Assembly (NCBI GenBank): GCA_903789665.1
Contig: CAIFEX010000004.1
Coordinates: 1-64,000 of the forward strand
Direction: 5' to 3'
DNA length: 64,000 nt
DNA from: an uncultured Clostridium sp.
GTDB lineage: Bacteria; Bacillota; Clostridia; Clostridiales; Clostridiaceae
Under the pieces are notes generated by a model. That model was not told the DNA's origin. It saw only the letters and a program-made list of their open reading frames with translations, and searched no databases. How positions within the stretch are numbered: position 1 is the stretch's first letter; each line of letters starts with the position of its first letter. Of this stretch, positions 1 through 64,000 are shown piece by piece. Position numbers and translations under genes: made by a program.

Positions 1-149
1 TTTTTAGAATTAGCAGGATACTCTAGTTCTAAGGAATAATCTCCATTTAGTTCTTCAGTAATATAACAGCTTATGGCTTCACTTAAGATTCCAAGACCAT
101 TATTGTCAAAGTTTCCTTTAGTAGTTTTTTTATCATAGATGCATATCAT
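1..149 (-). CDS. Tail endopeptidase/tail-associated protein (Tal), N-terminal fragment
   Basis: This is the first 49 codons of a gene that runs off the left edge of the window. The ATG at 149-147 overlaps the TAA stop of the Dit gene by one base (TAATG). The translated start reads MICIYDKKTTKGNFDNNGLG and continues with a segment rich in the 'EELNGDYSLELEYP' pattern typical of phage endopeptidase-tail (Tal, prophage tail lysin) proteins. In siphophages this protein follows Dit at the tail tip and helps penetrate the cell envelope. The order tape measure-Dit-Tal supports the call. The catalytic part is not in view. Confidence 0.75.
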   Translation of the reverse strand, partial: MICIYDKKTTKGNFDNNGLGILSEAISCYITEELNGDYSLELEYPANSK

Positions 150-856
150 TACAACCACCGCCAGTTTGGTAAAAGCTCAACTTTAGTAACATTTCCACTC
201 CATTCTATAATATTTTCACTGGGCTTCATTTTTAAGAATTCACCTGACATATTTCCATTTAAATTATTTCCGGCATCATCATAGCAGTCCTGTATAACTG
301 AATCTACTATGATCTTTTCAGATACACCTTTAAGACTTATCTGCTGTCCATTTATTTTAAATACTATATCACCTGAGCCATAAATACTTATTATAGGCTC
401 ACTTTCAATATTTCCTGGATTAGTTACTTTTGCACCTGAAATATTTATAGTCTCTATATTATTCTCTACTGCATACTTAAATGGTCTGCAGTTAAATATT
501 ATAGGAAACTCGCTAAAATATTTATAAACCTGTTTAAACTCAATAGCATTTACCACTTGGGCAATGTATTTTTTATCCTCTTGAAAACTAAATATCAAAT
601 CACTTTCACCAGCTTCAAAAAGCCAGGCTTTTATATCATCAATTTTATCTACAAGATTTTCTCTATCCTTTATTGAACACTCAACCGTTAGTGTTATATC
701 ATCATAGGTTTTTTCATCAAATCTTAAATTAGAATTTCTTCCGGGAATATTTATCATATTTACTCTGCGTTTAGGGGAAGGGATAACTGGTCTTTGAGAT
801 ATTAAAATGCCATAATCATCATAACTGTTCCTGCCAGCAAAGTTAAAACTAAGCAC
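149..856 (-). CDS. Distal tail protein (Dit family)
   Basis: This 235-residue protein sits between the tape measure gene and the Tal gene, the standard place for Dit, the hub ring at the tail tip to which receptor-binding proteins attach. The N-terminus (MLSFNFAGRNSYDDYGILIS) and the following 'IPGRNSNLRFDEKTYDD' stretch match the phage tail-family/Dit N-domain, whose members begin with a short beta-strand followed by a conserved D/YG. The start codon is GTG, eight bases after an AAGGAGG ribosome-binding site; no in-frame ATG with a better site is near. Its stop overlaps the next start (TAATG), suggesting coupled translation. Specific host-receptor function cannot be read from the sequence. 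Confidence 0.85.
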   Translation of the reverse strand: MLSFNFAGRNSYDDYGILISQRPVIPSPKRRVNMINIPGRNSNLRFDEKTYDDITLTVECSIKDRENLVDKIDDIKAWLFEAGESDLIFSFQEDKKYIAQVVNAIEFKQVYKYFSEFPIIFNCRPFKYAVENNIETINISGAKVTNPGNIESEPIISIYGSGDIVFKINGQQISLKGVSEKIIVDSVIQDCYDDAGNNLNGNMSGEFLKMKPSENIIEWSGNVTKVELLPNWRWL

Positions 857-857
857 A

Positions 858-3302
858 TTAAACTCCTCCTTTTCCCATAGAAATTTTCTGCCTGTAAAAT
901 TCTAATTCATATGCAAGCTGTTCTATATCCTTATCTGTATTATTTATAAAGTTTTCTATATGCAAAGTAAATCCGTTTTTATTACTTATGTTATCATTCT
1001 CTTTTAAGTTATTGTTATAGGGTATTGCCATTTCTGCTATATTAGAGTTCACTTTCATATCTAAGGACAATCCATTCACAGCTTCAGCAACAATGTGTTT
1101 GCTCTTATTTATTCCCTCTGCTAAACCAGCCATAAAATCCGGCATCCATTTTTCATAGTCGGTAAGTGGTCCTTCATCTGGAACTGAAAAGTGAAGGTAA
1201 CTTCTTATTTTAGCAGCTAATGCACTTACTGCATCTTCAACTCTGCCTACAGCAGATCTTATACCATTTACAATTCCATTTACAAAGTCTGCTCCATAGC
1301 TCCAAGCCTTAGATGGTAAACTAGCCAGATAATTTAAAGCACTATTTATACCACTCTCTATAGAACTTCTTACACTTCCTATAGTGCTGTTTACTCCCTC
1401 CTTCATTCTTGTGAACATACTTGATCCATAACTATAAAGCTTGCCCGGAAGTTCTGAAAACCAAGTTAAAATAGAATTCCATATGTTAAGTACTGTTTCT
1501 TTTATGTTATTACAAAGGTTTATTACAGTTTCCTTTAATTTAGTCCAGGCACTTACAGCTGTGTTTTTTATAGTTTCCCATATATTTGTCAGAGCTGTTT
1601 TTATATTATTCCATATATGTTCTATATCTGATTTTAATTTGGTAAAATTCCCCGTAACTACATCAAGAATTATAAGTACAGCACCTAAAACAATATCTTT
1701 TATAATATCCCAGGTATTCTGAAATATTGTCCTGTAAAAATTTAAGGCGGGTTCTAAAAAGCTTTTTATACTGTTAAGGCCGCTGCTTACTGTACTTTTT
1801 AAAGTTTCCCAGGCAGTAAATGTAGCAGTTTTTACATTTTCCCAAGCATTAGTAATAGATGTTTTGATTCCTTGAAAAACAGTTGTAAGTTTAATCCATA
1901 AGTCATTCGCCCCCTGTTTAATAGTGTCCCAGTGCTTATAAATTTCATATCCGGCAAGTACAGCTATTCCTATACCAATTACCCATGGATTAAACACCAT
2001 TCCTAAGATCTTAGACATACCACCTAATTTTCCTGCTGCAGTTGAAACCTTTCCTATTGCTGTGGATATATCTCCCACAGCTCTTACCACACTTCCAACT
2101 GCAACAAGAATCGGACCAGATGCAGCAATTAATGCCCCTGTGATTATTATTATTCTCTGAGAACCCTGATCCAGTTTTCCAAATGCCTGTATCCATTCAT
2201 TTAACCTGGCAATTATAGGAGTTATTATAGGGAGTATATTCTGTCCCATTGCAGCACCCAGTTCTTTTAAACTCTCCTGAAATACTCTCATCTGGTTGGC
2301 AGTGCCTGCACCTGTGCGTTCAAAATCGCCGTGAGCGTTTTTTGTTTTGTCCAAGACATAGTTATACCTGAGCTGTACCTTTTCCGCTTCGGTCATATCC
2401 TGGGTTCTCTTCTGTATTCCCTTAGAATAGGCATACTGCTGGAGATTCGTGTCTGTCATAACTACCCCGAGCATTTTCAGACTCTCAGTCTCTCCTGTGA
2501 ATATGCCGTTTAAAGCTTCCTCCGCCTGCTTTATATCTATGTTTTTAAAACTTGAGAGATCTCCGGCAAGTCCTACAAGGGACATAGACATCTTTGCAGC
2601 TTCTTGCTGACTTAATCCCATACTTGTTGCCATATCTCCGTAGAGAGCTGACATATCAAGTGCTGTCCCCTTTGCTATGCCGTAGCCTTTTAAAGTAGTA
2701 TCTGACCAATTTTTTACACTTTGACTGGTGCTTCCAAATGCAACTTCAACTTTATTCATACTTTCACTTGTATCTGAAGCAAGCCTTATACTTGCGGCTC
2801 CTGCTGCAACAAGCGGCGTAGTTACTGCAAGGGAAAGTTTAGATCCTGCACCTGCCAGTCCGTCACCTATGGATTTCATTTTACTCCCTATATTTTCAAA
2901 ACTTTTACTTAAAGAAGTCCACCTGCTGCTCTGGGTCTCTATTTGTTTATTGGTCTTTGAAAGTTCATTTTCCATCTGTGACAGGGTTTGTCTTGCCTTA
3001 TTTAATTTTATCTCAAGGTCTTGGGTGGCTTTGCTGTCTTTACCTTTAGTTTCAGCACTTTTGGTATAGACATTTTCAAGAGTGCTTACTTTTTGCTTTT
3101 GAAGCTCCAATTGCTTGGATAGATTTTCTGATTTCAGCTTAAGTCCCTCAAGACCTTTTCCATTTTCTCCAAGTGCCGCAGTGTTTGCCTTAAATTCACT
3201 GTCAAGCACTCTTAGATTTCTGTTTATACTGCTTATGCCATTTTGAAACCCGCTTGAATCCAGTCCTATCTTCACAGCCAGACTTCCCAGTTCTTCAGCC
3301 AC
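858..3302 (-). CDS. Phage tail tape measure protein
   Basis: This 814-residue protein sets tail length and is ejected with the DNA. The N-terminal 150 residues are a predicted coiled coil (many K/E/Q heptads, 'LELQKQKVSTLENVYTK'). A conserved tape-measure block follows (about residues 160-380; 'QQEAAKMSMSLVGLAGDLSS', 'GDFERTGAGTANQMRVFQES'), then hydrophobic segments near 385-460 and a run of W-containing repeats (WENVKTA, WETLKST, WNNIKTAL, WETIKNTA, WTKLKETV, WNSILTW) about every 30-40 residues. The C-terminal part has glycine-rich 'FVNGIVNGI' and 'HFSVPDEGPLTDYEKWMPDF' signatures of TP901-type tape measures. The start is GTG after AAGGTGAG. The length suggests a fairly short siphophage tail. 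It directly follows the frameshifted tail chaperone, as expected. Confidence 0.95.
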   Translation of the reverse strand: MAEELGSLAVKIGLDSSGFQNGISSINRNLRVLDSEFKANTAALGENGKGLEGLKLKSENLSKQLELQKQKVSTLENVYTKSAETKGKDSKATQDLEIKLNKARQTLSQMENELSKTNKQIETQSSRWTSLSKSFENIGSKMKSIGDGLAGAGSKLSLAVTTPLVAAGAASIRLASDTSESMNKVEVAFGSTSQSVKNWSDTTLKGYGIAKGTALDMSALYGDMATSMGLSQQEAAKMSMSLVGLAGDLSSFKNIDIKQAEEALNGIFTGETESLKMLGVVMTDTNLQQYAYSKGIQKRTQDMTEAEKVQLRYNYVLDKTKNAHGDFERTGAGTANQMRVFQESLKELGAAMGQNILPIITPIIARLNEWIQAFGKLDQGSQRIIIITGALIAASGPILVAVGSVVRAVGDISTAIGKVSTAAGKLGGMSKILGMVFNPWVIGIGIAVLAGYEIYKHWDTIKQGANDLWIKLTTVFQGIKTSITNAWENVKTATFTAWETLKSTVSSGLNSIKSFLEPALNFYRTIFQNTWDIIKDIVLGAVLIILDVVTGNFTKLKSDIEHIWNNIKTALTNIWETIKNTAVSAWTKLKETVINLCNNIKETVLNIWNSILTWFSELPGKLYSYGSSMFTRMKEGVNSTIGSVRSSIESGINSALNYLASLPSKAWSYGADFVNGIVNGIRSAVGRVEDAVSALAAKIRSYLHFSVPDEGPLTDYEKWMPDFMAGLAEGINKSKHIVAEAVNGLSLDMKVNSNIAEMAIPYNNNLKENDNISNKNGFTLHIENFINNTDKDIEQLAYELEFYRQKISMGKGGV

Positions 3303-3315
3303 GCTCTCACCTTCT

Positions 3316-3788
3316 TTACAATATATTTAAAACTGCATCTAAGTTCTGCTTATATTTCTTATTTGCCCTGTAAATTAAGATATCAAAGTAAAAAAATATA
3401 TCCATTTCATCAACATCATTTAGTGTCCATCCTTGCTCTAAAAGCTTAGAATAGATCTCCTTTATAAAATCAAGCGGAGAAAGCTTTTCATCTGCTTCTC
3501 CGCCTACTTGTTTGGGAATTCATTCAATTTATTTCCCAGGTTTCCCACTATTCCGTTTATGCTGCTGTTAAGAGTTTCTATCAGTTTATCTGCATCCAGT
3601 CCGTCATAAAAATCATCTCTGGTAAATTTATTACCATATAGCTCCACTATAAAATCCACAAGTCCATCTAAATCTTTTGTCTTCATATTGCTAAAATCTA
3701 TATTTTCGTTAATTTCAATAGCCTTTCTAAGCATTCTTGTTTTAACTTTAGGCATTACATAAGTTTTATTGTTCAATGCTATCTCCAT
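3316..3788 (-). CDS. Tail assembly chaperone gpG-gpT fusion made by -1 frameshift
   Basis: The upstream frame (3504-3788, 94 residues, MEIALNNKTYVMPKVKTRML) is the gpG-like chaperone and ends with LNEFPNK then TAG. Just before that stop is the heptamer C CCA AAC (minus strand, 3516-3510), a canonical X XXY YYZ slippery site read TTC CCA AAC AAG in the zero frame. A -1 slip continues in a frame open to a TAA at 3316-3318. It adds about 64 residues (PKQVGGEADEKLSPLDF..., ...GWTLNDVDEMDIFFYFD...), a sequence typical of the T domain of tail chaperones. The tape measure gene starts 14 bases further on. Both products, G and GT, are normally required for tail assembly around the tape measure protein. 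Frameshifting is inferred from sequence and position. Confidence 0.88.
3504..3788 (-). CDS. Tail assembly chaperone gpG-like (zero-frame product)
   Basis: The 94-residue unshifted product of the tail chaperone locus. It starts at an ATG preceded by AGGGGG. It lies between the major tail protein and the tape measure gene, the invariable position of this chaperone in siphophages. The protein has no catalytic motif and is acidic in its C-terminal half (FTRDDFYDGLDADKLIETL). It ends seven codons after the internal 'NGIVGNLG' stretch. The in-frame stop at 3504-3506 lies immediately 3' of a -1 slippery heptamer, so most ribosomes would make this form and a minority the longer fusion. Confidence 0.85.
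   Translation of the reverse strand: MEIALNNKTYVMPKVKTRMLRKAIEINENIDFSNMKTKDLDGLVDFIVELYGNKFTRDDFYDGLDADKLIETLNSSINGIVGNLGNKLNEFPNK
3510..3516 (-). promoter_or_regulatory. Programmed -1 ribosomal frameshift heptamer CCCAAAC
   Basis: On the minus strand the seven bases CCCAAAC are phased as C CCA AAC in the gpG frame, so that P-site CCA can re-pair as CCC and A-site AAC as AAA. The zero-frame TAG follows four bases later and the -1 frame stays open for about 64 codons. I did not find a strong downstream stem-loop; short GC-bearing segments (GGCGGAG...CTCCGC, 21-base loop) about 8 nt downstream could form a 6-7 bp stem and act as stimulator. Confidence 0.85.
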
Positions 3789-3829
3789 AGACTTTACCCC
3801 CTATCAATGAATCTTACTTATCAGATAAA

Positions 3830-4660
3830 TTAACCTGCAGTATATGCTGAAGTTGAACTTAATACTAATCCCGCTGATCTGCCAGCTTCCGCATCTGCCT
3901 TTATCCTTACCTGTATTTTTCCTAAATCATAAGCACTATTTCCAACATTTTGTGGATTTTCTGTCACTGCTGACCATGTTGCTCCTCCATCTGTACTGTA
4001 CTCATAATCTGATGCATTATCATATCCGCTAACATTAGTCCATCCAAAAGTATTAGCTGTATCATCCTGTACTGGGTTAGTTGGTGCTGCTGGTATAATC
4101 ATTGATTTATACACACTAGCAAACCATGCAGCCCCACCTGTAAATCCACTATCTTCGTCAGCTGTATATTTCCACTTACCATCTGTTCTTGTAACAAATG
4201 TACCTTTAATTTTAGGTGTCTGAAATTTTGTTTTGTCTTCCTGTGATGAATGTTCTTCTTCCGGTTCACTAAATTTGCCTTTAAGAAGCCATACATATCT
4301 ATACTTGGCATTAGCTTTTTTAATTTTAAAGCCTACAGCAACATATGGTGCTGAATCCTGAACATCAGAACACATAACTTTAGTTGTTGAATCAATCGTA
4401 TGTCCAAGAAGTGCCGCCTGTACTTCAAGTGGTAAATCCTGTGTTTCAATTTCAACATCTATTTCACCTAATGATGTAGCTGTTTCTACAGCTTTATTAT
4501 CAGCATACAGCGTATCCGAATTGCTCTTTGGACTTATTTTTACATTTATTGCTGGTGAAATTAAAGCCGGTGTACCATAAATTGAAGCAATTTCATCTGT
4601 TAAAACTGCATAGACTAAATTTTCTACTCCTATAGGAGCACTGTTTACTATTTCTGACAT
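3830..4660 (-). CDS. Major tail (tube) protein with C-terminal Ig-like domain
   Basis: The first 190 residues resemble the phi13-family major tail protein that polymerises into the siphophage tail tube: 'IGVENLVYAVLTDE', 'GEIDVEIETQDLPLEVQA', 'FVTRTDGKWKYTADEDSGF'. A proline-rich hinge (IIPAAPTNPVQDD) then leads to an 80-residue C-terminal domain with alternating beta-strand pattern (ASDYEYSTDGGATWSAV, 'GKIQVRIKADAEAGRSAG'), typical of Ig/FN3-like surface domains on tail tubes that are thought to bind cell-surface sugars. It starts at ATG after GGAGGACAATAATTT. It lies between the tail terminator and chaperone genes, as expected. Ig assignment is by pattern only. Confidence 0.9.
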   Translation of the reverse strand: MSEIVNSAPIGVENLVYAVLTDEIASIYGTPALISPAINVKISPKSNSDTLYADNKAVETATSLGEIDVEIETQDLPLEVQAALLGHTIDSTTKVMCSDVQDSAPYVAVGFKIKKANAKYRYVWLLKGKFSEPEEEHSSQEDKTKFQTPKIKGTFVTRTDGKWKYTADEDSGFTGGAAWFASVYKSMIIPAAPTNPVQDDTANTFGWTNVSGYDNASDYEYSTDGGATWSAVTENPQNVGNSAYDLGKIQVRIKADAEAGRSAGLVLSSTSAYTAG

Positions 4661-4663
4661 AAA

Positions 4664-4996
4664 TTATTGTCCTCCTTCCATCTGAATAAAGAACCTTATT
4701 ATCTTGTGATATATTTTAGTATCATCCTCAAATAAATCAGCCGCGGAAGTTCTCATAAACCCTGCGGCTTTCATAGCATTTTTTACTTTTTCTACAAGCT
4801 CTGTATAATCATTTTTACTCCATACATCTATCTGAATATAATATCCTATAGCTTTTTCTTCATTATCAGCATACTGCTCACCCTGTTCTAGATAATTAAA
4901 AAAAGTTATATAGGTATTTTCTTTCCCTTTATATTTTTGAAATGAAACAGGTACATTGAGTGGTTTTAAAGCTTCTACTACTAATTTATTTATCAC
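4664..4996 (-). CDS. Tail completion/terminator protein (gp17-like)
   Basis: This 110-residue protein (MINKLVVEALKPLNVPVSFQ) lies directly upstream of the major tail protein and overlaps the HK97 gp10-like gene by four bases (ATGA). The pattern 'YITFFNYLEQGEQYADNE' then 'IQIDVWSKNDYTELVEKVK' is that of the minor tail/terminator family that caps the tail tube and joins it to the head (lambda U-like, DUF3168-like fold). Position and size agree. The exact family name is my inference. Confidence 0.72.
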   Translation of the reverse strand: MINKLVVEALKPLNVPVSFQKYKGKENTYITFFNYLEQGEQYADNEEKAIGYYIQIDVWSKNDYTELVEKVKNAMKAAGFMRTSAADLFEDDTKIYHKIIRFFIQMEGGQ

Positions 4997-5382
4997 TTTA
5001 ATCCTTCCTTTAGAGTTTCAGCTATAATTCTTTTTATATCATCTTTATTTTTTTCATAAGCAGGCTGGAGGAAAGGATGTGCAGCTCTTTTACCGGTTCC
5101 AAACTCAATAAATTTCCCATAAAATATTTCTGAATTGTCTCCCTTATCTACACCTACAAGAATGTATTTTATTCCCTCTTTCTTTTTTACATTGGTTATC
5201 TTAAGACCTTTTTTAAGTTTTCCAGTCCTCACAGGAACATTTGTCTTTGCATCTTCAAGTACAGGTTCTGCCGCATTTTTTAATGCTTTATTTTCAAGCC
5301 TTCCTACATTTGAACCTATCTTCTGAAGTTTGTTTAATATTTCATCAACACCCATAAGTTCTATATTACCCACTATTCTCAA
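4993..5382 (-). CDS. HK97 gp10-like head-tail joining protein
   Basis: This 129-residue protein matches the HK97-gp10 putative morphogenesis family: an N-terminal 'MGVDEILNKLQKIGSNV' helix, a central 'VPVRTGKLKKGLKI' motif that is the family hallmark, and a C-terminal 'FIEFGTGKRAAHPFLQPAYE' motif. In HK97-like phages the gene sits between head closure and tail terminator genes, as here. It overlaps its upstream neighbour by 17 bases and its downstream neighbour by four, so the connector genes are translationally coupled. Confidence 0.92.
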   Translation of the reverse strand: MRIVGNIELMGVDEILNKLQKIGSNVGRLENKALKNAAEPVLEDAKTNVPVRTGKLKKGLKITNVKKKEGIKYILVGVDKGDNSEIFYGKFIEFGTGKRAAHPFLQPAYEKNKDDIKRIIAETLKEGLK

Positions 5383-5692
5383 CCTCCAAAGCTTTTATTT
5401 CTATATATTTGTTTTTATATTTAATATTATCTATGAAAGTTATATTGTACTGCTTGTCTTCAAACAGTATTCTCATATCATCTGTTATGCCATGTAAATA
5501 TCTTATAGTGAATTTAACAGTTTTCTCTGCCTGCACAGCCGCAGCTGCAAAATATTCTCTTCCAATCAGATTTGATATTGCTGCCCAAACAGTTGAGTAA
5601 TCCTCCCATATTTCAACTTCAAATCCATTTTCATTTGTAGTTGCTGTAAGTTTTTGAAAGATTATTTTATGTTTCAATTCCTCAGTTCTCAT
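5366..5692 (-). CDS. Phage head closure protein (SPP1 gp16/HK97 gp7-like)
   Basis: A 108-residue head-closure (stopper) protein. The beginning 'MRTEELKHKIIFQKLTATT' and the block 'WEDYSTVWAAISNLIGREYF' followed by 'KFTIRYLHGITDDMRILFED' are the standard signature of this family, which forms the ring below the adaptor that retains packaged DNA. It overlaps the gp6-like adaptor gene by four bases and the gp10-like gene by 17 bases. Complete; nothing unusual seen. Confidence 0.92.
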   Translation of the reverse strand: MRTEELKHKIIFQKLTATTNENGFEVEIWEDYSTVWAAISNLIGREYFAAAAVQAEKTVKFTIRYLHGITDDMRILFEDKQYNITFIDNIKYKNKYIEIKALEVENSG

Positions 5693-6261
5693 ACTGGTAT
5701 CACTCTATTCATACTCAATAATGAGTTTCTTGCTTCTTCAATTTTAGTTCTTTCATCAGGCTTATAATCATCATAGAGAAGCCTCATATGAAGGATCATT
5801 GCCCATTTAACTGTTTCTGGAATATCTGCTCCTTTATCTCCAAAACCAGCTGTAAATATAATTCTTACAGCATTAGCAGTTTGTAATGCTATTGTTGGCC
5901 ATAATTTACAGTATCCAAGTACAATTCTATTAACAAAACTATCTGTATCAACAATATAATTACTTGAATCAAATATATACTCCTGTCCACCTGCATCATA
6001 GTATTTTACACTTTCTACACTTTGAACTGGTGAACAGTTTTTAAATGAAATACAATTATCCTCCGGGAAATAATCCCGCACCATTTCTAAAGTTTGAGTA
6101 ATATACTTTCTATTTTGAAAGTCCTCACAAAATTCTCTAGCCTGCTTGATCATGCTGAGTAAAATAATATCATCATCACTTCCGGTTACTCTTAAATGCT
6201 GTTTTGCTTCCTCCAAAGTTATAGGTTCAGCTGCAGGTGGAGTTATAATTTTTAATGCCAT
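5689..6261 (-). CDS. Head-tail connector (gp6-like adaptor)
   Basis: This 190-residue protein begins MALKIITPPAAEPITLEEAK and continues 'QHLRVTGSDDDIILLSMIKQ' with 'AREFCEDFQNRKYI', the recognised motif of the gp6-like/phiE125 gp8 head-tail connector family. It forms the adaptor ring under the portal. The C-terminal half has the conserved 'KWAMILHMRLLYDDYKPDE' helix. It lies directly 3' of a terminator hairpin that separates it from the decoration-like gene, which suggests expression by read-through or antitermination. Confidence 0.92.
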   Translation of the reverse strand: MALKIITPPAAEPITLEEAKQHLRVTGSDDDIILLSMIKQAREFCEDFQNRKYITQTLEMVRDYFPEDNCISFKNCSPVQSVESVKYYDAGGQEYIFDSSNYIVDTDSFVNRIVLGYCKLWPTIALQTANAVRIIFTAGFGDKGADIPETVKWAMILHMRLLYDDYKPDERTKIEEARNSLLSMNRVIPV

Positions 6262-6271
6262 AAAATCACCC

Positions 6272-6299
6272 CAAAAACAAAAAGAGCCTAAGCAGCTCT
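6272..6299 (-). terminator. Intrinsic terminator between head and connector genes
   Basis: On the minus strand the sequence reads AGAGC-TGCTTAG-GCTCT followed by TTTTTGTTTTT. This is a five-base-pair stem and T-tract. It lies between the decoration-like gene and the gp6-like connector gene and could lower expression of the connector/tail genes relative to capsid genes. Confidence 0.7.
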
Positions 6300-6320
6300 C
6301 AAAATGTACTTAACTAATAT

Positions 6321-6782
6321 CTAATTTTTTTCATCCCCAGCATATTTGTTCTCCAATATAAATTCGCCACTTGCAAAATTTGTAGCCTGTGAACTAGCTC
6401 CAATCCTCACATTTAAACAAGTAAACCCATTATTTATATCAAGTTTAGCTGGATCAACATGAAATATAACCTGCTTATTTTTTGCAGTATTTGCTACAGT
6501 ATAGCTTACTCCATCTGCTTGCCTTACAAGTGTATCACTTGCTGAAACATCTTCATTTGCAAGTACTGGAACATTATTTTCTAAAGGTTTTGCGCCAGTT
6601 CCTCCTACATCCTGTGCCTGGTACAAAGATATTTGTGTTTCATGCCCTGCTGTCTGGGCTAAATTTACAACAACTGTTGCTGTAATAGAATTCTTTAAAG
6701 TTATATAATTACTTGTTATTGCAGCATTTGTTGTTTTAGGTTCAAATGCTTGTATTAATTTATATTTTTCAATTAATGCCAT
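6321..6782 (-). CDS. Putative capsid decoration/head structural protein
   Basis: I do not recognise a named family with certainty. The protein is 153 residues, beta-rich and threonine/alanine/asparagine-rich (AAITSNYITLKNSITATVVV; 'TLVRQADGVSYTVANTAK'; 'RIGASSQATNFASGEFILEN'), with no cysteine-metal or catalytic motif apart from one Cys. It lies downstream of the major capsid protein and directly before the head-tail connector. Proteins of this size and composition there are usually head decoration or fibre-like proteins. ATG preceded by TAAGGAGGAAATTTATC, a strong site expected for an abundant structural protein. A bidirectional hairpin lies just upstream. Confidence 0.5.
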   Translation of the reverse strand: MALIEKYKLIQAFEPKTTNAAITSNYITLKNSITATVVVNLAQTAGHETQISLYQAQDVGGTGAKPLENNVPVLANEDVSASDTLVRQADGVSYTVANTAKNKQVIFHVDPAKLDINNGFTCLNVRIGASSQATNFASGEFILENKYAGDEKN

Positions 6783-6808
6783 GATAAATTTCCTCCTTAA
6801 ATAGTAAA

Positions 6809-6831
6809 GACAGCACTAAGGCTGCCTTTTT
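6809..6831. terminator. Small bidirectional hairpin
   Basis: GACAGC-ACTAAG-GCTGCC followed on the plus strand by TTTTTG; on the minus strand the stem GGCAGC/GCTGTC is followed by TTTACT. It lies between the PD-(D/E)XK-like gene and the decoration-like gene and may separate their transcripts. Confidence 0.45.
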
Positions 6832-6889
6832 GAAATTTATGGATATAAATAGAATAACATTGGCTATTAAAGCATTTACTATTATTTTG

Positions 6890-7372
6890 TTAGAATCTAT
6901 TTCCAATTACCTCATCCTTCCAACACGAATAGTCTACATACTGACTATTTATTAAATCTAGCTTATTTTTACTACTAAAGCGAATGCTATACCCATCTTT
7001 TATTTTATTTAATACCCTGCCTTCTAAAATATCTTTAACCTTAATAATAAATACTTCTAATGTCTTATCATCTTCTGTAATTAAAACAAAAGCTATTACC
7101 GGTTCTAAATTAAACTGATTTGAGAAAAACTCAATTTTTTTAATATGGTCATCACTAAATGAATACATTCTGCTTTCATTAGAACCTTTTTTAAAATTAC
7201 GAGTTTTTACTGAAATTGCATACCTATTTCCATCTTTCTCTGATATTAAATCTGCTCCAACATGGTCTACATAAGCAACTTCATAACCCTTCTTAATTAG
7301 CACATAATTTACTAACCCTTCTCCAAAATCCCCCATTTGTTTTGGTGCTCTTGAATTTTGTGTTAATGGCAT
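6890..7372 (-). CDS. Putative PD-(D/E)XK nuclease inserted in the head gene cluster
   Basis: The protein (160 residues from the preferred ATG at 7372; an upstream in-frame start would add seven) does not belong to the morphogenesis set. It reads QMGDFGEGLVNYVLIKKGYE, then VAYVDHVGADLISEKDGNRY, then AISVKTRN. This is the core of PD-(D/E)XK nucleases such as Hjc resolvases and VRR-like restriction folds: E in the first helix, D in 'GADL', and xVKT in place of (E/Q)xK. The glutamate of ExK is here S, with V-K-T following, so activity is uncertain. It is flanked by 143 nt upstream with a 20-bp AT palindrome and by a hairpin downstream, as expected of an independently acquired gene (moron). Function unknown; DNA cleavage or host/superinfection defence is inference. 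Confidence 0.6.
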   Translation of the reverse strand: MPLTQNSRAPKQMGDFGEGLVNYVLIKKGYEVAYVDHVGADLISEKDGNRYAISVKTRNFKKGSNESRMYSFSDDHIKKIEFFSNQFNLEPVIAFVLITEDDKTLEVFIIKVKDILEGRVLNKIKDGYSIRFSSKNKLDLINSQYVDYSCWKDEVIGNRF

Positions 7373-7456
7373 TTTAATTTCCCCCACTTCCATTATTTAA
7401 AAGCTTCATTTTGTATAACTTATATGTGTTCTAACGTCCTTTTATATGAAGCCATA

Positions 7457-7476
7457 ATAATATTTATAAATATTAT
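7457..7476. repeat. 20-bp perfect AT palindrome
   Basis: ATAATATTTATAAATATTAT is its own reverse complement. It lies in the 143-nt gap between the capsid gene stop and the nuclease-like gene start. It could be an operator for the nuclease-like gene or a simple AT hairpin. No better explanation is seen. Confidence 0.6.
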
Positions 7477-7536
7477 ACCAGAAACTACTATTAGTTTGGG
7501 CTTTCAAGTTATTTGTAACATAATAAGCCTGAATTC

Positions 7537-8820
7537 CTATCTATCCTCCAAAGTAACAAATGGACTTAAAGCATTAGCTCCCTTATAAGGTGTAATTGGT
7601 TTATTTCTATAAGGAGCACCATTAAACTTATAGATAAATCTAAATACCTGTTCATCGTATAAAAATCTTACATGTATTGACACATCTGCTGTCGGTGCTT
7701 TTTTATCTATTCCTATATATTGTGTAGGATCTGCAAGTATAATATCTCCTTTTTTACCTAATGGAGAGCACTGTTCTATTGGAATTATTGGTCTGTTTAA
7801 AAGAGTGCTGTACTGTGAACTTGAAGCTCCTCCAGATGGTAAAAATACAGGTGCTCCTCCTGTTCCTATATTAAGTGCCATAGTATAAAGCTGAGGTTCT
7901 ATTTCTTGATTAATATACCACACGGCATTTGCTCTAAGCCTTGCAGGCACTGAACTCCACATTTTAAGTATATTTTCGTACTTTATAGTTCCTGCAGCTT
8001 GATTTGATTCTTTTGGTACTGATACAAGTGCATCTGAATTAAGTATTCCAAGTGGCATACCAACACCACTTCCATTAATAATTGCGTCATCTATTTTAAA
8101 ACTCATTTCATCAGCATAAGCTTGTTTTACTATAGCCTCAAGAGCTGTTGCATCCTGAAGTAAATCATCTGTAACATAGCAAAGTGCCAGTAATTTCTGA
8201 AGTGCCATATCAATTTCTCTAAACTTAGGCTTTGACTTTGTAACAGTTTCTGCTTCAGCTATCCAGTAAGCTTGAACACCGCCCCATCTGCTTCCATTAG
8301 CCCTGCTGGTTTCATCAATACCAAGAGTTCTTAATCTATTTGTATTTGCACCAATTGGAATCATCCTTATTCTGTTTGCAACCTGACTTTCAGACATCAT
8401 AACATCAAACATATCCTGTATAAAATCATTTTCCAGCATAAAGCCGCCTTCTGAAGTTACACTTTCATTTAGTCCTGATGCTGAATTTTGATATATGAGC
8501 CTGTTATCCATTATTCCACCTGGTGAAGATGCCTTTGCTACAGCTTGAAGAAATTCTCCCATGCCGCCTTTCCATTTCTTTTCATTAGGATCTTTAGGTT
8601 TAGCATATATAGGTTCATTGACTGGTGTCTTATTAAGCTTTTCTCTTTCTTTTAGCTTGTCTTCTGCTTCTATTGTTTTTTCAAGATTTTTAATTTCTAC
8701 CTCTAAATCATCATATAACTTTTGCTCCTCTTCATTCATTGCTCTTGCTGCATCAATTGCACCTTGTACTATAGCTGCTTGTGAGTCAAGTTTTTGTTTT
8801 AATATTTCTTTTAAACTCAT
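7537..8820 (-). CDS. Major capsid protein, HK97 fold
   Basis: This 427-residue protein has the two-part layout of HK97 gp5. The N-terminal ~100 residues form a charged coiled-coil scaffold (delta) domain (MNEEEQKLYDDLEVEIKNLE), followed by the mature shell domain, which starts near 'SSPGGIMDNRLIYQNSASGL'. Within the shell domain 'TSEGGFMLENDFIQDMFDVM' and the spine-helix region 'FKIDDAIINGSGVGMPLGIL' are the family landmarks. The ClpP-like protease encoded immediately upstream is expected to remove the delta domain. It overlaps that gene by four bases. Complete and typical. Confidence 0.96.
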   Translation of the reverse strand: MSLKEILKQKLDSQAAIVQGAIDAARAMNEEEQKLYDDLEVEIKNLEKTIEAEDKLKEREKLNKTPVNEPIYAKPKDPNEKKWKGGMGEFLQAVAKASSPGGIMDNRLIYQNSASGLNESVTSEGGFMLENDFIQDMFDVMMSESQVANRIRMIPIGANTNRLRTLGIDETSRANGSRWGGVQAYWIAEAETVTKSKPKFREIDMALQKLLALCYVTDDLLQDATALEAIVKQAYADEMSFKIDDAIINGSGVGMPLGILNSDALVSVPKESNQAAGTIKYENILKMWSSVPARLRANAVWYINQEIEPQLYTMALNIGTGGAPVFLPSGGASSSQYSTLLNRPIIPIEQCSPLGKKGDIILADPTQYIGIDKKAPTADVSIHVRFLYDEQVFRFIYKFNGAPYRNKPITPYKGANALSPFVTLEDR

Positions 8821-9668
8821 ATATTAAATCTCCTCTCATGAATTTCATTTAGTTTTTTGTATAAATCTATAGGAACTTGCTTTTCATCCTTAGCTGCCAG
8901 AACTTTATTTTTGTCTGTAACTTTTTCTTTAATTTCTTCTACGTTAACAGGCTGTTCTTTAAGCTTATTAACTTTACTTTCACTTGGAATTGACTCTTTA
9001 AACTGAATTTTACCTACTTGAAGATTTTTATATCTAGTAATATCAACCTTTAATCCATTAATAGCAAATATTCTATTATTCAACGAAGCTGCTACTTGTT
9101 TTTCTTCTTCAATTTCATCTGCAAAACCAAATTCTAATGCTTCCTCCGCTGTCATCCAAGTTTCTGCATCCATTAGTTCAACTATACTTTCTTTCTCCAT
9201 TCCCGTTTTATCTTCATATACTGAAATCATACTTTCTCTTACTTTATCCAGATCATCAGCTAATTTTCTAAAATCATTTGCATTCCCCATACCAAAAGAC
9301 CAAGGATTGTGCACCATAAGCATTGCGTTTTTAGGCATTTTAACGTTATCTCCTGCCATAGCAATTATTGAAGCTATACTTGCTGCAAGTCCATCCACAT
9401 AAACATTAACTGTTGCACTATGCCTTTTTAGCATTGAATATATCGCCTGTCCTGCAAACACATCACCGCCGCCGCTGTTTATATAAACATTTAAGGTTTT
9501 AATGTCTCCAAGTGAATCTAATTCTTCCTTAAAATTTTTAGGCGTAATTTCGTCTCCCCACCAAGTTGAATCACTTATATCTCCATATAAAAGAAGCTCT
9601 CCTTCATCACTATTTTCTTTTGCATTAAATGTCCAGAACTTCTTACCTTTGCTCACGCTTTTCACCAC
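8817..9668 (-). CDS. Head maturation protease, ClpP/S14-like
   Basis: This 283-residue protease cleaves the capsid scaffold domain during prohead maturation. The ClpP fold is visible: 'LNVYINSGGGDVFAGQAIYS' (oxyanion region, residues 59-78), catalytic Ser97 in 'VDGLAASIAS', and catalytic His120 in 'AMLMVHNPW'. The C-terminal ~80 residues are charged and variable, with 'KVNKLKEQPVNVEEIKEKV' as a probable scaffold-like tail. The start is GTG and overlaps the portal gene by 26 bases; the next gene, the capsid, overlaps by four bases. The portal-protease-capsid order is standard for HK97-like phages. Confidence 0.95.
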   Translation of the reverse strand: MVKSVSKGKKFWTFNAKENSDEGELLLYGDISDSTWWGDEITPKNFKEELDSLGDIKTLNVYINSGGGDVFAGQAIYSMLKRHSATVNVYVDGLAASIASIIAMAGDNVKMPKNAMLMVHNPWSFGMGNANDFRKLADDLDKVRESMISVYEDKTGMEKESIVELMDAETWMTAEEALEFGFADEIEEEKQVAASLNNRIFAINGLKVDITRYKNLQVGKIQFKESIPSESKVNKLKEQPVNVEEIKEKVTDKNKVLAAKDEKQVPIDLYKKLNEIHERRFNI

Positions 9669-10929
9669 CTTTTGAAATCATTTCATATATTTGCTCCGCC
9701 AATTTCTTATTTTTATTTTCTATATCATCAGCACCAGCCTCACTCATATTTAAAGGCTGTAAATATATATCCCCATTTTCAATTGGGTCCATGTTTTCAA
9801 GTCTTCTTATATCATTTACACTAAGCCATCCCCATTGTCTGCCCTGTGCATAAGCTGAAGCTCTAGTCTGTGCATCCCCTCTTAAAAGTGCATCCACCTT
9901 AAACTCGAAATATCTATTTTTTCTTTTTGATTCATCTGAAAGCAGCTGCAAGTTCAAATTTTCTTCCCATCTTTTAAACCATGGGAGCATAGTATAAACA
10001 ATGAATTCAAGACTTTGGTGTTCTATGTTATTGTTGGTTGACCTTGTTAAATCTTGTACCAAATGAAGTGGTATTCTAAATATTCTACATACATCTTCTA
10101 TCCTAAATCTCTTGGATTCTAAAAACTGTGCATCAGTAAGTTTCATAGTAACTTCTTTAAATTGACCTCCACCCTCAAGTATCATAGGCACCCCTGCATT
10201 TTGAAGTCCTGTATAATTTTTCTTTATGTCCTTTTTTAATCTCTTAAAAGCCTCGTCTCCTAGTTCATTAGGATACTGAAATATTCCACTTGTCGATGCC
10301 CTATTAAGATAAAAATTTCTTTCAAATTTGTCTTGAGATAATCCAATATCAATAGTTAACGCCGCATAAGTTAGAGGTGTTACTCCTATATAGCCATCCA
10401 AAGTCAAACCCGGGATATGCAGTATTTCATCTCTTGTCTTCGGCTCAGTTTTACCATCAATAAAGTAAAGGAGCCTTCCTGTGTCTTTATCTATATCAAT
10501 CCTTACTCTATTCCATAAAATAGGTCTAAGTTCTAATAAATCACCATGAAGATTAAATACCTTTTGAGCTATAAAGTTTCCACCCAAATTCATATTACTC
10601 ATTCCTGTTTCCTTAAACTGTCCCGGTGTCATTTCTGGATTTGGTGTATAATGCATCAGTTGATATTCTGGAACATCTGTAACTTGGACTCTATTGCCTT
10701 TACTGTCTTTCTCATATAAAAATATAGGACAACTGGCAAGAGTTTCTGAAAGTACCCTGTTACAGGCAAAAACTGCTGTAAAACTCATAGCTGTATTAGC
10801 ATCTATAGTTGTATTATCTGCTGTAGGAACATCTTCTCCAGCTAAAAAATCCTGAGAATATTTCTGCAGGACTTCAAATAATGCATTCTGTGGAGTAAGA
10901 AAAAGCTTACATCTATCTATAAATTTCAA
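9643..10929 (-). CDS. Portal protein, HK97 family
   Basis: A 428-residue portal protein, the dodecameric ring through which DNA enters and leaves the head. Signature blocks are visible: 'AMSFTAVFACNRVLSETLAS', 'LMHYTPNPEMTPGQFKE', 'PILWNRVRIDID', 'ILHIPGLTLDGYIGVTPL' and 'FRIPLHLVQDLTRSTNNNIE'. All belong to the HK97/SPP1-type portal family. The gene follows terL by 11 bases. Its end overlaps the protease gene. Length is normal for the family. Confidence 0.96.
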   Translation of the reverse strand: MKFIDRCKLFLTPQNALFEVLQKYSQDFLAGEDVPTADNTTIDANTAMSFTAVFACNRVLSETLASCPIFLYEKDSKGNRVQVTDVPEYQLMHYTPNPEMTPGQFKETGMSNMNLGGNFIAQKVFNLHGDLLELRPILWNRVRIDIDKDTGRLLYFIDGKTEPKTRDEILHIPGLTLDGYIGVTPLTYAALTIDIGLSQDKFERNFYLNRASTSGIFQYPNELGDEAFKRLKKDIKKNYTGLQNAGVPMILEGGGQFKEVTMKLTDAQFLESKRFRIEDVCRIFRIPLHLVQDLTRSTNNNIEHQSLEFIVYTMLPWFKRWEENLNLQLLSDESKRKNRYFEFKVDALLRGDAQTRASAYAQGRQWGWLSVNDIRRLENMDPIENGDIYLQPLNMSEAGADDIENKNKKLAEQIYEMISKGGEKREQR

Positions 10930-10940
10930 AACATCACTTC

Positions 10941-12497
10941 CTAATCAAGTAAACTTCTCATTCCTCTTTTTTCATAAACTGATTCTTTGCTCTCATGTCT
11001 TATTGCCCTATCAAGAGCCATTATTAAAGCTACAGCTCCATCTATTTTTTCAGTAGACTTTTCTTTATCCGGCTTTATGTTTCCAGCTGGATCTGTTCTT
11101 ACAAATATGTTGTCCATCATCCAGCTTAAAACCGGATGTCCTCCATGAGCTATTTTCTGTTCTAAAGTTATTTTCATAAGCTCTTTTGTTGGTGGACTCA
11201 TATCCTTATAACCCTGACCAAAAGGAACTACAGTAAAACCTAAACCATCTAAATTTTGAACCATTTGCACAGCTCCCCAGCGGTCAAATGCTATTTCTTT
11301 TATATTAAAGTGTGTTCCAAGTTCATCTATAAAATTTTCAATAAATGCATAATGAATAACATTTCCTTCTGTAGTTTCAAGAAAGCCTTGTTTTTTCCAT
11401 ACATCATAGGGAACATGATCTCTTTTTACTCTAAGTTTCAAATTATCTTCTGGTATCCAGAAGAAAGGTAAAACATAATATTTATCATCCTCAGTTATTG
11501 GTGGAAACACTAAAACAAAGGCAGTAATATCATTTGTACTTGAAAGATCCAAACCGCCATAACATTCTCTACCTTTAAGTTTTTCAATATTAACTTCAAA
11601 AGAACACTTATTCCAAGTATCCATAGGCATCCATCTTACAGATTGTTTAACCCATTGATTAAGTCTAAGCTGCCTAAATATATTTTCTTCAGCTGGATTT
11701 TCCTTTGCACTATTAAAAGCATTCCTAACCTTCTCTATCTCAATGGTATGCCCTAGTGATGGATTAGCCTTATACCAATTCTCCTCTAAGCTCCAATCGT
11801 CCTCATCTTTAATTCCATATATCACAGGATAAAAGGTTTTATCAATTTTCTTACCTCTTAAAATATCCTCTGCCTTTTGATGTACCTCATAGCATATAGA
11901 ATTTCTATCTGTTCCAGCAGTTGTAATTAAAAAGAACAGCGGCTGCATTCTTGCATCACCACTGCCTTTTGTCATAACATCATATAATTCTCTATTTGGC
12001 TGCGCATGTAACTCATCAAAAATTACTCCATGAACATTAAGTCCATGTTTTGAAAAAGCCTCCGAGGACAAAACTTGATAAAAGCTTCCAAGAGGCATAT
12101 ATACTAATCTCTTTTGTGAAATTACAGGCTTTATTCTTTTTTTAAGCGCCGGACATTGGTCAACCATATCTACTGCTACATCAAAAACTATAGATGCCTG
12201 CTGCCTGTCTGCGGCACAGCCATAAACTTCAGCTCCCCATTCATTATCTGCACAGGTAAGATAAAGAGCTATAGCCGCGGCAATTTCACTTTTTCCATTT
12301 TTCTTTGGGATCTCTACATAGGCTGTATTGTATTTTCTATAGCCATTATCCTTAACTGTTCCAAATATATCTTTAATAATTTTATCCTGCCAGGGTAATA
12401 AATCAAAAGGAACTCCATGCCACACACCTTTTGTGTGCTTTAAATTATTTATGAACTTTACTACTTTTTCAGCTTTCTTTTCGTCAAACATTTTCAC
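10941..12497 (-). CDS. Terminase large subunit
   Basis: A 518-residue packaging motor. The ATPase domain has the variant Walker A 'VEIPKKNGKSE' (residues 61-71), a Walker B-type 'GVIFDELHAQP' near residue 160, and a coupling motif 'FLITTAGTDRNS'. The C-terminal RNase H-like nuclease begins with 'CYGGLDLSSTNDITAFVLVF', containing the first catalytic aspartate, and includes a later acidic pair 'KEIAFDRWG'. This is the TerL type that pairs with P27-family TerS. The start GTG overlaps the terS stop (GTGA), so the two are coupled. In these cos phages the nuclease domain, sometimes with an HNH protein, makes the packaging cuts. Confidence 0.96.
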   Translation of the reverse strand: MKMFDEKKAEKVVKFINNLKHTKGVWHGVPFDLLPWQDKIIKDIFGTVKDNGYRKYNTAYVEIPKKNGKSEIAAAIALYLTCADNEWGAEVYGCAADRQQASIVFDVAVDMVDQCPALKKRIKPVISQKRLVYMPLGSFYQVLSSEAFSKHGLNVHGVIFDELHAQPNRELYDVMTKGSGDARMQPLFFLITTAGTDRNSICYEVHQKAEDILRGKKIDKTFYPVIYGIKDEDDWSLEENWYKANPSLGHTIEIEKVRNAFNSAKENPAEENIFRQLRLNQWVKQSVRWMPMDTWNKCSFEVNIEKLKGRECYGGLDLSSTNDITAFVLVFPPITEDDKYYVLPFFWIPEDNLKLRVKRDHVPYDVWKKQGFLETTEGNVIHYAFIENFIDELGTHFNIKEIAFDRWGAVQMVQNLDGLGFTVVPFGQGYKDMSPPTKELMKITLEQKIAHGGHPVLSWMMDNIFVRTDPAGNIKPDKEKSTEKIDGAVALIMALDRAIRHESKESVYEKRGMRSLLD

Positions 12498-12964
12498 ACC
12501 ATCCTTAGAATATCTTCCATAGGATCATCAGTTTTACCTGTTTCTGTACCTACTCTAATCCTAGTACGAGATGATGGTGTTAATCCAAATTCAGAGCAAA
12601 AGTCTTTCATAATTTTAAGATAGGTTTGAGCAATAGAAACCTGCGGTACCTGTTGAATATATCCTGATGGTGTTTTAAAAATAGTGCCATGCTTTGTTAA
12701 AAATTCTTCTGCTTCCTTCCACCTTGCATAAGCCTGGCAGTATCCAGCAAAAGCAGCTGCATCTACTTTTGTAAGTACACCTATTTTCTCTAATGTCTTT
12801 GTCATCCTTCTCCATTCTTTTTTAGCTTCTGGTTCAAGCCATGGCGGACATTTTGGAGCTTTCTTTTCAGGTTTTGGTTCATTTATATTTAATGGTCTTT
12901 TTCCTGGATTTCCTTCAAGAACCTTTAGAGCTGTTGGTTTTGGTTTTCTTCCTCTTGTCGCCAT
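12494..12964 (-). CDS. Terminase small subunit, P27 family
   Basis: A 156-residue DNA-recognition subunit of the terminase. It starts 'MATRGRKPKPTALKVLEGNP' and has 'GKRPLNINEPKPEKKAP' and 'PPWLEPEAKKEWRRMTKTL', the P27 signature, with 'DAAAFAGYCQAYARWKEAEE' and 'FGLTPSSRTRI' at the end. It overlaps terL by four bases. The promoter-proximal side is marked by a terminator-like palindrome at 12998-13013, so the late packaging genes probably have their own upstream start or need antitermination. Confidence 0.96.
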   Translation of the reverse strand: MATRGRKPKPTALKVLEGNPGKRPLNINEPKPEKKAPKCPPWLEPEAKKEWRRMTKTLEKIGVLTKVDAAAFAGYCQAYARWKEAEEFLTKHGTIFKTPSGYIQQVPQVSIAQTYLKIMKDFCSEFGLTPSSRTRIRVGTETGKTDDPMEDILRMV

Positions 12965-12992
12965 GGTTTCACCTCCATTTCTCCATGTAACA

Positions 12993-13013
12993 CAAAAAGA
13001 GCCTTAAGGCTCT
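12993..13013 (-). terminator. Terminator upstream of terS
   Basis: A 16-bp perfect palindrome AGAGCCTTAAGGCTCT (12998-13013) is followed on the minus strand by TTTTTG. It overlaps the stop codon of the 88-codon gene. Such a terminator directly before the terminase genes is a natural control point for a phage antiterminator. Confidence 0.75.
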
Positions 13014-13278
13014 AATCTAAATTTAATTCAGTTATAAATTCATAAATTTTATTTATTTGATATAACCATTTCTCAGTAATTTCTTGATTACTGAAGGAAG
13101 TTTCTATTTTAAATTTTTTCTTTTCTACATCATACTCAATATTAAAATTATCATTTTGTAGTATCATAACTTTCTTTTCTAAGTAAACATTTATGATTTT
13201 TTCAATTTCCTCTATCTTCATTATATTTTCAACACCCAAATTTTTTAATTCAGTAAGCAAAATTTTTATCTTTTTCAT
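13012..13278 (-). CDS. Small phage protein, unknown function
   Basis: An 88-residue protein that I do not recognise (MKKIKILLTELKNLGVENIM). It is rich in lysine, glutamate and isoleucine, with two probable helices followed by short strands ('EKKKFKIETSFSNQEITEKW'). It starts at ATG after AAAGGAG. Its leader, about 40 nt upstream, carries one copy of the 39-nt repeated element described at 13317-13355. No metal or catalytic motif. Confidence 0.6.
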   Translation of the reverse strand: MKKIKILLTELKNLGVENIMKIEEIEKIINVYLEKKVMILQNDNFNIEYDVEKKKFKIETSFSNQEITEKWLYQINKIYEFITELNLD

Positions 13279-13316
13279 TTCTAAAATTTCTCCTTTACTA
13301 TATCATGTGTTTTTTT

Positions 13317-13355
13317 GTTATACTATATATCACTCTAAAGCACAGATATAGCAAG
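13317..13355 (-). repeat. Leader element, copy 1
   Basis: This 39-nt segment shares with 14177-14215 an identical 17-nt core (minus strand CTGTGCTTTAGAGTGAT) and identical ends. The AT-rich bases between differ. Here the core TGTGCTTT can pair with AAAACACA about 25 nt downstream, with one mismatch. It is in the leader of the 88-codon gene. Confidence 0.7.
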
Positions 13356-13435
13356 TAATTTCTTGATTATAAGTAGCAATTTATATATAGTTAAATAAGA
13401 TATGGACTGCATTTTCAACAATCCATATCTTTCTC

Positions 13436-14152
13436 TTATTCATTTATTTTTCTTCTAAAAGCACTGTTACCATCTAGCTTACTAAGTAATTGATTTCTTG
13501 CCTCTTTATACCTATCTCCTATAAATCCAAGCCTTAAAAGCCAGGTTCTAAAGGTATATTTTTCATTATCCGTTTGTCTTTCCTTTGGAGAAGAATGTTT
13601 AAACTTCTTTGAGCTTTCATTAAGTGCCTCAGCAAATTGGGCGGCAATTTCAGCATTCTCAAAACCTTTTATAAATTTAAATTCTAAATTTTCCTTTTCA
13701 AAATCAAAACTAATACCCTGACATTTTTCTTCTCCAATTTCTAAAACTGCTGTTTTAAAATCTTCAATGCCCACAATTCTTACATTGTTTATGCCCTCTA
13801 CAAATTCTCCTGTAACAATATCTGTTTCAATATCCAGTGCCTTTTTTATAAGAGTCTGCTTGCTGCTTATCATATTTATTAAATTTCTTAAGGTAATCCC
13901 TGTATGCCCAGCCATTGAAAAAGTTAATTCAGAGGCTATGTTTTTTTCCTTTATTGGTTCTTCCTTAAAATCATTTAACAATTCTTCAAGTTCTACTTCT
14001 ATGCCTTCTGAATTTTTAATCCCGCCTTCTTTATCAACAGTTATAATTCCTCCTGATGTTTGTATTTGATAAGCAAAGTTTGGTACTCCCATATATTCTG
14101 GTTTCACTCCAAAATGCTCACCTAATATTTTTACAGTTTCTTTTCTATCCAA
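13436..14152 (-). CDS. Phage accessory protein of the so-called virulence-protein family
   Basis: A 238-residue protein that begins 'MDRKETVKILGEHFGVKPEY' and 'MGVPNFAYQIQTSGGIITVD'. The same opening is found in proteins annotated 'virulence(-related) protein' next to terminase or methyltransferase genes in Firmicutes prophages. Its biochemical function is not known to me. The middle contains 'HTGITLRNLINMISSKQTLI' and the C-terminal part ends with a basic 'TFRTWLLRLGFIGDRYKEAR' helix region that could bind DNA. It lies between the small 88-codon gene and the ParB-methyltransferase gene. Its leader holds copy 2 of the 39-nt element, and a perfect CTGTGCTTT/AAAGCACAG stem ends at the GGAGG. 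The start codon is TTG (GGAGGTAATTGATTTGGAT). Confidence 0.7.
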   Translation of the reverse strand: MDRKETVKILGEHFGVKPEYMGVPNFAYQIQTSGGIITVDKEGGIKNSEGIEVELEELLNDFKEEPIKEKNIASELTFSMAGHTGITLRNLINMISSKQTLIKKALDIETDIVTGEFVEGINNVRIVGIEDFKTAVLEIGEEKCQGISFDFEKENLEFKFIKGFENAEIAAQFAEALNESSKKFKHSSPKERQTDNEKYTFRTWLLRLGFIGDRYKEARNQLLSKLDGNSAFRRKINE

Positions 14153-14176
14153 ATCAATTACCTCCTGTGCTTTTTT

Positions 14177-14215
14177 GTTATTACATTAATCACTCTAAAG
14201 CACAGTAATAGCAAG
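14177..14215 (-). repeat. Leader element, copy 2, with stem ending at the ribosome-binding site
   Basis: Same 39-nt length and same core as 13317-13355. On the minus strand CTGTGCTTT (within the element) is perfectly complementary to AAAGCACAG located some 20 nt further on and immediately followed by GAGG of the ribosome-binding site. This stem could modulate translation of the 238-codon gene or be a protein-binding RNA element. Confidence 0.72.
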
Positions 14216-14219
14216 GGTT

Positions 14220-15461
14220 TTATTCAACTTTAAGTACATTTTTATAATCTATCTTTTTGCCATTTCTAATTAGAAAAACTCCTTCATCTCCAGCAGTTTC
14301 TATATATCTTTTTACAATAACATCACAATATTTTTCATCAAGTTCCACTGCATAACATATCCTGTCTGTTTGTTCACAGGCAATTAAAGTAGATCCACTT
14401 CCTGCAAAAGGCTCGAATACTATACAGTTTGTCATGCTGCTATTCTTAATTGGATATGCTATTAATGGTACTGGTTTCATTGTTGGATGATCTGGACTTT
14501 TGCTCGGTCTATCAAAATTCCATACAGTTGTCTGTTTTCTGTCTGAATACCATTTATGCTTCCCTGTTGGTTTCCATCCATAAAGTACAGGCTCATGCTG
14601 GAATTGATAATCACTTCTTCCTAAAACCAATGACTGTTTTACCCAAACACATACACTTGAAAGATGAAAGCCAGCCTCTTTAAAAGCCTTTCTAAAGTTC
14701 AATCCTTCTGTATCCGCATGGAAAATATACGCTCCCGCACCATCATCCAATACTAAATAGATATTTTTAAAAGCAGCCAATAAAAATTCATGAAAACTCT
14801 TATCATCCATGCTGTCATTTTTTATAACTCTTTCATTTTCTTTTCCTGCTGAATAATTAACGTTGTAAGGTGGATCGGTAACGCATAGATTAGCTTTCTT
14901 TCCATTCATAAGCTTTTCAACATCAGAAGTTTTAGTGCTGTCACCACATATTAACCTGTGTTTTCCTAAGCTCCACAGATCACCTGCTCTTGTTATGGGT
15001 TCTTCTATTTCTTCAAGAGCTTTATCTGCATCAAAGTTATCATCACTAACATCTTTATCATGAACTTTAGAAAATAAATCTTCTATCTCTGCGGCATCAA
15101 ATCCTGTAAGAGAGATATCAAACATAGATTTATCAAGTTCATCTAAAATATCAGCTAACTTTGGCATATCCCATTCTCCACTTACTTTATTAAGAGCTAC
15201 ATTCAATGCCTTTTCCTCATCTGAACTTATATCAACGACTACACATTCAATTTCCTTCGCACCTTCCTGCTTTAAAACTTTAAATCTTTGATGTCCTCCT
15301 ACAATATTTCCTGTTTTCTTATTCCAAATTACAGGTTCTACATATCCAAAGGTTTCAATTGATCTTTTAAGTTTTTCATATTCAGGATCTCCTGGTTTTA
15401 AATCTTTTCTTGGATTATATTTAGCTGGATTAAGCTTTTCAACATCTACCTTTTGAATCTC
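14220..15461 (-). CDS. ParB/Srx-domain DNA N6-adenine/N4-cytosine methyltransferase
   Basis: The N-terminal ~100 residues are a ParB/sulfiredoxin-like domain ('VEKLNPAKYNPRKDLKPGD', 'NIVGGHQRFKVLKQEGAKEI'). A beta-class methyltransferase follows, with DPPY ('CVTDPPYNVNYS', about residue 196) before the SAM-binding 'FEPFAGSGSTLIACEQTDR' motif near the end. Such fusions are common beside phage terminase genes and are thought to protect phage DNA or mark packaging DNA. I place the start at TTG 15461, which follows AAGGAAGGTGAGAA; an ATG 48 bases upstream lacks a good site. It directly precedes the gene with the repeated leader element. Target sequence cannot be read. Confidence 0.92.
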   Translation of the reverse strand, partial: EIQKVDVEKLNPAKYNPRKDLKPGDPEYEKLKRSIETFGYVEPVIWNKKTGNIVGGHQRFKVLKQEGAKEIECVVVDISSDEEKALNVALNKVSGEWDMPKLADILDELDKSMFDISLTGFDAAEIEDLFSKVHDKDVSDDNFDADKALEEIEEPITRAGDLWSLGKHRLICGDSTKTSDVEKLMNGKKANLCVTDPPYNVNYSAGKENERVIKNDSMDDKSFHEFLLAAFKNIYLVLDDGAGAYIFHADTEGLNFRKAFKEAGFHLSSVCVWVKQSLVLGRSDYQFQHEPVLYGWKPTGKHKWYSDRKQTTVWNFDRPSKSPDHPTMKPVPLIAYPIKNSSMTNCIVFEPFAGSGSTLIACEQTDRICYAVELDEKYCDVIVKRYIETAGDEGVFLIRNGKKIDYKNVLKVE

Positions 15462-15597
15462 CAAATTCTCACCTTCCTTAAAAGCAATAAAAAACATCCT
15501 AAAAAGCATAGATTTTCACTAAATTTTTTAAGATGCAAATCCTCTTAATCCCTTTAACTTTCTATATTACCTATATTCAATTTTGTCCTTATACCCC

Positions 15598-15663
15598 CCT
15601 CTGGAATATTGCGATTTTTCACACGAAGGGGACCACCCGGCCTTTCCGGCACAACTCCAGAGG
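15598..15663. other. GC-rich dyad near packaging genes, candidate cos/packaging region
   Basis: In an AT-rich 238-nt gap between the methyltransferase and the HNH gene, CCTCTGGA (15598-15605) and TCCAGAGG (15656-15663) form an eight-base inverted repeat. The loop contains GGGGACC and the direct repeat CCGG-CCTTT-CCGG (15637-15649). No open reading frame explains it. HNH-TerS-TerL cos phages of this type often keep the cohesive-end site near the HNH gene, so a cos role is plausible but unproven. Confidence 0.45.
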
Positions 15664-15700
15664 AAATTATACCCCCTACCTCTTACTACCTCTTTAAAAA

Positions 15701-15746
15701 TTATCAACATGTTGTCCACAGGTTATAAACAAGTTTCTGTTGATAA
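15701..15746. other. Three DnaA-box-like 9-mers
   Basis: TTATCAACA (15701-15709), TTGTCCACA (15712-15720) and, on the opposite strand, TTATCAACA (15738-15746). Each differs from the consensus TTATCCACA by one base. The cluster sits immediately after the stop of the HNH gene in the same gap as the GC-rich dyad. Confidence 0.5.
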
Positions 15747-15747
15747 C

Positions 15748-16134
15748 TTAATAAGAATAAACTTCATTCTTGTTTCCAAACCTACCATCTTCCTTTGCAG
15801 TCTTAACATCATGATGATGCTTACATAAAGATTGCCAGTTGCTCTCATCCCAGAAAAGTTGTTCATTACCTTTATGAGGTATAACATGATCTACTACTTC
15901 TGCGGCAGTAACTATTCCTTCTCTTTTACATTCTTCACAAAGAGGATTCTCTTTTAGAAATTGTTTTCTAAGCTTTCTCCATCTGCTGTTGTAAAGTTTC
16001 TTAAAAGGTCTGCTTGTCTTACTGTAGTTACTATCTATTTCCTTTTGATGTTTGCTGCAGTACCTCTCACTTGTAAGTTCAGGACATCCTGGATAACTGC
16101 AAGGTCTTTGATGTTTAAATGGCACGACTTTCAC
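15748..16134 (-). CDS. HNH endonuclease, packaging-associated
   Basis: A 128-residue protein with the N-terminal zinc-binding 'CSYPGCPELTSERYCSKHQ' motif and an HNH core: 'CEECKREG', 'AEVVDHVIPHKGNEQLFWD' and 'NWQSLCKHHHDVKTAKEDG'. This small HNH family is found next to P27-type terminases in HK97-like prophages and is required for cos cleavage in studied relatives (HK97 gp74 type). It starts at ATG; six bases separate it from the upstream 100-codon gene. Confidence 0.93.
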   Translation of the reverse strand: MKVVPFKHQRPCSYPGCPELTSERYCSKHQKEIDSNYSKTSRPFKKLYNSRWRKLRKQFLKENPLCEECKREGIVTAAEVVDHVIPHKGNEQLFWDESNWQSLCKHHHDVKTAKEDGRFGNKNEVYSY

Positions 16135-16140
16135 CTCTAC

Positions 16141-16443
16141 TCATTTAAGTACAGCCTGTGTTATTTTAATTAACTGTTTCTTATTTAAAGCTTCTAAATA
16201 TCTTTGCCTTTCTTTATAAGAACATTCTTCAAGGCTTTTTTGATTTCTGCCTTTCTTTATAAAAATCCCTGTTAACCTTAAATCATCTCTACTTGATTCT
16301 AGGTAATGCCTCCTCCAAATATTGTAATACCTAATAGCATTACTTTTACTAATACCTCTTGCAACAAGCTTTTTAATAGCAGTAGCTCTATCACACATTT
16401 CAAAGCTATTACAAAGATTATATATCTTTTCTAGGTTTATCAT
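16141..16443 (-). CDS. Conserved phage protein with HTH-like segment, unknown function
   Basis: A 100-residue protein (MINLEKIYNLCNSFEMCDRA). The segment 'TAIKKLVARGISKSNAIRYY' then 'NIWRRHYLES' looks like a helix-turn-helix and resembles small proteins found just before packaging HNH genes. I do not know a function. It overlaps the C-terminus of the 42-codon CxxC protein by 26 bases. Confidence 0.65.
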   Translation of the reverse strand: MINLEKIYNLCNSFEMCDRATAIKKLVARGISKSNAIRYYNIWRRHYLESSRDDLRLTGIFIKKGRNQKSLEECSYKERQRYLEALNKKQLIKITQAVLK

Positions 16444-16546
16444 TTTTATTAACCCTCTTACTTTTTCTTATACATCCTGGGAACATACAAAATATAAGAT
16501 TACTGCTTATTTTGTCACTCCATACACATCCTCTGCATTTATTCAT
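16418..16546 (-). CDS. Small cysteine-rich phage protein
   Basis: The reading frame is open from 16636, but the likely start is the ATG at 16546, giving a 42-residue protein, because the upstream part of the frame runs through two strong hairpins (16566-16644) with no ribosome-binding site. The sequence MNKCRGCVWSDKISSNLIFC and 'MFPGCIRKSK' holds four cysteines arranged CxxC...C...C, as in small zinc-ribbon proteins found at this place in clostridial prophages. Function unknown. Confidence 0.62.
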   Translation of the reverse strand: MNKCRGCVWSDKISSNLIFCMFPGCIRKSKRVNKNDKPRKDI

Positions 16547-16565
16547 AATTCCTCCAACAATAGCA

Positions 16566-16644
16566 AAGGCCTCAGAACATAATTCCGAAGCCTTAATTTT
16601 TTGTATAATAAAAGCCCTAAGAGTTCTATCTCTCAAGGCTTTTT
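16566..16644 (-). promoter_or_regulatory. Two tandem hairpins in the leader of the packaging operon
   Basis: Hairpin 1 (about 16610-16641) is a 14-bp stem with G-T pairs, AAAAGCCTTGAGAG with CTCTTAGGGCTTTT, and a six-base loop, read on the minus strand and ending in TTTT. Hairpin 2 (16566-16594) has AAGGCTTCGG/CTGAGGCCTT arms. They lie between the promoter at 16664-16693 and the first gene, so they could act as terminator/antiterminator or a protein-binding leader. Confidence 0.6.
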
Positions 16645-16663
16645 ACATCTTTCTACAGTTTAC

Positions 16664-16693
16664 ATTATAACATAGTTTTTACGATATATTCAA
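16664..16693 (-). promoter_or_regulatory. Promoter for the packaging/late operon
   Basis: Minus strand TTGAAT - 18 bases - TATAAT. It lies upstream of the tandem hairpins and the 42-codon gene. Good -10 match, fair -35. Confidence 0.6.
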
Positions 16694-16749
16694 TGGACAC
16701 CCACCGTCTTTTTTCTGACCGTTGCCTGACTTACTTGATCCATTAACAA

Positions 16750-17286
16750 CTATCCTCTAGTTAATAATAATTTTATTAAGAATAATCTTATTCCTTCATT
16801 ATCAATTTTAGCACGAATCAAATAAGATTTTAATAAAATTTCAAGTTCATCATTAGATAAATTTTCTATAGTATTCACAGTTTCACTATTTAATCCTTCT
16901 AATAGATTATCAATAAAAGCCATAATTTCATGTTTCCTAGGTCCATAAATCTTTTTTTCTAAAACTTCACCATAGCCAAATTGATTTAAAAAAGCTTTTA
17001 TTTTATCCATACTACATTCTGACTTATCATCAATGCATGCAATAATATAAAAGGGATCAACATTTAAAGTTAATGCTAATGTTATGGCCATTCTTACAGA
17101 AATTAATCCTGATGTTCTAGATTTATTAAATGATCTAGTATCAGTATACCCCCCTAGTTTAACCGCCTTTTCTTTCTGCTGCTTACTAGAAGTTCCCCAC
17201 ATTTCATCTAATCTTTGTTTCGTTACACTTGGATTATTACTTATATTTTTACTATTTAATGTTTTTATTAAAGTGGAATCTAACAT
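16750..17286 (-). CDS. Orphan protein of the accessory cassette, unknown function
   Basis: I do not recognise this protein (178 residues from the ATG at 17286; four more if GTG is used). The middle has a possible helix-turn-helix, 'GLISVRMAITLALTLNVDPFY', similar in style to XRE-type C-terminal helices, preceded by 'LGGYTDTRSFNKSRTS'. The C-terminal third is helical with leucine spacing ('LEGLNSETVNTIENLSNDEL', 'EILLKSYLIRAKIDNEGIRL'). The SD-like AAAAAGGG is followed by ATG; the gene has its own promoter (17314-17341). With the 123-codon gene it forms a cassette between late regulator and packaging genes. A DNA-binding regulator or toxin/antitoxin partner are possible; nothing proves either. 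Confidence 0.6.
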   Translation of the reverse strand: MLDSTLIKTLNSKNISNNPSVTKQRLDEMWGTSSKQQKEKAVKLGGYTDTRSFNKSRTSGLISVRMAITLALTLNVDPFYIIACIDDKSECSMDKIKAFLNQFGYGEVLEKKIYGPRKHEIMAFIDNLLEGLNSETVNTIENLSNDELEILLKSYLIRAKIDNEGIRLFLIKLLLTRG

Positions 17287-17313
17287 TCTTTTTATCACCC
17301 TTTTTATTTTTAA

Positions 17314-17341
17314 ATTATATGACAGTACTTACGTAAATCAA
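17314..17341 (-). promoter_or_regulatory. Promoter of the 182-codon orphan gene
   Basis: Minus strand TTGATT - 16 bases - TATAAT; the spacer holds the dyad TTACGTAA and one arm of the outer inverted repeat (17324-17332). A repressor acting on this arm would shut the promoter. Confidence 0.6.
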
Positions 17342-17523
17342 CTTAAGCTCTAATATATCAAAGCTTTATAGACTCTAAGATTGCTTTAATAGTTGTTGCT
17401 ACTGGGTTTTAGACAACTTTTACTTATAATCTTTATAAAACCTCGTAGCAACAACCCTTTAAAATCATATAAAACATAAAAATATTAATATATCTTTTAG
17501 GTTCAAGTTTTTGAGTAAGTACT
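17324..17523. repeat. 200-nt nested inverted-repeat element (MITE-like or structured RNA)
   Basis: Outer arms AGTACTTAC (17324-17332) and GTAAGTACT (17515-17523) are nine-base perfect inverted repeats, extending imperfectly to about 27 bases. Inside, GTTGTTGCTAC-TG-GGTTTTA (from 17392) pairs with TAAAACC-TC-GTAGCAACAAC (to 17455), that is 18 of 20 Watson-Crick pairs around a 24-nt loop. The element starts one base after the stop of the 123-codon gene and ends inside the promoter of the 182-codon gene. No target-site duplication is evident and no U-tract follows the inner stem, so it is not a simple terminator. Confidence 0.65.
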
Positions 17524-17524
17524 A

Positions 17525-17896
17525 TTATACGAAATAATCAAAATAACGTTGATCTTCACCCTTACTTGCAGTTATTTCTTTAAATAAACTCAATCCGTAC
17601 ATTGCTGGATTTATTTTCACAAAAGCATCATAGATTAATGAACCAACTAATCCATGATAAAATTCATTGTTTAATACATTTATTTCTTCACATACTCTAG
17701 CAGATACCTTCCCAGAATTCAAGTAACGATCAATATTGAAAAAAGAATCAATATACGGTGTAAGTGCATTCATCATATTGGTTTTTAATATACTATGATT
17801 ATTTAGGTATTGTAGATTAACTTGATGTTGAGATATTCCTCTACGTTTTCCACCATTGCCACTATTTCCTGATTTTCCTAAAAACCTTATTTTCAT
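17525..17896 (-). CDS. Orphan protein of the accessory cassette, unknown function
   Basis: A 123-residue protein that I do not recognise. It has a basic, Gly/Ser-rich N-terminus (MKIRFLGKSGNSGNGGKRRG) and then a helical body with aromatic residues ('ALTPYIDSFFNIDRYLNSGK', 'EFYHGLVGSLIYDAFVKINP'). No signal peptide or transmembrane segment is apparent. A consensus promoter (17957-17985) follows directly after the terminator of the late regulator gene, and a ribosome-binding site AAAGGAGCGATTATA precedes the ATG. Independent promoter and distinct composition suggest an acquired gene (moron). Could be a toxin, an anti-phage or an anti-defence protein; this is speculation. Confidence 0.6.
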   Translation of the reverse strand: MKIRFLGKSGNSGNGGKRRGISQHQVNLQYLNNHSILKTNMMNALTPYIDSFFNIDRYLNSGKVSARVCEEINVLNNEFYHGLVGSLIYDAFVKINPAMYGLSLFKEITASKGEDQRYFDYFV

Positions 17897-17956
17897 TATA
17901 ATCGCTCCTTTTTAGAACTATTTTAAGTATTATTTTTTGTTTCTCTTTATATTGTT

Positions 17957-17985
17957 ATTTTAGCATCATATTAGTAAAATTTCAA
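17957..17985 (-). promoter_or_regulatory. Promoter of the 123-codon orphan gene
   Basis: Minus strand TTGAAA - 17 bases - TAAAAT, just after the terminator at 18019-18051. Confidence 0.65.
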
Positions 17986-18018
17986 GAACTTTTTTTGGAA
18001 AAATTAAATATTTCATAT

Positions 18019-18051
18019 AAGAAGACTGATAACTAATTTACCAGTCTTCTT
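18019..18051 (-). terminator. Terminator at the 3' end of the sigma-like regulator
   Basis: AAGAAGACTG and CAGTCTTCTT are perfect ten-base inverted repeats with a 13-nt loop, spanning the stop codon of the upstream gene. The T-tract is short, so termination strength is uncertain. Confidence 0.6.
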
Positions 18052-18512
18052 AAATCAAACATTTCTACGATTTCACTAACACCCTTTTTCTTATATTTGT
18101 TTAAAGTTTTTTGGCTAATAGCACATTTTTCACAAGTTTCACTCCAAGAAATCTTTTCTATAAATATTTTTTTTACAACTTGCTTAACCTGGGGTTCTAA
18201 CCTATCTATACAATAATTTAATCTTGTAATTTCAAACTCTGTAGCTTTCATCATCCTATAAATCTCTTCTCTGCTTTCCTTATTCATTCTCTTTGTAACC
18301 TCATTATATATCAAAGCTATTTTACAGGTTTTATCTGAAATACTGCTTGTTGAAATTTTCTCATCATTTGGTGAAGAAAAATTAAGTGATTCTATAACCT
18401 CATCTGATTCTATATCTTTAAAAGTTTTTAGTTCAAACTTCATCTGATCAACATCCTTCACTATTTCATTATAATTTTTCAAAAGATATTCCACATATTC
18501 TCTAGTTTCCAT
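18033..18512 (-). CDS. Sigma-70 region 4-like phage late transcription regulator (ArpU/RinA-like)
   Basis: A 159-residue protein at the end of the replication module, where ArpU/RinA-type late activators occur. The C-terminal 50 residues hold a sigma region 4-like helix-turn-helix: 'CIDRLEPQVKQVVKKIFIE' then 'ISWSETCEKCAISQKTLNKY'. The N-terminal part is a charged coiled coil. It probably turns on the late packaging/structural genes. Starts at ATG; the next upstream gene (DUF4406) is 21 bases away. The family is inferred from pattern and position. Confidence 0.72.
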   Translation of the reverse strand: METREYVEYLLKNYNEIVKDVDQMKFELKTFKDIESDEVIESLNFSSPNDEKISTSSISDKTCKIALIYNEVTKRMNKESREEIYRMMKATEFEITRLNYCIDRLEPQVKQVVKKIFIEKISWSETCEKCAISQKTLNKYKKKGVSEIVEMFDLRRLVN

Positions 18513-18533
18513 AACAAACCTCCTAAACTAGTT

Positions 18534-18854
18534 CTATATTCTTTTACAATCAGAGCTAAATCTTATTACAGGCATTTCAAATTTTTCAGCTATTTTAATT
18601 TCACTCTTCATCCCATCAGATATTGTATCTCCAAACACCCATAATTCATTGCAATGCTTTAAAAGTTCAAGTCCGAGATTTATTCCTTTTGTGCGTTCTT
18701 CTTCAATATCATCATCAAGAAACTGTGTAAATATTGTGTGTGGTGCAAGTGGCAGTACCTCTTCTTTTACAGCAAAACGACAATAGTTATTTGCTCGTTC
18801 TTTATTCTTTTCAACATCTCCCCTAAGTGGAGAACAGATATAAACAAGTTTCAT
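18534..18854 (-). CDS. DUF4406/DUF7768 nucleoside deoxyribosyltransferase-like protein
   Basis: A 106-residue Rossmann-like protein with 'MKLVYICSPLRGDVEKNKER', 'ANNYCRFAVKEEVLPLAPHT' and 'HCNELWVFGDTISDGMKSEI'. The pattern (hydrophobic strand, SPLRGD/N, later E of 'MKSEI') is that of nucleoside 2-deoxyribosyltransferase relatives common in phage replication modules. A role in nucleotide metabolism or NAD-related defence is possible but unproven. ATG after GGAGGAATACAC. Confidence 0.82.
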   Translation of the reverse strand: MKLVYICSPLRGDVEKNKERANNYCRFAVKEEVLPLAPHTIFTQFLDDDIEEERTKGINLGLELLKHCNELWVFGDTISDGMKSEIKIAEKFEMPVIRFSSDCKRI

Positions 18855-18869
18855 GTGTATTCCTCCTCG

Positions 18870-20216
18870 TCACTTTATATTATTAAGTCTTGCTTTTACT
18901 GCCTGAAGTAGTGCTTCCTGTCCTACTTCTTTATTTTGAAGTGCTTTCATTACATCTTCATCCATAGTTCCTTTCGCTACTAAATGATGTACTATTACAT
19001 TTTGTTTCTGCCCCTGCCTATATAATCTGGCATTGGCTTGCTGATAAAGTTCTAGACTCCAGGTAAGTCCAAACCAAACTATTATATTTCCTCCTGCCTG
19101 AAGATTAAGTCCATGCCCTGCTGATGCTGGATGCACTAACATTATAGGAATTTCTCCTCTATTCCAATCTTTAATATCCTCTGATGTTTTTAATTCTTTT
19201 GCTTTAAAATATTTCTGAAGCCTATCTCTATCATGTTTATAGGAATAAAATATAAGTACTGGCTTTCCATTAGCAGCTTCAATAACATCCTCTAGGGCTT
19301 TTATTTTTTCATCATGAATTTCTAAAACATCACCATTCTCATCATATACAGCACCATTTGCCATTTGAAGTAACTTATTTGTAAGTACAGCAGCATTATT
19401 TGCAACTACATCTGAATCTTTAAATGGGAGAAGTAAATCTCTTTCTAGCTGCTTGTACTTATCCATTGCTGCTTTTGATAAATTAATTTTTATTATATTA
19501 TTTATCCTATCTGGAAGTTTTAAATAATCTTCCGATTTCATGCTTACACATATATCTTTTAATTTCTCATAAATATGTTCTTTTGCCCCTTCTTTAGGCT
19601 TATAACTAAAAATAACACTTTGATTTCTTTTATCCGGTAAAAAATATCTTTCTCTATATCCTGTTATTGTTCTTCCAAGTCTTTCTCCTCCATCTAAAAG
19701 ATAAATCTCTGACCATAAATCCATAAGTCCGTTTGGTGCTGGTGTTCCTGTAAGTCCTACTATTCTTTTAGGTTTTACTTTTCTTAATGCCTTAAATCTT
19801 TGAGATCTTGAAGACTTAAAACTTGAAAGTTCATCTATAACAACCATATCAAAAGGCCAATATCTCCCATAATATTTCACAAGCCACACCACATTTTCTC
19901 TGTTTATAACATAAATATCTGCTTTATGATTTAATGCTGATGTACGTTCTTTCTCTGTTCCTAGTACCTTTGATATTTTTAGATGTTTTAAATGATCCCA
20001 CTTTTCACTTTCACTGGTCCAGGTATCTTCTGCTACTCTGAGTGGAGCTATAACTAAAACTTTTATAACATCAAAATAGTCATACATAAGTTCATCTATG
20101 GCTGTAAGTGTTACTACGGTTTTTCCAAGTCCACATTCTAAAAATAATGCTGAATGATTGTTATTAATAATAAACTCCTGCGAATATTCTTGATAATTAT
20201 GGGGTTTATATTTCAC
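18870..20216 (-). CDS. Phage SNF2-like DEAD/DEAH helicase
   Basis: A 448-residue superfamily 2 helicase of the compact phage SNF2 type. Motif I is 'LFLECGLGKTVVTLTAID', motif II 'DMVVIDELSSFKSSRSQ' (DELS in place of DEAH), motif III 'RIVGLTGTPAPNGLMDLW', motif V 'IMLVHPASAGHGLNLQAG' and motif VI 'LYQQANARLYRQGQKQ'. It belongs to the replication module together with polymerase, VirE primase-helicase and VRR-NUC. Its GTG start overlaps the HNH stop (GTGA). Confidence 0.93.
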   Translation of the reverse strand: MKYKPHNYQEYSQEFIINNNHSALFLECGLGKTVVTLTAIDELMYDYFDVIKVLVIAPLRVAEDTWTSESEKWDHLKHLKISKVLGTEKERTSALNHKADIYVINRENVVWLVKYYGRYWPFDMVVIDELSSFKSSRSQRFKALRKVKPKRIVGLTGTPAPNGLMDLWSEIYLLDGGERLGRTITGYRERYFLPDKRNQSVIFSYKPKEGAKEHIYEKLKDICVSMKSEDYLKLPDRINNIIKINLSKAAMDKYKQLERDLLLPFKDSDVVANNAAVLTNKLLQMANGAVYDENGDVLEIHDEKIKALEDVIEAANGKPVLIFYSYKHDRDRLQKYFKAKELKTSEDIKDWNRGEIPIMLVHPASAGHGLNLQAGGNIIVWFGLTWSLELYQQANARLYRQGQKQNVIVHHLVAKGTMDEDVMKALQNKEVGQEALLQAVKARLNNIK

Positions 20217-20659
20217 TTCAATCGCCTGTTTCTTTTTAATTTATAGTGATAAGCCGCATGTTCTGCCTGTGATTTAAAAACCATCAAATTTTCTGGTGAA
20301 TTGTTTTGAATATTTCCATCAATATGATGTACAACTTCACCTTTCTTCAATTTCCTCCCTAATTTTATTTCTACAACAACCCTATGAATATGTTTACCAT
20401 GTATTTTAGGATAAGATTTTCTTTCTCCGCATCCCATACTCAATAAACATAATTTTGCTTTAATATCATCTGTCATTCTTGAAGGATTTAGCTTTTTGTT
20501 TAATTCTGACAACGCAGGATTATGTCTATAGCTTTTCGGATTATATCTCTTGGATTTATATTTATAACTACATTCTGAACTACAAAATTTTCTTTTAGCA
20601 GATGCGTAAGCTTTAAACTCCTTACCACAGAATAAGCATTTATATTTTATCTTTGCCAT
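20213..20659 (-). CDS. Free-standing HNH (homing-type) endonuclease
   Basis: From the preferred ATG at 20659 the protein has 148 residues. It begins with a zinc ribbon ('YKCLFCGKEFKAYASAKRKF', then CSSECS) and carries the HNH core 'GEVVHHIDGNIQNNSPENLM' with 'FKSQAEHAAYHYKLKRNRR'. This type is typical of mobile HNH genes with NUMOD-like context that invade phage replication genes. It overlaps the VRR-NUC gene end and the following helicase start, so it is tightly embedded in the operon. Whether it is a homing enzyme acting near here is inference. Confidence 0.88.
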   Translation of the reverse strand: MAKIKYKCLFCGKEFKAYASAKRKFCSSECSYKYKSKRYNPKSYRHNPALSELNKKLNPSRMTDDIKAKLCLLSMGCGERKSYPKIHGKHIHRVVVEIKLGRKLKKGEVVHHIDGNIQNNSPENLMVFKSQAEHAAYHYKLKRNRRLK

Positions 20660-20936
20660 TACCCACCATCTCCTGAATAAAATCATTAACTGCTTTAAAA
20701 CTATCTATTAGGTAAACTTTAAAACCTAAAGTTTCAAGCTGTTTTTTTCTTTTAAGCTGCAGAACTCTCATTTTTTTACCTGGTGCTTTAAGTTCTACAA
20801 ATGCAACTTTTCCTTTAGGCATTAAAACAATTCTATCTGGCACACCTGCTAAACCAGGCGATACAAACTTTAGTGCCATACCACCACATTTTTTAACTTC
20901 AATTTTTAATTTATTTTCAATCTTACTTTCTAACAT
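20640..20936 (-). CDS. VRR-NUC domain nuclease
   Basis: A 98-residue standalone VRR-NUC nuclease: 'ESKIENKLKIEVKKCGGMAL', then 'GLAGVPDRIVLMPKGKVAFV' and 'ELKAPGKKMRVLQLKRKKQL'. PD-(D/E)XK residues are visible as E3, D in VPDR and ExK in VELK. Such phage VRR-NUCs act on Holliday junctions or flap DNA during replication/recombination. It lies directly 3' of a repeat-rich gap. Confidence 0.93.
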   Translation of the reverse strand: MLESKIENKLKIEVKKCGGMALKFVSPGLAGVPDRIVLMPKGKVAFVELKAPGKKMRVLQLKRKKQLETLGFKVYLIDSFKAVNDFIQEMVGNGKDKI

Positions 20937-21001
20937 TCCATACCCCTATTTTAGTTGTACACACCTACATATGGCTTATTTACTAGCTTTTAAAACATCC
21001 C

Positions 21002-21200
21002 GGGACAAGTGGACAACTTGGACACTGGTTTCTTATATACATATACGCATATAGGGACATACATATATACTATTATCTCTAATTCATATATCTCTATATA
21101 AAATAGTTGTCCCACTTGTCCTAATAAGCCTTTAAGTCCTTGTTATATACAGCCTTAAAGCTTGGGACATGGTATGGGACAAGTTAATATTTATTGTCCC
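21002..21200. repeat. GGGACA iteron-like array, candidate replication origin
   Basis: GGACA-type motifs occur at 21002-21008, 21011-21016, 21020-21024, 21054-21060, 21164-21170 and 21176-21184 on the plus strand and at 21107-21113, 21114-21121 and 21194-21200 on the minus strand. The first three are phased at 8-9 bp. The array fills the 254-nt gap after the VirE primase-helicase gene, next to AT-rich DNA. Iterons beside a primase/helicase gene suggest an origin. Confidence 0.55.
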
Positions 21201-23593
21201 TTAGTTTCTCTTTTAAATACTCTTTGTCTACCATAAATAGGTAGGCGAATCCTATCATTATCTTTTTCCCATCCTTCAATTTTTCGCATTATTCCACCTA
21301 TTTCGTATGAATCTGATTTTTTAAGAGTACTTGCATCTTTTCCAAATAATTCACACCATATCTCCATTATGCAAACATACTCACGTTTTACTGTTCCCAC
21401 AGCTTTTGGTGCTAAATCATCATCACATCTTAAGAAACTTCTTCTCTCATATAAATCCATATCCACCCAATTATCAGGTAAAAGTTTGTCTAAGTATTCT
21501 CTAACTACACCTTCTCTTTCATCACTTTCAAAAGCTTCAATTTGTGCTTTTTCTGCTGCTTCATTTAATGAACTATCTAATATTAAAGATTCACCTTTGT
21601 TATACATCTCTAATGCTTCAGACCATATTTGATCTATATCCTTTATATCCCAGGGTTTTAATCTAGAATTTCTATAAACTTTTACAGGCCAGAATCGTCT
21701 TCCACCTGTAGTATCCCTTAAAAATCCTGTTTCCTTATTAGTAGAGCCCACAATAATGCACTGCCTTGGGTGTTCTTCCACTGTACGCCCATAGCTAGCT
21801 CTAAACTTATCATCCTGCCTTGTTAAAAAGGACTTTAGTGTATCTTCATCAACTTTTTTAATACCCGCCAATTCTCCAATTTCTAATATCCAATTACCTT
21901 GAAGTTTTTCTGCTGCTGTCTTATCATGCATATCTGATATAGTTAAAGAATCACTAAAAAACTTTCCACCTAATTTTGATAAAAGAGTACTTTTTCCTAT
22001 TCCCTGTTGGCCATTTAAAACAAGTATGGTATCAAATTTAATTCCCGGTTTCATAATTCTAGCTATTGCCCCACACAAAGTTTTACGGGTAACTGCTCTA
22101 ACATATTCACTATCCTCTGCACCTAAATATTTAATAAGCAGTATATCTACACGTTCTATTCCATCCCATTTAGGAAGAGAATTTAAATATTCTTTTACAG
22201 GATGAAAAGATTTCTCCATAGCAACTTTTAAAAGTGCGTCCTGACATTTACTTGGAGCCCACAGTTTATAATTTTTCTCAAGATAACAGGATAATCCTGC
22301 ATCATCACCTTTAGACCAACCAACCTTTAACCTTTTCCAAGGCATATCACTTAATGTTTCTATCCTTTCGCTGTGTTCATTATAAGCAATTCCTTTTAAA
22401 GCAGGATCATGCCCAATTATAAGTACGAAATTTGTTAAAGTTGTTTTAAACTCACCTTTTGAATTAATCTCTAGTTTATCTATCCAATCATCACCTGCAG
22501 CAAAATCCTCTCTAGCATTTTTAATGTGCTCCTCTGCTATCTGTCTTTTCACTTCATTATCTTTCATTGAAAACTCCTGCATTGCTTTGAAAGATGGCAT
22601 TCTATTTATTGGTGTTCCTTCTTTAACATCTACATCTAGATTACCAAACTTATGGAGCCTTACTAAATCAAAGGCATTGCAAAGTTTACCTGACACCGGA
22701 TCTGTTCCATGGTGAGAATAAGCAAAGTCACCATTTTCATAAATAACAAGTCCTCCTGAAGTTGAACCTTTAGTATAAGTGTATCTATTCTCATCAGCAC
22801 ATGGCACATATATGTCGCTTAAAAACTTTTCTACAGCATCCATTACTGTATAACTTCTGCAGAAAGCTCCTATTATGCCGCCTTTTTCTCTTGGATTTCC
22901 CTGCTTATCTGCCAACTTTTCTCTCTTTTTTATACTTCTTGAAGATTCAGGCCAAAATGAAGTATCATGCCAATCTTCATATTTATTTAAAACTTCATCT
23001 GGATTTAACCACTTTTCATCTATATATTTAAAAACAAATTCTCCATCTTGTGATGTAGAAGGCCAGTACATAAGCCTTGAAGGTTCATATGTTGTATCAT
23101 CAAAATAATCTATACCTATATCCTTTGCAACCATTCTGGACACAGCTCCGTACTCCTCTGGATTTACTTGTCTGCTTAGAGGAATGATCAACCTGAACCT
23201 CGGCTTATTTTTACTGTGCTTATGGGTTGTATATATACAGCATCCAAAATCAAATAACATTTCAATGGTATCCCATAATCCTTCTTTTCCATAATCAACA
23301 TCTAAAGTAAGAAGGCATCTATTTAATAGTGAATTACTTTTTCTTCTTCCATTTTTTAAAGTACCACCAACAAAGCCGCCAACATCTTTAACGTTATCCT
23401 GCTCACCCTTTGAAAGTTTTTTATATTCTTCATAGGTTTCTGCTGTCCTTGTAGTTTGACTCACTCTATCTAAAAACTCTGACCATTTCATTTGTTTATT
23501 TTTCCACTTCAATTCTTTGCGATTTCTACCTACAGCAATATTAATAATCCCATCATTATTCAACTTTATTTTAGAATTAACCTCAGTGTTCAT
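21191..23593 (-). CDS. VirE-type (virulence-associated E) primase-helicase
   Basis: About 800 residues. The N-terminal half resembles the primase-like region found in VapE/VirE phage proteins ('CLLTLDVDYGKEGLWDTIEM', 'RFRLIIPLSRQVNPEEYG'). The C-terminal half is the VirE ATPase domain: Walker A 'NGQQGIGKSTLLSKLGGKFF', then 'KLQGNWILEIGELAGIKKVD', 'DDKFRASYGRTVEEHPRQC' and 'IIVGSTNKETGFLRDTTGGR'. Such proteins serve as primase and replicative helicase for phages and satellites. I place the start at ATG 23593 (GGTGGTGAAAAGT before it); GTG upstream is also possible. The iteron array lies at its 3' end. Confidence 0.94.
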   Translation of the reverse strand: MNTEVNSKIKLNNDGIINIAVGRNRKELKWKNKQMKWSEFLDRVSQTTRTAETYEEYKKLSKGEQDNVKDVGGFVGGTLKNGRRKSNSLLNRCLLTLDVDYGKEGLWDTIEMLFDFGCCIYTTHKHSKNKPRFRLIIPLSRQVNPEEYGAVSRMVAKDIGIDYFDDTTYEPSRLMYWPSTSQDGEFVFKYIDEKWLNPDEVLNKYEDWHDTSFWPESSRSIKKREKLADKQGNPREKGGIIGAFCRSYTVMDAVEKFLSDIYVPCADENRYTYTKGSTSGGLVIYENGDFAYSHHGTDPVSGKLCNAFDLVRLHKFGNLDVDVKEGTPINRMPSFKAMQEFSMKDNEVKRQIAEEHIKNAREDFAAGDDWIDKLEINSKGEFKTTLTNFVLIIGHDPALKGIAYNEHSERIETLSDMPWKRLKVGWSKGDDAGLSCYLEKNYKLWAPSKCQDALLKVAMEKSFHPVKEYLNSLPKWDGIERVDILLIKYLGAEDSEYVRAVTRKTLCGAIARIMKPGIKFDTILVLNGQQGIGKSTLLSKLGGKFFSDSLTISDMHDKTAAEKLQGNWILEIGELAGIKKVDEDTLKSFLTRQDDKFRASYGRTVEEHPRQCIIVGSTNKETGFLRDTTGGRRFWPVKVYRNSRLKPWDIKDIDQIWSEALEMYNKGESLILDSSLNEAAEKAQIEAFESDEREGVVREYLDKLLPDNWVDMDLYERRSFLRCDDDLAPKAVGTVKREYVCIMEIWCELFGKDASTLKKSDSYEIGGIMRKIEGWEKDNDRIRLPIYGRQRVFKRETKGQ

Positions 23594-23610
23594 ACTTTTC
23601 ACCACCTTGC

Positions 23611-25563
23611 TTAATCTTTTTTATAATAACTTGTTTCAAACCCATCTGCCTTTAGTGGAAGTCCTGGAGCCCATTTTATAGGTTCCCCCATGATCTTATT
23701 TACTTCATTTAATGATCCAAAACCATTTGGTACATCTAATATCACTTCATCATGAACATGGAAAACTATCTTATATCCTGCTCTATCAAGTCTTAACATT
23801 GCTTCTGCCAGACAGTCCCTTGCAATTGCCTGAACTATATTTTCGGTAAGCTTTCCTCCATAAGTACTGAGTCTTCCCCACTGTTTAGTTCCCTGTTCCA
23901 CTCCTTCATAAGTAAGCTTAGGCTTATTAAATCTAACATCTGTTTCAATTCTAGGTCTTACATAAGCAAGGCTCCTGCCTGATGGAAGTTTAATAAATAA
24001 AACTCCACCTCTACATGAAAATTCAAGTCCATACTGCATTTTCACTACTTTCTTTTCATATACTGACTTTATTGCTGCTGTCTCAATTTTTCTCCACAAC
24101 TTTACTATATTAGAGTTTGATTTTCTCCAGGCTGCAACAATTTCTGGAAGTTCATCTTCCTTCAATCCCATCTTTACAGCTCCCATAGCTATAAGTGCAC
24201 CACTGCTTCCTTGATATCCACAGGCTAAAGTTGCTACTTTACCTTTCTGCCTAAGTGCATATTTGGGATTACCCTTTACTATCTTTTCAATTGGAACTCC
24301 AAACATCTTACTTGCTGTCATTTCATAAATCTTTCCACTGCTTTTAAATGTATCTATAACCCACTTTTCTCCTGCAAGCCAGGCTATAACTCTGGCTTCA
24401 ATGGCACTAAAATCTGATACGATAAATCTTGAGTTTTGTGATGGTATAAAAGCTGTCCTTATAAGTTGGGATAAAACATCCGGTATACTATCAAATAAAA
24501 TTCCTAACATCTCAAAATTTCCTGTTTTAAGGAGCATACGTGCATCTTCTAAATTATCCATATTATTTCTTGGTAAATTTTGAGTTTGAACTAATTTAGA
24601 ACTCCACCGTCCAGTTCTATTTGCTCCATAAAATTTCATAAGTCCTCTCACTCTTTCATCATGGCACATAGCTCTTTCCATAGCTTCATATTTTTTAACA
24701 GAAGTTTTAGATAATTCTTGCCTGAGCTCAAGTACTCTTTTAACAGAAGGATCTTCTACTTCTCCTAGTAATTCTTTTACCTTTTCTTTGGATAAGCTTT
24801 TAACCTTTATATCTTTAGTTTCAAGCCACGCTTTTAATTGAGACGGACTATTTGGATTTTTAAGATTTGTTAAAGCTGCAGCTTCTTTTATCTTTTGATT
24901 TTGATAAGCTCCATCACACCTTATAGCATTTTCAACTAGTAATTTATCTATCTTAACCCCACCATCATTTATTTTTTGGTCCAGTGCCCACAGCTTCCAT
25001 TCATTTTCTGCAGCTGGATACCTATTTAACTTTTTTCTTATAGTTCTCTCAACTTCTACATCCTGTTTGCAGTATATTTTAAATATTTCCCATTTTTCTC
25101 TATTATGTTCTGGTAAATTGCGGGTTCTTCCATTATTAGATTTGGTAGGCTTACAGGGCATAGAAAAATATCTAAGTAGAGCTTTTCCTTCACTCATTTT
25201 TTGCTGCTCAAGATTCATGCATTTAGCTACTTTATCAAGACTTGTTGGAAGTCCTAAAGCTAATGCGTGAACAGCACTGCATCTCCACTCTTTAGGCGGC
25301 ATAGGTTTACTTAGATATTTTGAGAGACACGTTCTTTCAAAGTTAGCATTAAAGGCTGTTTTTATAATATTAGGATTAATCAAATCTTCTATTACAGCTT
25401 GTGGTAATTTCTCACCACAAGCTAAATCTATAATTTCAATAGAGCTATCATCATAGGCATATGCAAATAGTAAAATCTCAAAGTCCTCGGATTCCGTATA
25501 AGAATACACTCCGCATTTTATAAGATCTGTGCTGGAATATGTTTCAACATCAATAGCTAACAA
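23611..25563 (-). CDS. Phage DNA polymerase, family A
   Basis: A 650-residue polymerase. The N-terminal 3'-5' exonuclease domain begins 'MLAIDVETYSSTDLIKCGVY' (DxE of Exo I) and includes 'IIKTAFNANFERTCLSKYLS' (Exo II). The polymerase domain has motif A 'FIVSDFSAIEARVIAWLAGE', motif B 'KYALRQKGKVATLACGYQGS' and motif C 'FHVHDEVILDVP' near the end. No 5'-3' exonuclease domain is present, as is usual in such phages. It lies between the DUF2815 and VirE genes. Confidence 0.97.
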   Translation of the reverse strand: MLAIDVETYSSTDLIKCGVYSYTESEDFEILLFAYAYDDSSIEIIDLACGEKLPQAVIEDLINPNIIKTAFNANFERTCLSKYLSKPMPPKEWRCSAVHALALGLPTSLDKVAKCMNLEQQKMSEGKALLRYFSMPCKPTKSNNGRTRNLPEHNREKWEIFKIYCKQDVEVERTIRKKLNRYPAAENEWKLWALDQKINDGGVKIDKLLVENAIRCDGAYQNQKIKEAAALTNLKNPNSPSQLKAWLETKDIKVKSLSKEKVKELLGEVEDPSVKRVLELRQELSKTSVKKYEAMERAMCHDERVRGLMKFYGANRTGRWSSKLVQTQNLPRNNMDNLEDARMLLKTGNFEMLGILFDSIPDVLSQLIRTAFIPSQNSRFIVSDFSAIEARVIAWLAGEKWVIDTFKSSGKIYEMTASKMFGVPIEKIVKGNPKYALRQKGKVATLACGYQGSSGALIAMGAVKMGLKEDELPEIVAAWRKSNSNIVKLWRKIETAAIKSVYEKKVVKMQYGLEFSCRGGVLFIKLPSGRSLAYVRPRIETDVRFNKPKLTYEGVEQGTKQWGRLSTYGGKLTENIVQAIARDCLAEAMLRLDRAGYKIVFHVHDEVILDVPNGFGSLNEVNKIMGEPIKWAPGLPLKADGFETSYYKKD

Positions 25564-25604
25564 TTAACCATCTCCTAAATAGGTCAGGGAGATTTCTCTC
25601 CCTT

Positions 25605-26147
25605 TTAGTCTAAAAAATCATCTTCAACTTCTACTGGTTCAAAATCATCCTCAGCTTTACTTCTTCCCCCTAGTGGTTCTCCGTCTTTCAACTTTTGTAG
25701 ATTTTGAAGTCCACAGGCTATGCCTTTATTTCCATTTGCATTATAGGCATAAAATACAACACTGGCTCTCCCATAACATCCACTATAAAATTCACTTTGA
25801 TCTAATATAGGTTGTACATTTTTGTCCACAATTCCAGGTCTTATATTACTGTTAGCATTTATAAAATAACTGTCTGCATAGGCTTCATCATCAGGTTTGT
25901 CTATATCTCCATCTCTAAGAGGAATCTTCAGATTAGTTGGTATCTTACCTCCAAGTTTTGATATACCTTCCTTTTTCGCTTCTTCAATAGCGGTTTTAAT
26001 CTTTTTGATTGTCGCCTTATCTGATTTTGGAATAATAAAGCTCACTGAATACTTTGCATCTCCACCATTGATACTCTTTGCTTCCCATACATTTGCATAA
26101 CTAAATCTTCCTACACCGGTTATTACCTTTGTTAAATTGGACATCAT
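25605..26147 (-). CDS. DUF2815 single-stranded-DNA-binding-like protein
   Basis: About 180 residues. 'SNLTKVITGVGRFSYANVWE' and 'SVSFIIPKSDKATIKKIKT' are the family signature of DUF2815, which is placed with phage T7 gp2.5-like OB-fold ssDNA-binding proteins. The C-terminus is acidic (EDDFEPVEVEDDFLD), as in SSB proteins that recruit partners. It sits between the DUF2800 and DNA polymerase genes. The exact start codon of several close ATGs is uncertain. A GGGAGA/TCTCCC hairpin is in the gap downstream. Confidence 0.9.
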   Translation of the reverse strand: MMSNLTKVITGVGRFSYANVWEAKSINGGDAKYSVSFIIPKSDKATIKKIKTAIEEAKKEGISKLGGKIPTNLKIPLRDGDIDKPDDEAYADSYFINANSNIRPGIVDKNVQPILDQSEFYSGCYGRASVVFYAYNANGNKGIACGLQNLQKLKDGEPLGGRSKAEDDFEPVEVEDDFLD

Positions 26148-26163
26148 AATTATCACTTCTCCT

Positions 26164-27288
26164 TTATTTAAAATCTACTTCCGCAGTACTTTTTATTTCT
26201 GGTCTTTTATCACTCTGAGCCACTAAGGTCAATTTGCCTTGAGGTTTGTAAACTAAATTATTAAGCAGCTCCTTAAATTTCTTTTTACCCACAGCTTTTT
26301 CCATGGCTGTAATACCTAATAAGTTTTTAGAATATATATCATCTTCTTCAAAGCCAGCATCTATTAAAGTTCTGGCAACAGCTTGTTCATTGCTGTACTT
26401 TCTGCTGCTTCTTCCCTCTACTAATTTAAAACCATCCCATTTCTTATTTTCATTTACAGCTTTATCAAGTGCATAGGCTTGGATATCATTTGCCCATTTT
26501 TGAAATTCATCTACACTTGATAAGATTTCTGTAATTTCATCATCAGTTAAAAGTGGACCTTTTCTAAAATCATATTGTGCCATTTTCATATTTTCTTCTG
26601 CTCTTGCTCTGCAATTAAACTTAGCTCTGCAAAACCTACAGTGCTCTCCAGCTTTAAACTCTCCTTCGCCTTTTATGGCAAGATCTGCTTTTGGCTTTAC
26701 TACATCTTCTGCCCATTTAATCAGGTCATCTGCGGTAATTTCAAAAGTTGATATGTTATCAAGTCTCGGCTGGCAAATAGTCATTCTTACTTTTTTAATG
26801 TCATAAAGGCTGTCAAATAAATTAAGAGTACCTATGGCATACAGCATCATTTGAGGATTATTAACAGCTGAAACTTCTACACCTTTTCCATATTTCAAAT
26901 CAACAATATCTACAATCTTATCTGAAACAATAACAAGATCTCCTGTACCAAAACCTTTAGGCACGCAATTTGAAAAATCAAGTTTCTGTTCCACAAGTAT
27001 AATTGGATCTTTTGATCTAGCTTTAGCTTCTGCTATAAGCTCACAGCCATAATTAAAATAAATGTCTGTATAATATTCCAGTTCCTTTTCATCAAATTCA
27101 CTTTTAGGCTTTTTGATCTTTATTCCAAGGTATTTCTTTAATTTATATTCCGCTAATGCATGAGCAGCAGTTCCCTCTTTTGCAAAGACACTACTCTTAT
27201 TTTCAAAGTTTTCTTCAAGCCTTGCAGAAGGTGGACACTGTATCCACCTATGAGAGCTTGAAGCCGATAAAAGTGCATGTTCACCCAT
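26164..27288 (-). CDS. DUF2800 RecB/Cas4-like nuclease
   Basis: A 374-residue DUF2800 protein: 'HALLSASSSHRWIQCPPSAR', 'KEGTAAHALAEYKLKKYLG', 'GTGDLVIVSDKIVDIVDLKY' and 'CRFCRAKFNCRARAEENMKM'. The D in GTGD and DxK ('VDLKYGKG') with cysteines at the C-terminus resemble the PD-(D/E)XK Fe-S nucleases of the RecB/Cas4 class. It probably processes DNA ends in phage recombination/replication. It overlaps the Rrp5-like gene by one base. Confidence 0.92.
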   Translation of the reverse strand: MGEHALLSASSSHRWIQCPPSARLEENFENKSSVFAKEGTAAHALAEYKLKKYLGIKIKKPKSEFDEKELEYYTDIYFNYGCELIAEAKARSKDPIILVEQKLDFSNCVPKGFGTGDLVIVSDKIVDIVDLKYGKGVEVSAVNNPQMMLYAIGTLNLFDSLYDIKKVRMTICQPRLDNISTFEITADDLIKWAEDVVKPKADLAIKGEGEFKAGEHCRFCRAKFNCRARAEENMKMAQYDFRKGPLLTDDEITEILSSVDEFQKWANDIQAYALDKAVNENKKWDGFKLVEGRSSRKYSNEQAVARTLIDAGFEEDDIYSKNLLGITAMEKAVGKKKFKELLNNLVYKPQGKLTLVAQSDKRPEIKSTAEVDFK

Positions 27289-27602
27289 TAAATCAACTCC
27301 GCTTCTTTTAATAACTCAGAGTATTTATCCTTTGGTATATCAGTTAACTTTTTACCCCCAAACTTTTTAATAAGTTCTTTTACCTCTTTCTGCTTGCCAT
27401 TTTGTGCAAGTTGTGCAAGTACTGTTCTCACCTCTTCTAAAGTTGTAGTTTTAACTTCTTCCTTTTCTTTTGATGCTTGTACTTCTTTAGGTTCTTCATT
27501 TATTTGAACCCCTGTTTTCATTTGTGGTAATGCTTCAGCTAAAGCTAGTAAAGCATTCATAATATCTGGAGAATCAACTCTCACCCTAATATTAATATCC
27601 AT
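27288..27602 (-). CDS. Rrp5-like conserved phage protein
   Basis: A 104-residue protein annotated in phages as 'rRNA biogenesis protein rrp5-like'; it is unrelated to rRNA work as far as I know. The C-terminal part 'TTLEEVRTVLAQLAQNGKQK' and 'KELIKKFGGKKLTDIPKDKY' is the conserved segment. The N-terminal part is a short beta region followed by a charged linker. First gene after the small XRE protein, in the replication operon. Confidence 0.8.
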   Translation of the reverse strand: MDINIRVRVDSPDIMNALLALAEALPQMKTGVQINEEPKEVQASKEKEEVKTTTLEEVRTVLAQLAQNGKQKEVKELIKKFGGKKLTDIPKDKYSELLKEAELI

Positions 27603-27815
27603 CTATAACACCCCTTTCTTTTTAAATAAAGTATCTACTGACTCTTCTGGAAATACTCTTAAAAGTCCACTTGCAACCTTGCGGCCTACTCCTCTTTTTC
27701 CACTAAGAACCCTACTTATAGTTCCTTTTGATACATTAGCCTTGGCAGCTAACTTATTTTGAGATAAACCATTTATCTCCATTAGTTCTTTTAATTTTGA
27801 AGAATTTAAATCCAT
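27603..27815 (-). CDS. Small XRE-family DNA-binding protein (Cro-like)
   Basis: About 70 residues, one HTH: 'ELMEINGLSQNKLAAKANVS' and 'KGTISRVLSGKRGVGRKVAS'. It could be the Cro-like switch protein opening the early replication operon. The likely start is ATG 27815 (AAAGGGTGATGGTT before it); a GTG at 27824 is also in frame. Two TTAGC...GCTAA dyads lie upstream and overlap the end of the ImmA gene. Confidence 0.82.
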   Translation of the reverse strand: MDLNSSKLKELMEINGLSQNKLAAKANVSKGTISRVLSGKRGVGRKVASGLLRVFPEESVDTLFKKKGVL

Positions 27816-27848
27816 AACCATCACCCTTTTGTGTTATCTTCTATGCTT

Positions 27849-27922
27849 GTTAGCTAATTTGCTAACATAGAGTTAAAAAAAAGCATGTACCTAACAGCAC
27901 ATTAGCAATACGCTAATTGTGC
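27849..27922. promoter_or_regulatory. Pair of TTAGC/GCTAA operators
   Basis: GTTAGC-TAATTT-GCTAAC (27849-27866) is a perfect dyad and GCACATTAGCAATACGCTAATTGTGC (27897-27922) is an imperfect one. Both share the TTAGC/GCTAA half-sites and lie within 74 bp of each other, upstream of the small XRE gene; the second overlaps the 3' end of the ImmA gene. Confidence 0.7.
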
Positions 27923-28687
27923 TGTTTCTTCCCTTACAATCTTTAATTGCCTTAGCCTAATTGAAGCTGCCTGTATTGATACATTAAATATTCCGGCAAG
28001 TTCTCTTGACATGTCATTTGCAAACTCATAGGTATCAAAATCTCTATCTAAAGTTATATAACTGTCATCAATACCGACTTCTTTAAATATATTTTGTGCC
28101 GCCATTATAAATGTCCTTTTAGGCATTATCAAACATGATGATGTATAATTTGCCTGCCATTCCATCCAATCATTGTCTGTTTTAAATGTTCTTTTCTCTG
28201 AATAATCTTCAAAACTTCTCTTCAGACACTTTATTGATTTAGCTTCTTCATTATTCAGCATATCAAAAATGTTAAGCTGATCTTCATGTGTTTCAAACAT
28301 CTCTCTATGCAGCATCCAGTGACCACATTCATGTCCATTGGTAAACCTGCATCTGCCTTCTTGTTCTTCTGTAAGTAAGTCATTATTTATAACTACAGTA
28401 CCTTTTTTCACATATATATCCTTATACTTATCTTTTTCTAAATCGTATACAGTAAGGATTCCATTGTTAAAAGTTGTTAATCCAAGGACACTTCCATCTG
28501 GTGTTATATCTGCATAATCAACTTCAAGATGTAAATAATTCTCTAAAAATTCTTCTATTGGTGTGGGCACAGGTTCTTCTAATATTTTTGAATCAAAATC
28601 CCCTAAGTATGCTTCTGCAATTTCTTCAATATCACCTTTAGAAAGAACTGGCAGACCGTTACTTTTTCTCTTAACCTCAATGTGCAC
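27902..28687 (-). CDS. ImmA/IrrE-family zinc metallopeptidase
   Basis: A 261-residue protein with the zinc motif 'NGHECGHWMLH' (HExxH as HECGH). It also has the domain-flanking 'FEDYSEKRTFKTDNDWMEWQ' (second ligand region) and a C-terminal helix-turn-helix-like segment 'AGIFNVSIQAASIRLRQLKI'. ImmA proteins cleave or inactivate the partner XRE repressor to induce the mobile element. Start is GTG and overlaps the repressor stop (TAGTG), so the pair is co-translated. In ICEBs1-like elements the pair controls excision and induction. Confidence 0.94.
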   Translation of the reverse strand: MHIEVKRKSNGLPVLSKGDIEEIAEAYLGDFDSKILEEPVPTPIEEFLENYLHLEVDYADITPDGSVLGLTTFNNGILTVYDLEKDKYKDIYVKKGTVVINNDLLTEEQEGRCRFTNGHECGHWMLHREMFETHEDQLNIFDMLNNEEAKSIKCLKRSFEDYSEKRTFKTDNDWMEWQANYTSSCLIMPKRTFIMAAQNIFKEVGIDDSYITLDRDFDTYEFANDMSRELAGIFNVSIQAASIRLRQLKIVREETAQLAYC

Positions 28688-29061
28688 TAGGCGTTGCCTC
28701 CTTTTTCAGTTAGCTTTTTAACAAACTCATCCCAATCCTCCTCTGTTGCAACTTCTCTAGCTTTCCTTAATGCCACCCTGACTTTTTTAGACGACATAAT
28801 ATATTCCGGGAGATCAGGGGCTATAGTGTTCTTACCTTCTCCTGCTAAATCAAACATTGTATGTTTTTCATCCTCAGTTAATTTTAAAATTTCAGCTATT
28901 TGTACAAGCCTATCCATATCCGGCGGATATCTTCTGCCTTTTTCAATGTCACTGAGATATGCGGGAGCAATTCCTAGTTCAGCGGCCATTCCTCTCAATG
29001 TTATTCCGAGTTTTTTTCTTTTATCTGCTATAAATTTACCAAAACTAAATATGTCATCCAT
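28687..29061 (-). CDS. XRE-family repressor, prophage master regulator
   Basis: A 124-residue regulator with an N-terminal HTH_XRE domain: 'FIADKRKKLGITLRGMAAEL', then 'GIAPAYLSDIEKGRRYPPDM'. The C-terminal part ('MSSKKVRVALRKAREVATEE') is the likely dimer/partner region. It has a consensus promoter (29111-29139) with two GGAAAC operators and thus probably represses itself. It forms a pair with the ImmA/IrrE protease. It is on the same strand as the early genes, unlike the usual divergent cI-cro pair. Confidence 0.93.
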   Translation of the reverse strand: MDDIFSFGKFIADKRKKLGITLRGMAAELGIAPAYLSDIEKGRRYPPDMDRLVQIAEILKLTEDEKHTMFDLAGEGKNTIAPDLPEYIMSSKKVRVALRKAREVATEEDWDEFVKKLTEKGGNA

Positions 29062-29110
29062 TTTATTACCTCTCTACGCATTATAGCGTGTTCGCATATC
29101 TGATAACATT

Positions 29111-29150
29111 ATTGTACAGGAAACAGTTTCCATTGTCAAGAGGAAACTGT
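29111..29150 (-). promoter_or_regulatory. Repressor promoter with GGAAAC operators
   Basis: Minus strand TTGACA (29139-29134), 17-base spacer, TACAAT (29116-29111). The spacer is occupied by a perfect dyad GGAAACTGTTTCC (29131-29119). A second, overlapping inverted repeat, ACAGTTTCC ... GGAAACTGT (29123-29131 and 29142-29150), extends the array upstream. Binding here would block RNA polymerase; an autoregulatory switch is inferred. Confidence 0.88.
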
Positions 29151-29157
29151 AACATTT

Positions 29158-29970
29158 TTATTTGTTATTTTTATTCAAATTACATCTTTTAATCATTTTC
29201 TTGACTTCCTTAGGCGTATAAGCAGGTTCTCTACTATGAATTACTAAATGGCAATTTGGACAAACTGGAATCAAATCATTTATTGCATCTATTTCATATT
29301 CCCTTCCAATTTCATGTAGAGGTTTTAAATGGTGTACATTAATTAATCCCTCCACTTCTTTTCCATAAAAGCTTTCAAAATCAAATCCACAAATCTGACA
29401 AATAATTCTGCCATTATTAAGTTTTTTATAATATTCAATACATTCCTGTTTTGCTTTTGGATTTCTTTCATAAGCATTTATTGTAATTTTATATTTAGCA
29501 CCTTCTTTAAGTTTCTGTGACTGTTTTTCAGTAATTTCTTCTGGTATAGTTATTACTTTTCTTATATCTTTATTATTAAACAAAATTTTGTTTTCCTTTA
29601 TAAGTTCATCTATAGCTATTTTCAATTCTGGACGTAAAATCCATATAAAATGTCCAGTGCTTTTTTCTATAGCCCCTAAAAACATTACATGCCAATAATT
29701 AAATTTTGTACTATCCTCTCTTTGTCTTGGTGGTTCAATTTTTAAGTAATGTGCAATCCTTTTTCCTAAAGCTCCAACTGCAAAATTATATGAATTAGGT
29801 TTTCTTCCTTCATCATTCGCAATTTCCGTTGCTGTTGCCATATAATTAGGCTTTTTATAAATTTTTAAGATTAAATCTTTATTAAAATCTTTTATTATAT
29901 TTTTATTTAAAAAAAGTTCTTTCCATTGTTCTTTAGTTATATTTATTCTATCATTCCATTCAATTTTCAT
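29158..29970 (-). CDS. McrA-like HNH endonuclease, putative restriction enzyme
   Basis: A 270-residue protein. The C-terminal 90 residues are an McrA-type ββα-metal domain: Cys191 and Cys194 (CQIC), 'NVHHLKPLHEIG' (H213-H214), Asn231 in 'NDLIPVCPNCH', Cys237, Cys240 and His245. The N-terminal 190 residues are a DNA-binding-like domain ('YMATATEIANDEGRKPNSYN', 'FAVGALGKRIAHYLKIEPPR') as in type IV or modification-dependent restriction enzymes. It has its own promoter (30010-30038) and lies at the end of the defence island. Specificity for modified DNA is inference; it might equally be part of the island system. Confidence 0.85.
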   Translation of the reverse strand: MKIEWNDRINITKEQWKELFLNKNIIKDFNKDLILKIYKKPNYMATATEIANDEGRKPNSYNFAVGALGKRIAHYLKIEPPRQREDSTKFNYWHVMFLGAIEKSTGHFIWILRPELKIAIDELIKENKILFNNKDIRKVITIPEEITEKQSQKLKEGAKYKITINAYERNPKAKQECIEYYKKLNNGRIICQICGFDFESFYGKEVEGLINVHHLKPLHEIGREYEIDAINDLIPVCPNCHLVIHSREPAYTPKEVKKMIKRCNLNKNNK

Positions 29971-30009
29971 ATACTCATCCCTAGTTCATAGGATATACTA
30001 AATCTATTA

Positions 30010-30038
30010 CTATAACATCTATTTTACTTTTTGTAAAT
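30010..30038 (-). promoter_or_regulatory. Promoter of the McrA-like gene
   Basis: Minus strand TTTACA - 17 bases - TATAGT in the 93-nt gap before the HNH gene. Confidence 0.6.
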
Positions 30039-30063
30039 TTGAAAATATTTTATATTTTATAGC

Positions 30064-30717
30064 TCAAATATTCTCAATCCAATTTAATATGTAATCACGA
30101 CTTTTATTCAGAATATACATTCTTTTGTAATTCTCTTTATTTTGTAATATATTTTCTTTTATAAGGACTTTAATAACAGTATATACTACTGTCTTAGGTG
30201 ATTTCTTATAATTAGTTTCGCTTATGATTTTATCATTCATCAATGACGATATTGTAGATGTTTTTATATATTCTTTATTATACCTACAAAATTGATCGAC
30301 TATAGTTTTAACTATTTCATTAAATATAGATATAGGAATTACGTTAGGATAAGTGCTACTATTATCTGGTCTAGTAGTTACAATTCTAATACTATCGTTT
30401 TGTTTTGACCATGTCGTTCTATCAACAACATCTTTAATATCTCTTTCATTTTCTTCTTCACATTCTTCTCTTTCTTCATCGCTATCATCAACAACTATTT
30501 CATTATATAAGTTTTTTAATTTTAAAACTTCAGATTTATTATTTTCAATTTTTTCAACAAATTCAATAGTTTTTTTTATCTCATTTAATTGTCCTTTTTT
30601 GCTAATATCAGGTATGTATTCTTGCCATATTTTATTTTCTAAATTGTTTAAACCATCTTCTAATAAATCATACGATGTACTCACATCTTCAATTTCTTTT
30701 TTTAAATCAATATTCAT
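30064..30717 (-). CDS. Unknown coiled-coil/winged-helix-like protein in the defence island
   Basis: A 217-residue protein I do not recognise. Residues 1-70 look like a coiled coil ('YDLLEDGLNNLENKIWQEYI', 'EIKKTIEFVEKIENNKSEV'), residues 73-92 are acidic (DDSDEEREECEEENERD), and the C-terminal 100 residues look like a winged helix-turn-helix ('NEIVKTIVDQFCRYNKEYIK', 'NYKKSPKTVVYTVIKVLIKE', 'NILQNKENYKRMYIL'). It begins after a 169-nt gap following the res gene, with GGGGGATGAATATAA before ATG, and precedes the McrA-like nuclease. It could be a regulator or specificity partner; function unknown. Confidence 0.6.
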   Translation of the reverse strand: MNIDLKKEIEDVSTSYDLLEDGLNNLENKIWQEYIPDISKKGQLNEIKKTIEFVEKIENNKSEVLKLKNLYNEIVVDDSDEEREECEEENERDIKDVVDRTTWSKQNDSIRIVTTRPDNSSTYPNVIPISIFNEIVKTIVDQFCRYNKEYIKTSTISSLMNDKIISETNYKKSPKTVVYTVIKVLIKENILQNKENYKRMYILNKSRDYILNWIENI

Positions 30718-30886
30718 TTATATTCATCCCCCTATAAATTTAAAATTCTAAGATTATATTTTTTAATATATTCAAAATGATATTGAAAATGTGCAGTATA
30801 ATTCTTTAATATATTATCTGTAATCCCCATAAAAAATCTTTTATTATTATATTTATTTTTCTACTTATTAAGTCCTCTAATCTACT

Positions 30887-33601
30887 CTATCTTCCAACTT
30901 TAGTACCATTTTGAATCATATTATTAAAACTTGAATTTAATCGAACTTCTTCATGGGAAATTAGTACATATTTCCAGGGCTTGCCTCCGTATTTATTATT
31001 AAAATTAGTAGCTGCTGCACAATACTCTTTAGCTGCCTTTGCTTTTTTAATTACTATATCATCATTTAACATTCTACTGTCCTTTGTTTCAATCATATAA
31101 ATACAATTAGATGTTTCCACTATAAAATCTGGTTGATATCTTTTTGAACTATCCCTATCATAATAAATTGTAAATTGTCTTAAACTAGGGCGCATCCATT
31201 TTAATACTGCATTCTCTCTTTCAAGAATAATAGCGAAAGTCTTTTCAGTATTATTTTCAAACTTATATAAAAAATGACAACTTTTCTTGAAGCCTTTAAA
31301 TATTTTAGATTTTATATCCTGAGGTGGAATATTTTCTCTATAATCATATATCTCGTCTGATACATATTTACCTCCAAAGCTAACTTCAATCCTACTAAAT
31401 GGTCTCATATCGGTAGCTGTGTAAGTAGTTTCTTCTTTATAAAAATGTTCATTCATTTGTGCATAAATGTTGTCCGCTATACTTTTGCTCCGCTGTGCAA
31501 GAACTTTTTGTACTTCATCTTCATTATTTAAATAGCTATAAAAATGTTTTTTCAGCTGATCAATTAAAGAGTACATCAAATCCGCACATTCATCATACTC
31601 AATATTTTCATGCACTAGCAAAAGCTTTACTATTACATTCTCTGGAGTATCCGTTTCCTTTATATTCGCAAAAGACATATCTATATAATAACTTTGACCA
31701 TTTTCTTTTAGTTCAGTTGCTAGTAATGCATCATCAGATGGATACCAATTCATGTTTCTAGTATCTAATTCAAATTCATGAAATCCTTGTTTTATTTCTG
31801 AAACCGGCTGTATAACTGCCTGAGGAATAGGAATAATCTTATTAGTTAATAAGTTTATATTTTGCTCAACTGCTTTTTCAACACACGCTGCAACATCCTC
31901 TTTACTTAGTTCTAATGAATGAAATGCATTTTGTGTTAATGATATAATTGACGTATTTAATAATTTTTTGACCTTGGGCTGTTTTATATCTTCAAAATTA
32001 TGTAATCTTTTATTCATTTCTAATACAGACTTATTTGTAATCTCTGAAACATATTTAGCAATATCTTCTTTAACTTCTTGTGGAGCCCGGACTGTCTCTG
32101 GCACAAACATTGCCAGCTGTTCCTTATAAGACTTACTATTTGTTAATTCATCATATACTGTTGGCAATTCTATTGTTTCCTTTTGATCTTCATTACTATT
32201 TTCTTCAGGATCAATACAATATACCCTTCTTACTAATGAATTTGGATCTTCAGCTAATTTCACAATGGCTTCATATTTGTCATGGCTCACAATAGACAGC
32301 CTGTCTACTTTTTCATTTCCCGTTCTTTCACCATACGGAAGTCTTAATCCCCTGCCAATTGTTTGTTCGGTTAATGTTTCAGAAGCAGATGCCCTAAGTG
32401 GAATAATTGTATAGAGGTTATTTACATCCCATCCTTCCTTAAGCATATTAACATGTATTACAATTTCTATAGTATTATCTGGTTTCTCCAGTGTAAGTAA
32501 TTTTGAAATATTTTCATCTTTTTCTGAACCACGCTGGTTAGAATTTATCTCCAAAACCTTATCTTTATAATATCCTTTGTAAAATTCATCAGAAGTTAGA
32601 TATTTCTTTATTCTTTTTGAATGATCTGTATCTTTAGCAACAACTAATACAAAAGGTTTAATTATTGGTTTGCCATGTGTACGGGCATATGTATCTAGTG
32701 CTTCTTTAGTATCAATATGAAGTTTTATACCATCCTTTAATTTTTCTTTATCTAAGTCATCAGGATTAGGAAATTCTTCCGGATGAAAATCTTTTCTTGT
32801 TACAACAACAGGTACCTTAATATATTTTTCATCATTTAATGCATGTGCTAATGAATATTCATATACTACATTTTTAAACTTGATAGCTTTAGATCCCTTT
32901 TGTATTTGAGGTGTAGCCGTTACCTCTATACCTAATATTGGTTCTAATTCATTGATTACATTAAAACTCTTATCAGCATGATAATGATGGCTTTCATCCA
33001 TTAATATACATAAATCCGGAAGATTCTTAAGATATTCAAAATAAGATTCACCCAAAACTTCATTTAATCTTTTAATTCTTGCAGGTTTTCCATTCTTAAT
33101 CTTAGTGTCAGAATTTAATTTTGAAATATTAAATACATTAATTGTAATTTCATTATTTCCAACTGATATTTGTCTAAATTCTTCATAGTTATCACCATCA
33201 ATAATTCTAGGTGGCGTAACAAAAGCATCTAAACCTTTAAATACATATTTAGGGTTGCTATTATTCCCAAAATCAGCCTTTAACTTATTATATATAGTTA
33301 AATTAGGAGCCATAACGAAAAAATTTTTAATATGTTTTTCATAATATAAATAAGCTAAAAAAGTTCCCATTAATCGAGTTTTTCCAATACCTGTAGCAAG
33401 TGAAAAACACACTGAAGGAAAAGATCTTTCAAAACTTGTTAATGTTGGACAAATATCTTTAACTTTTTGTAATTCTACATCTAAATCAATATTCTTTTGC
33501 AACTTTAAAACATCACATATCTTTTCAAATATCTCCAAACTTTCCTTTTGAGGTTGACGTAAGCATAAAGTATTATTAATATATCTTGAAATTTTATTCA
33601 T
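30887..33601 (-). CDS. Type III-like restriction (Res) helicase-nuclease
   Basis: A 904-residue SF2 translocase with nuclease. Walker A is 'FSLATGIGKTRLMGTFLAYL' (residues 69-75), motif II 'MDESHHYHADK' (202-205), motif III 'GIEVTATPQIQKGSK', motif VI 'LTEQTIGRGLRLPYGERTG'. At the C-terminus 'YQPDFIVETSNCIYMIETKD' supplies PD...ExK, as in type III Res subunits. Start ATG 33601 overlaps the mod stop (ATGAATAA), showing coupled translation. It is expected to cut unmodified foreign DNA together with Mod. Compared with EcoP1I/EcoP15I Res (about 970 residues) it is slightly short. Confidence 0.93.
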   Translation of the reverse strand: MNKISRYINNTLCLRQPQKESLEIFEKICDVLKLQKNIDLDVELQKVKDICPTLTSFERSFPSVCFSLATGIGKTRLMGTFLAYLYYEKHIKNFFVMAPNLTIYNKLKADFGNNSNPKYVFKGLDAFVTPPRIIDGDNYEEFRQISVGNNEITINVFNISKLNSDTKIKNGKPARIKRLNEVLGESYFEYLKNLPDLCILMDESHHYHADKSFNVINELEPILGIEVTATPQIQKGSKAIKFKNVVYEYSLAHALNDEKYIKVPVVVTRKDFHPEEFPNPDDLDKEKLKDGIKLHIDTKEALDTYARTHGKPIIKPFVLVVAKDTDHSKRIKKYLTSDEFYKGYYKDKVLEINSNQRGSEKDENISKLLTLEKPDNTIEIVIHVNMLKEGWDVNNLYTIIPLRASASETLTEQTIGRGLRLPYGERTGNEKVDRLSIVSHDKYEAIVKLAEDPNSLVRRVYCIDPEENSNEDQKETIELPTVYDELTNSKSYKEQLAMFVPETVRAPQEVKEDIAKYVSEITNKSVLEMNKRLHNFEDIKQPKVKKLLNTSIISLTQNAFHSLELSKEDVAACVEKAVEQNINLLTNKIIPIPQAVIQPVSEIKQGFHEFELDTRNMNWYPSDDALLATELKENGQSYYIDMSFANIKETDTPENVIVKLLLVHENIEYDECADLMYSLIDQLKKHFYSYLNNEDEVQKVLAQRSKSIADNIYAQMNEHFYKEETTYTATDMRPFSRIEVSFGGKYVSDEIYDYRENIPPQDIKSKIFKGFKKSCHFLYKFENNTEKTFAIILERENAVLKWMRPSLRQFTIYYDRDSSKRYQPDFIVETSNCIYMIETKDSRMLNDDIVIKKAKAAKEYCAAATNFNNKYGGKPWKYVLISHEEVRLNSSFNNMIQNGTKVGR

Positions 33602-35189
33602 CACAATCACTCTCACATTCAATGTCTGAAGTATCTATTATTGACATATTATAATTATTTACACCAAAATCGCATTTATCAAGAACTGATTGAGGTATTT
33701 TCTTAATTATTATATTTTCATATCTATCATTAAGTCCAACATCAAAAGCCGGACAACAAATTAGCAATCTTTCTTTTTCTTGCATTTCACTAGCAAGCAT
33801 ATCAAGATATTTTGCACTTACAAACTGTGTTGTTGTAAAAATATAACTACTTTCATGACTTTTTCCCTGTTTCCAAAAAGTTTTTTCATCTGGATCATAT
33901 TTATATCCATTAAGTTTTGCAACTGCTGCTGCCAACATTTCTGCATTATAATGTTCTTTGTCAATTACCCAATTTCCATGTTTATCTTTTTTCAATAGAC
34001 TTGGAGCAAGCTCATAAAATTTAAAACCGCCACCGCCTTGCCATTTAACTGTCTTTGATATTCCACCTTGATCGGTTCCATCAACAACTTTTTGCAACCT
34101 TGGAATACAATATTTATAACACTGCTTACCCATCTCAATTCCTATATAATTTCTTCCCATTTTGTGTGCAACTGCTGCTGTAGTACCCGTCCCTAAAAAC
34201 GAATCAAGAACTAAATCTCCTGGATTAGTGGCAATGTGAAGAATTCGATTAATCAATCTTTCTGGTTTTGGTGTCTCAAATGCATTAGTTTTTCCAAAAA
34301 GAGCATAAATTTCTTTCTTAGCCTCATCCGTATGCCCTACCTCTTCACTTGGCCACCATGTCCAAGGAACAAAACCATCTACTTCTGAAAGATATCTTAT
34401 TACATTAGGTTGTGCATCTCCATTCTTTCCAAAATAAATGCGTCCTTCAGAACAAAGCTTTTCAAATGTAGCCTTACTAAGTCCCCAACATCTTCCTTTA
34501 GGTGGTGTATGAATTTTACCACTTGGCGTAGTTATTTCATAAAACTGCTCTCTTGTTGCATGACCTTCTTGAGCTGTCATTGGAACTGGCCTCCAAGGAC
34601 CTTTAGGATCATTATTAGGATTACGATAAACTTTTTTCTGTTTTTCATCTGGTGGTGTTAAATTTCTTATTTCCTTAAATACCTTAGTATCCTTTGCATA
34701 TACAATTATATATTCATGCACATCACCAATTGCCTCTCTGTTTTCTCGCGAATATCGTTTTTGCCAAACATTACAAGCTACAAATTTATCTCTTCCAAAC
34801 AATTCATCCATTAAAACTCTTAAATATGGCATTTCTGAATCATCAATTGAAACCCAGAAAGACCCTGTTTTTTCATCCAACAGATTCCAAAGCAATTCAA
34901 ATCTAGGCTTTATCATGTTTAACCACAATGAATGTTCTATCCCATCCTCATAGTGTTCAAAAGCATTACCTGTATTATATGGTGGATCAATATACACACA
35001 TTTTACTTTTCCAGTATAATCTTGCTCCAATGCCTTTAAAGCTAATAAGTTATCCCCGTGAATAAGCATATTTTCAGTATTTTGATCTCCATATGATTTT
35101 TCTTTGTCATATAATAAAATTCTAGGTTCAAGTTTAGGTTCTTCACCCTTCCCTATCCATGTTAATTCTAATTTTTGTTTTTCAGCCAT
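33594..35189 (-). CDS. Type III-like DNA methyltransferase (Mod), beta class
   Basis: A 531-residue N6-adenine methyltransferase. The catalytic DPPY lies at residues 68-71 ('KCVYIDPPYNTGNAF'), then a target-recognition region (about 140-310), then the SAM motif 'LDSFLGTGTTAAVAHKMGRN' (331-340), that is beta-class order as in EcoP15I Mod. Around 'IEHSLWLNMIKPRFELL' and 'GSFWVSIDDSEMPYLRVLMD' lie the standard motifs. Start ATG 35189 is preceded by GGAGG; a longer start 15 bases upstream lacks a better site. Coupled to SNF2 and Res genes. It should set the DNA specificity of the system. Confidence 0.94.
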   Translation of the reverse strand: MAEKQKLELTWIGKGEEPKLEPRILLYDKEKSYGDQNTENMLIHGDNLLALKALEQDYTGKVKCVYIDPPYNTGNAFEHYEDGIEHSLWLNMIKPRFELLWNLLDEKTGSFWVSIDDSEMPYLRVLMDELFGRDKFVACNVWQKRYSRENREAIGDVHEYIIVYAKDTKVFKEIRNLTPPDEKQKKVYRNPNNDPKGPWRPVPMTAQEGHATREQFYEITTPSGKIHTPPKGRCWGLSKATFEKLCSEGRIYFGKNGDAQPNVIRYLSEVDGFVPWTWWPSEEVGHTDEAKKEIYALFGKTNAFETPKPERLINRILHIATNPGDLVLDSFLGTGTTAAVAHKMGRNYIGIEMGKQCYKYCIPRLQKVVDGTDQGGISKTVKWQGGGGFKFYELAPSLLKKDKHGNWVIDKEHYNAEMLAAAVAKLNGYKYDPDEKTFWKQGKSHESSYIFTTTQFVSAKYLDMLASEMQEKERLLICCPAFDVGLNDRYENIIIKKIPQSVLDKCDFGVNNYNMSIIDTSDIECESDCDE

Positions 35190-35204
35190 AAACTCATCCT
35201 CCAT

Positions 35205-38048
35205 CTACACTATTTCAAATCTTATAGTAAATATATTAGTTACTGTATTTTTGCCTTTTATACTTTGCCTCATTTCTTCTTGCAATTTCTCATTTTCATT
35301 TTCAATTTTATCTTCTTCTTCATATAATTCCCTACGCTTCTTATCTCTTAACTTTTTAAGCTTTAAAATTTCATCCTTTTTATCAAGCATTTCTTCTAAA
35401 GTACAGTCAACTATAGAGAGTTCTTTATTTTTTTCCTTAATAACCTTATCTATATTCTTTATATCTTCCTGGAGTCCATCTTTTAAATCTTCACTCCACT
35501 CATCCAGTTTTTCGCATTCCTTTAGGAAATACTCTTTATTCTCCATTTCTATTTGCTTTAAAGTATTATCAGCATTAGCTTTAGACATTTCTTTTATATC
35601 ATTTGGGACACTACTACCTTCAATGTGCTGCCTTTTTACTGCGCTAAGCTCCATTATCTTATTAACAACACCGCTATCTAAAACTGTTCCATCATCACAT
35701 ATTGCACTTATAATTAAATGTTCCTGCTTATCAAAACTGTCATTTATCAATTTATCTATGCATATCCATCCTGTTTTGCAAGGAATTACATCAAGGTAAC
35801 TTATTTTTCTACCTGAATTTTTATAATTAAATTCAATAAAACTAACTGGGAACCGTTTTCCCTTTATTTGCTTTATAAGATCTTCACATAAAGGATGTTC
35901 CCTTCTCAAAAAATGTTCATGATTTTTTTCACTTTCTTTCCATCTAATAGAATATGTGCCTCTATAATTATCATTATATATATATTCAAACCTGGTATTA
36001 TCTATAGGCTTTAGCTTATCTCCACATGAACTTATCATAAAATTGTATAGCCATTTTTCATATTGATTTATACCTTTTATTGTATTATCATTACATGTTT
36101 TTAACAGTGCACTTACTTCTTCATCAAAATTTTCAAGCAATGACTGCTGCGCATGTTTCATAGTATCACTAATTTTATCCTTAAACTGTTCTTGTAAATT
36201 ATCAAAAGCAATTTTAATTTCATCTTTCGTTCTACAATTTTGGTAAATTTCAGCTATTTTATTTTCAAAATCAACTCCTGATTCTATAGAACCTAATACT
36301 TCATCTGATGAACCAAAAAGACCTTCAAATAATTTGAATTTTTCATTTAATAATTCATAAACTCTTTTATCCGCTTCATTTTTTTCATTTACAAAATTTA
36401 TAACCACTACATCGTTTTTTTGTCCATATCTATGGCATCTTCCGATTCTTTGCTCTATTCTTTGAGGGTTCCATGGCATATCATAATTTACAAGTAAAGA
36501 ACAGAACTGAAGATTTATTCCTTCCGATGCCGCTTCAGTCCCTATTAGTATATTTGCTCTTTCCTTAAATTCTTCAACTATAGATGCCTTCATATCAGCT
36601 TGTTTTGATCCAGAGACTATATCTTCACCTTTATGTCTTTTAAGCCATTCTTTATATATTCTCTTAGAATTGGAATCATTATTCGAACCATTTAAAAATA
36701 CAATTTTGTTTTCATAGCCATTTAATGAAAGTAACTTATATAAATACTCTTGAGTACGTCTAGATTCCGTAAATATAACTACCCTTCTGTTTCCACCAAG
36801 CTCTTCTGTTCTAGCAAACCCCTTCTTTAGAGCTATTAATAAATTTTCGCCTTTAGCATTAGTATTTATACTTTTGGCAAGATTAGCATACTCTTTAAGC
36901 TTTGCCAATTCTTTATTTATATTAATACGTTCCCTGAGCATGTCTATTTTTGTTTCATCTTCATTTACACTATCTTCCTCAAATAGCTCATCTATTGAAT
37001 CATAATCATCTAAATTCAATTTGCTATCTATGCCATTTAACATATTTTCAAGTCTAACAACTAAAGCATCTAATGTACCTGATATTGCAAACGAAGATGA
37101 TGCTAATAATTTTCTTAAAATCATAGTCATTAATTTTCTTTGACTGTTTGGTAATGCATATAAAGTAGGAGACTGTAAATACTCTGAAACTTCATTATAT
37201 AATTTTTCTTCTTGAGCAGATGGTTCATATGTAACTAATATTGCTTCTCTTTTAGTATAGGGCACATATTCCACCACTTGTTTCCTAAGAGTACGCTTAC
37301 AAAATTGCTGCAATCTTGCCCTTAAAAATACATTTCTTACTTCTTCATTCTCAACATTTAGATATTTTTGTCTAAATGTTTTAGGATCACTAAACACTCT
37401 TTCATCAATTATGCTAACTAATCCATATAATTCCATGAGATTATTTTGTAAAGGTGTAGCTGTAAGCAAAAGTTTTTTTCTACCTCGTAAAGCACTTTTT
37501 AATTTATTTCCTGTTACATTACTATTTTTATATACATTTCTAAGTCTATGAGCTTCATCAATTACAACTAAATCCCAATTAATATTTGATACTTCCTTTT
37601 GTTTACGTGCTGCAAAATTATAAGAACAAATAACTACCTCATCCTTTTGATTAAATGGGTTGAAAATTTGCTTTTTCTTTTGGCTATTAAAATTTTTACT
37701 TTCCAATATTATTGATTTTATATAAAACTTTTCGCTTAACTCTGACAGCCACTGATTTCTCAAAGAAGCTGGTACAATTAAAAGTATTTTTCTCTTATGT
37801 TCCGCCCAATACTGAGCCATAATTATACCTGCCTCTATGGTCTTACCCAAACCAACTTCATCTGCTAATATAACACCACTAGATAAAGGTGATTTAAACG
37901 CAAACAATGCTGCATCTACTTGATGTGGATTTAAATCAACTTTTGCACCAGCTAAAGATGGAACCAAACTATTCAACCTATTATTAGGGCGCTTTAATGT
38001 TATTTGTTCAGCAAAATATCGTGCTTGATACAATGTATAATTACTCAT
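35205..38048 (-). CDS. SNF2/RapA-like ATPase of the defence operon
   Basis: A 947-residue Swi2/Snf2 ATPase. N-terminal RecA: Walker A 'GVILADEVGLGKTIEAGIIM' (GLGKT at 66-70), DEAH 'DLVVIDEAHRLRNVYKN' (164-167), 'LLLTATPLQNNLMELYGLVS'. C-terminal RecA: 'VVIFTESRRTQEYLYKLLSL' and 'NYDMPWNPQRIEQRIGRCHR'. A unique region follows, then a highly charged C-terminal coiled coil (about 800-930; 'NIDKVIKEKNKELSIVDCTL', 'KLKKLRDKKRRELYEEEDKI'). It starts at ATG 38048 within the stop of the HTH gene (ATGAGTAA), which is better supported than the ATG at 38072. A DNA translocase in type III restriction context is unusual; its role may be DNA recognition, remodelling of the Mod-Res complex or displacement of proteins. 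Confidence 0.93.
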   Translation of the reverse strand: MSNYTLYQARYFAEQITLKRPNNRLNSLVPSLAGAKVDLNPHQVDAALFAFKSPLSSGVILADEVGLGKTIEAGIIMAQYWAEHKRKILLIVPASLRNQWLSELSEKFYIKSIILESKNFNSQKKKQIFNPFNQKDEVVICSYNFAARKQKEVSNINWDLVVIDEAHRLRNVYKNSNVTGNKLKSALRGRKKLLLTATPLQNNLMELYGLVSIIDERVFSDPKTFRQKYLNVENEEVRNVFLRARLQQFCKRTLRKQVVEYVPYTKREAILVTYEPSAQEEKLYNEVSEYLQSPTLYALPNSQRKLMTMILRKLLASSSFAISGTLDALVVRLENMLNGIDSKLNLDDYDSIDELFEEDSVNEDETKIDMLRERININKELAKLKEYANLAKSINTNAKGENLLIALKKGFARTEELGGNRRVVIFTESRRTQEYLYKLLSLNGYENKIVFLNGSNNDSNSKRIYKEWLKRHKGEDIVSGSKQADMKASIVEEFKERANILIGTEAASEGINLQFCSLLVNYDMPWNPQRIEQRIGRCHRYGQKNDVVVINFVNEKNEADKRVYELLNEKFKLFEGLFGSSDEVLGSIESGVDFENKIAEIYQNCRTKDEIKIAFDNLQEQFKDKISDTMKHAQQSLLENFDEEVSALLKTCNDNTIKGINQYEKWLYNFMISSCGDKLKPIDNTRFEYIYNDNYRGTYSIRWKESEKNHEHFLRREHPLCEDLIKQIKGKRFPVSFIEFNYKNSGRKISYLDVIPCKTGWICIDKLINDSFDKQEHLIISAICDDGTVLDSGVVNKIMELSAVKRQHIEGSSVPNDIKEMSKANADNTLKQIEMENKEYFLKECEKLDEWSEDLKDGLQEDIKNIDKVIKEKNKELSIVDCTLEEMLDKKDEILKLKKLRDKKRRELYEEEDKIENENEKLQEEMRQSIKGKNTVTNIFTIRFEIV

Positions 38049-38250
38049 CTTTAGTTTCTCCCATATTTTCACATATGCTGCTATATATTTTTTTTCTTCT
38101 ATCTAATGGTTTTTCTGCATTATTAGGTATCAACCATAAGTTAGCCTTTTTTACTGCTCCTTGAATTCTACCTTCTACACAGAGAATTTGAACTCTTCGT
38201 CTCGTGATTTTCCATTTTTCTGCTGCTTCTTGAGCCGTTATATAATCCAT
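38041..38250 (-). CDS. Helix-turn-helix protein, first gene of the defence operon
   Basis: A 69-residue protein with a MerR/excisionase-type winged HTH: 'MDYITAQEAAEKWKITRRRV', 'QILCVEGRIQGAVKKANLWL' then 'IPNNAEKPLDRRKK'. Such small proteins lead restriction or defence operons and may regulate them, or act as excisionase (recombination directionality factor) at a prophage end. Position at the prophage right edge is compatible with both. It starts at ATG after GGTGGAG, and has a consensus promoter 36 bp upstream of the start codon. Confidence 0.85.
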   Translation of the reverse strand: MDYITAQEAAEKWKITRRRVQILCVEGRIQGAVKKANLWLIPNNAEKPLDRRKKIYSSICENMGETKDE

Positions 38251-38285
38251 TTTTCTCCACCAACTTGTCCTCTTTTAATACCTAC

Positions 38286-38314
38286 ATTATATTCTATATA
38301 TCGAACAATATCAA
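38286..38314 (-). promoter_or_regulatory. Promoter of the HTH-SNF2-Mod-Res operon
   Basis: Minus strand TTGATA - 17 bases - TATAAT, 36 bp upstream of the HTH start codon. It is the only good promoter seen between the prophage edge and the res gene. Confidence 0.82.
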
Positions 38315-38339
38315 CAAAATGAATATATACGTTTATGCA

Positions 38340-38376
38340 AAAACCCTCAAGTGTTTTCTCTACACCCAAGGGTTTT
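38340..38376 (-). terminator. Inverted repeat at the prophage/chromosome junction
   Basis: AAAACCCT (38340-38347) and AGGGTTTT (38369-38376), with an inner GTG/CAC pair, form a stem-loop; on the minus strand it is followed by TTTTT. It may be the rlmD terminator or part of the attachment region. Confidence 0.55.
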
Positions 38377-38472
38377 AAATTATCAATATTCTATTTTCTA
38401 CTGTTTCCTACCCCTGTATCACCAAGCATATACAACTTTTACCATTTACTAGCCCCAGCTATACCAATGTCT

Positions 38473-39867
38473 CTAACTGTCTTTCCTTTTAAGCTTGACT
38501 ACCGTCTCCACGTGGGCCGTCTGCGGGAACATGTCCACTGGCTGAACCTTTTCAGGTCTATAGCCCAGATTGCTCAATATCCCAAGATCTCTGGCCAGCG
38601 TGGCAGGATCACAGGATACATAGACTATAGTCCTCGGGGACATACTGGCAGCGAAACGGAGAAGAGCTGCATCACAGCCTTTTCTCGGAGGATCCACTAC
38701 CATCACATCGGCCTTTATGCCCTCTTCTGCAAGTTTTGGTATTATTTCTTCAGATTTGCCTGATATGAATTTCACATTGTGGATGCCGTTTTCCCTGGCA
38801 TTTACTCCGGCATTTTCAACTGCAGACTCCACTATCTCAATTCCATAGACCTTTTTTGCCTTCTGCGAGAGGAAAAGAGAAATGGTGCCGGTGCCGCAGT
38901 AGGCATCAAATACAATTTCATTCCCCGTAAGATGGGCATATTCCAGTACTTTTCGGTAGAGGATCTTAGTCTGCAGTGGATTTACCTGAAAGAAGGACAT
39001 GGGTGATATGTTAAATCTGAATTTGCCTATATAGTCGCTTATACTGTCTTTTCCCCACAGTGTTACAGATTTATCTCCCAGTATAACGTTGGTCCTTCTG
39101 TCATTTATATTTTGAATTATACTCACTATATGGGGAATATTCTGGATCAGGGCTTCTATAAATTCAGCCTTGTGAGGAATTTCGGACACGGAAGTCACAA
39201 TTACAACCATTATCTCTCCTGTAACAAAGGCTTTTCTTATCATTATATGCCTTATGATTCCCCTGCCGGTCTTTTCGTCGTAAACGGGGACATTGTATTT
39301 TTCAATCCATTTTCTTATAGATTTCACAACTCTATCCGCAGACTCATCCTGTATGAGACAGCTGTCCATATCTATTATGTCATGGCTCCTGTTTGCATAG
39401 AATCCAATCTTTAAACCAGACTCGTCCCTGCCAACTGGAAGCTGTACCTTATTCCTGTACCTGTATGGATTTTTCATCCCCAGAGTATCGTACAGTTTTA
39501 ACGAATTCTCCCCGCTGGATTCGGTTACCTCAAATTTTCCTATTCTCTCGAGGCACTCTCTCACCCTGTTTTTTTTGAAATTCAGCTGTGCACTGTAGGA
39601 CATATGCTGCAGCTGGCATCCACCGCATCTTTTATATACGGCACAGGGTGGATTGACTCTTTCAGGTGAGGGCTCAACCACATCGAGCAGTTTTCCAAAG
39701 GCAAAATTCTTGTTTACTTTTACTGCTTTTACAATTACCTTTTCACCCTGCAGAGCTCCGGGTATAAAAAACGTAAACCCGTCTATCCTTCCGACCCCTT
39801 CACCGCGGTATCCAATTCCACTTATTCTTAATATGTATTTCAAATTTTTCATTATTTTTTCCTTCAT
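38473..39867 (-). CDS. rlmD: 23S rRNA (uracil-5-)-methyltransferase RlmD/RumA
   Basis: About 464 residues. It has a TRAM domain start ('[19 protein letters not shown]'), the Fe-S cluster cysteines in '[14 protein letters not shown]', SAM motif I '[20 protein letters not shown]', and the catalytic Cys in '[15 protein letters not shown]'. It ends with '[14 protein letters not shown]'. I start at ATG 39867 (AGGTGAAGAC before it), not the TTG 15 bases upstream. The substrate may be U1939 of 23S rRNA, as for RlmD; a RlmCD-like double specificity is possible. The prophage lies immediately 3', and the 'HVETVV' codons include the segment CACGTGGAGACGGTAGTC (38497-38514, minus strand). This is where rumA-targeting elements integrate in streptococci, so this may be an att site. 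Confidence 0.94.
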
Positions 39868-39941
39868 GTCTTCACCTGCCAAAAAAATTAATTATCTACA
39901 TATAGTATACATTATTTTTAAACCGAACTCTTCCCGCATAT

Positions 39942-39966
39942 AAAAAAATTGCACCTTTAAAGGTGC
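39942..39966 (-). terminator. Intrinsic terminator, minus strand
   Basis: Perfect 16-bp palindrome GCACCTTTAAAGGTGC (39951-39966) followed on the minus strand by AATTTTTTT. It lies between pyk and rlmD and is the first good minus-strand terminator after pyk. Confidence 0.75.
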
Positions 39967-40093
39967 AAAAAATATAGAATCAGTTGCCTTGATTTCTATT
40001 ATATAATTTTATCCACATATTTAATAATTATACAATAAATTTATAATTATTTCCAATGTTATAAATTAAAAAACAAAATAAGCCAAAAAAGGA

Positions 40094-40146
40094 TTGACAA
40101 CCTGGCAAAGTATGTTATAATAATAATTAATCAATAATAATTATTA
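40094..40146 (+). promoter_or_regulatory. Promoter of the 62-codon gene with AT dyads
   Basis: TTGACA (40094-40099), 16-base spacer, TATAAT (40116-40121). Directly at and after the -10 lie TTATAATAATAATTAA (40115-40130) and the perfect palindrome TAATAATTATTA (40135-40146), which resemble, but do not fully match, Fur/PerR-type boxes. Confidence 0.72.
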
Positions 40147-40206
40147 AATAAGACAATATAACAATTACTTTAAAATATTAAAATTTATAAATTTGGAGGT
40201 ATTATA

Positions 40207-40395
40207 ATGAAGGACAAAAAGAACTTAAAATCAAAGGAAAATGCAAACGAGGGAGAACTTCACAAGGACGCAGTGGACAAAAATGCAATATATACAGGTA
40301 AAGATGACGATATCGTATTGAATTGCGACGGAGAACCATGCAATTTTTCATACCGCAAAGATCTGTCAGATGATTCAAAGGACTCTCAGAAATAA
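40207..40395 (+). CDS. Small hydrophilic protein of unknown function
   Basis: The only plus-strand gene in the window; 62 residues (MKDKKNLKSKENANEGELHK, 'DAVDKNAIYTGKDDDIVLNC', 'DGEPCNFSYRKDLSDDSKDS'). It is charged, has no hydrophobic segment, and holds a C-x5-C pair (DGEPC). The ATG follows GGAGG at seven bases; a consensus promoter and a strong terminator frame it, so it is a real transcription unit. I do not recognise a family. The AT dyads in its promoter suggest a regulated, possibly metal or oxidative-stress linked gene (inference). Confidence 0.78.
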   Translation: MKDKKNLKSKENANEGELHKDAVDKNAIYTGKDDDIVLNCDGEPCNFSYRKDLSDDSKDSQK

Positions 40396-40442
40396 TTGAA
40401 TTCATCAGCTCATATTTGATCTTTGCAGGATTTTTATTTTAC

Positions 40443-40468
40443 AGCAGCTGTCAGCTGCTCTTTTTTTT
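40443..40468 (+). terminator. Intrinsic terminator of the 62-codon gene
   Basis: AGCAGCTG-T-CAGCTGCT followed by C and eight Ts on the plus strand. On the minus strand no T-tract follows, so it would not stop pyk transcription. Confidence 0.88.
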
Positions 40469-40471
40469 GAT

Positions 40472-42229
40472 TTACATTATATTGGCTCTACCGTTATATA
40501 CAATGCCCCTTATAACGTCCATAGTTATAAATGTCCCGGTTTTAAGTACTTCAGTAGCACCTCCTGCGCTGCATATAATAGGTATTTCCCTGGATATACA
40601 TTCGATGGCAAGATGAGATGTCAGTCCACCGCTTTCCGCTATAACCCCGGACACCCTGTCCAGCACACTCATATATCCCCTATCCAAATTCTTAACTACC
40701 AGTATATCGTCTCTCTCAACAATTTCATCTGATTCTTTGGGACTTCCAACAACTTTCACGTTACCGTAGCCGGGTCTTATCCCTGCACCTCTGCCCTGAA
40801 CCAGGATATCACCCACTATGTGAACCTTCAGCATATTGGTGGTTCCGGAATAACTGACAGGTATGCCTGCAGCTATGACCACCAGGTCGCCTTTTTGCAC
40901 ATAACCGCTCTTTAAAGCTATGTTAACAGAATTTTCTATGAGCTCATCAGTAGAATTCGCCCTCTTCGCAGTTATCGGGTACACTCCCCAGTTGAGAGCA
41001 AGACTTCTCGCAACTCTATGGCTCGGAGTCACAGCTATTATATGACATTCGGGCCTGTATTTTGCAACCATCCTAGCTGTATGTCCACTCTGGGTGGCAG
41101 TTATTATGGCAGAAGCATTCAACTCGGAAGCAGTAGTACAAGTTGCCAGACTTATGGCATTGGGAACATTTTGTATATGAGCTTCTCTTTTCCTCTCAAG
41201 CAGATTATCGTAATTTATTTTCTTCTCTGCAGTCTGGGCTATCTTTGCCATGGTCTGGGCTGCCTGTACAGGATATTTCCCATTTGCAGATTCCCCGCTC
41301 AACATTATGGCGTCCGTCCCGTCAAATATGGCATTGGCTATATCGGATGCTTCAGCCCTTGTAGGCCTTGGATTTCTTATCATAGAATCCAGCATCTGGG
41401 TAGCAGTTATGACAGGTTTTCCCACCCTGTTACATTTTTCTATTATCATTTTTTGAATCATGGGTACCTGTTCTATGGGAATCTCAACTCCCATATCTCC
41501 TCTTGCAATCATTATCCCATCAGAAAATTTAAGTATTTCATCTATATTGTCAACACCTTCACGGCTCTCTATCTTGGAAAATATCTGTACGTCTTGTCCT
41601 CCATTTGCTTCAAGCACCTTCCTTATAGCAAGCACATCTGCAGCTTTTCTTATAAAAGAAGCCGCCACCATATCTATACCCATCCTGCATCCAAACTTCA
41701 GATCCTCTTCATCTTTTTTAGTAAGAGCCGGAAGTGATACGGAAACCCCCGGAACATTTACTCCCTTGTGATTGCTGATAATTCCGCTGTTTTCAACTGT
41801 ACAATCTATTTTACTTCCCTCAATGCCTTCAACTTTCAAATCAATTAAACCATCATCAATCAATATGTGGTTTCCCTTTTTGACATCTTTACACAGCCCA
41901 TCATAGGTTATAGAACATCTATGATCATCGCCGAGGACATCTTCCCCGCAGTAGACGGCAAAATGTTCATTTTCCTTCAATTCCACCTTATCATCCTTAA
42001 AATTCCCCGTTCTTATTTCAGGGCCCTTGGTGTCCAGCATAATTGCTATGGGCCTGTCATATCTTTCCCTCAATTTCTTTACAGTATTTATCATCTCTTC
42101 ATGCTCGGCATAATCCCCGTGTGAAAAATTATGCCTGGATACATTCATACCGGCTTCAATAAGCTTCGATAAAACTTTCTCCGAACTACTTGCAGGTCCG
42201 ATAGTAAAAATCATTTTAGTCTTTTGCAT
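40472..42229 (-). CDS. pyk: Pyruvate kinase with C-terminal PEP-utilising domain
   Basis: A 585-residue pyruvate kinase (phosphoenolpyruvate + ADP to pyruvate + ATP). Catalytic core motifs are 'KTKMIFTIGPASSSEKVLSK', 'SRHNFSHGDYAEHEEMINTV', 'ISKIESREGVDN'-like 'FSKIESREGVDNIDEIL', and 'GIMIARGDMGVEIPIEQVPM'. The C-terminal ~105 residues ('VKVVGSPKESDEIVERDDIL', 'SGVIAESGGLTSHLAIECIS') form the extra PEP-utiliser mobile domain found in Bacillus/Geobacillus and clostridial enzymes. Starts at ATG after GAGGAGGGATATGTACT, 16 bases after pfkA, so co-transcribed. Its 3' side faces the convergent 62-codon gene. Confidence 0.97.
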   Translation of the reverse strand: MQKTKMIFTIGPASSSEKVLSKLIEAGMNVSRHNFSHGDYAEHEEMINTVKKLRERYDRPIAIMLDTKGPEIRTGNFKDDKVELKENEHFAVYCGEDVLGDDHRCSITYDGLCKDVKKGNHILIDDGLIDLKVEGIEGSKIDCTVENSGIISNHKGVNVPGVSVSLPALTKKDEEDLKFGCRMGIDMVAASFIRKAADVLAIRKVLEANGGQDVQIFSKIESREGVDNIDEILKFSDGIMIARGDMGVEIPIEQVPMIQKMIIEKCNRVGKPVITATQMLDSMIRNPRPTRAEASDIANAIFDGTDAIMLSGESANGKYPVQAAQTMAKIAQTAEKKINYDNLLERKREAHIQNVPNAISLATCTTASELNASAIITATQSGHTARMVAKYRPECHIIAVTPSHRVARSLALNWGVYPITAKRANSTDELIENSVNIALKSGYVQKGDLVVIAAGIPVSYSGTTNMLKVHIVGDILVQGRGAGIRPGYGNVKVVGSPKESDEIVERDDILVVKNLDRGYMSVLDRVSGVIAESGGLTSHLAIECISREIPIICSAGGATEVLKTGTFITMDVIRGIVYNGRANIM

Positions 42230-42245
42230 AGTACATATCCCTCCT

Positions 42246-43202
42246 CTAAGCCAATGCGTTTGCTATATTGTACAACTTATTATCGAAATGTTTTGACATG
42301 TTTAAAGCCTCATCTATATCCAAATCGACAATCTTTCCACCCCGAATTCCAACAACTCTAGAGGTTTTTCCCTCTTCCAGCAGTTCCACAGCTCTGTACC
42401 CGAATTTGGAAGCCAGTATTCTATCCATGCAGCTGGGACTTCCTCCCCTTTGAATATGTCCGAGTTTTGTGGCTCTAGCCTCTATTCCAGTAACCTTTTG
42501 TATCTTTTCAGCAAGAGCTTCAGCTCCTCCAATACCTTCGGCAAGGACTATCAAATTATGCAGCTTGCCCTTGGTTTTTTCCCTGATTATGCTTCTGCAC
42601 AGTTCATCCCCATCATATCCTATCTCGGGCAGAATTATGTTCTCGGCACCTCCTGCCAGACCGGAATAAAGCGCTATATCCCCACAATTTCTTCCCATAA
42701 CCTCTACTACACTCACTCTTTCATGCGAAGTGGAAGTATCCCTCAATTTATTTATGGCATCCAATACCGTATTTACTGCCGTGTCAAATCCTATGGTAAA
42801 ATCCGTATATGCCAGGTCATTATCTATGGTACCGGGAATTCCAATAGTGGCTATGGACATTTTGGACAATTCCTGGGCCCCTCTGAAGGAACCATCTCCT
42901 CCAATTACAACCAGTCCGTCTATACCAAATTTTTTCAGCACGCCCACTGCTTTTTTTCTTCCCTTTTCAGTCTTAAATTCTTCGCTGCGGGCAGTTTTCA
43001 ATACAGTTCCTCCCCTTTGTATGATATCCGCCACAGTTTTTCTTTCCATAGGCATAACTTCACCGTTTATGAGGCCGCTGTATCCTCTTTCTATCCCCAT
43101 CACAGTAAATTTCTTATCCAAAGCCGTTCTCACCACTGCCCTTATGGCAGCATTCATGCCTGGAGCATCTCCGCCGCTTGTCAACACAGCTATTGTTTTC
43201 AT
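42246..43202 (-). CDS. pfkA: 6-phosphofructokinase
   Basis: 318 residues from the preferred ATG at 43202 (CAGGAGGTAACAAGT upstream). Family A phosphofructokinase: '[20 protein letters not shown]' (ATP site), '[15 protein letters not shown]', catalytic '[19 protein letters not shown]', '[20 protein letters not shown]' and '[15 protein letters not shown]'. It converts fructose 6-phosphate to fructose 1,6-bisphosphate and forms a glycolytic operon with pyk. A GGGAC-7-GTCCC hairpin (43226-43242) lies just before the ribosome-binding site and could influence expression. Confidence 0.97.
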
Positions 43203-43225
43203 ACTTGTTACCTCCTGTGACCGCA

Positions 43226-43242
43226 GGGACTTTTTATGTCCC
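43226..43242 (-). other. Small hairpin in the pfkA leader
   Basis: GGGAC-TTTTTAT-GTCCC, five-base-pair stem, 14 bp upstream of the AGGAGG site. No known riboswitch; may be chance. Confidence 0.35.
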
Positions 43243-43408
43243 ATTGAAACTACAAATAAAATTTATAACTTCTACACGTCAATTATAACATACAACGATT
43301 GCCTTTTCACCATATTTTGGTGCTGATTTTCAGAACACGGCTGCCAAAACCCGTGAAAAAGCTCTTCCTATGTTATTTTGTTTATTCGGCAATAAAATAT
43401 ACCAATTT

Positions 43409-46400
43409 TTAAATTATCTTTAAATTTTTTTCTCCAAATTTTTTCTTTAAAATAGAAACAAGTTCTGAACTGGGTTCCACCCAGAGTTCTCTGTCAAGTC
43501 TGAACTTCTTTCTCTCCTTGGCTGTACATAAATATACAGGCATATTTCCTTTAAAATCTGAAAATATAGTTTTGATTTCATCTACGGCCTGTTTCAAATC
43601 CGACTGGTCCCCTATCAATATATAAAGCTTATTGATATCCACTCTCACAAGAGGTTTTATGTTTTCACAGAGAATCTTGGGATCTTCTTCCTCTCTTACA
43701 CTTACCCTGCCTTCTACTATAATCATAGAATCATCATAAATTAAATTTTTAAATTTCTGAAAAACCTTGGGAAATATTATTATCTCCACAATGCCGTAGA
43801 GATCCTCTATCTTTGCAAAAGCCATCATATCGTTGTTCCTGGTTATTTTCTTGGATACTTCCGAAAGTATTCCTCCAACCACGACCCTGTCACCGTCTTT
43901 TACCTTGCTCTCCTCTACAAAGCCCTCTTCCAGGGTCTTTACACTCACTATATCGGATATTTTAGTATCTGTTTGAAGTTTCAAGGTCTTGGCATATTCC
44001 TCAAGAGGGTGCCCTGAAAGGTACAGCCCGGTCATTTCTTTCTCCATTGCAAGCATATCTCTTTTTTTGAATTCCCCTATTTCGGGATATTGTATTTTCA
44101 CTCCTCTGTCTTCAATTTGTGAGAACAGGCTGACCTGCCCTTTTATGTTTCTTTTTCTGGAATTTATTATGCCGTCAATTACCTTCTCATGTACTGCCAC
44201 AAGCTGGGACCTGTATACATGAAAGCAGTCAAAGGCACCTGCCTTTATAAGACTTTCCACCACTCTTTTATTTATTGCACCAATATCTATGCTGTTGCAG
44301 AAATCGGCCAGATCCTTGAATTTACCATGTTGATTTCTTGACCCGACTATGCTGTCTATTATGTTTTCACCCACATTTTTTACAGCAGAAAGTCCGAATC
44401 TGATACAGCCATTTTCCACCGTGAACTTGGCACAGCTTTCGTTGATACTTGGAGGAAGTATTTTTATACCCTTATTTTTTGCAAACCTTATGTAATAGGC
44501 AACCTTTTCACTGTCGCCCTTCACGCTGTTTAACATGGCTGCCGTAAATTCTACAGGATAATAGTGCATCAAATATGCAGTTTGAAATGCCACCACTGCA
44601 TAAGCAGCTGCATGGGATTTATTAAAAGCATATGAGGCAAAATCAACCATGGAATCGTATATCCTGTTGGCAATATCCTCAGATATACCATTTCTTACAC
44701 AGCCCGGAACCTGTATTTTCCCATTTTCATCCACTATCCCATATACAAAATTATGTCTCTCTTCTTCCATAACCTTGTGTTTCTTCTTGGACATGGCTCT
44801 CCTTACAAGATCACTCCTGCCCATGGAATAGCCAGCCAAATCCCTTACGATCTGCATGACCTGTTCCTGATACACCATGCACCCATAGGTAACAGAAAGA
44901 ATGTGTTTGAGCTGGGGAGTTATGTACTCAATTTCATCCGGATTCTTTTTATTCTTGATGTACTTTGGGATTTCTGACATGGGCCCCGGCCTGTAAAGAC
45001 TTATTCCTGCTATAATATCCTCCAGTGAATCCGGTTTTAACTCTTTCATGAAAGATGTCATTCCGGCGGATTCCAGCTGAAACACGCCGGTCGTCTCCCC
45101 CTCGCCTATCATACTGTATACGGATTGATCGTCATAATCTATATTGTCAAGATCAATCTCCTTCCCCTTATCCTGTTTTATCATGTCCACGGCATCCCTG
45201 AGAACAGTCAGGGTACGCAGACCCAGAAAGTCCATCTTTAAAAGCCCAAGTTCTTCCAAAGTATTCATTGTGAACTGAGTTACTACATTATCGTCATTCT
45301 TTTGAAGAGGTACGTAATTCACAAGAGGTTTCGAAGCTATCACGACTCCAGCAGCATGTGTAGAAGTGTGCCTCGGAAGTCCTTCAAGGGACTTCGCCAC
45401 ATCTATAAGTTCCCTGGTTCTCGGCTCGCTGTCATATGCCTCCTTGAACTCCGGATTCATTTCAAGTGCCCTGTCTATAGTTATATTCGGAACTGTGGGA
45501 ACCATTTTCGCTATTCTATCCACTTCTGCATAGGAATAATTCATGGCCCTGCCCACATCCCTTATGACTGCCCTGGCTGCCATGGTTCCAAATGTTATAA
45601 TCTGTGATACGTTATTCTCCCCGTATTTTCTAACTACATAATCTATGACTTCTCCACGCCTCTCATAACAAAAATCACTGTCTATATCAGGCATGGAAAC
45701 TCTTTCCGGGTTCAAAAAACGTTCAAAAATAAGGTTGTATTTTATAGGATCTATTTTTGTAATCCCAAGAGTGTAGGCAACTATGGAACCAGCTCCGCTT
45801 CCCCTGCCGGGACCTGTCATGATTTTATTTTCCCTTGCAAATCTTATAAAATCCCAGACTATGAGAAAATAATCCACATATCCCATGGTTTTTATTACAC
45901 CAAGTTCATATTCCAGTCTTTCCTTTAATTTTTCAGTTACATTTTCATATCCTTTTTCTAGCCCCTTATAACACAGATCCCTCAGATAAGCATAGGCATC
46001 CACTCCCTCCGGGAGAGGGAACTTGGGAAGTTTTGACTTGTGAAATTCATAGTCAAAATTACACTCTTCTGCTATCTTAACTGTATTTTCCAGAGCCTCC
46101 GGCACATTTGAAAACATCTTATACATTTCTGCCGGGGACTTCAGATAAAATTCATCCGAGGGATACCGCATCCTGTCCTTTTCATCCACAGTCCTACCGG
46201 TTTGTATACAGAGCAGGATATCATGAGCCCTGTAGTCCTCTTTTCTTATATAGTGGACATCGTTAGTAGCCACCAGGGGAATACCAAGCTCTTTTGACAT
46301 TGAAATGAGCCGGTCATTTATTTTAAGCTGCTGTTCTATTCCATGATACTGTAGTTCAAGGTAAAATCCATCACTGAAAGTATCCCTGTAAAAAATTGCC

Positions 46401-46882
46401 GCATTTTTGGCTGCATCAAGATCATCATTTAATATATGGGACTGTATTTCACCGTTCATGCAGGCACTCAATGCTATGAGTCCCCTGCTGTGGGATTTTA
46501 AATAATCATGATCCACACGGGGTTTATAATAAAATCCCTCAATAGAGGCAGTGGAAACTATCTTCATCAGGTTTGAATATCCTTCTTTATTTTTTACAAG
46601 AAGCACAAGATGATAATTTTTGTTTCTGCCATTATTCTGTTTTACATGCATATCTCCCTGGGATACATATATTTCGCAGCCTATTATGGGTTTAATTCCC
46701 TGAGCTTTGGCCTCCTTATAAAAATCCACACATCCATACATAACTCCGTGATCCGTTATGGCCATGCTGTTCATTCCCAGCTCTTTGGCCCTTGCTATGA
46801 GTTCAGGAATCTTGGCTGAAGAATCCAGAAGGGAATACTCCGTATGCTGATGCAGGCTAACCCATTTACATTTTTTCTCCAT
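43409..46882 (-). CDS. dnaE: DNA polymerase III alpha subunit, DnaE type
   Basis: About 1157 residues. An N-terminal PHP domain ('WVSLHQHTEYSLLDSSAKIP', 'MNSMAITDHGVMYGCVDFYK') is followed by the C-family polymerase core: 'TGPGRGSGAGSIVAYTLGI', 'VSMPDIDSDFCYERRGEVID' (catalytic Asp pair) and 'YGCMVYQEQVMQIVRDLAGY'. The C-terminus has an OB fold ('VVVGGILSEVSKKITRNNDM'). There is no internal 3'-5' exonuclease, so this is DnaE not PolC. Clostridia have PolC for most synthesis and DnaE as partner. Start ATG 46882 or a GTG nine or six bases upstream; the site AGGGGG favours the neighbourhood. Confidence 0.97.
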   Translation of the reverse strand: MEKKCKWVSLHQHTEYSLLDSSAKIPELIARAKELGMNSMAITDHGVMYGCVDFYKEAKAQGIKPIIGCEIYVSQGDMHVKQNNGRNKNYHLVLLVKNKEGYSNLMKIVSTASIEGFYYKPRVDHDYLKSHSRGLIALSACMNGEIQSHILNDDLDAAKNAAIFYRDTFSDGFYLELQYHGIEQQLKINDRLISMSKELGIPLVATNDVHYIRKEDYRAHDILLCIQTGRTVDEKDRMRYPSDEFYLKSPAEMYKMFSNVPEALENTVKIAEECNFDYEFHKSKLPKFPLPEGVDAYAYLRDLCYKGLEKGYENVTEKLKERLEYELGVIKTMGYVDYFLIVWDFIRFARENKIMTGPGRGSGAGSIVAYTLGITKIDPIKYNLIFERFLNPERVSMPDIDSDFCYERRGEVIDYVVRKYGENNVSQIITFGTMAARAVIRDVGRAMNYSYAEVDRIAKMVPTVPNITIDRALEMNPEFKEAYDSEPRTRELIDVAKSLEGLPRHTSTHAAGVVIASKPLVNYVPLQKNDDNVVTQFTMNTLEELGLLKMDFLGLRTLTVLRDAVDMIKQDKGKEIDLDNIDYDDQSVYSMIGEGETTGVFQLESAGMTSFMKELKPDSLEDIIAGISLYRPGPMSEIPKYIKNKKNPDEIEYITPQLKHILSVTYGCMVYQEQVMQIVRDLAGYSMGRSDLVRRAMSKKKHKVMEEERHNFVYGIVDENGKIQVPGCVRNGISEDIANRIYDSMVDFASYAFNKSHAAAYAVVAFQTAYLMHYYPVEFTAAMLNSVKGDSEKVAYYIRFAKNKGIKILPPSINESCAKFTVENGCIRFGLSAVKNVGENIIDSIVGSRNQHGKFKDLADFCNSIDIGAINKRVVESLIKAGAFDCFHVYRSQLVAVHEKVIDGIINSRKRNIKGQVSLFSQIEDRGVKIQYPEIGEFKKRDMLAMEKEMTGLYLSGHPLEEYAKTLKLQTDTKISDIVSVKTLEEGFVEESKVKDGDRVVVGGILSEVSKKITRNNDMMAFAKIEDLYGIVEIIIFPKVFQKFKNLIYDDSMIIVEGRVSVREEEDPKILCENIKPLVRVDINKLYILIGDQSDLKQAVDEIKTIFSDFKGNMPVYLCTAKERKKFRLDRELWVEPSSELVSILKKKFGEKNLKII

Positions 46883-46925
46883 AATCACAATCAACCCCCT
46901 AGTTTCCACTAATAATCAGGACTTT

Positions 46926-48230
46926 TCACCTTCTTATCATTCTTGCGGACAAAATACATTTCCCGACTATATTTTTTTTTTCATCATACATATCAACTTC
47001 CACTTTGCAGTAATTTATACCCTCATCTATCGCATTAACATATATTTCAATCTCGCTGTCAATCTGTACAGGCTTCATGAAATAGGTATTTATACTGTCC
47101 ACCAAAATATTTGCATTATTTTTCTGCCTCAAAATCATAATTGCAACAGTGGAAAGGAGCATGTTCAGCGAGCTCCAGGAAGCAGTACCAATGGGATCCA
47201 GCATTTCAGGAGTTATCTTTCCCTTAAAATGCGCCACATTGTCCTCAATATTGAATTCGAATTTTTTCAACATGGAATCCTCAAGGGTTTCTCCCGACTG
47301 GGGCTGTCTTGCCATATACTGAAGTGCTTTTATTACATCCCTCCTGGTTATGACACCTGCCAACTTCTTGCCTTTTACCACCGGGAAAAGCTCTATACCC
47401 TCCCATCCCATTATATGGGCTGCATAGGCAACTGTGGTCTTAGGAGTCACCGTGATGGGATCCTTGTGCATTATCCTGCTGACTGGTTCATCATCAACAT
47501 AGTGGTTCGACAAATCCTTCAGGGATACAATTCCAACCACTCTCTTCTCACTGTCCACTATGGGATATCTCTCGTGTTTGACTTCACGCATTATTTTTTT
47601 CCATTTTTCAATTGTGTCTGTGGATTTAAGGTAGCACGGACTGTCCTCCATTATATCCTCTACTAAAACTATGTCTTTTTTTATGAGATTTTCAGAAATA
47701 GCCCTGTTTATCATGCTGGCTACAGTAAAAGTATCATAGCTGCTGGATATTATGGGAAGACATTTTTCATTGGCCAGTTCCTTTATTCTATCGCTGCATC
47801 CAAAACCTCCGGTTATAAGAACTCCCGCGTCATTTAAAAGTGCAAGTTTTTGTGCATCTTCTCTATTTCCAACTATAACAAGGCAGTCTTTTCTTATATA
47901 CCGCTTCATAGCTTCTGTAGTCATTGCCCCTATTATAAAACTGTGAAGCATCTTATGTATACCATTCTTACCTCCCAGCAAACTACCGTCCACTACATTT
48001 ATAACTTCACCATAGGTCAGGACATCTATATTTTTCTTCCCAACTTTTTCTATTCTAACAGTTCCAACCCGCGGGATGGTAGTAACTATTCCCAGAGTAT
48101 CAGAATCTTTTATAGCTCTATATGCTGTTCCATCACTAACGCCTAATTCACTCGCTATACTTCTAACTGAAATCTTGGTGCCAACTTCCAGTGAAAGTAT
48201 ATATTTTATTACATCTTCATGCTTAGACAT
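46926..48230 (-). CDS. ytoI: YtoI-like HTH-DRTGG-CBS-hotdog regulator
   Basis: A 434-residue multidomain protein. Order: N-terminal winged helix-turn-helix (1-60; 'RSIASELGVSDGTAYRAIKD'), DRTGG domain (about 75-190; 'GVLITGGFGCSDRIKELAN'), two CBS domains (about 200-310; 'YPIVDSEKRVVGIVSLKDLS', 'ELFPVVKGKKLAGVITRRDV') and a C-terminal hotdog domain (about 320-430; 'WSSLNMLLSTVAIMILRQKN'). It has the architecture of B. subtilis YtoI, a predicted nucleotide-sensing protein of unknown function. Located between whiA and dnaE. 11-base gap from whiA. Confidence 0.92.
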   Translation of the reverse strand: MSKHEDVIKYILSLEVGTKISVRSIASELGVSDGTAYRAIKDSDTLGIVTTIPRVGTVRIEKVGKKNIDVLTYGEVINVVDGSLLGGKNGIHKMLHSFIIGAMTTEAMKRYIRKDCLVIVGNREDAQKLALLNDAGVLITGGFGCSDRIKELANEKCLPIISSSYDTFTVASMINRAISENLIKKDIVLVEDIMEDSPCYLKSTDTIEKWKKIMREVKHERYPIVDSEKRVVGIVSLKDLSNHYVDDEPVSRIMHKDPITVTPKTTVAYAAHIMGWEGIELFPVVKGKKLAGVITRRDVIKALQYMARQPQSGETLEDSMLKKFEFNIEDNVAHFKGKITPEMLDPIGTASWSSLNMLLSTVAIMILRQKNNANILVDSINTYFMKPVQIDSEIEIYVNAIDEGINYCKVEVDMYDEKKNIVGKCILSARMIRR

Positions 48231-48241
48231 ATACTCTGTTC

Positions 48242-49192
48242 CTACCTTTCTTTTCTAAGCTCCTCTGCTATTTTTTCAATTCTCCTTAACCTATGGTTCA
48301 CACCAGATTTACCCACCTTGGGTTTCAGCATTTCACCCAATTCCTTTAAAGATTCATCCGGATAATTCAACCTAAGTTCGGCAATCTCTCTCAAATTCTC
48401 AGGGAGCCTGTTTAGACCTATCCTTCTCTGTATAAGCTTTATGCTTTCCGTTTGTCTTACCGATGCATTCACAGTTTTGCTTAAATTTGCAGTTTCACAG
48501 TTTACCAGCCTGTTTACATTATTTCTCATGTCCTTCATTATCCTTATGTTTTCCAGCTTCAGAAGTGCAGAATATGCTCCCATTATACTTAAAAGATTTA
48601 CTATCTGTTCCCCTTCCTTGATGTACACTATAAAGCTGTTCTTCCTCTGTATTATTTTAGAATTCAATCCGTACTCATTTATAAGGCTGCTCAAATCGCC
48701 TGCATATATATCATTATGGGTTACAAACTCCAGATGATATGTCTTCTCAGGATTGCTGATACTTCCCCCTCCCAAAAATGCACCTCTTATATATGCCCTT
48801 TTTAGCAGATCAGTCCTCACCATATCCCTCGGTATGCTGTAATCCAGGGAAAAGATATCTCCTTCCTCTTTTAAAATTCCCACTTCTTTGAGAAGTCCCC
48901 TTACTTTTCCATCTTCCGATATAATTATCTCATATATATGATTTTTTTTTAGAGAATTACTTCTCTTCGCCAGTATCTTCGTATGTATATCAAATTTATC
49001 CTTTAACAGCTTGAAGAGAAACCTGGCAGTGGGAGCATTTTCCGTAATTATCTTAAAGCCAAACTTTTTTATCCCACCCAAAAGTAAAGTACCGCTTACC
49101 TTCATTATTGCAGACAACTCAGCCACAGCTTCTTCTCTGCTCATATTCGCATATCTGCAGATCTCATTTTTTACCCTCAACGAAAATGACAT
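48242..49192 (-). CDS. whiA: WhiA regulator
   Basis: 316 residues from ATG 49192 (GGGAGATTGAAT before it; TTG two codons upstream is the alternative). The N-terminal LAGLIDADG-like domain lacks its nuclease residues ('YIRGAFLGGGSISNPEKTYH'); the C-terminal HTH contains 'ELRLNYPDESLKELGEMLKP' and 'KVGKSGVNHRLRRIEKIAEE'. WhiA proteins bind DNA and affect cell division, chromosome segregation and sporulation in Gram-positives. In the conserved rapZ-yvcK-whiA cluster. Confidence 0.96.
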   Translation of the reverse strand: MSFSLRVKNEICRYANMSREEAVAELSAIMKVSGTLLLGGIKKFGFKIITENAPTARFLFKLLKDKFDIHTKILAKRSNSLKKNHIYEIIISEDGKVRGLLKEVGILKEEGDIFSLDYSIPRDMVRTDLLKRAYIRGAFLGGGSISNPEKTYHLEFVTHNDIYAGDLSSLINEYGLNSKIIQRKNSFIVYIKEGEQIVNLLSIMGAYSALLKLENIRIMKDMRNNVNRLVNCETANLSKTVNASVRQTESIKLIQRRIGLNRLPENLREIAELRLNYPDESLKELGEMLKPKVGKSGVNHRLRRIEKIAEELRKER

Positions 49193-49206
49193 ATTCAATC
49201 TCCCGC

Positions 49207-50535
49207 TTATCTCTTTATTTCCTTTAACCTCTCCGATAAATAGAAATATTCTATTATTTTCTTTCTGTCATACAGAAGTTTTTTATCCATGATAGTCTCT
49301 ATCAATATAGAAGCCAATTTTTCGGAATTATGCCTTATAAGTCCATTCTTAGCACTTATAAAATCACCTTCTATAACCTTTACTCCCAGGGAAGATATGG
49401 CCTCCTCGTTTATCTTGACCAGATGTGATTCCTCTTCCTTGTATTTTCCTTCCAATTCTCTGTTTATCTTCCCTACATTTACAATCACATAATCAATTAT
49501 ACCACTGCCCACATGATCAAAAATCGTTCTTATATGATCTTCTACGGCAAACCCATCCGTTTCACCAGGCTGGGTCATTATATTAGACACATAAAGCTTC
49601 AGGGCATTTGTATTTCGCATCGCACCTGCTATATCCTTTACCAGAAGATTGGGAATCACACTGGTATAAAGGCTTCCCGGTCCCAATATCACGGCATCTG
49701 CATCCAATATGGCATCCACTGCCTCCTTTAAGGCCCTTGCATTCTCAGGTTCTATGAAAATCCTGTCTATACTGCTGTTCTGCCTGATAGCCTCCTGGGG
49801 GATATTGGATTCCCCTTCCACTACAGAACCATTCTTCAGTCTTGCCTTTAAAACCAAATTGTCCAATGTAACAGGCATAACCTTTCCAGTAACTGCAAGG
49901 ACAGAACTCATTTTATGGACAGCCTCCTCGAAATTTGAAGATATTCCGTCCATGGCAGCCAGAAACAGATTCCCAAAGCTTTGATTTTTAAGTCTTCCAT
50001 CTTTAAACCTGTACTGGAGAAGATCTTCCATTAAAGGTTCGGTATCCGCCAGGGCAAGTATGCAATTTCGTATGTCACCAGGCGGAAGCATTCCCAAATC
50101 CTCCCGCAAATCGCCGGAACCGCCGCCGTCATCTGCAACAGTCACTATGGCAGTTATATTCGAAGTATAATATTTGAGACCCCGAAGCATGGTGGAGAGT
50201 CCTGTACCCCCGCCGATAGCCACAATTTTGGGTCCCTTTACCAGGAGGCGTTTTTCATATATGAGGCTCTCCAATTTTTTTGAATCCAGAGATACGTTCA
50301 AGTACCCCTTGTTTATCAAAGCTATTATGGAACGCATTCCCTGAGTTATGGAAATATATACCACAAATATCCCGGATGCAATTAAAAATACATAAAAAGA
50401 AATATAATAAAAGCTGTAAAACCTCCTATTTACAAACTCTATCACTCCAAATATTATAAACAGCACTCCCATGGCTCCAAGCATAACCCACCTTTTAACC
50501 TTTATGCCGGGTCTAAGCCAATCTACAATTCTCAT
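49207..50535 (-). CDS. yvcK: YvcK/CofD-like UDP-sugar-binding regulator
   Basis: A 442-residue protein. Two N-terminal transmembrane helices (about 15-35 and 43-60; '[20 protein letters not shown]') precede the CofD-like fold: '[20 protein letters not shown]', '[20 protein letters not shown]', '[20 protein letters not shown]' and '[19 protein letters not shown]'. In Firmicutes it binds UDP-GlcNAc and links central metabolism and cell-wall synthesis (gluconeogenesis factor). The membrane anchor is a common clostridial variant. Overlaps rapZ by four bases. Confidence 0.96.
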
Positions 50536-51419
50536 AGTTTTTTACCACCTTTATTCTTTACGTCCTCTTCAATATCCCTGTGGTCTATGTTCACTTTATG
50601 TCCATTAGCTTTCAATCTGTCGTAAATGGCATTGGCAATAGTTACAGATCTATGTCTGCCTCCAGTACATCCTATCGATATAATGAGCTGCCTCTTGCCC
50701 TCTTTCAAATAATTTGGAATTAAAAACTCCAGCATGTCTTCCAGCTTATCTATAAATATAGCAGTTTCCTTAAAATCCATTATATAATCCACTACAGGTT
50801 TGTCTTTTCCAGAATATTTTTTAAGAGATGGGATATAAAATGGGTTCGGCAAAAACCTCACATCAAACACTAAATCTGAATCCACCGGTATACCATATTT
50901 AAATCCAAAGGAAAGCACGGTTATCATCAATTGGGTTTCTATTTGTCCTTCTTCCGAATATATTTCTGTTATTTTTTCCCTTAATTCTCTGGTTGCAAGA
51001 TTTGAAGTATCTATTATATTATCTGCCCTTTCCTTTATGTCTCTAAGCCTGTTTCTCTCCATAAGTATTCCCTTTAAAATCCTTCCATTAGGGGACAGAG
51101 GATGTTTCCTCCTGGATTCTTTGAATCTCTTAACAAGCACCTCGTCTGAAGCATCTAAAAACAATATTTCATATTTATATCCTTCTTTTTTTATATAATT
51201 CAAGCTCTCAAATATATCGTCAAAAAACTGCCCTCCTCTTATATCTATTACCAGAGCTATTTTATCTATTTTACCGTCAGTCTGATAACAGGCCTCTGCA
51301 AATTTAGGTATAAGGGTAGGAGGAAGATTGTCTACGCAAAAAAATCCTAAATCTTCCAAGCTTCTTATAGCCTGAGTTTTCCCGGCCCCGGATAATCCTG
51401 TCACTATAACAAATCTCAT
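50532..51419 (-). CDS. rapZ: RapZ/YvcJ nucleotide-binding protein
   Basis: 295 residues from ATG 51419 (GGAGGAATGTGGCC before it). N-terminal P-loop '[20 protein letters not shown]', '[20 protein letters not shown]', and the C-terminal '[20 protein letters not shown]' found in RNase adapter proteins. In E. coli RapZ controls glucosamine-6-P synthase through GlmZ sRNA; in Gram-positives YvcJ has GTPase/ATPase activity and an unclear role. It overlaps yvcK by four bases. Confidence 0.96.
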
Positions 51420-51510
51420 GGCCACATTCCTCCACCAATACATATTTAGATTCTCATTCAAATTTGCTTTTTTTAATTATAGCACAATGAATTGTAAGAA
51501 TAAATATAGC

Positions 51511-51551
51511 TTAAAATGGAGAATCAAGTGCAGCACAAGCACCAATTCCCC
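51511..51551 (-). terminator. Hairpin after murB
   Basis: GGAGAATCAAGTGC (from 51518) and GCACCAATTCCCC (to 51551) form a 13-pair stem with G-T pairs and a seven-base loop; on the minus strand it is followed by ATTTTAA. The T-tract is weak. Confidence 0.55.
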
Positions 51552-51574
51552 ACTTATCCGGCAAATTTGATATT

Positions 51575-52498
51575 TTAATCTTCTCCTATGATTCTAACTT
51601 CAGTATAGAGATCCACATTGAATTTTGCCTTTACCCTGCACTGTACAATCTCTATTAAATTCAAAATATCGCTGGCAGTGGCATTTCCCCTGTTTATTAT
51701 AAATCCTGAATGTTTCTCTGAAACCTGGGCGTCTCCAACACTTTCACCCTTCAATCCGCTGTCTTCTATCAGCTTAGCTGCAAAATGACCTTCCGGTCTT
51801 TTAAAAGTACTGCCTGCAGAAGCATATTCCAGGGGCTGCTTTTCTCTTCTTCTCCTATTTAAATCATCTATACGTTTTTTTATTCTATCATATTCTCCTT
51901 TTTCGAGATTAAAAGTCACTTCCAGGACAGTATATCCATACATCAGTATGGAACTCATCCTGTATCCCAATTTCAATTTCTCTCTGTCGAGGATCCTTAT
52001 CCTCCCGAATTTATCTACAACCTTTGCACTTTCCACCACATTGGAGATTTCACCGTTATACGCACCTGCATTCATGGTAACTGCTCCACCTACACTTCCG
52101 GGAATTCCACAGGCAAACTCAATTCCGGTCAAACTGTTCTGCAAGGCGGCGGTAGAAACATCTTTCAAAGATGCCCCGCTTCCTGCAGTAATTTTATTTC
52201 CCTCGACAATGATATGGTTCAATTTTATGAGCTTGATTATCATGCCCCTTATGCCGCCGTCTTTTACAAGCAAATTGGATCCGTTTCCCATTATATAAAA
52301 GGGTATGTTATTTTTTCTACAAAACTTTATTACATCTACTACCTGTTGAAAATCTTTGGGGGTAAGGAGTATATCTGCAGGACCCCCTACCTTAAAAGAA
52401 GTGTGATACTTCATGGGTTCATCTATCTTTATATCTTCTCTATTCAATATTTCTCTTAGATTTATAGCAAAATTTTTAAATTTGTTCAATTTATTCAT
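51575..52498 (-). CDS. murB: UDP-N-acetylenolpyruvoylglucosamine reductase
   Basis: A 307-residue flavoenzyme that reduces UDP-GlcNAc-enolpyruvate to UDP-MurNAc. FAD-binding motifs are '[20 protein letters not shown]' and '[20 protein letters not shown]'; the catalytic serine lies in '[20 protein letters not shown]'; '[20 protein letters not shown]' completes the site. Type II MurB. It begins after AAGGAGAAACTTACA and has its own promoter (52540-52568). Confidence 0.97.
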
Positions 52499-52539
52499 TG
52501 TAAGTTTCTCCTTGAAAATTAAAATTAAGTGTTATAATT

Positions 52540-52568
52540 AGTATAATGTATGTATACTACTTAATCAA
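52540..52568 (-). promoter_or_regulatory. murB promoter
   Basis: Minus strand TTGATT - 17 bases - TATACT in the 81-nt gap between uvrC and murB. Confidence 0.72.
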
Positions 52569-52579
52569 GAATATACATT

Positions 52580-54451
52580 TCAATTCTTACCATCCATTTT
52601 GAAATAAGAAATGATGTTTTTTGCCGTACGCCTGTCTATGGAAGGCGTAGCCGTCAATTCTTCCAGATTTGCCTTTTTTATATTGTCTATGCTTCCAAAT
52701 TTCATCAACAATGCCCTTCTTCTCGTTTTTCCCACATTGGGTATGTCCTCAAGTACTGAATGAAATGCCCTTTTATTTCTAAGGCTCCTGTGATAGGATA
52801 TAGCAAATCTATGAACTTCATCTTGTATTCTGGCAATAAGCTTAATTACATTAGAACTGCAGTTTATGGTCAAATCCCGGTTGTCATATATAAGTCCCCT
52901 TGTCCTATGGTGGTTATCTTTAACCATTCCACATACAGGTATATCTACATTCAGGCCCTTCAAAACCTGCAACGCGGCATTTACCTGCCCTTTACCTCCG
53001 TCCATGAGAATTAGATCCGGAAAAATACAAAACTTTCCAGCACTTAACTTGAGGTTTTTTTCCTTTATCCTCTCTATTTCATCAAGTCCATGTTGAAATC
53101 TTCTTTTGATTATCTCCCTCATGCTGTCATAGTCATTGGCTCCCACTACAGTATTTATTCTAAATCTTCTGTAATCGCTGTTCTTGGGTCTTCCATCTTC
53201 AAAAACTACCATGGAACCTACCGAATCCACCCCTTGGATGTTGGATATATCATAAGCCTCTATCCTGTGCGGGATATCATCAAGTTCCAATATCTGAGAA
53301 AGTTCTTCAAGTGATGTATTGTAAAGTTTTTTATCCTGAATAAACTTCAATTTAAAATTCTTAAGTGTGGTCTCGGCATTTTCCTCGACCAAATCCAGAG
53401 TTTCTCTTTTTTCACCCCTAAACGGTAATTTTATATAGACCCTGGAGCCCTTTTTCATGCTGAGCCAGTCCTCCAGAAGGTGGATATCATCCACTTCAGG
53501 AACATATATGGTTTTACCTATATAAGCTGTGCCTCCGTAAAATTCCTTTATAAAATTTGATATTACCTCACTTTTAGGTAAATCCACCGTGTTTTCGACA
53601 ATAAAATGTTCCCTGCCGATTATTTTACCGGTTCTCAAAAAGAATATCTGCACACAGCTGTCCTTCCCATCCGAATATACATTTATAAAGTCCTCATTCT
53701 CAAATCCCACAGTAGTTATTTTCTGTTTTTCAATAACTTTTTCCACTGCAAATATTTTATCTCTCAATTCCGCTGCCTTTTCAAATTCCAGATTCTCCGA
53801 TGCAGCATTCATATCTTCCTTTAATTTTTTAATTATACTCTTATCTTTCCCGGACAAAAAATCTACTATACCCTTCACTATCTTTCCATACTCCTCCCTG
53901 GTAATATGACCTCCGCAGGGAGCTTTGCAAAGCCCTATATAATAGTTCAGGCATGGTCTTACCATTTTGCCATTTTTCTTTATGGAAAGCCTGCAGGTTC
54001 TTATAGGAAATATCTTCTTTATAACCTCCATGGTCTCATATACGGAAGAGGGACTGGTATAGGGGCCAAAATACTTTGCTCCATCTCTGGATACGGTTCT
54101 TGCATAAATTATCCTGGGAAAGTCCTCATTCACAGTTATCTTCAAAAATGGATATCTTTTATCATCTTTCAACAATATATTGTAATGCGGCCTATATTTC
54201 TTAATCAGATTACATTCCAAAATAAGAGCTTCCATCTCCGAATCCGTCACAATATATTCAAATTCCGAAATATGTCTGACCATGGCCTTTACTTTTTCAG
54301 AATGATTCCTCGAATTTTGGAAATACTGCCTTACCCTGTTTTTCAAAACCTTTGCCTTTCCAACATATATGATTTCTCCCAGGGAATTTTTCATTAAATA
54401 AACTCCAGGTTTGTCTGGTAACACTTTTAACTGATATTGAAAATCGAACAC
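52580..54451 (-). CDS. uvrC: Excinuclease ABC subunit C
   Basis: From the GTG at 54451 (AGGAGTGATTTA before it) the protein is 623 residues, the normal UvrC length; the frame is open 22 codons further. N-terminal GIY-YIG nuclease: 'LPDKPGVYLMKNSLGEIIYV' and 'GKAKVLKNRVRQYF'. UVR motif near residue 200-230 ('ASENLEFEKAAELRDKIF'). RNase H-like C-domain: 'RIEAYDISNIQGVDSVGSMV', 'DLILMDGGKGQVNAALQVL'. HhH at the end: 'IPNVGKTRRRALLMKFGSID'. It makes both incisions in nucleotide excision repair with UvrAB, encoded nearby. Confidence 0.97.
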   Translation of the reverse strand: MFDFQYQLKVLPDKPGVYLMKNSLGEIIYVGKAKVLKNRVRQYFQNSRNHSEKVKAMVRHISEFEYIVTDSEMEALILECNLIKKYRPHYNILLKDDKRYPFLKITVNEDFPRIIYARTVSRDGAKYFGPYTSPSSVYETMEVIKKIFPIRTCRLSIKKNGKMVRPCLNYYIGLCKAPCGGHITREEYGKIVKGIVDFLSGKDKSIIKKLKEDMNAASENLEFEKAAELRDKIFAVEKVIEKQKITTVGFENEDFINVYSDGKDSCVQIFFLRTGKIIGREHFIVENTVDLPKSEVISNFIKEFYGGTAYIGKTIYVPEVDDIHLLEDWLSMKKGSRVYIKLPFRGEKRETLDLVEENAETTLKNFKLKFIQDKKLYNTSLEELSQILELDDIPHRIEAYDISNIQGVDSVGSMVVFEDGRPKNSDYRRFRINTVVGANDYDSMREIIKRRFQHGLDEIERIKEKNLKLSAGKFCIFPDLILMDGGKGQVNAALQVLKGLNVDIPVCGMVKDNHHRTRGLIYDNRDLTINCSSNVIKLIARIQDEVHRFAISYHRSLRNKRAFHSVLEDIPNVGKTRRRALLMKFGSIDNIKKANLEELTATPSIDRRTAKNIISYFKMDGKN

Positions 54452-54467
54452 TAAATCACTCCTAAAA

Positions 54468-55076
54468 CTATTTGCAAAATATAACTGGAAGTCTATATAT
54501 TGTAAATAAAATTCCACATATCATCAACATTTCTTCTATTACAGAGCCGACTTTAGAATTAGTCCTATAGGTGAGAGGAAATCTGAATTTCTTATTTTCA
54601 AAGGGATAAAAAAGAGGCACTCCCATATTTGTAAACATATCACAGAACAGATGCATGCCATAACCTATCATAAAATAATAAACCAGATAATGGATATCAT
54701 ACATATTTCCAAGATAGCCTATGATAAAGGAGAACATTATCATTCCTGAAAAACTGTGAGTTAAACCATTTCTATGGGAAGATACTGCTATTATAATGAA
54801 GGATATCCCGATAGCTTTCATTATGGGAGCATCCGTATACAGATAATCATACCATAAAAATATCAGACCGATACACCCATATAGCACAACTTTTGTAAGT
54901 TTATTCTTAAAAGGAAGAATGTACTTGTTTATCATGCTTTTGGGATGATCAACGTCCGGCAATATGGAGGCGAATACCACCAGGAAAAGTCCCAGGAAAT
55001 TAAATTTGCCGGGAATTATGTTGTAAATTGATAAATAAGTAACCAGTCCCATTCCTATATGAGTTTTACCCTTCAT
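54468..55076 (-). CDS. YdjM-like membrane metal-dependent hydrolase
   Basis: A 202-residue integral membrane protein of the LexA-binding, inner-membrane-associated putative hydrolase family (YdjM). The metal-site motifs are 'MKGKTHIGMGLVTYLSIYNI' (H6) and 'VVFASILPDVDHPKSMINKY' (DxDH), with 'SSHRNGLTHSFSGMIMFSFI' (H) and 'GYGMHLFCDMFTNMGVPLFY' (HxxxD). About five hydrophobic segments. Biological role unknown in Clostridium. 16 bases separate it from uvrC. Confidence 0.9.
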   Translation of the reverse strand: MKGKTHIGMGLVTYLSIYNIIPGKFNFLGLFLVVFASILPDVDHPKSMINKYILPFKNKLTKVVLYGCIGLIFLWYDYLYTDAPIMKAIGISFIIIAVSSHRNGLTHSFSGMIMFSFIIGYLGNMYDIHYLVYYFMIGYGMHLFCDMFTNMGVPLFYPFENKKFRFPLTYRTNSKVGSVIEEMLMICGILFTIYRLPVIFCK

Positions 55077-55228
55077 TTTTTTCCCTCTTAGCTGTCATAA
55101 TATTAGACAATTTTTGTGTTTTTAATTCCAATAACCCCTTTGTTGACTACATTATAACATTAAATTTAGGGTAATTTCATATTTTACAGCAAAATTTCCC
55201 GGTAAAATTATGCAATTGACAATTTATG

Positions 55229-56656
55229 CTATTTCCTGAGCGCCACCCTTATAACCTCTGAAGCTATGGAAGCAGCCAGCTTTCCTCCCTGTCCTCCATT
55301 TTCCACAATTACCGCTACAGCTACCTGTGGATCCTCGTAGGGAGCAAAACCTATAAACCAGGAATGAGGCGGTGAATATTTTCCCATGGACTCATTATCT
55401 GCCGTCCCCGTTTTCCCGGCTACATCCAATCCTTCAACAGAAGCATTGACTCCTGTTCCGGATTCCACAACGGACTTCATGAGTCCCTGCATAACCTCCG
55501 ACGTATTTACAGAAATCAGCTGCCCCACTTGCTCTGGCTGTACGCTCCTTACTTCCTGACCCGAACTCGTAAGTACATCGCTCACCAGATGAGGTTTCAT
55601 AAGGATCCCTCCATTGGCTATGGTACTCGTAATTACGGCCATCTGAAGCGGACTTGCCAGGTCGCTGCTCTGTCCTATGGCACTTTGCGCTATACTGCCC
55701 TTTTCATAGGGCTTGAGATATGGAAATTTACTGGCTTCTACCGGTATTCCGTCCGTCGGGATTTCTCTGTTGAAAAACAGCTTTTCCGCTGTCTGTTTTA
55801 ATTTGTCATTTCCAAGGTCAATCCCCAGTCCGCCAAAATATACATTGCTCGAATGGGTATAGGCACTTTTAAAATCAATAGTTCCCAGAACCTCGCCTCC
55901 AAAATTATGGAGGGTATACCCTCCTCCAAGTGGAAGTTCGCCCGTATCCTGAATGGTTCTATTTTGAACGCCCGGTATATTCTCCAGGGCACTTATCGCA
56001 GTTACAGTCTTAAAAGTGGAGCCTGGAGGATACAGACCTGCAGTGGCCCTGTTTAAAAGCGGCCTGTTACTGTCTTCATTCAGCTGTTTCCAGTCATTCT
56101 GCAGATTATTCGGGTCAAAGGAAGGTTTGGAAACCATGGCTATCACTTCTCCGGTCTTGGGATTCAATACCACAACAGCACCTTTGTTGTCGCCCAGGAG
56201 ATTATAGGCAGCCTGCTGCGTATCGAGATCCAGAGTGGTTTTCAAGCTGTATCCAACCTTCTTCTGAGACTTTCCCTTGTTTAATATGAGACTCTTTATA
56301 CTATCCTGAACATTTGAGGACATAAGTTCCTCATCGTATTTCCTCTCAAGGCCCGTAATGCCGTACTTGATATCCACATATCCCAAAACGTGGGCAAACA
56401 TGGATCCGCCGGTATACTCCCTTTTTTGAGTTTCCTGATTTATGGGTTCACTTTTGGTGAGAGCATTTCCATTTCTATCGTATATAGTTCCCCTGAGAAC
56501 TTCATTTCTTTTTATCCAAAGTCTCCTATTGTAGGGACTGTTCAATATTTGAGGACCTGTTATGATCTCAAAATAAGTCATATAGGAGATAAGAGCTACA
56601 AAACATATTAAAAAAACCATCATCACTTTTTTTATATTGTTCAATATGTTATTCAT
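55229..56656 (-). CDS. Class B penicillin-binding protein (transpeptidase)
   Basis: A 475-residue peptidoglycan transpeptidase. One N-terminal transmembrane helix (9-27), a short dimerisation domain ('RRLWIKRNEVLRGTIYDRNG'), then the transpeptidase: active-site SxxK in 'GLYPPGSTFKTVTAISALEN', SxN in 'YTHSSNVYFGGLGIDLGNDK', and KTG in 'EGLDVAGKTGTADNESMGKY'. It pairs with the SEDS glycosyltransferase immediately upstream, four bases apart. The small N-terminal domain is typical of the PbpA type of Actinobacteria and clostridia. Confidence 0.95.
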   Translation of the reverse strand: MNNILNNIKKVMMVFLICFVALISYMTYFEIITGPQILNSPYNRRLWIKRNEVLRGTIYDRNGNALTKSEPINQETQKREYTGGSMFAHVLGYVDIKYGITGLERKYDEELMSSNVQDSIKSLILNKGKSQKKVGYSLKTTLDLDTQQAAYNLLGDNKGAVVVLNPKTGEVIAMVSKPSFDPNNLQNDWKQLNEDSNRPLLNRATAGLYPPGSTFKTVTAISALENIPGVQNRTIQDTGELPLGGGYTLHNFGGEVLGTIDFKSAYTHSSNVYFGGLGIDLGNDKLKQTAEKLFFNREIPTDGIPVEASKFPYLKPYEKGSIAQSAIGQSSDLASPLQMAVITSTIANGGILMKPHLVSDVLTSSGQEVRSVQPEQVGQLISVNTSEVMQGLMKSVVESGTGVNASVEGLDVAGKTGTADNESMGKYSPPHSWFIGFAPYEDPQVAVAVIVENGGQGGKLAASIASEVIRVALRK

Positions 56657-56660
56657 ACTG

Positions 56661-57875
56661 CTACCTACCTTCTTCTGATATTTTCTGAATTATACCCAGC
56701 GAAAAGAACGTTATTAACATGGAGCTCCCGCCCCTGCTCACAAGAGGCAGCGTTATGCCCGTAAGTGGAATTGCATTCATGACACCACCAACTATAACCA
56801 GCACCTGTGATGCAATCATGGCACTGTATCCTACAGCCAGCAGTCTTGAAAATTCGTCATTTCCGTATACGGCAGCTCTCATGCACCTGTAGAACAGCAG
56901 AAAATATAATATTATTATTGCAAATCCCATCAATATGCCAAGTTCCTCGCAAAGAACCGCAAAAATAAAATCCGTAGTATTTATGGGCACATATTCTGGG
57001 TGTCCAAGTCCAAGTCCCGATCCTGTAAGCCCTCCGGATGCTATGGAAAACATGGATTGGACAATTTGATAACTCTGGTTGTTTGCATAGGGCCACGGGT
57101 TTTTCCATATCATAACTCTCGTTCTGACGTGACCGAACAGATTATAACTCATCATGCCCCCGGCGGCAAACAGCAGAAAACAGACTATTACATATTTGAA
57201 TTTTGAAGTAGCTATGTAAAGCATGGTTACAGCTATACCAAAAAATATGAGGGCGGAACCAAGATCTTTTTGGGTAACCATAAACCCAAGAGATATCATC
57301 ACCACCACTATAGGCATTATAAGATCCTTAAAATTTTTATAATCTTTCAAATCAGCTGCCAGATATGCCACCAGAAACAATTTTCCGAATTCAGAAGGTT
57401 GGAACTGAAATCCACCCATATCCACCCAGTTTTTAGATCCGTTTACTTCGGTCCCAATAAAAGTACCCATTCCCATAAATATAAGCGTGAACAATAGATA
57501 TATGTATTTATATTTGCTGAACCTGCTGGTATCAGGCATCAAAACTACAATGAGTATAAATCCAGTAACTCCTACTGCAAACCAGATTATCTGCTTGATT
57601 GCAATTGTCATATTTATTCTGTACAACATTACCATTCCTATAACTGCCAGTATACTGGAAAAAATAAATATGTATTTATCTCCGTCAGAAAAAAATTTTC
57701 TTATTACAAAATAAGAATATCCTATCAACATGCATATTACCAGCGCCATTATCATAGCCCCTTTGTCAAAGGGCTGCTTTATTACTGCCAAATTAAAAAA
57801 GCATACAAAACATAAAAGGTATGTATATTTTAATAATTTTTTTTCATCCTTACTAGAGTCCAATACTTTCACCAC
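56661..57875 (-). CDS. SEDS-family peptidoglycan glycosyltransferase (FtsW/RodA)
   Basis: A 404-residue polytopic membrane protein, about ten helices. The SEDS signatures are 'GSKNWVDMGGFQFQPSEFGK', 'TQKDLGSALIFFGIAVTMLY' (catalytic Asp region), 'SGLGLGHPEYVPINTTDFIF' and 'TGITLPLVSRGGSSMLITFF'. It polymerises lipid II and works with the class B PBP gene that follows. With the FHA protein gene upstream it recalls the fhaB-rodA-pbpA block of Actinobacteria. Whether it serves division or elongation cannot be told. Confidence 0.95.
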   Translation of the reverse strand: MVKVLDSSKDEKKLLKYTYLLCFVCFFNLAVIKQPFDKGAMIMALVICMLIGYSYFVIRKFFSDGDKYIFIFSSILAVIGMVMLYRINMTIAIKQIIWFAVGVTGFILIVVLMPDTSRFSKYKYIYLLFTLIFMGMGTFIGTEVNGSKNWVDMGGFQFQPSEFGKLFLVAYLAADLKDYKNFKDLIMPIVVVMISLGFMVTQKDLGSALIFFGIAVTMLYIATSKFKYVIVCFLLFAAGGMMSYNLFGHVRTRVMIWKNPWPYANNQSYQIVQSMFSIASGGLTGSGLGLGHPEYVPINTTDFIFAVLCEELGILMGFAIIILYFLLFYRCMRAAVYGNDEFSRLLAVGYSAMIASQVLVIVGGVMNAIPLTGITLPLVSRGGSSMLITFFSLGIIQKISEEGR

Positions 57876-57913
57876 CCATTTATTTACAGTAATTTACAAT
57901 ACTCAAATCAAAA

Positions 57914-58354
57914 CTACCTTATAAATTTAAAAGAAGTATTCCCTATCCTGATTTCATCTCCGGAATTCAGATAATGCTTTCCCCTCAGTTTTTTCCCATT
58001 CAGAAGAGTCCCGTTGGTACTCTCCAAATCTTCCAATATACAATCCTTTCCATTTCTTATATAAATTCTGGCATGATGCCCAGATGCATAAGGATCCTCC
58101 AGTACAAGCTGATTGTCATTTTTTCTCCCAACGGTTATTTCCCTTCTAACCGGAATCACCGCTCCTCTTCTGAGGTTTGAATTACTGCCCGGGTTCAAAA
58201 CTTCAAGTCCAAACGACCTCCTATTTCCTTTCCTGGCCCGTCTGCTGCCTACTTTTATATCCTTATACATTATCCTGAGTGCCCAAAATATTATAATATA
58301 AACTATACCTATGATAACAATTTTAAAAATAATACTCAATTTACTCAGATCCAT
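57914..58354 (-). CDS. Membrane-anchored FHA-domain protein
   Basis: A 146-residue protein with an N-terminal transmembrane helix (about 9-27) and a C-terminal FHA domain: 'REITVGRKNDNQLVLEDPYA', 'SGHHARIYIRNGKDCILEDL', 'ESTNGTLLNGKKLRGKHYLN'. It binds phosphothreonine peptides, presumably from a PrkC/Stk-type kinase, and likely regulates the adjacent SEDS-PBP pair. Starts at ATG after GGAGGATACTTTTAA. Confidence 0.93.
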   Translation of the reverse strand: MDLSKLSIIFKIVIIGIVYIIIFWALRIMYKDIKVGSRRARKGNRRSFGLEVLNPGSNSNLRRGAVIPVRREITVGRKNDNQLVLEDPYASGHHARIYIRNGKDCILEDLESTNGTLLNGKKLRGKHYLNSGDEIRIGNTSFKFIR

Positions 58355-58380
58355 TTAAAAGTATCCTCCTTAACACATAG

Positions 58381-58419
58381 AAAGACTAGCATTATAAGTG
58401 TGCACCTATGCTAGCCTTT
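58381..58419 (-). terminator. Terminator of uvrA
   Basis: AAAGACTAGCAT and ATGCTAGCCTTT pair over 12 bases (one G-T) around a 15-nt loop, immediately after uvrA; the T-tract is TCTTTCT. Confidence 0.65.
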
Positions 58420-58426
58420 ATATAAA

Positions 58427-61249
58427 TTATAACATTTCTTTTAAGTATTGTCCCGTATAGGAGCTTTTATTTTTAGCTATTTGCTCAGGAGTGCCGGTAC
58501 AAATGACAGTACCGCCCTTTTCTCCGCCTTCCGGTCCAAGATCAATGATATAATCTGCACACTTTATAACTTCCAGATTGTGTTCTATAACTATCACCGT
58601 ATTACCTAAATCTACAATTCTCTGAAGTATATTTATAAGCTTGCTCACATCATCCACATGAAGCCCCGTAGTAGGTTCATCCAGTATATACAATGTTTTT
58701 CCAGTGCTTCTCTTGGATAATTCATAAGCCAACTTGATTCTCTGAGCTTCTCCTCCGGATAGCTGTGTAGAAGGCTGCCCTAATTTAATGTATCCAAGTC
58801 CTACGTCTACCAATGTCTGAAGTTTATTTTTTACCCTAGGTATGTTTTTAAAAAATTCAAAAGCTTCTTCTACAGTCATATTCAATACATCAGCAATATT
58901 TTTATTTTTATATTTCACCTGGAGAGTCTCCCTATTATATCTCTTTCCCTTACACACTTCACAGGGTACATATACATCCGATAAAAACTGCATCTCTATT
59001 TTTATTATTCCGTCGCCCCTGCAGGCCTCGCATCTGCCGCCCTTCACGTTAAAGCTAAACCTCCCCGGCTTATACCCTCTCATCTTGGCTTCTGCAGTGT
59101 TTGAAAATACTTCCCTTATGACGTCAAACACTCCGGTATAGGTCGCAGGATTTGACCTCGGGGTCCTGCCTATGGGGCTCTGATCTATATTTATAACCTT
59201 ATCTATGTTCTTTATGCCGCGAATACTGTCATAGGCCCCCGGATTGTCTTTGGAATTATTCAGTTTCTTATGCAGTGCCTTATACAATATTTCATTTACC
59301 AGAGTGCTTTTTCCAGAACCGGACACCCCGGTAACACAGTTAAATACCCCAAGCGGGAAATTCACGTCTATACTTTTCAAATTATTCTGCCTGGCACCTA
59401 TTACCTTTATAAATTTACCGCTGCCTTTTCTCCTGTGTCTGGGAACCTCTATCTTCTTTTCACCCGTTAAATATTGGCCGGTTATGGACCCTTTACATTT
59501 CATAATATCAGAAATGGATCCTGCTGCAACTATTTTTCCGCCATGTTCTCCTGCCCCAGGTCCTATATCCACAATATAGTCGGCCTGCCTCATAGTATCT
59601 TCATCATGTTCCACAACTATCAGCGTATTCCCCAGATCCCTCAAATGCTTCAATGTGGCAATAAGCCTTGCATTGTCCCTCTGATGAAGTCCGATACTCG
59701 GTTCATCCAGTATATAGAGTACACCTACCAGTCCTGAGCCTATCTGAGTGGCAAGCCTTATCCTCTGCGCCTCTCCTCCAGACAGTGTTCCAGCAGACCT
59801 TGAGAGAGTCAGATAATCCAATCCAACATCTATTAGAAACTGAAGCCTGCCTCCTATTTCCTTGAGTATCTGATCACTTATAATTCTGTCCCTCTTGGAC
59901 AGCTTTATTTCCTTTAAAAACTTCAATTCATCCGTTATGGACATGCTGCAGAATTCAAATATATTTTTTCCTCCCACCGTAACAGATAACACTGCTGGAT
60001 TCAGTCTAGCTCCCTTGCATGCAGGGCACGGGTTGTTGCTCATATAATTTTCTATCTCTCTTTTTATATAATCGGAGTTTGTCTCCATGTACCTTCTCTT
60101 TAAGTTATTTACTACTCCCTCAAAGGAATGATTGAACTCCATGACCCTGTTGTTTTTTTTATATCTCACTCTTACCTTATCACCCTTGAGTCCATAAAGA
60201 AGTATATCTACAACTTTGGGGCTGAGTTTTTCTATAGGAGTGTTCAATTTAAACTTGTATTTTTTTGAAAGAGCCTTAAGTATGCTGAAAGTCCAGGAGT
60301 CCTCTCTCAGACTTCCTTCTCCCCAGGGTATTACAGCCCCTTCAAGTATGCTCTTTTTTTTATCGGGTATAACAAGATTTTCGTCTATTTCAAGTAGAGT
60401 TCCAAGTCCGTCACAGGTGTCACATTTCCCGAAAGGTGAATTGAAAGAAAAAGTTCTCGGAGTAATTTCCCCTATACTTATTCCGCAGTCGGGACATGCA
60501 AACTTTTCACTGAAGAGCATATCTTCTCCACCCAGAACATTTATTATGACTATACCATCTGACAATTTAAGGGCAGTTTCAATAGAACCCGATAGTCTGC
60601 TTCTCATACCACCTTTTATTATAAGCCTGTCTATTACCACTTCAATAGTATGCTTCTTATTTTTTTCAAGTTTTACATCTTCATCTTCCAAATCTATAAC
60701 AGTTCCGTCAATTCTCGCCCTTATAAATCCATTTTTAATTATACTGTTTAATACTTTTACATGTTCTCCCTTCCGCCCCTTTATTATAGGAGAAAGCACC
60801 TGTATTTTAGTCCTTTCGGGCAGGGTCATAATTTTATCAGCCATCTGATCTACTGTCTGCTGGGTTATTTCCCTGCCGCATTTTGGGCAGTGTGGCACAC
60901 CTATACGTGCATATAAAAGCCTCAAATAATCATATATCTCCGTAACAGTCCCCACAGTGGATCTCGGGTTCCTGCTGGTAGTCTTCTGGCTTATGGATAT
61001 GGCAGGAGACAGACCTTCAATATAATCCACATCGGGTTTATCCATCTGTCCTAAAAATTGCCTTGCATAGGCAGACAGTGATTCCACATACCTTCTCTGC
61101 CCCTCTGCATACAGGGTGTCAAAAGCCAGAGAAGATTTTCCCGATCCCGACAGGCCAGTAAAAACCACCAATTTGTTTCTCGGTATGGTCAAATTGACGT
61201 TTTTCAAATTGTGTACTCTAGCTCCTTTTATAACTATGCTATTCTTCAT
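58427..61249 (-). CDS. uvrA: Excinuclease ABC subunit A
   Basis: A 940-residue ABC ATPase that scans DNA for damage. First Walker A '[20 protein letters not shown]'; signature '[20 protein letters not shown]'; second Walker A '[20 protein letters not shown]'; second signature '[20 protein letters not shown]'. Zinc modules 'CPKCGREI', 'CPDCGISIG...CDTCDGLG' and 'CEACRGDG...CEVCKGKRY'. It follows uvrB by 12 bases. Complete, normal length. Confidence 0.98.
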
Positions 61250-61261
61250 TGGTTTAACTCC

Positions 61262-63262
61262 TTAGACAAGTTTTCTTTTTCCTCGCTTCTTCTGCTTTTT
61301 TAACTTTGCTATAGTATCCCTCAGCTTCGCAGCTTCCTCAAATCTCAATTCCTTAGCTGCCGCTCTCATCTGCTTCTGGCGAACTTCTATAAGTTTATCT
61401 ATCTTTTCATTATCGGCTTTTACGGCTTCTTTTAAACTGCTATACTCTTCTTTTTTCTCAGAAACCATAGTTGATTCTATAACTTCTCTTATACCTTTGT
61501 GTATTGTAGTAGGTGTAATGCCATTTTTCTTGTTATAGGCCATCTGTATTTTCCTTCTTCTTTCGGTTTCACTTATGGCCCTGTGCATGGAATCGGTAAT
61601 TGTATCTGCATACATTATGACTTTACTTTCAGAATTTCTGGCAGCCCTTCCTATGGTCTGTATAAGTGATCTCTGTGATCTCAAAAAGCCTTCCTTATCT
61701 GCGTCCAAAATGGCAACCAGTGCAACTTCCGGTATATCAAGACCTTCTCTTAAAAGATTGATGCCAACCAATACATCAAATTCTCCTTTTCTAAGATCTC
61801 TTATTATCTTCATCCTATTTATGGTCGATATATCTGAATGCAGGTATCTGGCCTTAATATCCACACTTTTAAAATAATCCGTCAGATCCTCCGCCATTTT
61901 CTTTGTGAGGGTAGTAACAAGAGTTCTGTACCCCTTGGCAGAAGTTTCCCTTATACTTTCATACAGGTCATCTATCTGTCCCTTTATAGGTTTTACTATG
62001 ATTTCCGGATCCAGAAGTCCCGTAGGTCTCAATATCTGTTCAACTATATTTTGCGAATGTTCCAATTCATAATCAGAAGGTGTAGCACTTACAAACACCA
62101 CCTGGTTTATCTTCTTTTCGAACTCTTCAAATTTGAGCGGCCTGTTGTCATAAGCCGAAGGAAGTCTGAAACCATATTTTACCAGAGAATCTTTCCTGGA
62201 TCTGTCACCTGCATACATAGCCTTCACCTGGGGAAGTGTAACATGACTTTCATCTATAAACAAAAGAAAATCCTCCGGAAAATAATCCATAAGAGTCTGA
62301 GGTGGAGTTCCCTTTGACCTGCCGTCCAGTATTCTGGAATAATTTTCAATTCCACTGCAGTATCCTACTTCACGCATCATCTCTATGTCAAAATTGGTTC
62401 TCTGTTTCAGGCGCTGGGCCTCAAGCAATTTGTCCTGTGAAGTCAGTTCCTTGAGTCTGTCTTCCAGTTCCTCCTCTATCTTATTTATGGCTATCTCAAG
62501 TTTTTCCTTTGAAGTGGCAAAATGAGATGCCGGAAATATTGAAACATGATTTCTGATTCCAATAGTTTTTCCCGTAAGCACGTCAAATTCTCTTATTTTA
62601 TCAATCTCGTCTCCAAAAAATTCAACTCTTATCCCGCGATCTGTTGAGGAAGCCGGAAATATATCAACTATATCGCCTTTAACCCTGAAAGTTCCCCTCA
62701 CAAAGTTTATATCATTTCTCTCATATTGTATTTCAACCAATTTTTTAAGTACATCGTCTCTGTTCTTAATCATGCCGGGTCTCAACGACAATGTCAATTT
62801 TTTATACTCCTCCGGATTACCAAGTCCATAAATACAGGATACCGAAGCAACAACTATTACGTCCTTTCTCTCAAAAAGTGCGGAGGTGGCAGAATGTCTA
62901 AGCTTATCAATCTCATCATTTATAGAGGCATCCTTTTCTATGTAGGTATCTGTCTGCGGTATATAAGCTTCAGGTTGATAGTAGTCATAATAGGAAACAA
63001 AATATTCCACACTATTTTCCGGAAAAAATTCTCTAAATTCTGAACACAACTGTGATGCCAATGTTTTATTATGTGCAAGTACAAGAGCGGGCTTTTGCAC
63101 CCTTTCTATTATATTTGCCATGGTAAAGGTCTTGCCCGACCCAGTTACCCCCAACAATGTTTGAAATTTATCACCTTTCAAAATACCTTTTGTTATATTA
63201 TCTATTGCTTCAGGCTGATCACCTGTAGGTTTAAATTTAGAATGTATTTTAAATTTTCCCAT
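61262..63262 (-). CDS. uvrB: Excinuclease ABC subunit B
   Basis: A 666-residue helicase-like damage verifier. Walker A '[20 protein letters not shown]', beta-hairpin '[20 protein letters not shown]', motif II '[20 protein letters not shown]', motif V/VI '[20 protein letters not shown]' and '[20 protein letters not shown]', and a C-terminal UVR motif '[20 protein letters not shown]'. It forms the uvrBA operon with uvrA. The operon promoter must be upstream of the PDZ gene, outside the window, since only three bases separate them; no LexA box is in view. Confidence 0.98.
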
Positions 63263-63265
63263 TTT

Positions 63266-64000
63266 CTAATCATCCTTACCTTTGTTTTTTATCTTATTTA
63301 GTACATCAGAAAATTTATTCTTGTTCAATTTTACCACCATGCTGTTATGGGGTACCTTCCTAGGCACAAACACTATCCCCAACTTTTTGTCTTCATTCAT
63401 TTTACTGTAGCTCACCTGTTCAAAATTTCCCGCTTCCTTTTTTACTTTAAACCATATAAAATTTGAACATTCTTTGATGACTTCCGCTATCTTGTCTTCA
63501 TTTTCTATTTTTTCATTATTTATCTCCACCAGTAGATCTCCGCTTTTGATTCCCATTTCACTGGCAGGGGAATTAGGCGCCACTACAAGAACCATCATAC
63601 CCTCGCTGGTGCTTACATATTTGGGAGTTCCCCTTATTTCCAGATATCTTTGAAACATTATAATACCCTCGTGGGCTATAGGCGCAAATATAACCGCCAA
63701 AAATTTTAGCCATATGTTCAAAACTGCCAGTTGAGCTATTCCAAATAGGGCAATACTGTACAATATCAATAAAACTCCTGACAAAAATGATTTTTCTTTA
63801 GTATTTCTTGTAAAAGTAACACTATTGTATCCCATCACTGCATAAAATGGCACCAGGGACAAAACCGCACTTTTCAAAACGCCGTAGGGAATAGAACTGT
63901 TTATAAGCGGCCACCAGTTAGGCACGGACACCTGCCATGAACTTCCTATCATGGTTTTATTGTGAATCATAAAAAATATAGCTACAGGAATTGTCCAATA
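63266..64000 (-). CDS. PDZ-domain membrane protein, 5' part missing
   Basis: The frame is open to the end of the window (30 bases beyond the first ATG at 63970 read YWTIPVAIFF), so the gene continues to the right. The visible part has hydrophobic segments (about 'LLILYSIALFGIAQLAVLNI', 'LAVIFAPIAHEGIIMFQRYL') and a PDZ domain: 'MMVLVVAPNSPASEMGIKSG', 'DLLVEINNEKIENEDKIAEV'. Such clostridial proteins are found directly before uvrB. The H-E pair in 'PIAHEGIIMF' resembles a site-2 protease motif fragment (HExx), but the family is usually annotated only as PDZ membrane protein. Confidence 0.85.
   Translation of the reverse strand, partial: YWTIPVAIFFMIHNKTMIGSSWQVSVPNWWPLINSSIPYGVLKSAVLSLVPFYAVMGYNSVTFTRNTKEKSFLSGVLLILYSIALFGIAQLAVLNIWLKFLAVIFAPIAHEGIIMFQRYLEIRGTPKYVSTSEGMMVLVVAPNSPASEMGIKSGDLLVEINNEKIENEDKIAEVIKECSNFIWFKVKKEAGNFEQVSYSKMNEDKKLGIVFVPRKVPHNSMVVKLNKNKFSDVLNKIKNKGKDD

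Follow-up and report, generated by a model that had tools for sequence, protein, structure and literature searches.

In the EcoP15I family of type III restriction enzymes, Mod methylates one strand of an asymmetric site, protecting the host, and the Mod-Res complex cuts unmethylated incoming DNA. EcoP15I works without any SNF2 protein. In the DNA analysed here, a stretch of 64,000 nucleotides from an uncultured Clostridium sp. (hereafter, the window), a gene for a large SNF2-type ATPase lies directly ahead of a mod-res pair. The question is whether this ATPase belongs to the restriction system or is only its neighbour. From the evidence described below, we consider it highly probable that the locus includes SNF2 as a dedicated component.

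Organization of the HTH-SNF2-Mod-Res operon

The genes for HTH, SNF2, Mod, and Res form a single operon on the minus strand (38250-30887), in agreement with the initial annotation. The proposed translational coupling of the four genes is borne out by their arrangement: HTH and SNF2 overlap at ATGAGTAA, Mod and Res overlap at ATGAATAA, and the SNF2 stop codon abuts Mod. The single promoter placed ahead of the operon corresponds to a promoter-like site, TTGATA-17-TATAAT (38286-38314, minus strand), which precedes the HTH gene and agrees with the sigma-70 consensus at 11 of 12 bases. It is a consensus match, to be read against 62 promoter-like sites in total, no excess over the 58.6 (sd 6.5) in shuffled sequences; one other among the 62 reaches the same score.

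The first gene (38041-38250, minus strand) encodes a 69-aa putative regulator resembling HTH_17 and HTH_59 of Pfam (21 and 22 bits, both below the cut-offs of 27 bits), and its position is that of the annotated HTH genes at relatives' loci. A single-seed search (1 of 111 loci) was too weak and was replaced by a profile search, which detected an HTH gene of this kind at 29 of 111 loci; WYL or XRE-like genes are found at some others. The HTH leader is thus a real feature of this operon but an exchangeable one among its relatives.

The SNF2 gene (35205-38048, minus strand) encodes a RapA-type, DrmD-like ATPase of 947 aa when read from the ATG inside ATGAGTAA (Pfam SNF2-rel_dom, 146 bits; PADLOC DrmD family PDLC02619, 683 bits). 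It is followed by the gene for Mod, an N6/N4-type methyltransferase of 536 aa (33594-35204, minus strand; Pfam N6_N4_Mtase, 158 bits; PADLOC MTase_III, 576 bits). The GGAGG noted between SNF2 and Mod was found before the ATG at 35189, and this start (531 aa) is more likely than that at 35204 (536 aa). Res (30887-33601, minus strand), 904 aa from the ATG inside ATGAATAA, contains an SF2 motor and a PD-(D/E)XK nuclease (Pfam ResIII, 71 bits; PADLOC REase_III, 548 bits). On the 3' side of Res, 169 bases carry no listed gene; then come the gene for a 217-aa protein (30064-30717, minus strand), initially described as a winged HTH, with no match in Pfam, PADLOC, NCBIfam, or PHROG, and the gene for a 270-aa HNH endonuclease (29158-29970, minus strand; PF01844, 28.9 bits).

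Properties of the SNF2, Mod, and Res proteins

The motifs GLGKT, DEAH, and QRIGRxHR are present in all 38 SNF2 proteins that accompany Res of the window's kind (group A1, see below), the window counted. An alignment of 42 SNF2 proteins shows no variation in the Walker stretch, in D, E, or H of DEAH, or in most of QRIGRCHR. The best family match is DrmD, for which the protein scores 683 bits with NF038318 against a cut-off of 950 bits; it also fails NF038317 (259 bits, cut-off 610) and the RapA equivalog model (184 bits, cut-off 576). The nearest solved proteins are RapA (185 bits by profile search), the match being confined to the ATPase core. The charged coiled-coil tail pointed out initially is present but common to the whole family, and it may resemble the C-terminal domain of RapA and BrxHII as described in the accessible part of PMC12839542.

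For Mod, the solved relatives are 6k0w and EcoP15I Mod (4zcf). The DPPY motif is present in the window and kept in 33 of 38 relatives; the text pattern F.GTG, found in 1 of 38, was too strict. Res as a single sequence gave no match against the PDB, and its family profile matches EcoP15I Res (4zcf_C) with 233 bits. Across 43 aligned Res proteins, no variation is seen in the helicase motifs or in the nuclease PD, and at least 90% retain the nuclease E and K; nuclease conservation was taken from this alignment, a crude text pattern (15 of 38) being too strict. By sequence, Mod has the features of an N6-adenine methyltransferase of the type III kind, and Res, adjoining it, those of an SF2 ATPase with a PD-(D/E)XK nuclease. 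Pfam, PADLOC, solved relatives, and motifs agree with the assignment of the two as a type III pair.

Linkage of SNF2 with Mod and Res

Relatives were drawn from 84,980 species genomes (of at least 559 confirmed relatives, of any closeness, the best 80 were kept), viral contigs, plasmids, and related genomes. A core locus was defined by an SNF2 score of at least 1000 bits and counted only with at least 7 kb of downstream sequence; loci were merged at 90% identity. The SNF2, Mod, and Res profiles were iterated on these same loci and are therefore tuned to this pool. The count skipped 11 short or repeated loci (L001-L008, L017, L018, and L103) and six loci without an SNF2 match (L163, L164, L166, and L168-L170). 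Mod and Res were found downstream on the same strand at 74 of 81 deduplicated core loci (78 of 85 before merging), the genome share coming from the best 80 of at least 559: 41 of 46 genome contigs, 23 of 25 viral contigs, 9 of 9 plasmids and relatives, and the window itself (1 of 1). The pair lies upstream of SNF2 at L063 and L080 and nearby on the opposite strand at L136. At L086, Mod is 6.9 kb downstream, close to the end of the stretch; at L096, a 66-aa Mod-like ORF was found, and no intact Mod-Res pair in the stretch; at L050 and L140, neither Mod nor Res was detected in the stretch examined.

In the same count, Mod and Res accompany 0 of 8 SNF2 genes scoring below 300 bits, 2 of 10 at 300-800 bits, and 3 of 7 at 800-1000 bits, the group that contains the DISARM loci. 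The possibility raised initially, that SNF2 homologues lie mostly away from Mod and Res, thus met with the opposite outcome. The association extends well beyond this genome. The genome collection, of which the best 80 of at least 559 loci were kept, supplied 65 core loci; these come from at least 16 phyla or named groups, and 45 of the 65 show Mod and Res even with contig ends scored as misses. Within 5,426 E. coli genomes, searched for near matches only, one plasmid version of SNF2 was found in two.

Since the 80 genome loci had been chosen for the highest SNF2 scores, an evenly drawn set of 199 genomes of the same phylum was added. Four others among them have SNF2 above 300 bits (G289, G155, G175, and G208), all adjoining Mod and Res; in G208, which may be the same record as L093, SNF2 is split, and Mod and Res are kept. 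Weaker SNF2 matches in two relatives, G006 and G063, are accompanied by neither Mod nor Res.

The linkage was also examined in the reverse direction. All 23 plasmid records with a homologue covering at least 80% of the window Res carry SNF2; these include 15 Salmonella records of the same score, 2 of Aeromonas, and 2 of Roseomonas, and so represent about seven independent cases. Within the 199 genomes, Res of the window's type was detected at E 1e-60 in four: the window's own, G175, G289 (SNF2 intact), and G279. No member of this Res branch without any SNF2 sequence was seen in the plasmid set or the 199 genomes. In G279 (L206, G279:C84, 6201-8369), one 722-aa ORF fuses an N-terminal piece of SNF2 to a C-terminal piece of Res, without a Mod match; it looks like what a natural deletion left of an SNF2-Mod-Res locus.

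Co-divergence of SNF2 with Res and the gene slot between them

Res proteins at core loci fall into three groups: A1, the window's kind (42 loci); A2, EcoP15I-like and mostly occurring without this SNF2 (13 loci); and B, a longer kind paired with a Mod of about 1040 aa (29 loci). On plasmids, class B Res has SNF2 alongside in 17 of 25 records; the other eight are remote (31-37% identity) and absent from the SNF2 match list (two inspected). Along a quick tree of SNF2, built without L086, without rows shorter than 840 aa, and without some of the viral rows, the Res group changes 8 times vs 25-35 times in 100 shuffles (n=72 labelled rows). Within A1 (n=38), pairwise distances correlate most strongly for SNF2-Res (r 0.84), followed by Mod-Res (0.76) and SNF2-Mod (0.60); for each of the three pairs, 0 of 2000 permutations gave a value as high. 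These results fit joint travel, possibly with contact between SNF2 and Res, which they do not prove.

At 37 of 74 loci, the slot between SNF2 and Res contains an ORF of 190 aa or more on the same strand, 31 loci having one before Mod and 12 one after it. The other 37, the window included, have no such ORF and keep SNF2. Of 70 slot ORFs of this size, 62 were scanned, the eight left out being a transposase, two Mod-like ORFs, and five of L086. Pfam families among the 62 are AAA_21 (14), AIPR (6), Schlafen AlbA_2 (5), DUF4276 (4), RhuM (3), and Abi_2, SIR2_2, Fic, and GmrSD_N (2 each); PADLOC matches include mad3, AriA, and HEC-01. The slot genes appear to be interchangeable, and many belong, by name, to abortive-infection or defence families.

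A second SNF2 family and type III loci without SNF2

Nine plasmid type III loci, chosen by eye and not at random, were compared. In six (L210-L215), a second SNF2 family of about 1080 aa is followed by DUF4391, Mod, and Res, the last two being EcoP15I-like; the hosts are E. faecium, Lactococcus, Vibrio, Paraburkholderia, Acinetobacter, and a methanogen (an archaeon). L216 and L217 have no SNF2. In the ninth, on a Priestia plasmid (L209, 4612-13747), a UvrD/GajB-like helicase takes the place that SNF2 has in the other type III loci. DUF4391 was confirmed by Pfam in L210 and L211, the two loci scanned, and L210 matches the PADLOC family C3a139; the PADLOC label 'HKD+Snf2' for this second family was not borne out by Pfam or motif search. 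The two SNF2 families share 27-29% identity, limited to portions of the ATPase. Across the 199 genomes, the second family was found at 16 places, including one fragment, and Res lies within 7 kb downstream on the same strand at 15 of the 16; for the 16th (G253), no Res match is listed and the contig continues for only 2.8 kb downstream. That two SNF2 families have the same habit argues for a function.

Res of the E. faecium type was found at 29 places in the 199 genomes, 15 with the second SNF2 family and one with the split core SNF2 of G208. Six of the remaining 13 were inspected: L219, L222, and L223 are without SNF2 in the stretch examined, and L218, L220, and L221 are cut by contig ends. 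Natural Mod-Res pairs with no SNF2 nearby (L216, L219, L222, and L223) thus exist, and the idea that every ordinary type III locus has SNF2 was rejected. The contrary statement of the initial annotation, that classical type III systems have no SNF2, is correct for EcoP15I but not for natural loci at large, in many of which the second SNF2 family precedes Mod-Res.

Comparison with DISARM and other known systems

The operon shares with EcoP15I (PDB 4zcf) an N6/N4 Mod with DPPY, a Res with SF2 and PD-(D/E)XK parts, and the order Mod-Res. It differs in the extra SNF2 and HTH leader, and half of its relatives have slot genes. The SNF2 (C3a139)-DUF4391 loci likewise have a large SNF2, Mod, and Res arranged as in the window, and in some cases an HTH leader, but with the other SNF2 family, a DUF4391 gene, and another Res branch; the 25 best PADLOC families for the window SNF2 do not include C3a139, and Pfam detected no DUF4391 in the window operon. 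RapA (HepA), the best solved match, has the SNF2 core in common with the window protein, which misses the RapA cut-off and lies in a mobile defence context. In the accessible parts of PMC12839542 and PMC8565338, BREX type 3 (BrxHII) and DUF499/Hma systems also combine an SNF2 helicase with a DNA methyltransferase, whereas the nuclease of the window is a type III Res; Pfam found no PglZ, BrxC, or DUF499 among the 19 window proteins scanned.

DISARM with DrmD (NF038318/PDLC02619) has a homologous SNF2. DrmA and DrmB profiles, grown from one DISARM locus (L143) and so liable to miss remote kinds, gave no match in the window or any core locus stretch, and matched five loci (L089, L090, L143, L144, and L145). 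Each of the five carries Mod, a Res-like gene (a weak match in L090 and L143), and, immediately ahead of DrmD, a gene of the C5-methylase family; this last gene, usual in the DISARM loci, was matched near only one core locus, L028, about 3.7 kb upstream. The SNF2 proteins of three DISARM loci score 1351-1541 bits with PDLC02619. In the quick tree, whose branches are long, one branch (SH-aLRT 89) separates 86 core rows from a six-row DrmD clade (100); L136, core by score, falls on the DrmD side. DrmD and the window SNF2 look like relatives, both in the company of type III restriction. The view that the operon is not DISARM class 1 agrees with the lack of DrmA and DrmB matches in the window and core stretches and with an SNF2 score under the DrmD cut-offs. 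A DISARM relic was disfavoured on the same profile result and on the score of 683 vs 950 bits.

PADLOC 2.0.0 and NCBIfam name the parts, SNF2 as DrmD-like, Mod as MTase_III, and Res as REase_III, and no listed model covers the whole operon; this is the outcome of the PADLOC check proposed initially. The literature search, to which most subscription papers did not belong, gave no description of an SNF2-Mod-Res operon, so that its unpublished status is not established. A Cronobacter integrative element bearing a type III pair and an SNF2 gene is listed uncommented in the accessible part of PMC12757443. The available portions of other papers report a methylase-SNF2 fusion, mhgA (PMC8102008), SWI2/SNF2 genes in MORC-linked restriction operons (PMC2292703), and, for BREX and DUF499 systems, SNF2 helicases alongside N6-methylases (PMC12839542), the latter two without SNF2-Mod-Res in those portions; the role of DrmD is called a matter for future studies in that of PMC9142583. 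The initial suggestion of an undescribed SNF2-assisted type III system thus stands in part: a type III system with a conserved SNF2 partner is seen, with none described in the literature searched; the inclusion of HNH and the general rule of SNF2-free type III systems are not supported, the 217-aa protein is at most an optional neighbour, and the HTH leader is exchangeable.

Possible role of SNF2 in restriction

The genomic case is firm, and the mechanism that we infer from it is as follows. By analogy with the EcoP15I family, Mod would methylate one strand of an asymmetric site and protect host DNA, and Mod-Res would cleave unmethylated incoming DNA. SNF2 would most likely be an ATP-driven double-strand translocase: on foreign DNA it would join or trail Mod-Res, remove bound proteins, and power movement, and cutting would then not depend on passive sliding between two head-to-head sites. 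Expression would be set by the HTH protein. This proposal starts from the gene order, the intact motifs, the two-way linkage, and the co-divergence of SNF2 and Res, all of which are observed; physical partnership, translocation, and an effect of translocation on cutting are what we infer. Since many bacterial groups keep the same combination, the extra motor is probably a working part. The chances that this motor-assisted type III system is right as a whole appear about even, and the specific motor role of SNF2 is put forward tentatively, at slightly less than that. Several observations count against the motor reading: joint transfer without contact would also yield co-location and co-divergence; EcoP15I works without SNF2, and some natural Mod-Res loci have none nearby; and L050, L096, and L140 have no intact pair in the stretch examined, to which L086, L136, and the split SNF2 of G208 may be added. 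A more far-reaching version, in which SNF2 is an obligatory third subunit, two SNF2 families were recruited, DrmD arose within or gave rise to an SNF2-Mod-Res module, and the slot is a socket for effectors fired on restriction failure, is doubtful.

Other roles for SNF2 were considered. It could act as a sensor or licensing factor for abortive infection, detecting restriction failure or a stalled Mod-Res and releasing slot effectors, and as a RapA-like remodeller at effector-less loci such as the window. The slot ORFs at 37 of 74 loci, with AAA_21, AIPR, AlbA_2, Abi_2, SIR2_2, and Fic families, fit this idea, but the 37 loci with no slot gene, the window included, keep SNF2 all the same, and the slot may be merely a safe landing place; we regard it as unlikely. 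Somewhat less probable again is that SNF2 restrains Mod-Res by stripping Res from host DNA or transcribed regions, in the manner of RapA on RNA polymerase, and so averts self-cutting in establishment or replication. RapA being the nearest solved protein (185 bits) and an HTH gene standing ahead of SNF2, as expected of a controlled establishment module, speak for restraint; the RapA match is however limited to the ATPase core, and naturally occurring Mod-Res pairs without SNF2 indicate that restraint is not generally needed.

SNF2 might also be an independent defence gene, brought beside Mod-Res merely by the clustering of defence genes. Such hitch-hiking agrees with the prophage-edge cargo region, where a related prophage (G010) has different genes, and with SNF2 genes lacking the pair (L050 and L140), but it is already disfavoured by the two-way linkage, the fixed order, the overlaps, and the matching of Res class on the SNF2 tree, and we hold it to be improbable. 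The least credible reading, to which we give very little weight, is a DISARM variant or a decayed DISARM that lost DrmA and DrmB. The best match of SNF2 to DrmD, the Mod and Res-like genes of the five DrmA/DrmB loci, and the DISARM-like C5-methylase-family gene upstream of core locus L028 suggest it; the core SNF2 rows nevertheless branch apart from the DrmD clade in the quick tree, with moderate support, no core locus stretch matches the DrmA and DrmB profiles, and SNF2 stays below the DrmD cut-offs.

If motor-assisted type III restriction is correct, many natural type III loci would use a second motor that textbook enzymes lack, with a bearing on how the need for two head-to-head sites and protein roadblocks are handled. 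DrmD of DISARM would then be tied to type III restriction, and a rule for finding new anti-phage effectors would be to look in the slot between SNF2 and Res.

Prophage setting and flanking genes

The operon had been placed at a prophage edge, and phage-like genes indeed lie on one side (10941-29061: HTH_3, M78-peptidase, DUF2800, Enc34 ssDNA-binding protein, PolA, VapE, and terminase), with rlmD (38473-39882) and pyruvate kinase on the other, within 38473-42229; the exact boundary is a candidate only. The pair of HTH_3 and M78-peptidase genes we take to be ImmR/ImmA-like. The HTH-M78 pair recurs near rlmD in G010, a genome of the same genus, with 81% DNA identity; the genes between pair and rlmD are different there, with Mod split over two ORFs, a Res-like gene, and no SNF2 match. 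The operon thus sits in an exchangeable cargo region at the prophage edge. A 111-bp att-like repeat in the rlmD 3' region (window 38401-38511) recurs about 7 kb from rlmD in G009 (L190, 11044-11154), and rlmD may be a recurrent integration site. No second copy was found in the window's own assembly, whose contig begins at window base 1, and the prophage boundary therefore remains unproven.

The McrA-like HNH endonuclease, initially counted in the defence island, was rejected as an operon component and is a neighbour only: no full-length homologue was found at the other loci examined, where the sole match is a 41-aa ORF in L129 (28 bits), and the stretch around a 91% relative in G298 gave no SNF2, Mod, or Res match. 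The 217-aa protein, likewise placed in the island, had no homologue among the other SNF2 loci in the first neighbourhood comparison. A 64% relative was later found directly 3' of Res in a type III locus of the second SNF2 family in G042 (L231, 11071-11727), and another, in G311, has no SNF2, Mod, or Res match within 19 kb. Given the G042 case, the gene is at most an optional neighbour and is not flatly excluded. The prophage also carries a ParB-N6/N4 methyltransferase protein (14220-15509) and a small SNF2 helicase of its own (18870-20216), both of which match phage protein families.
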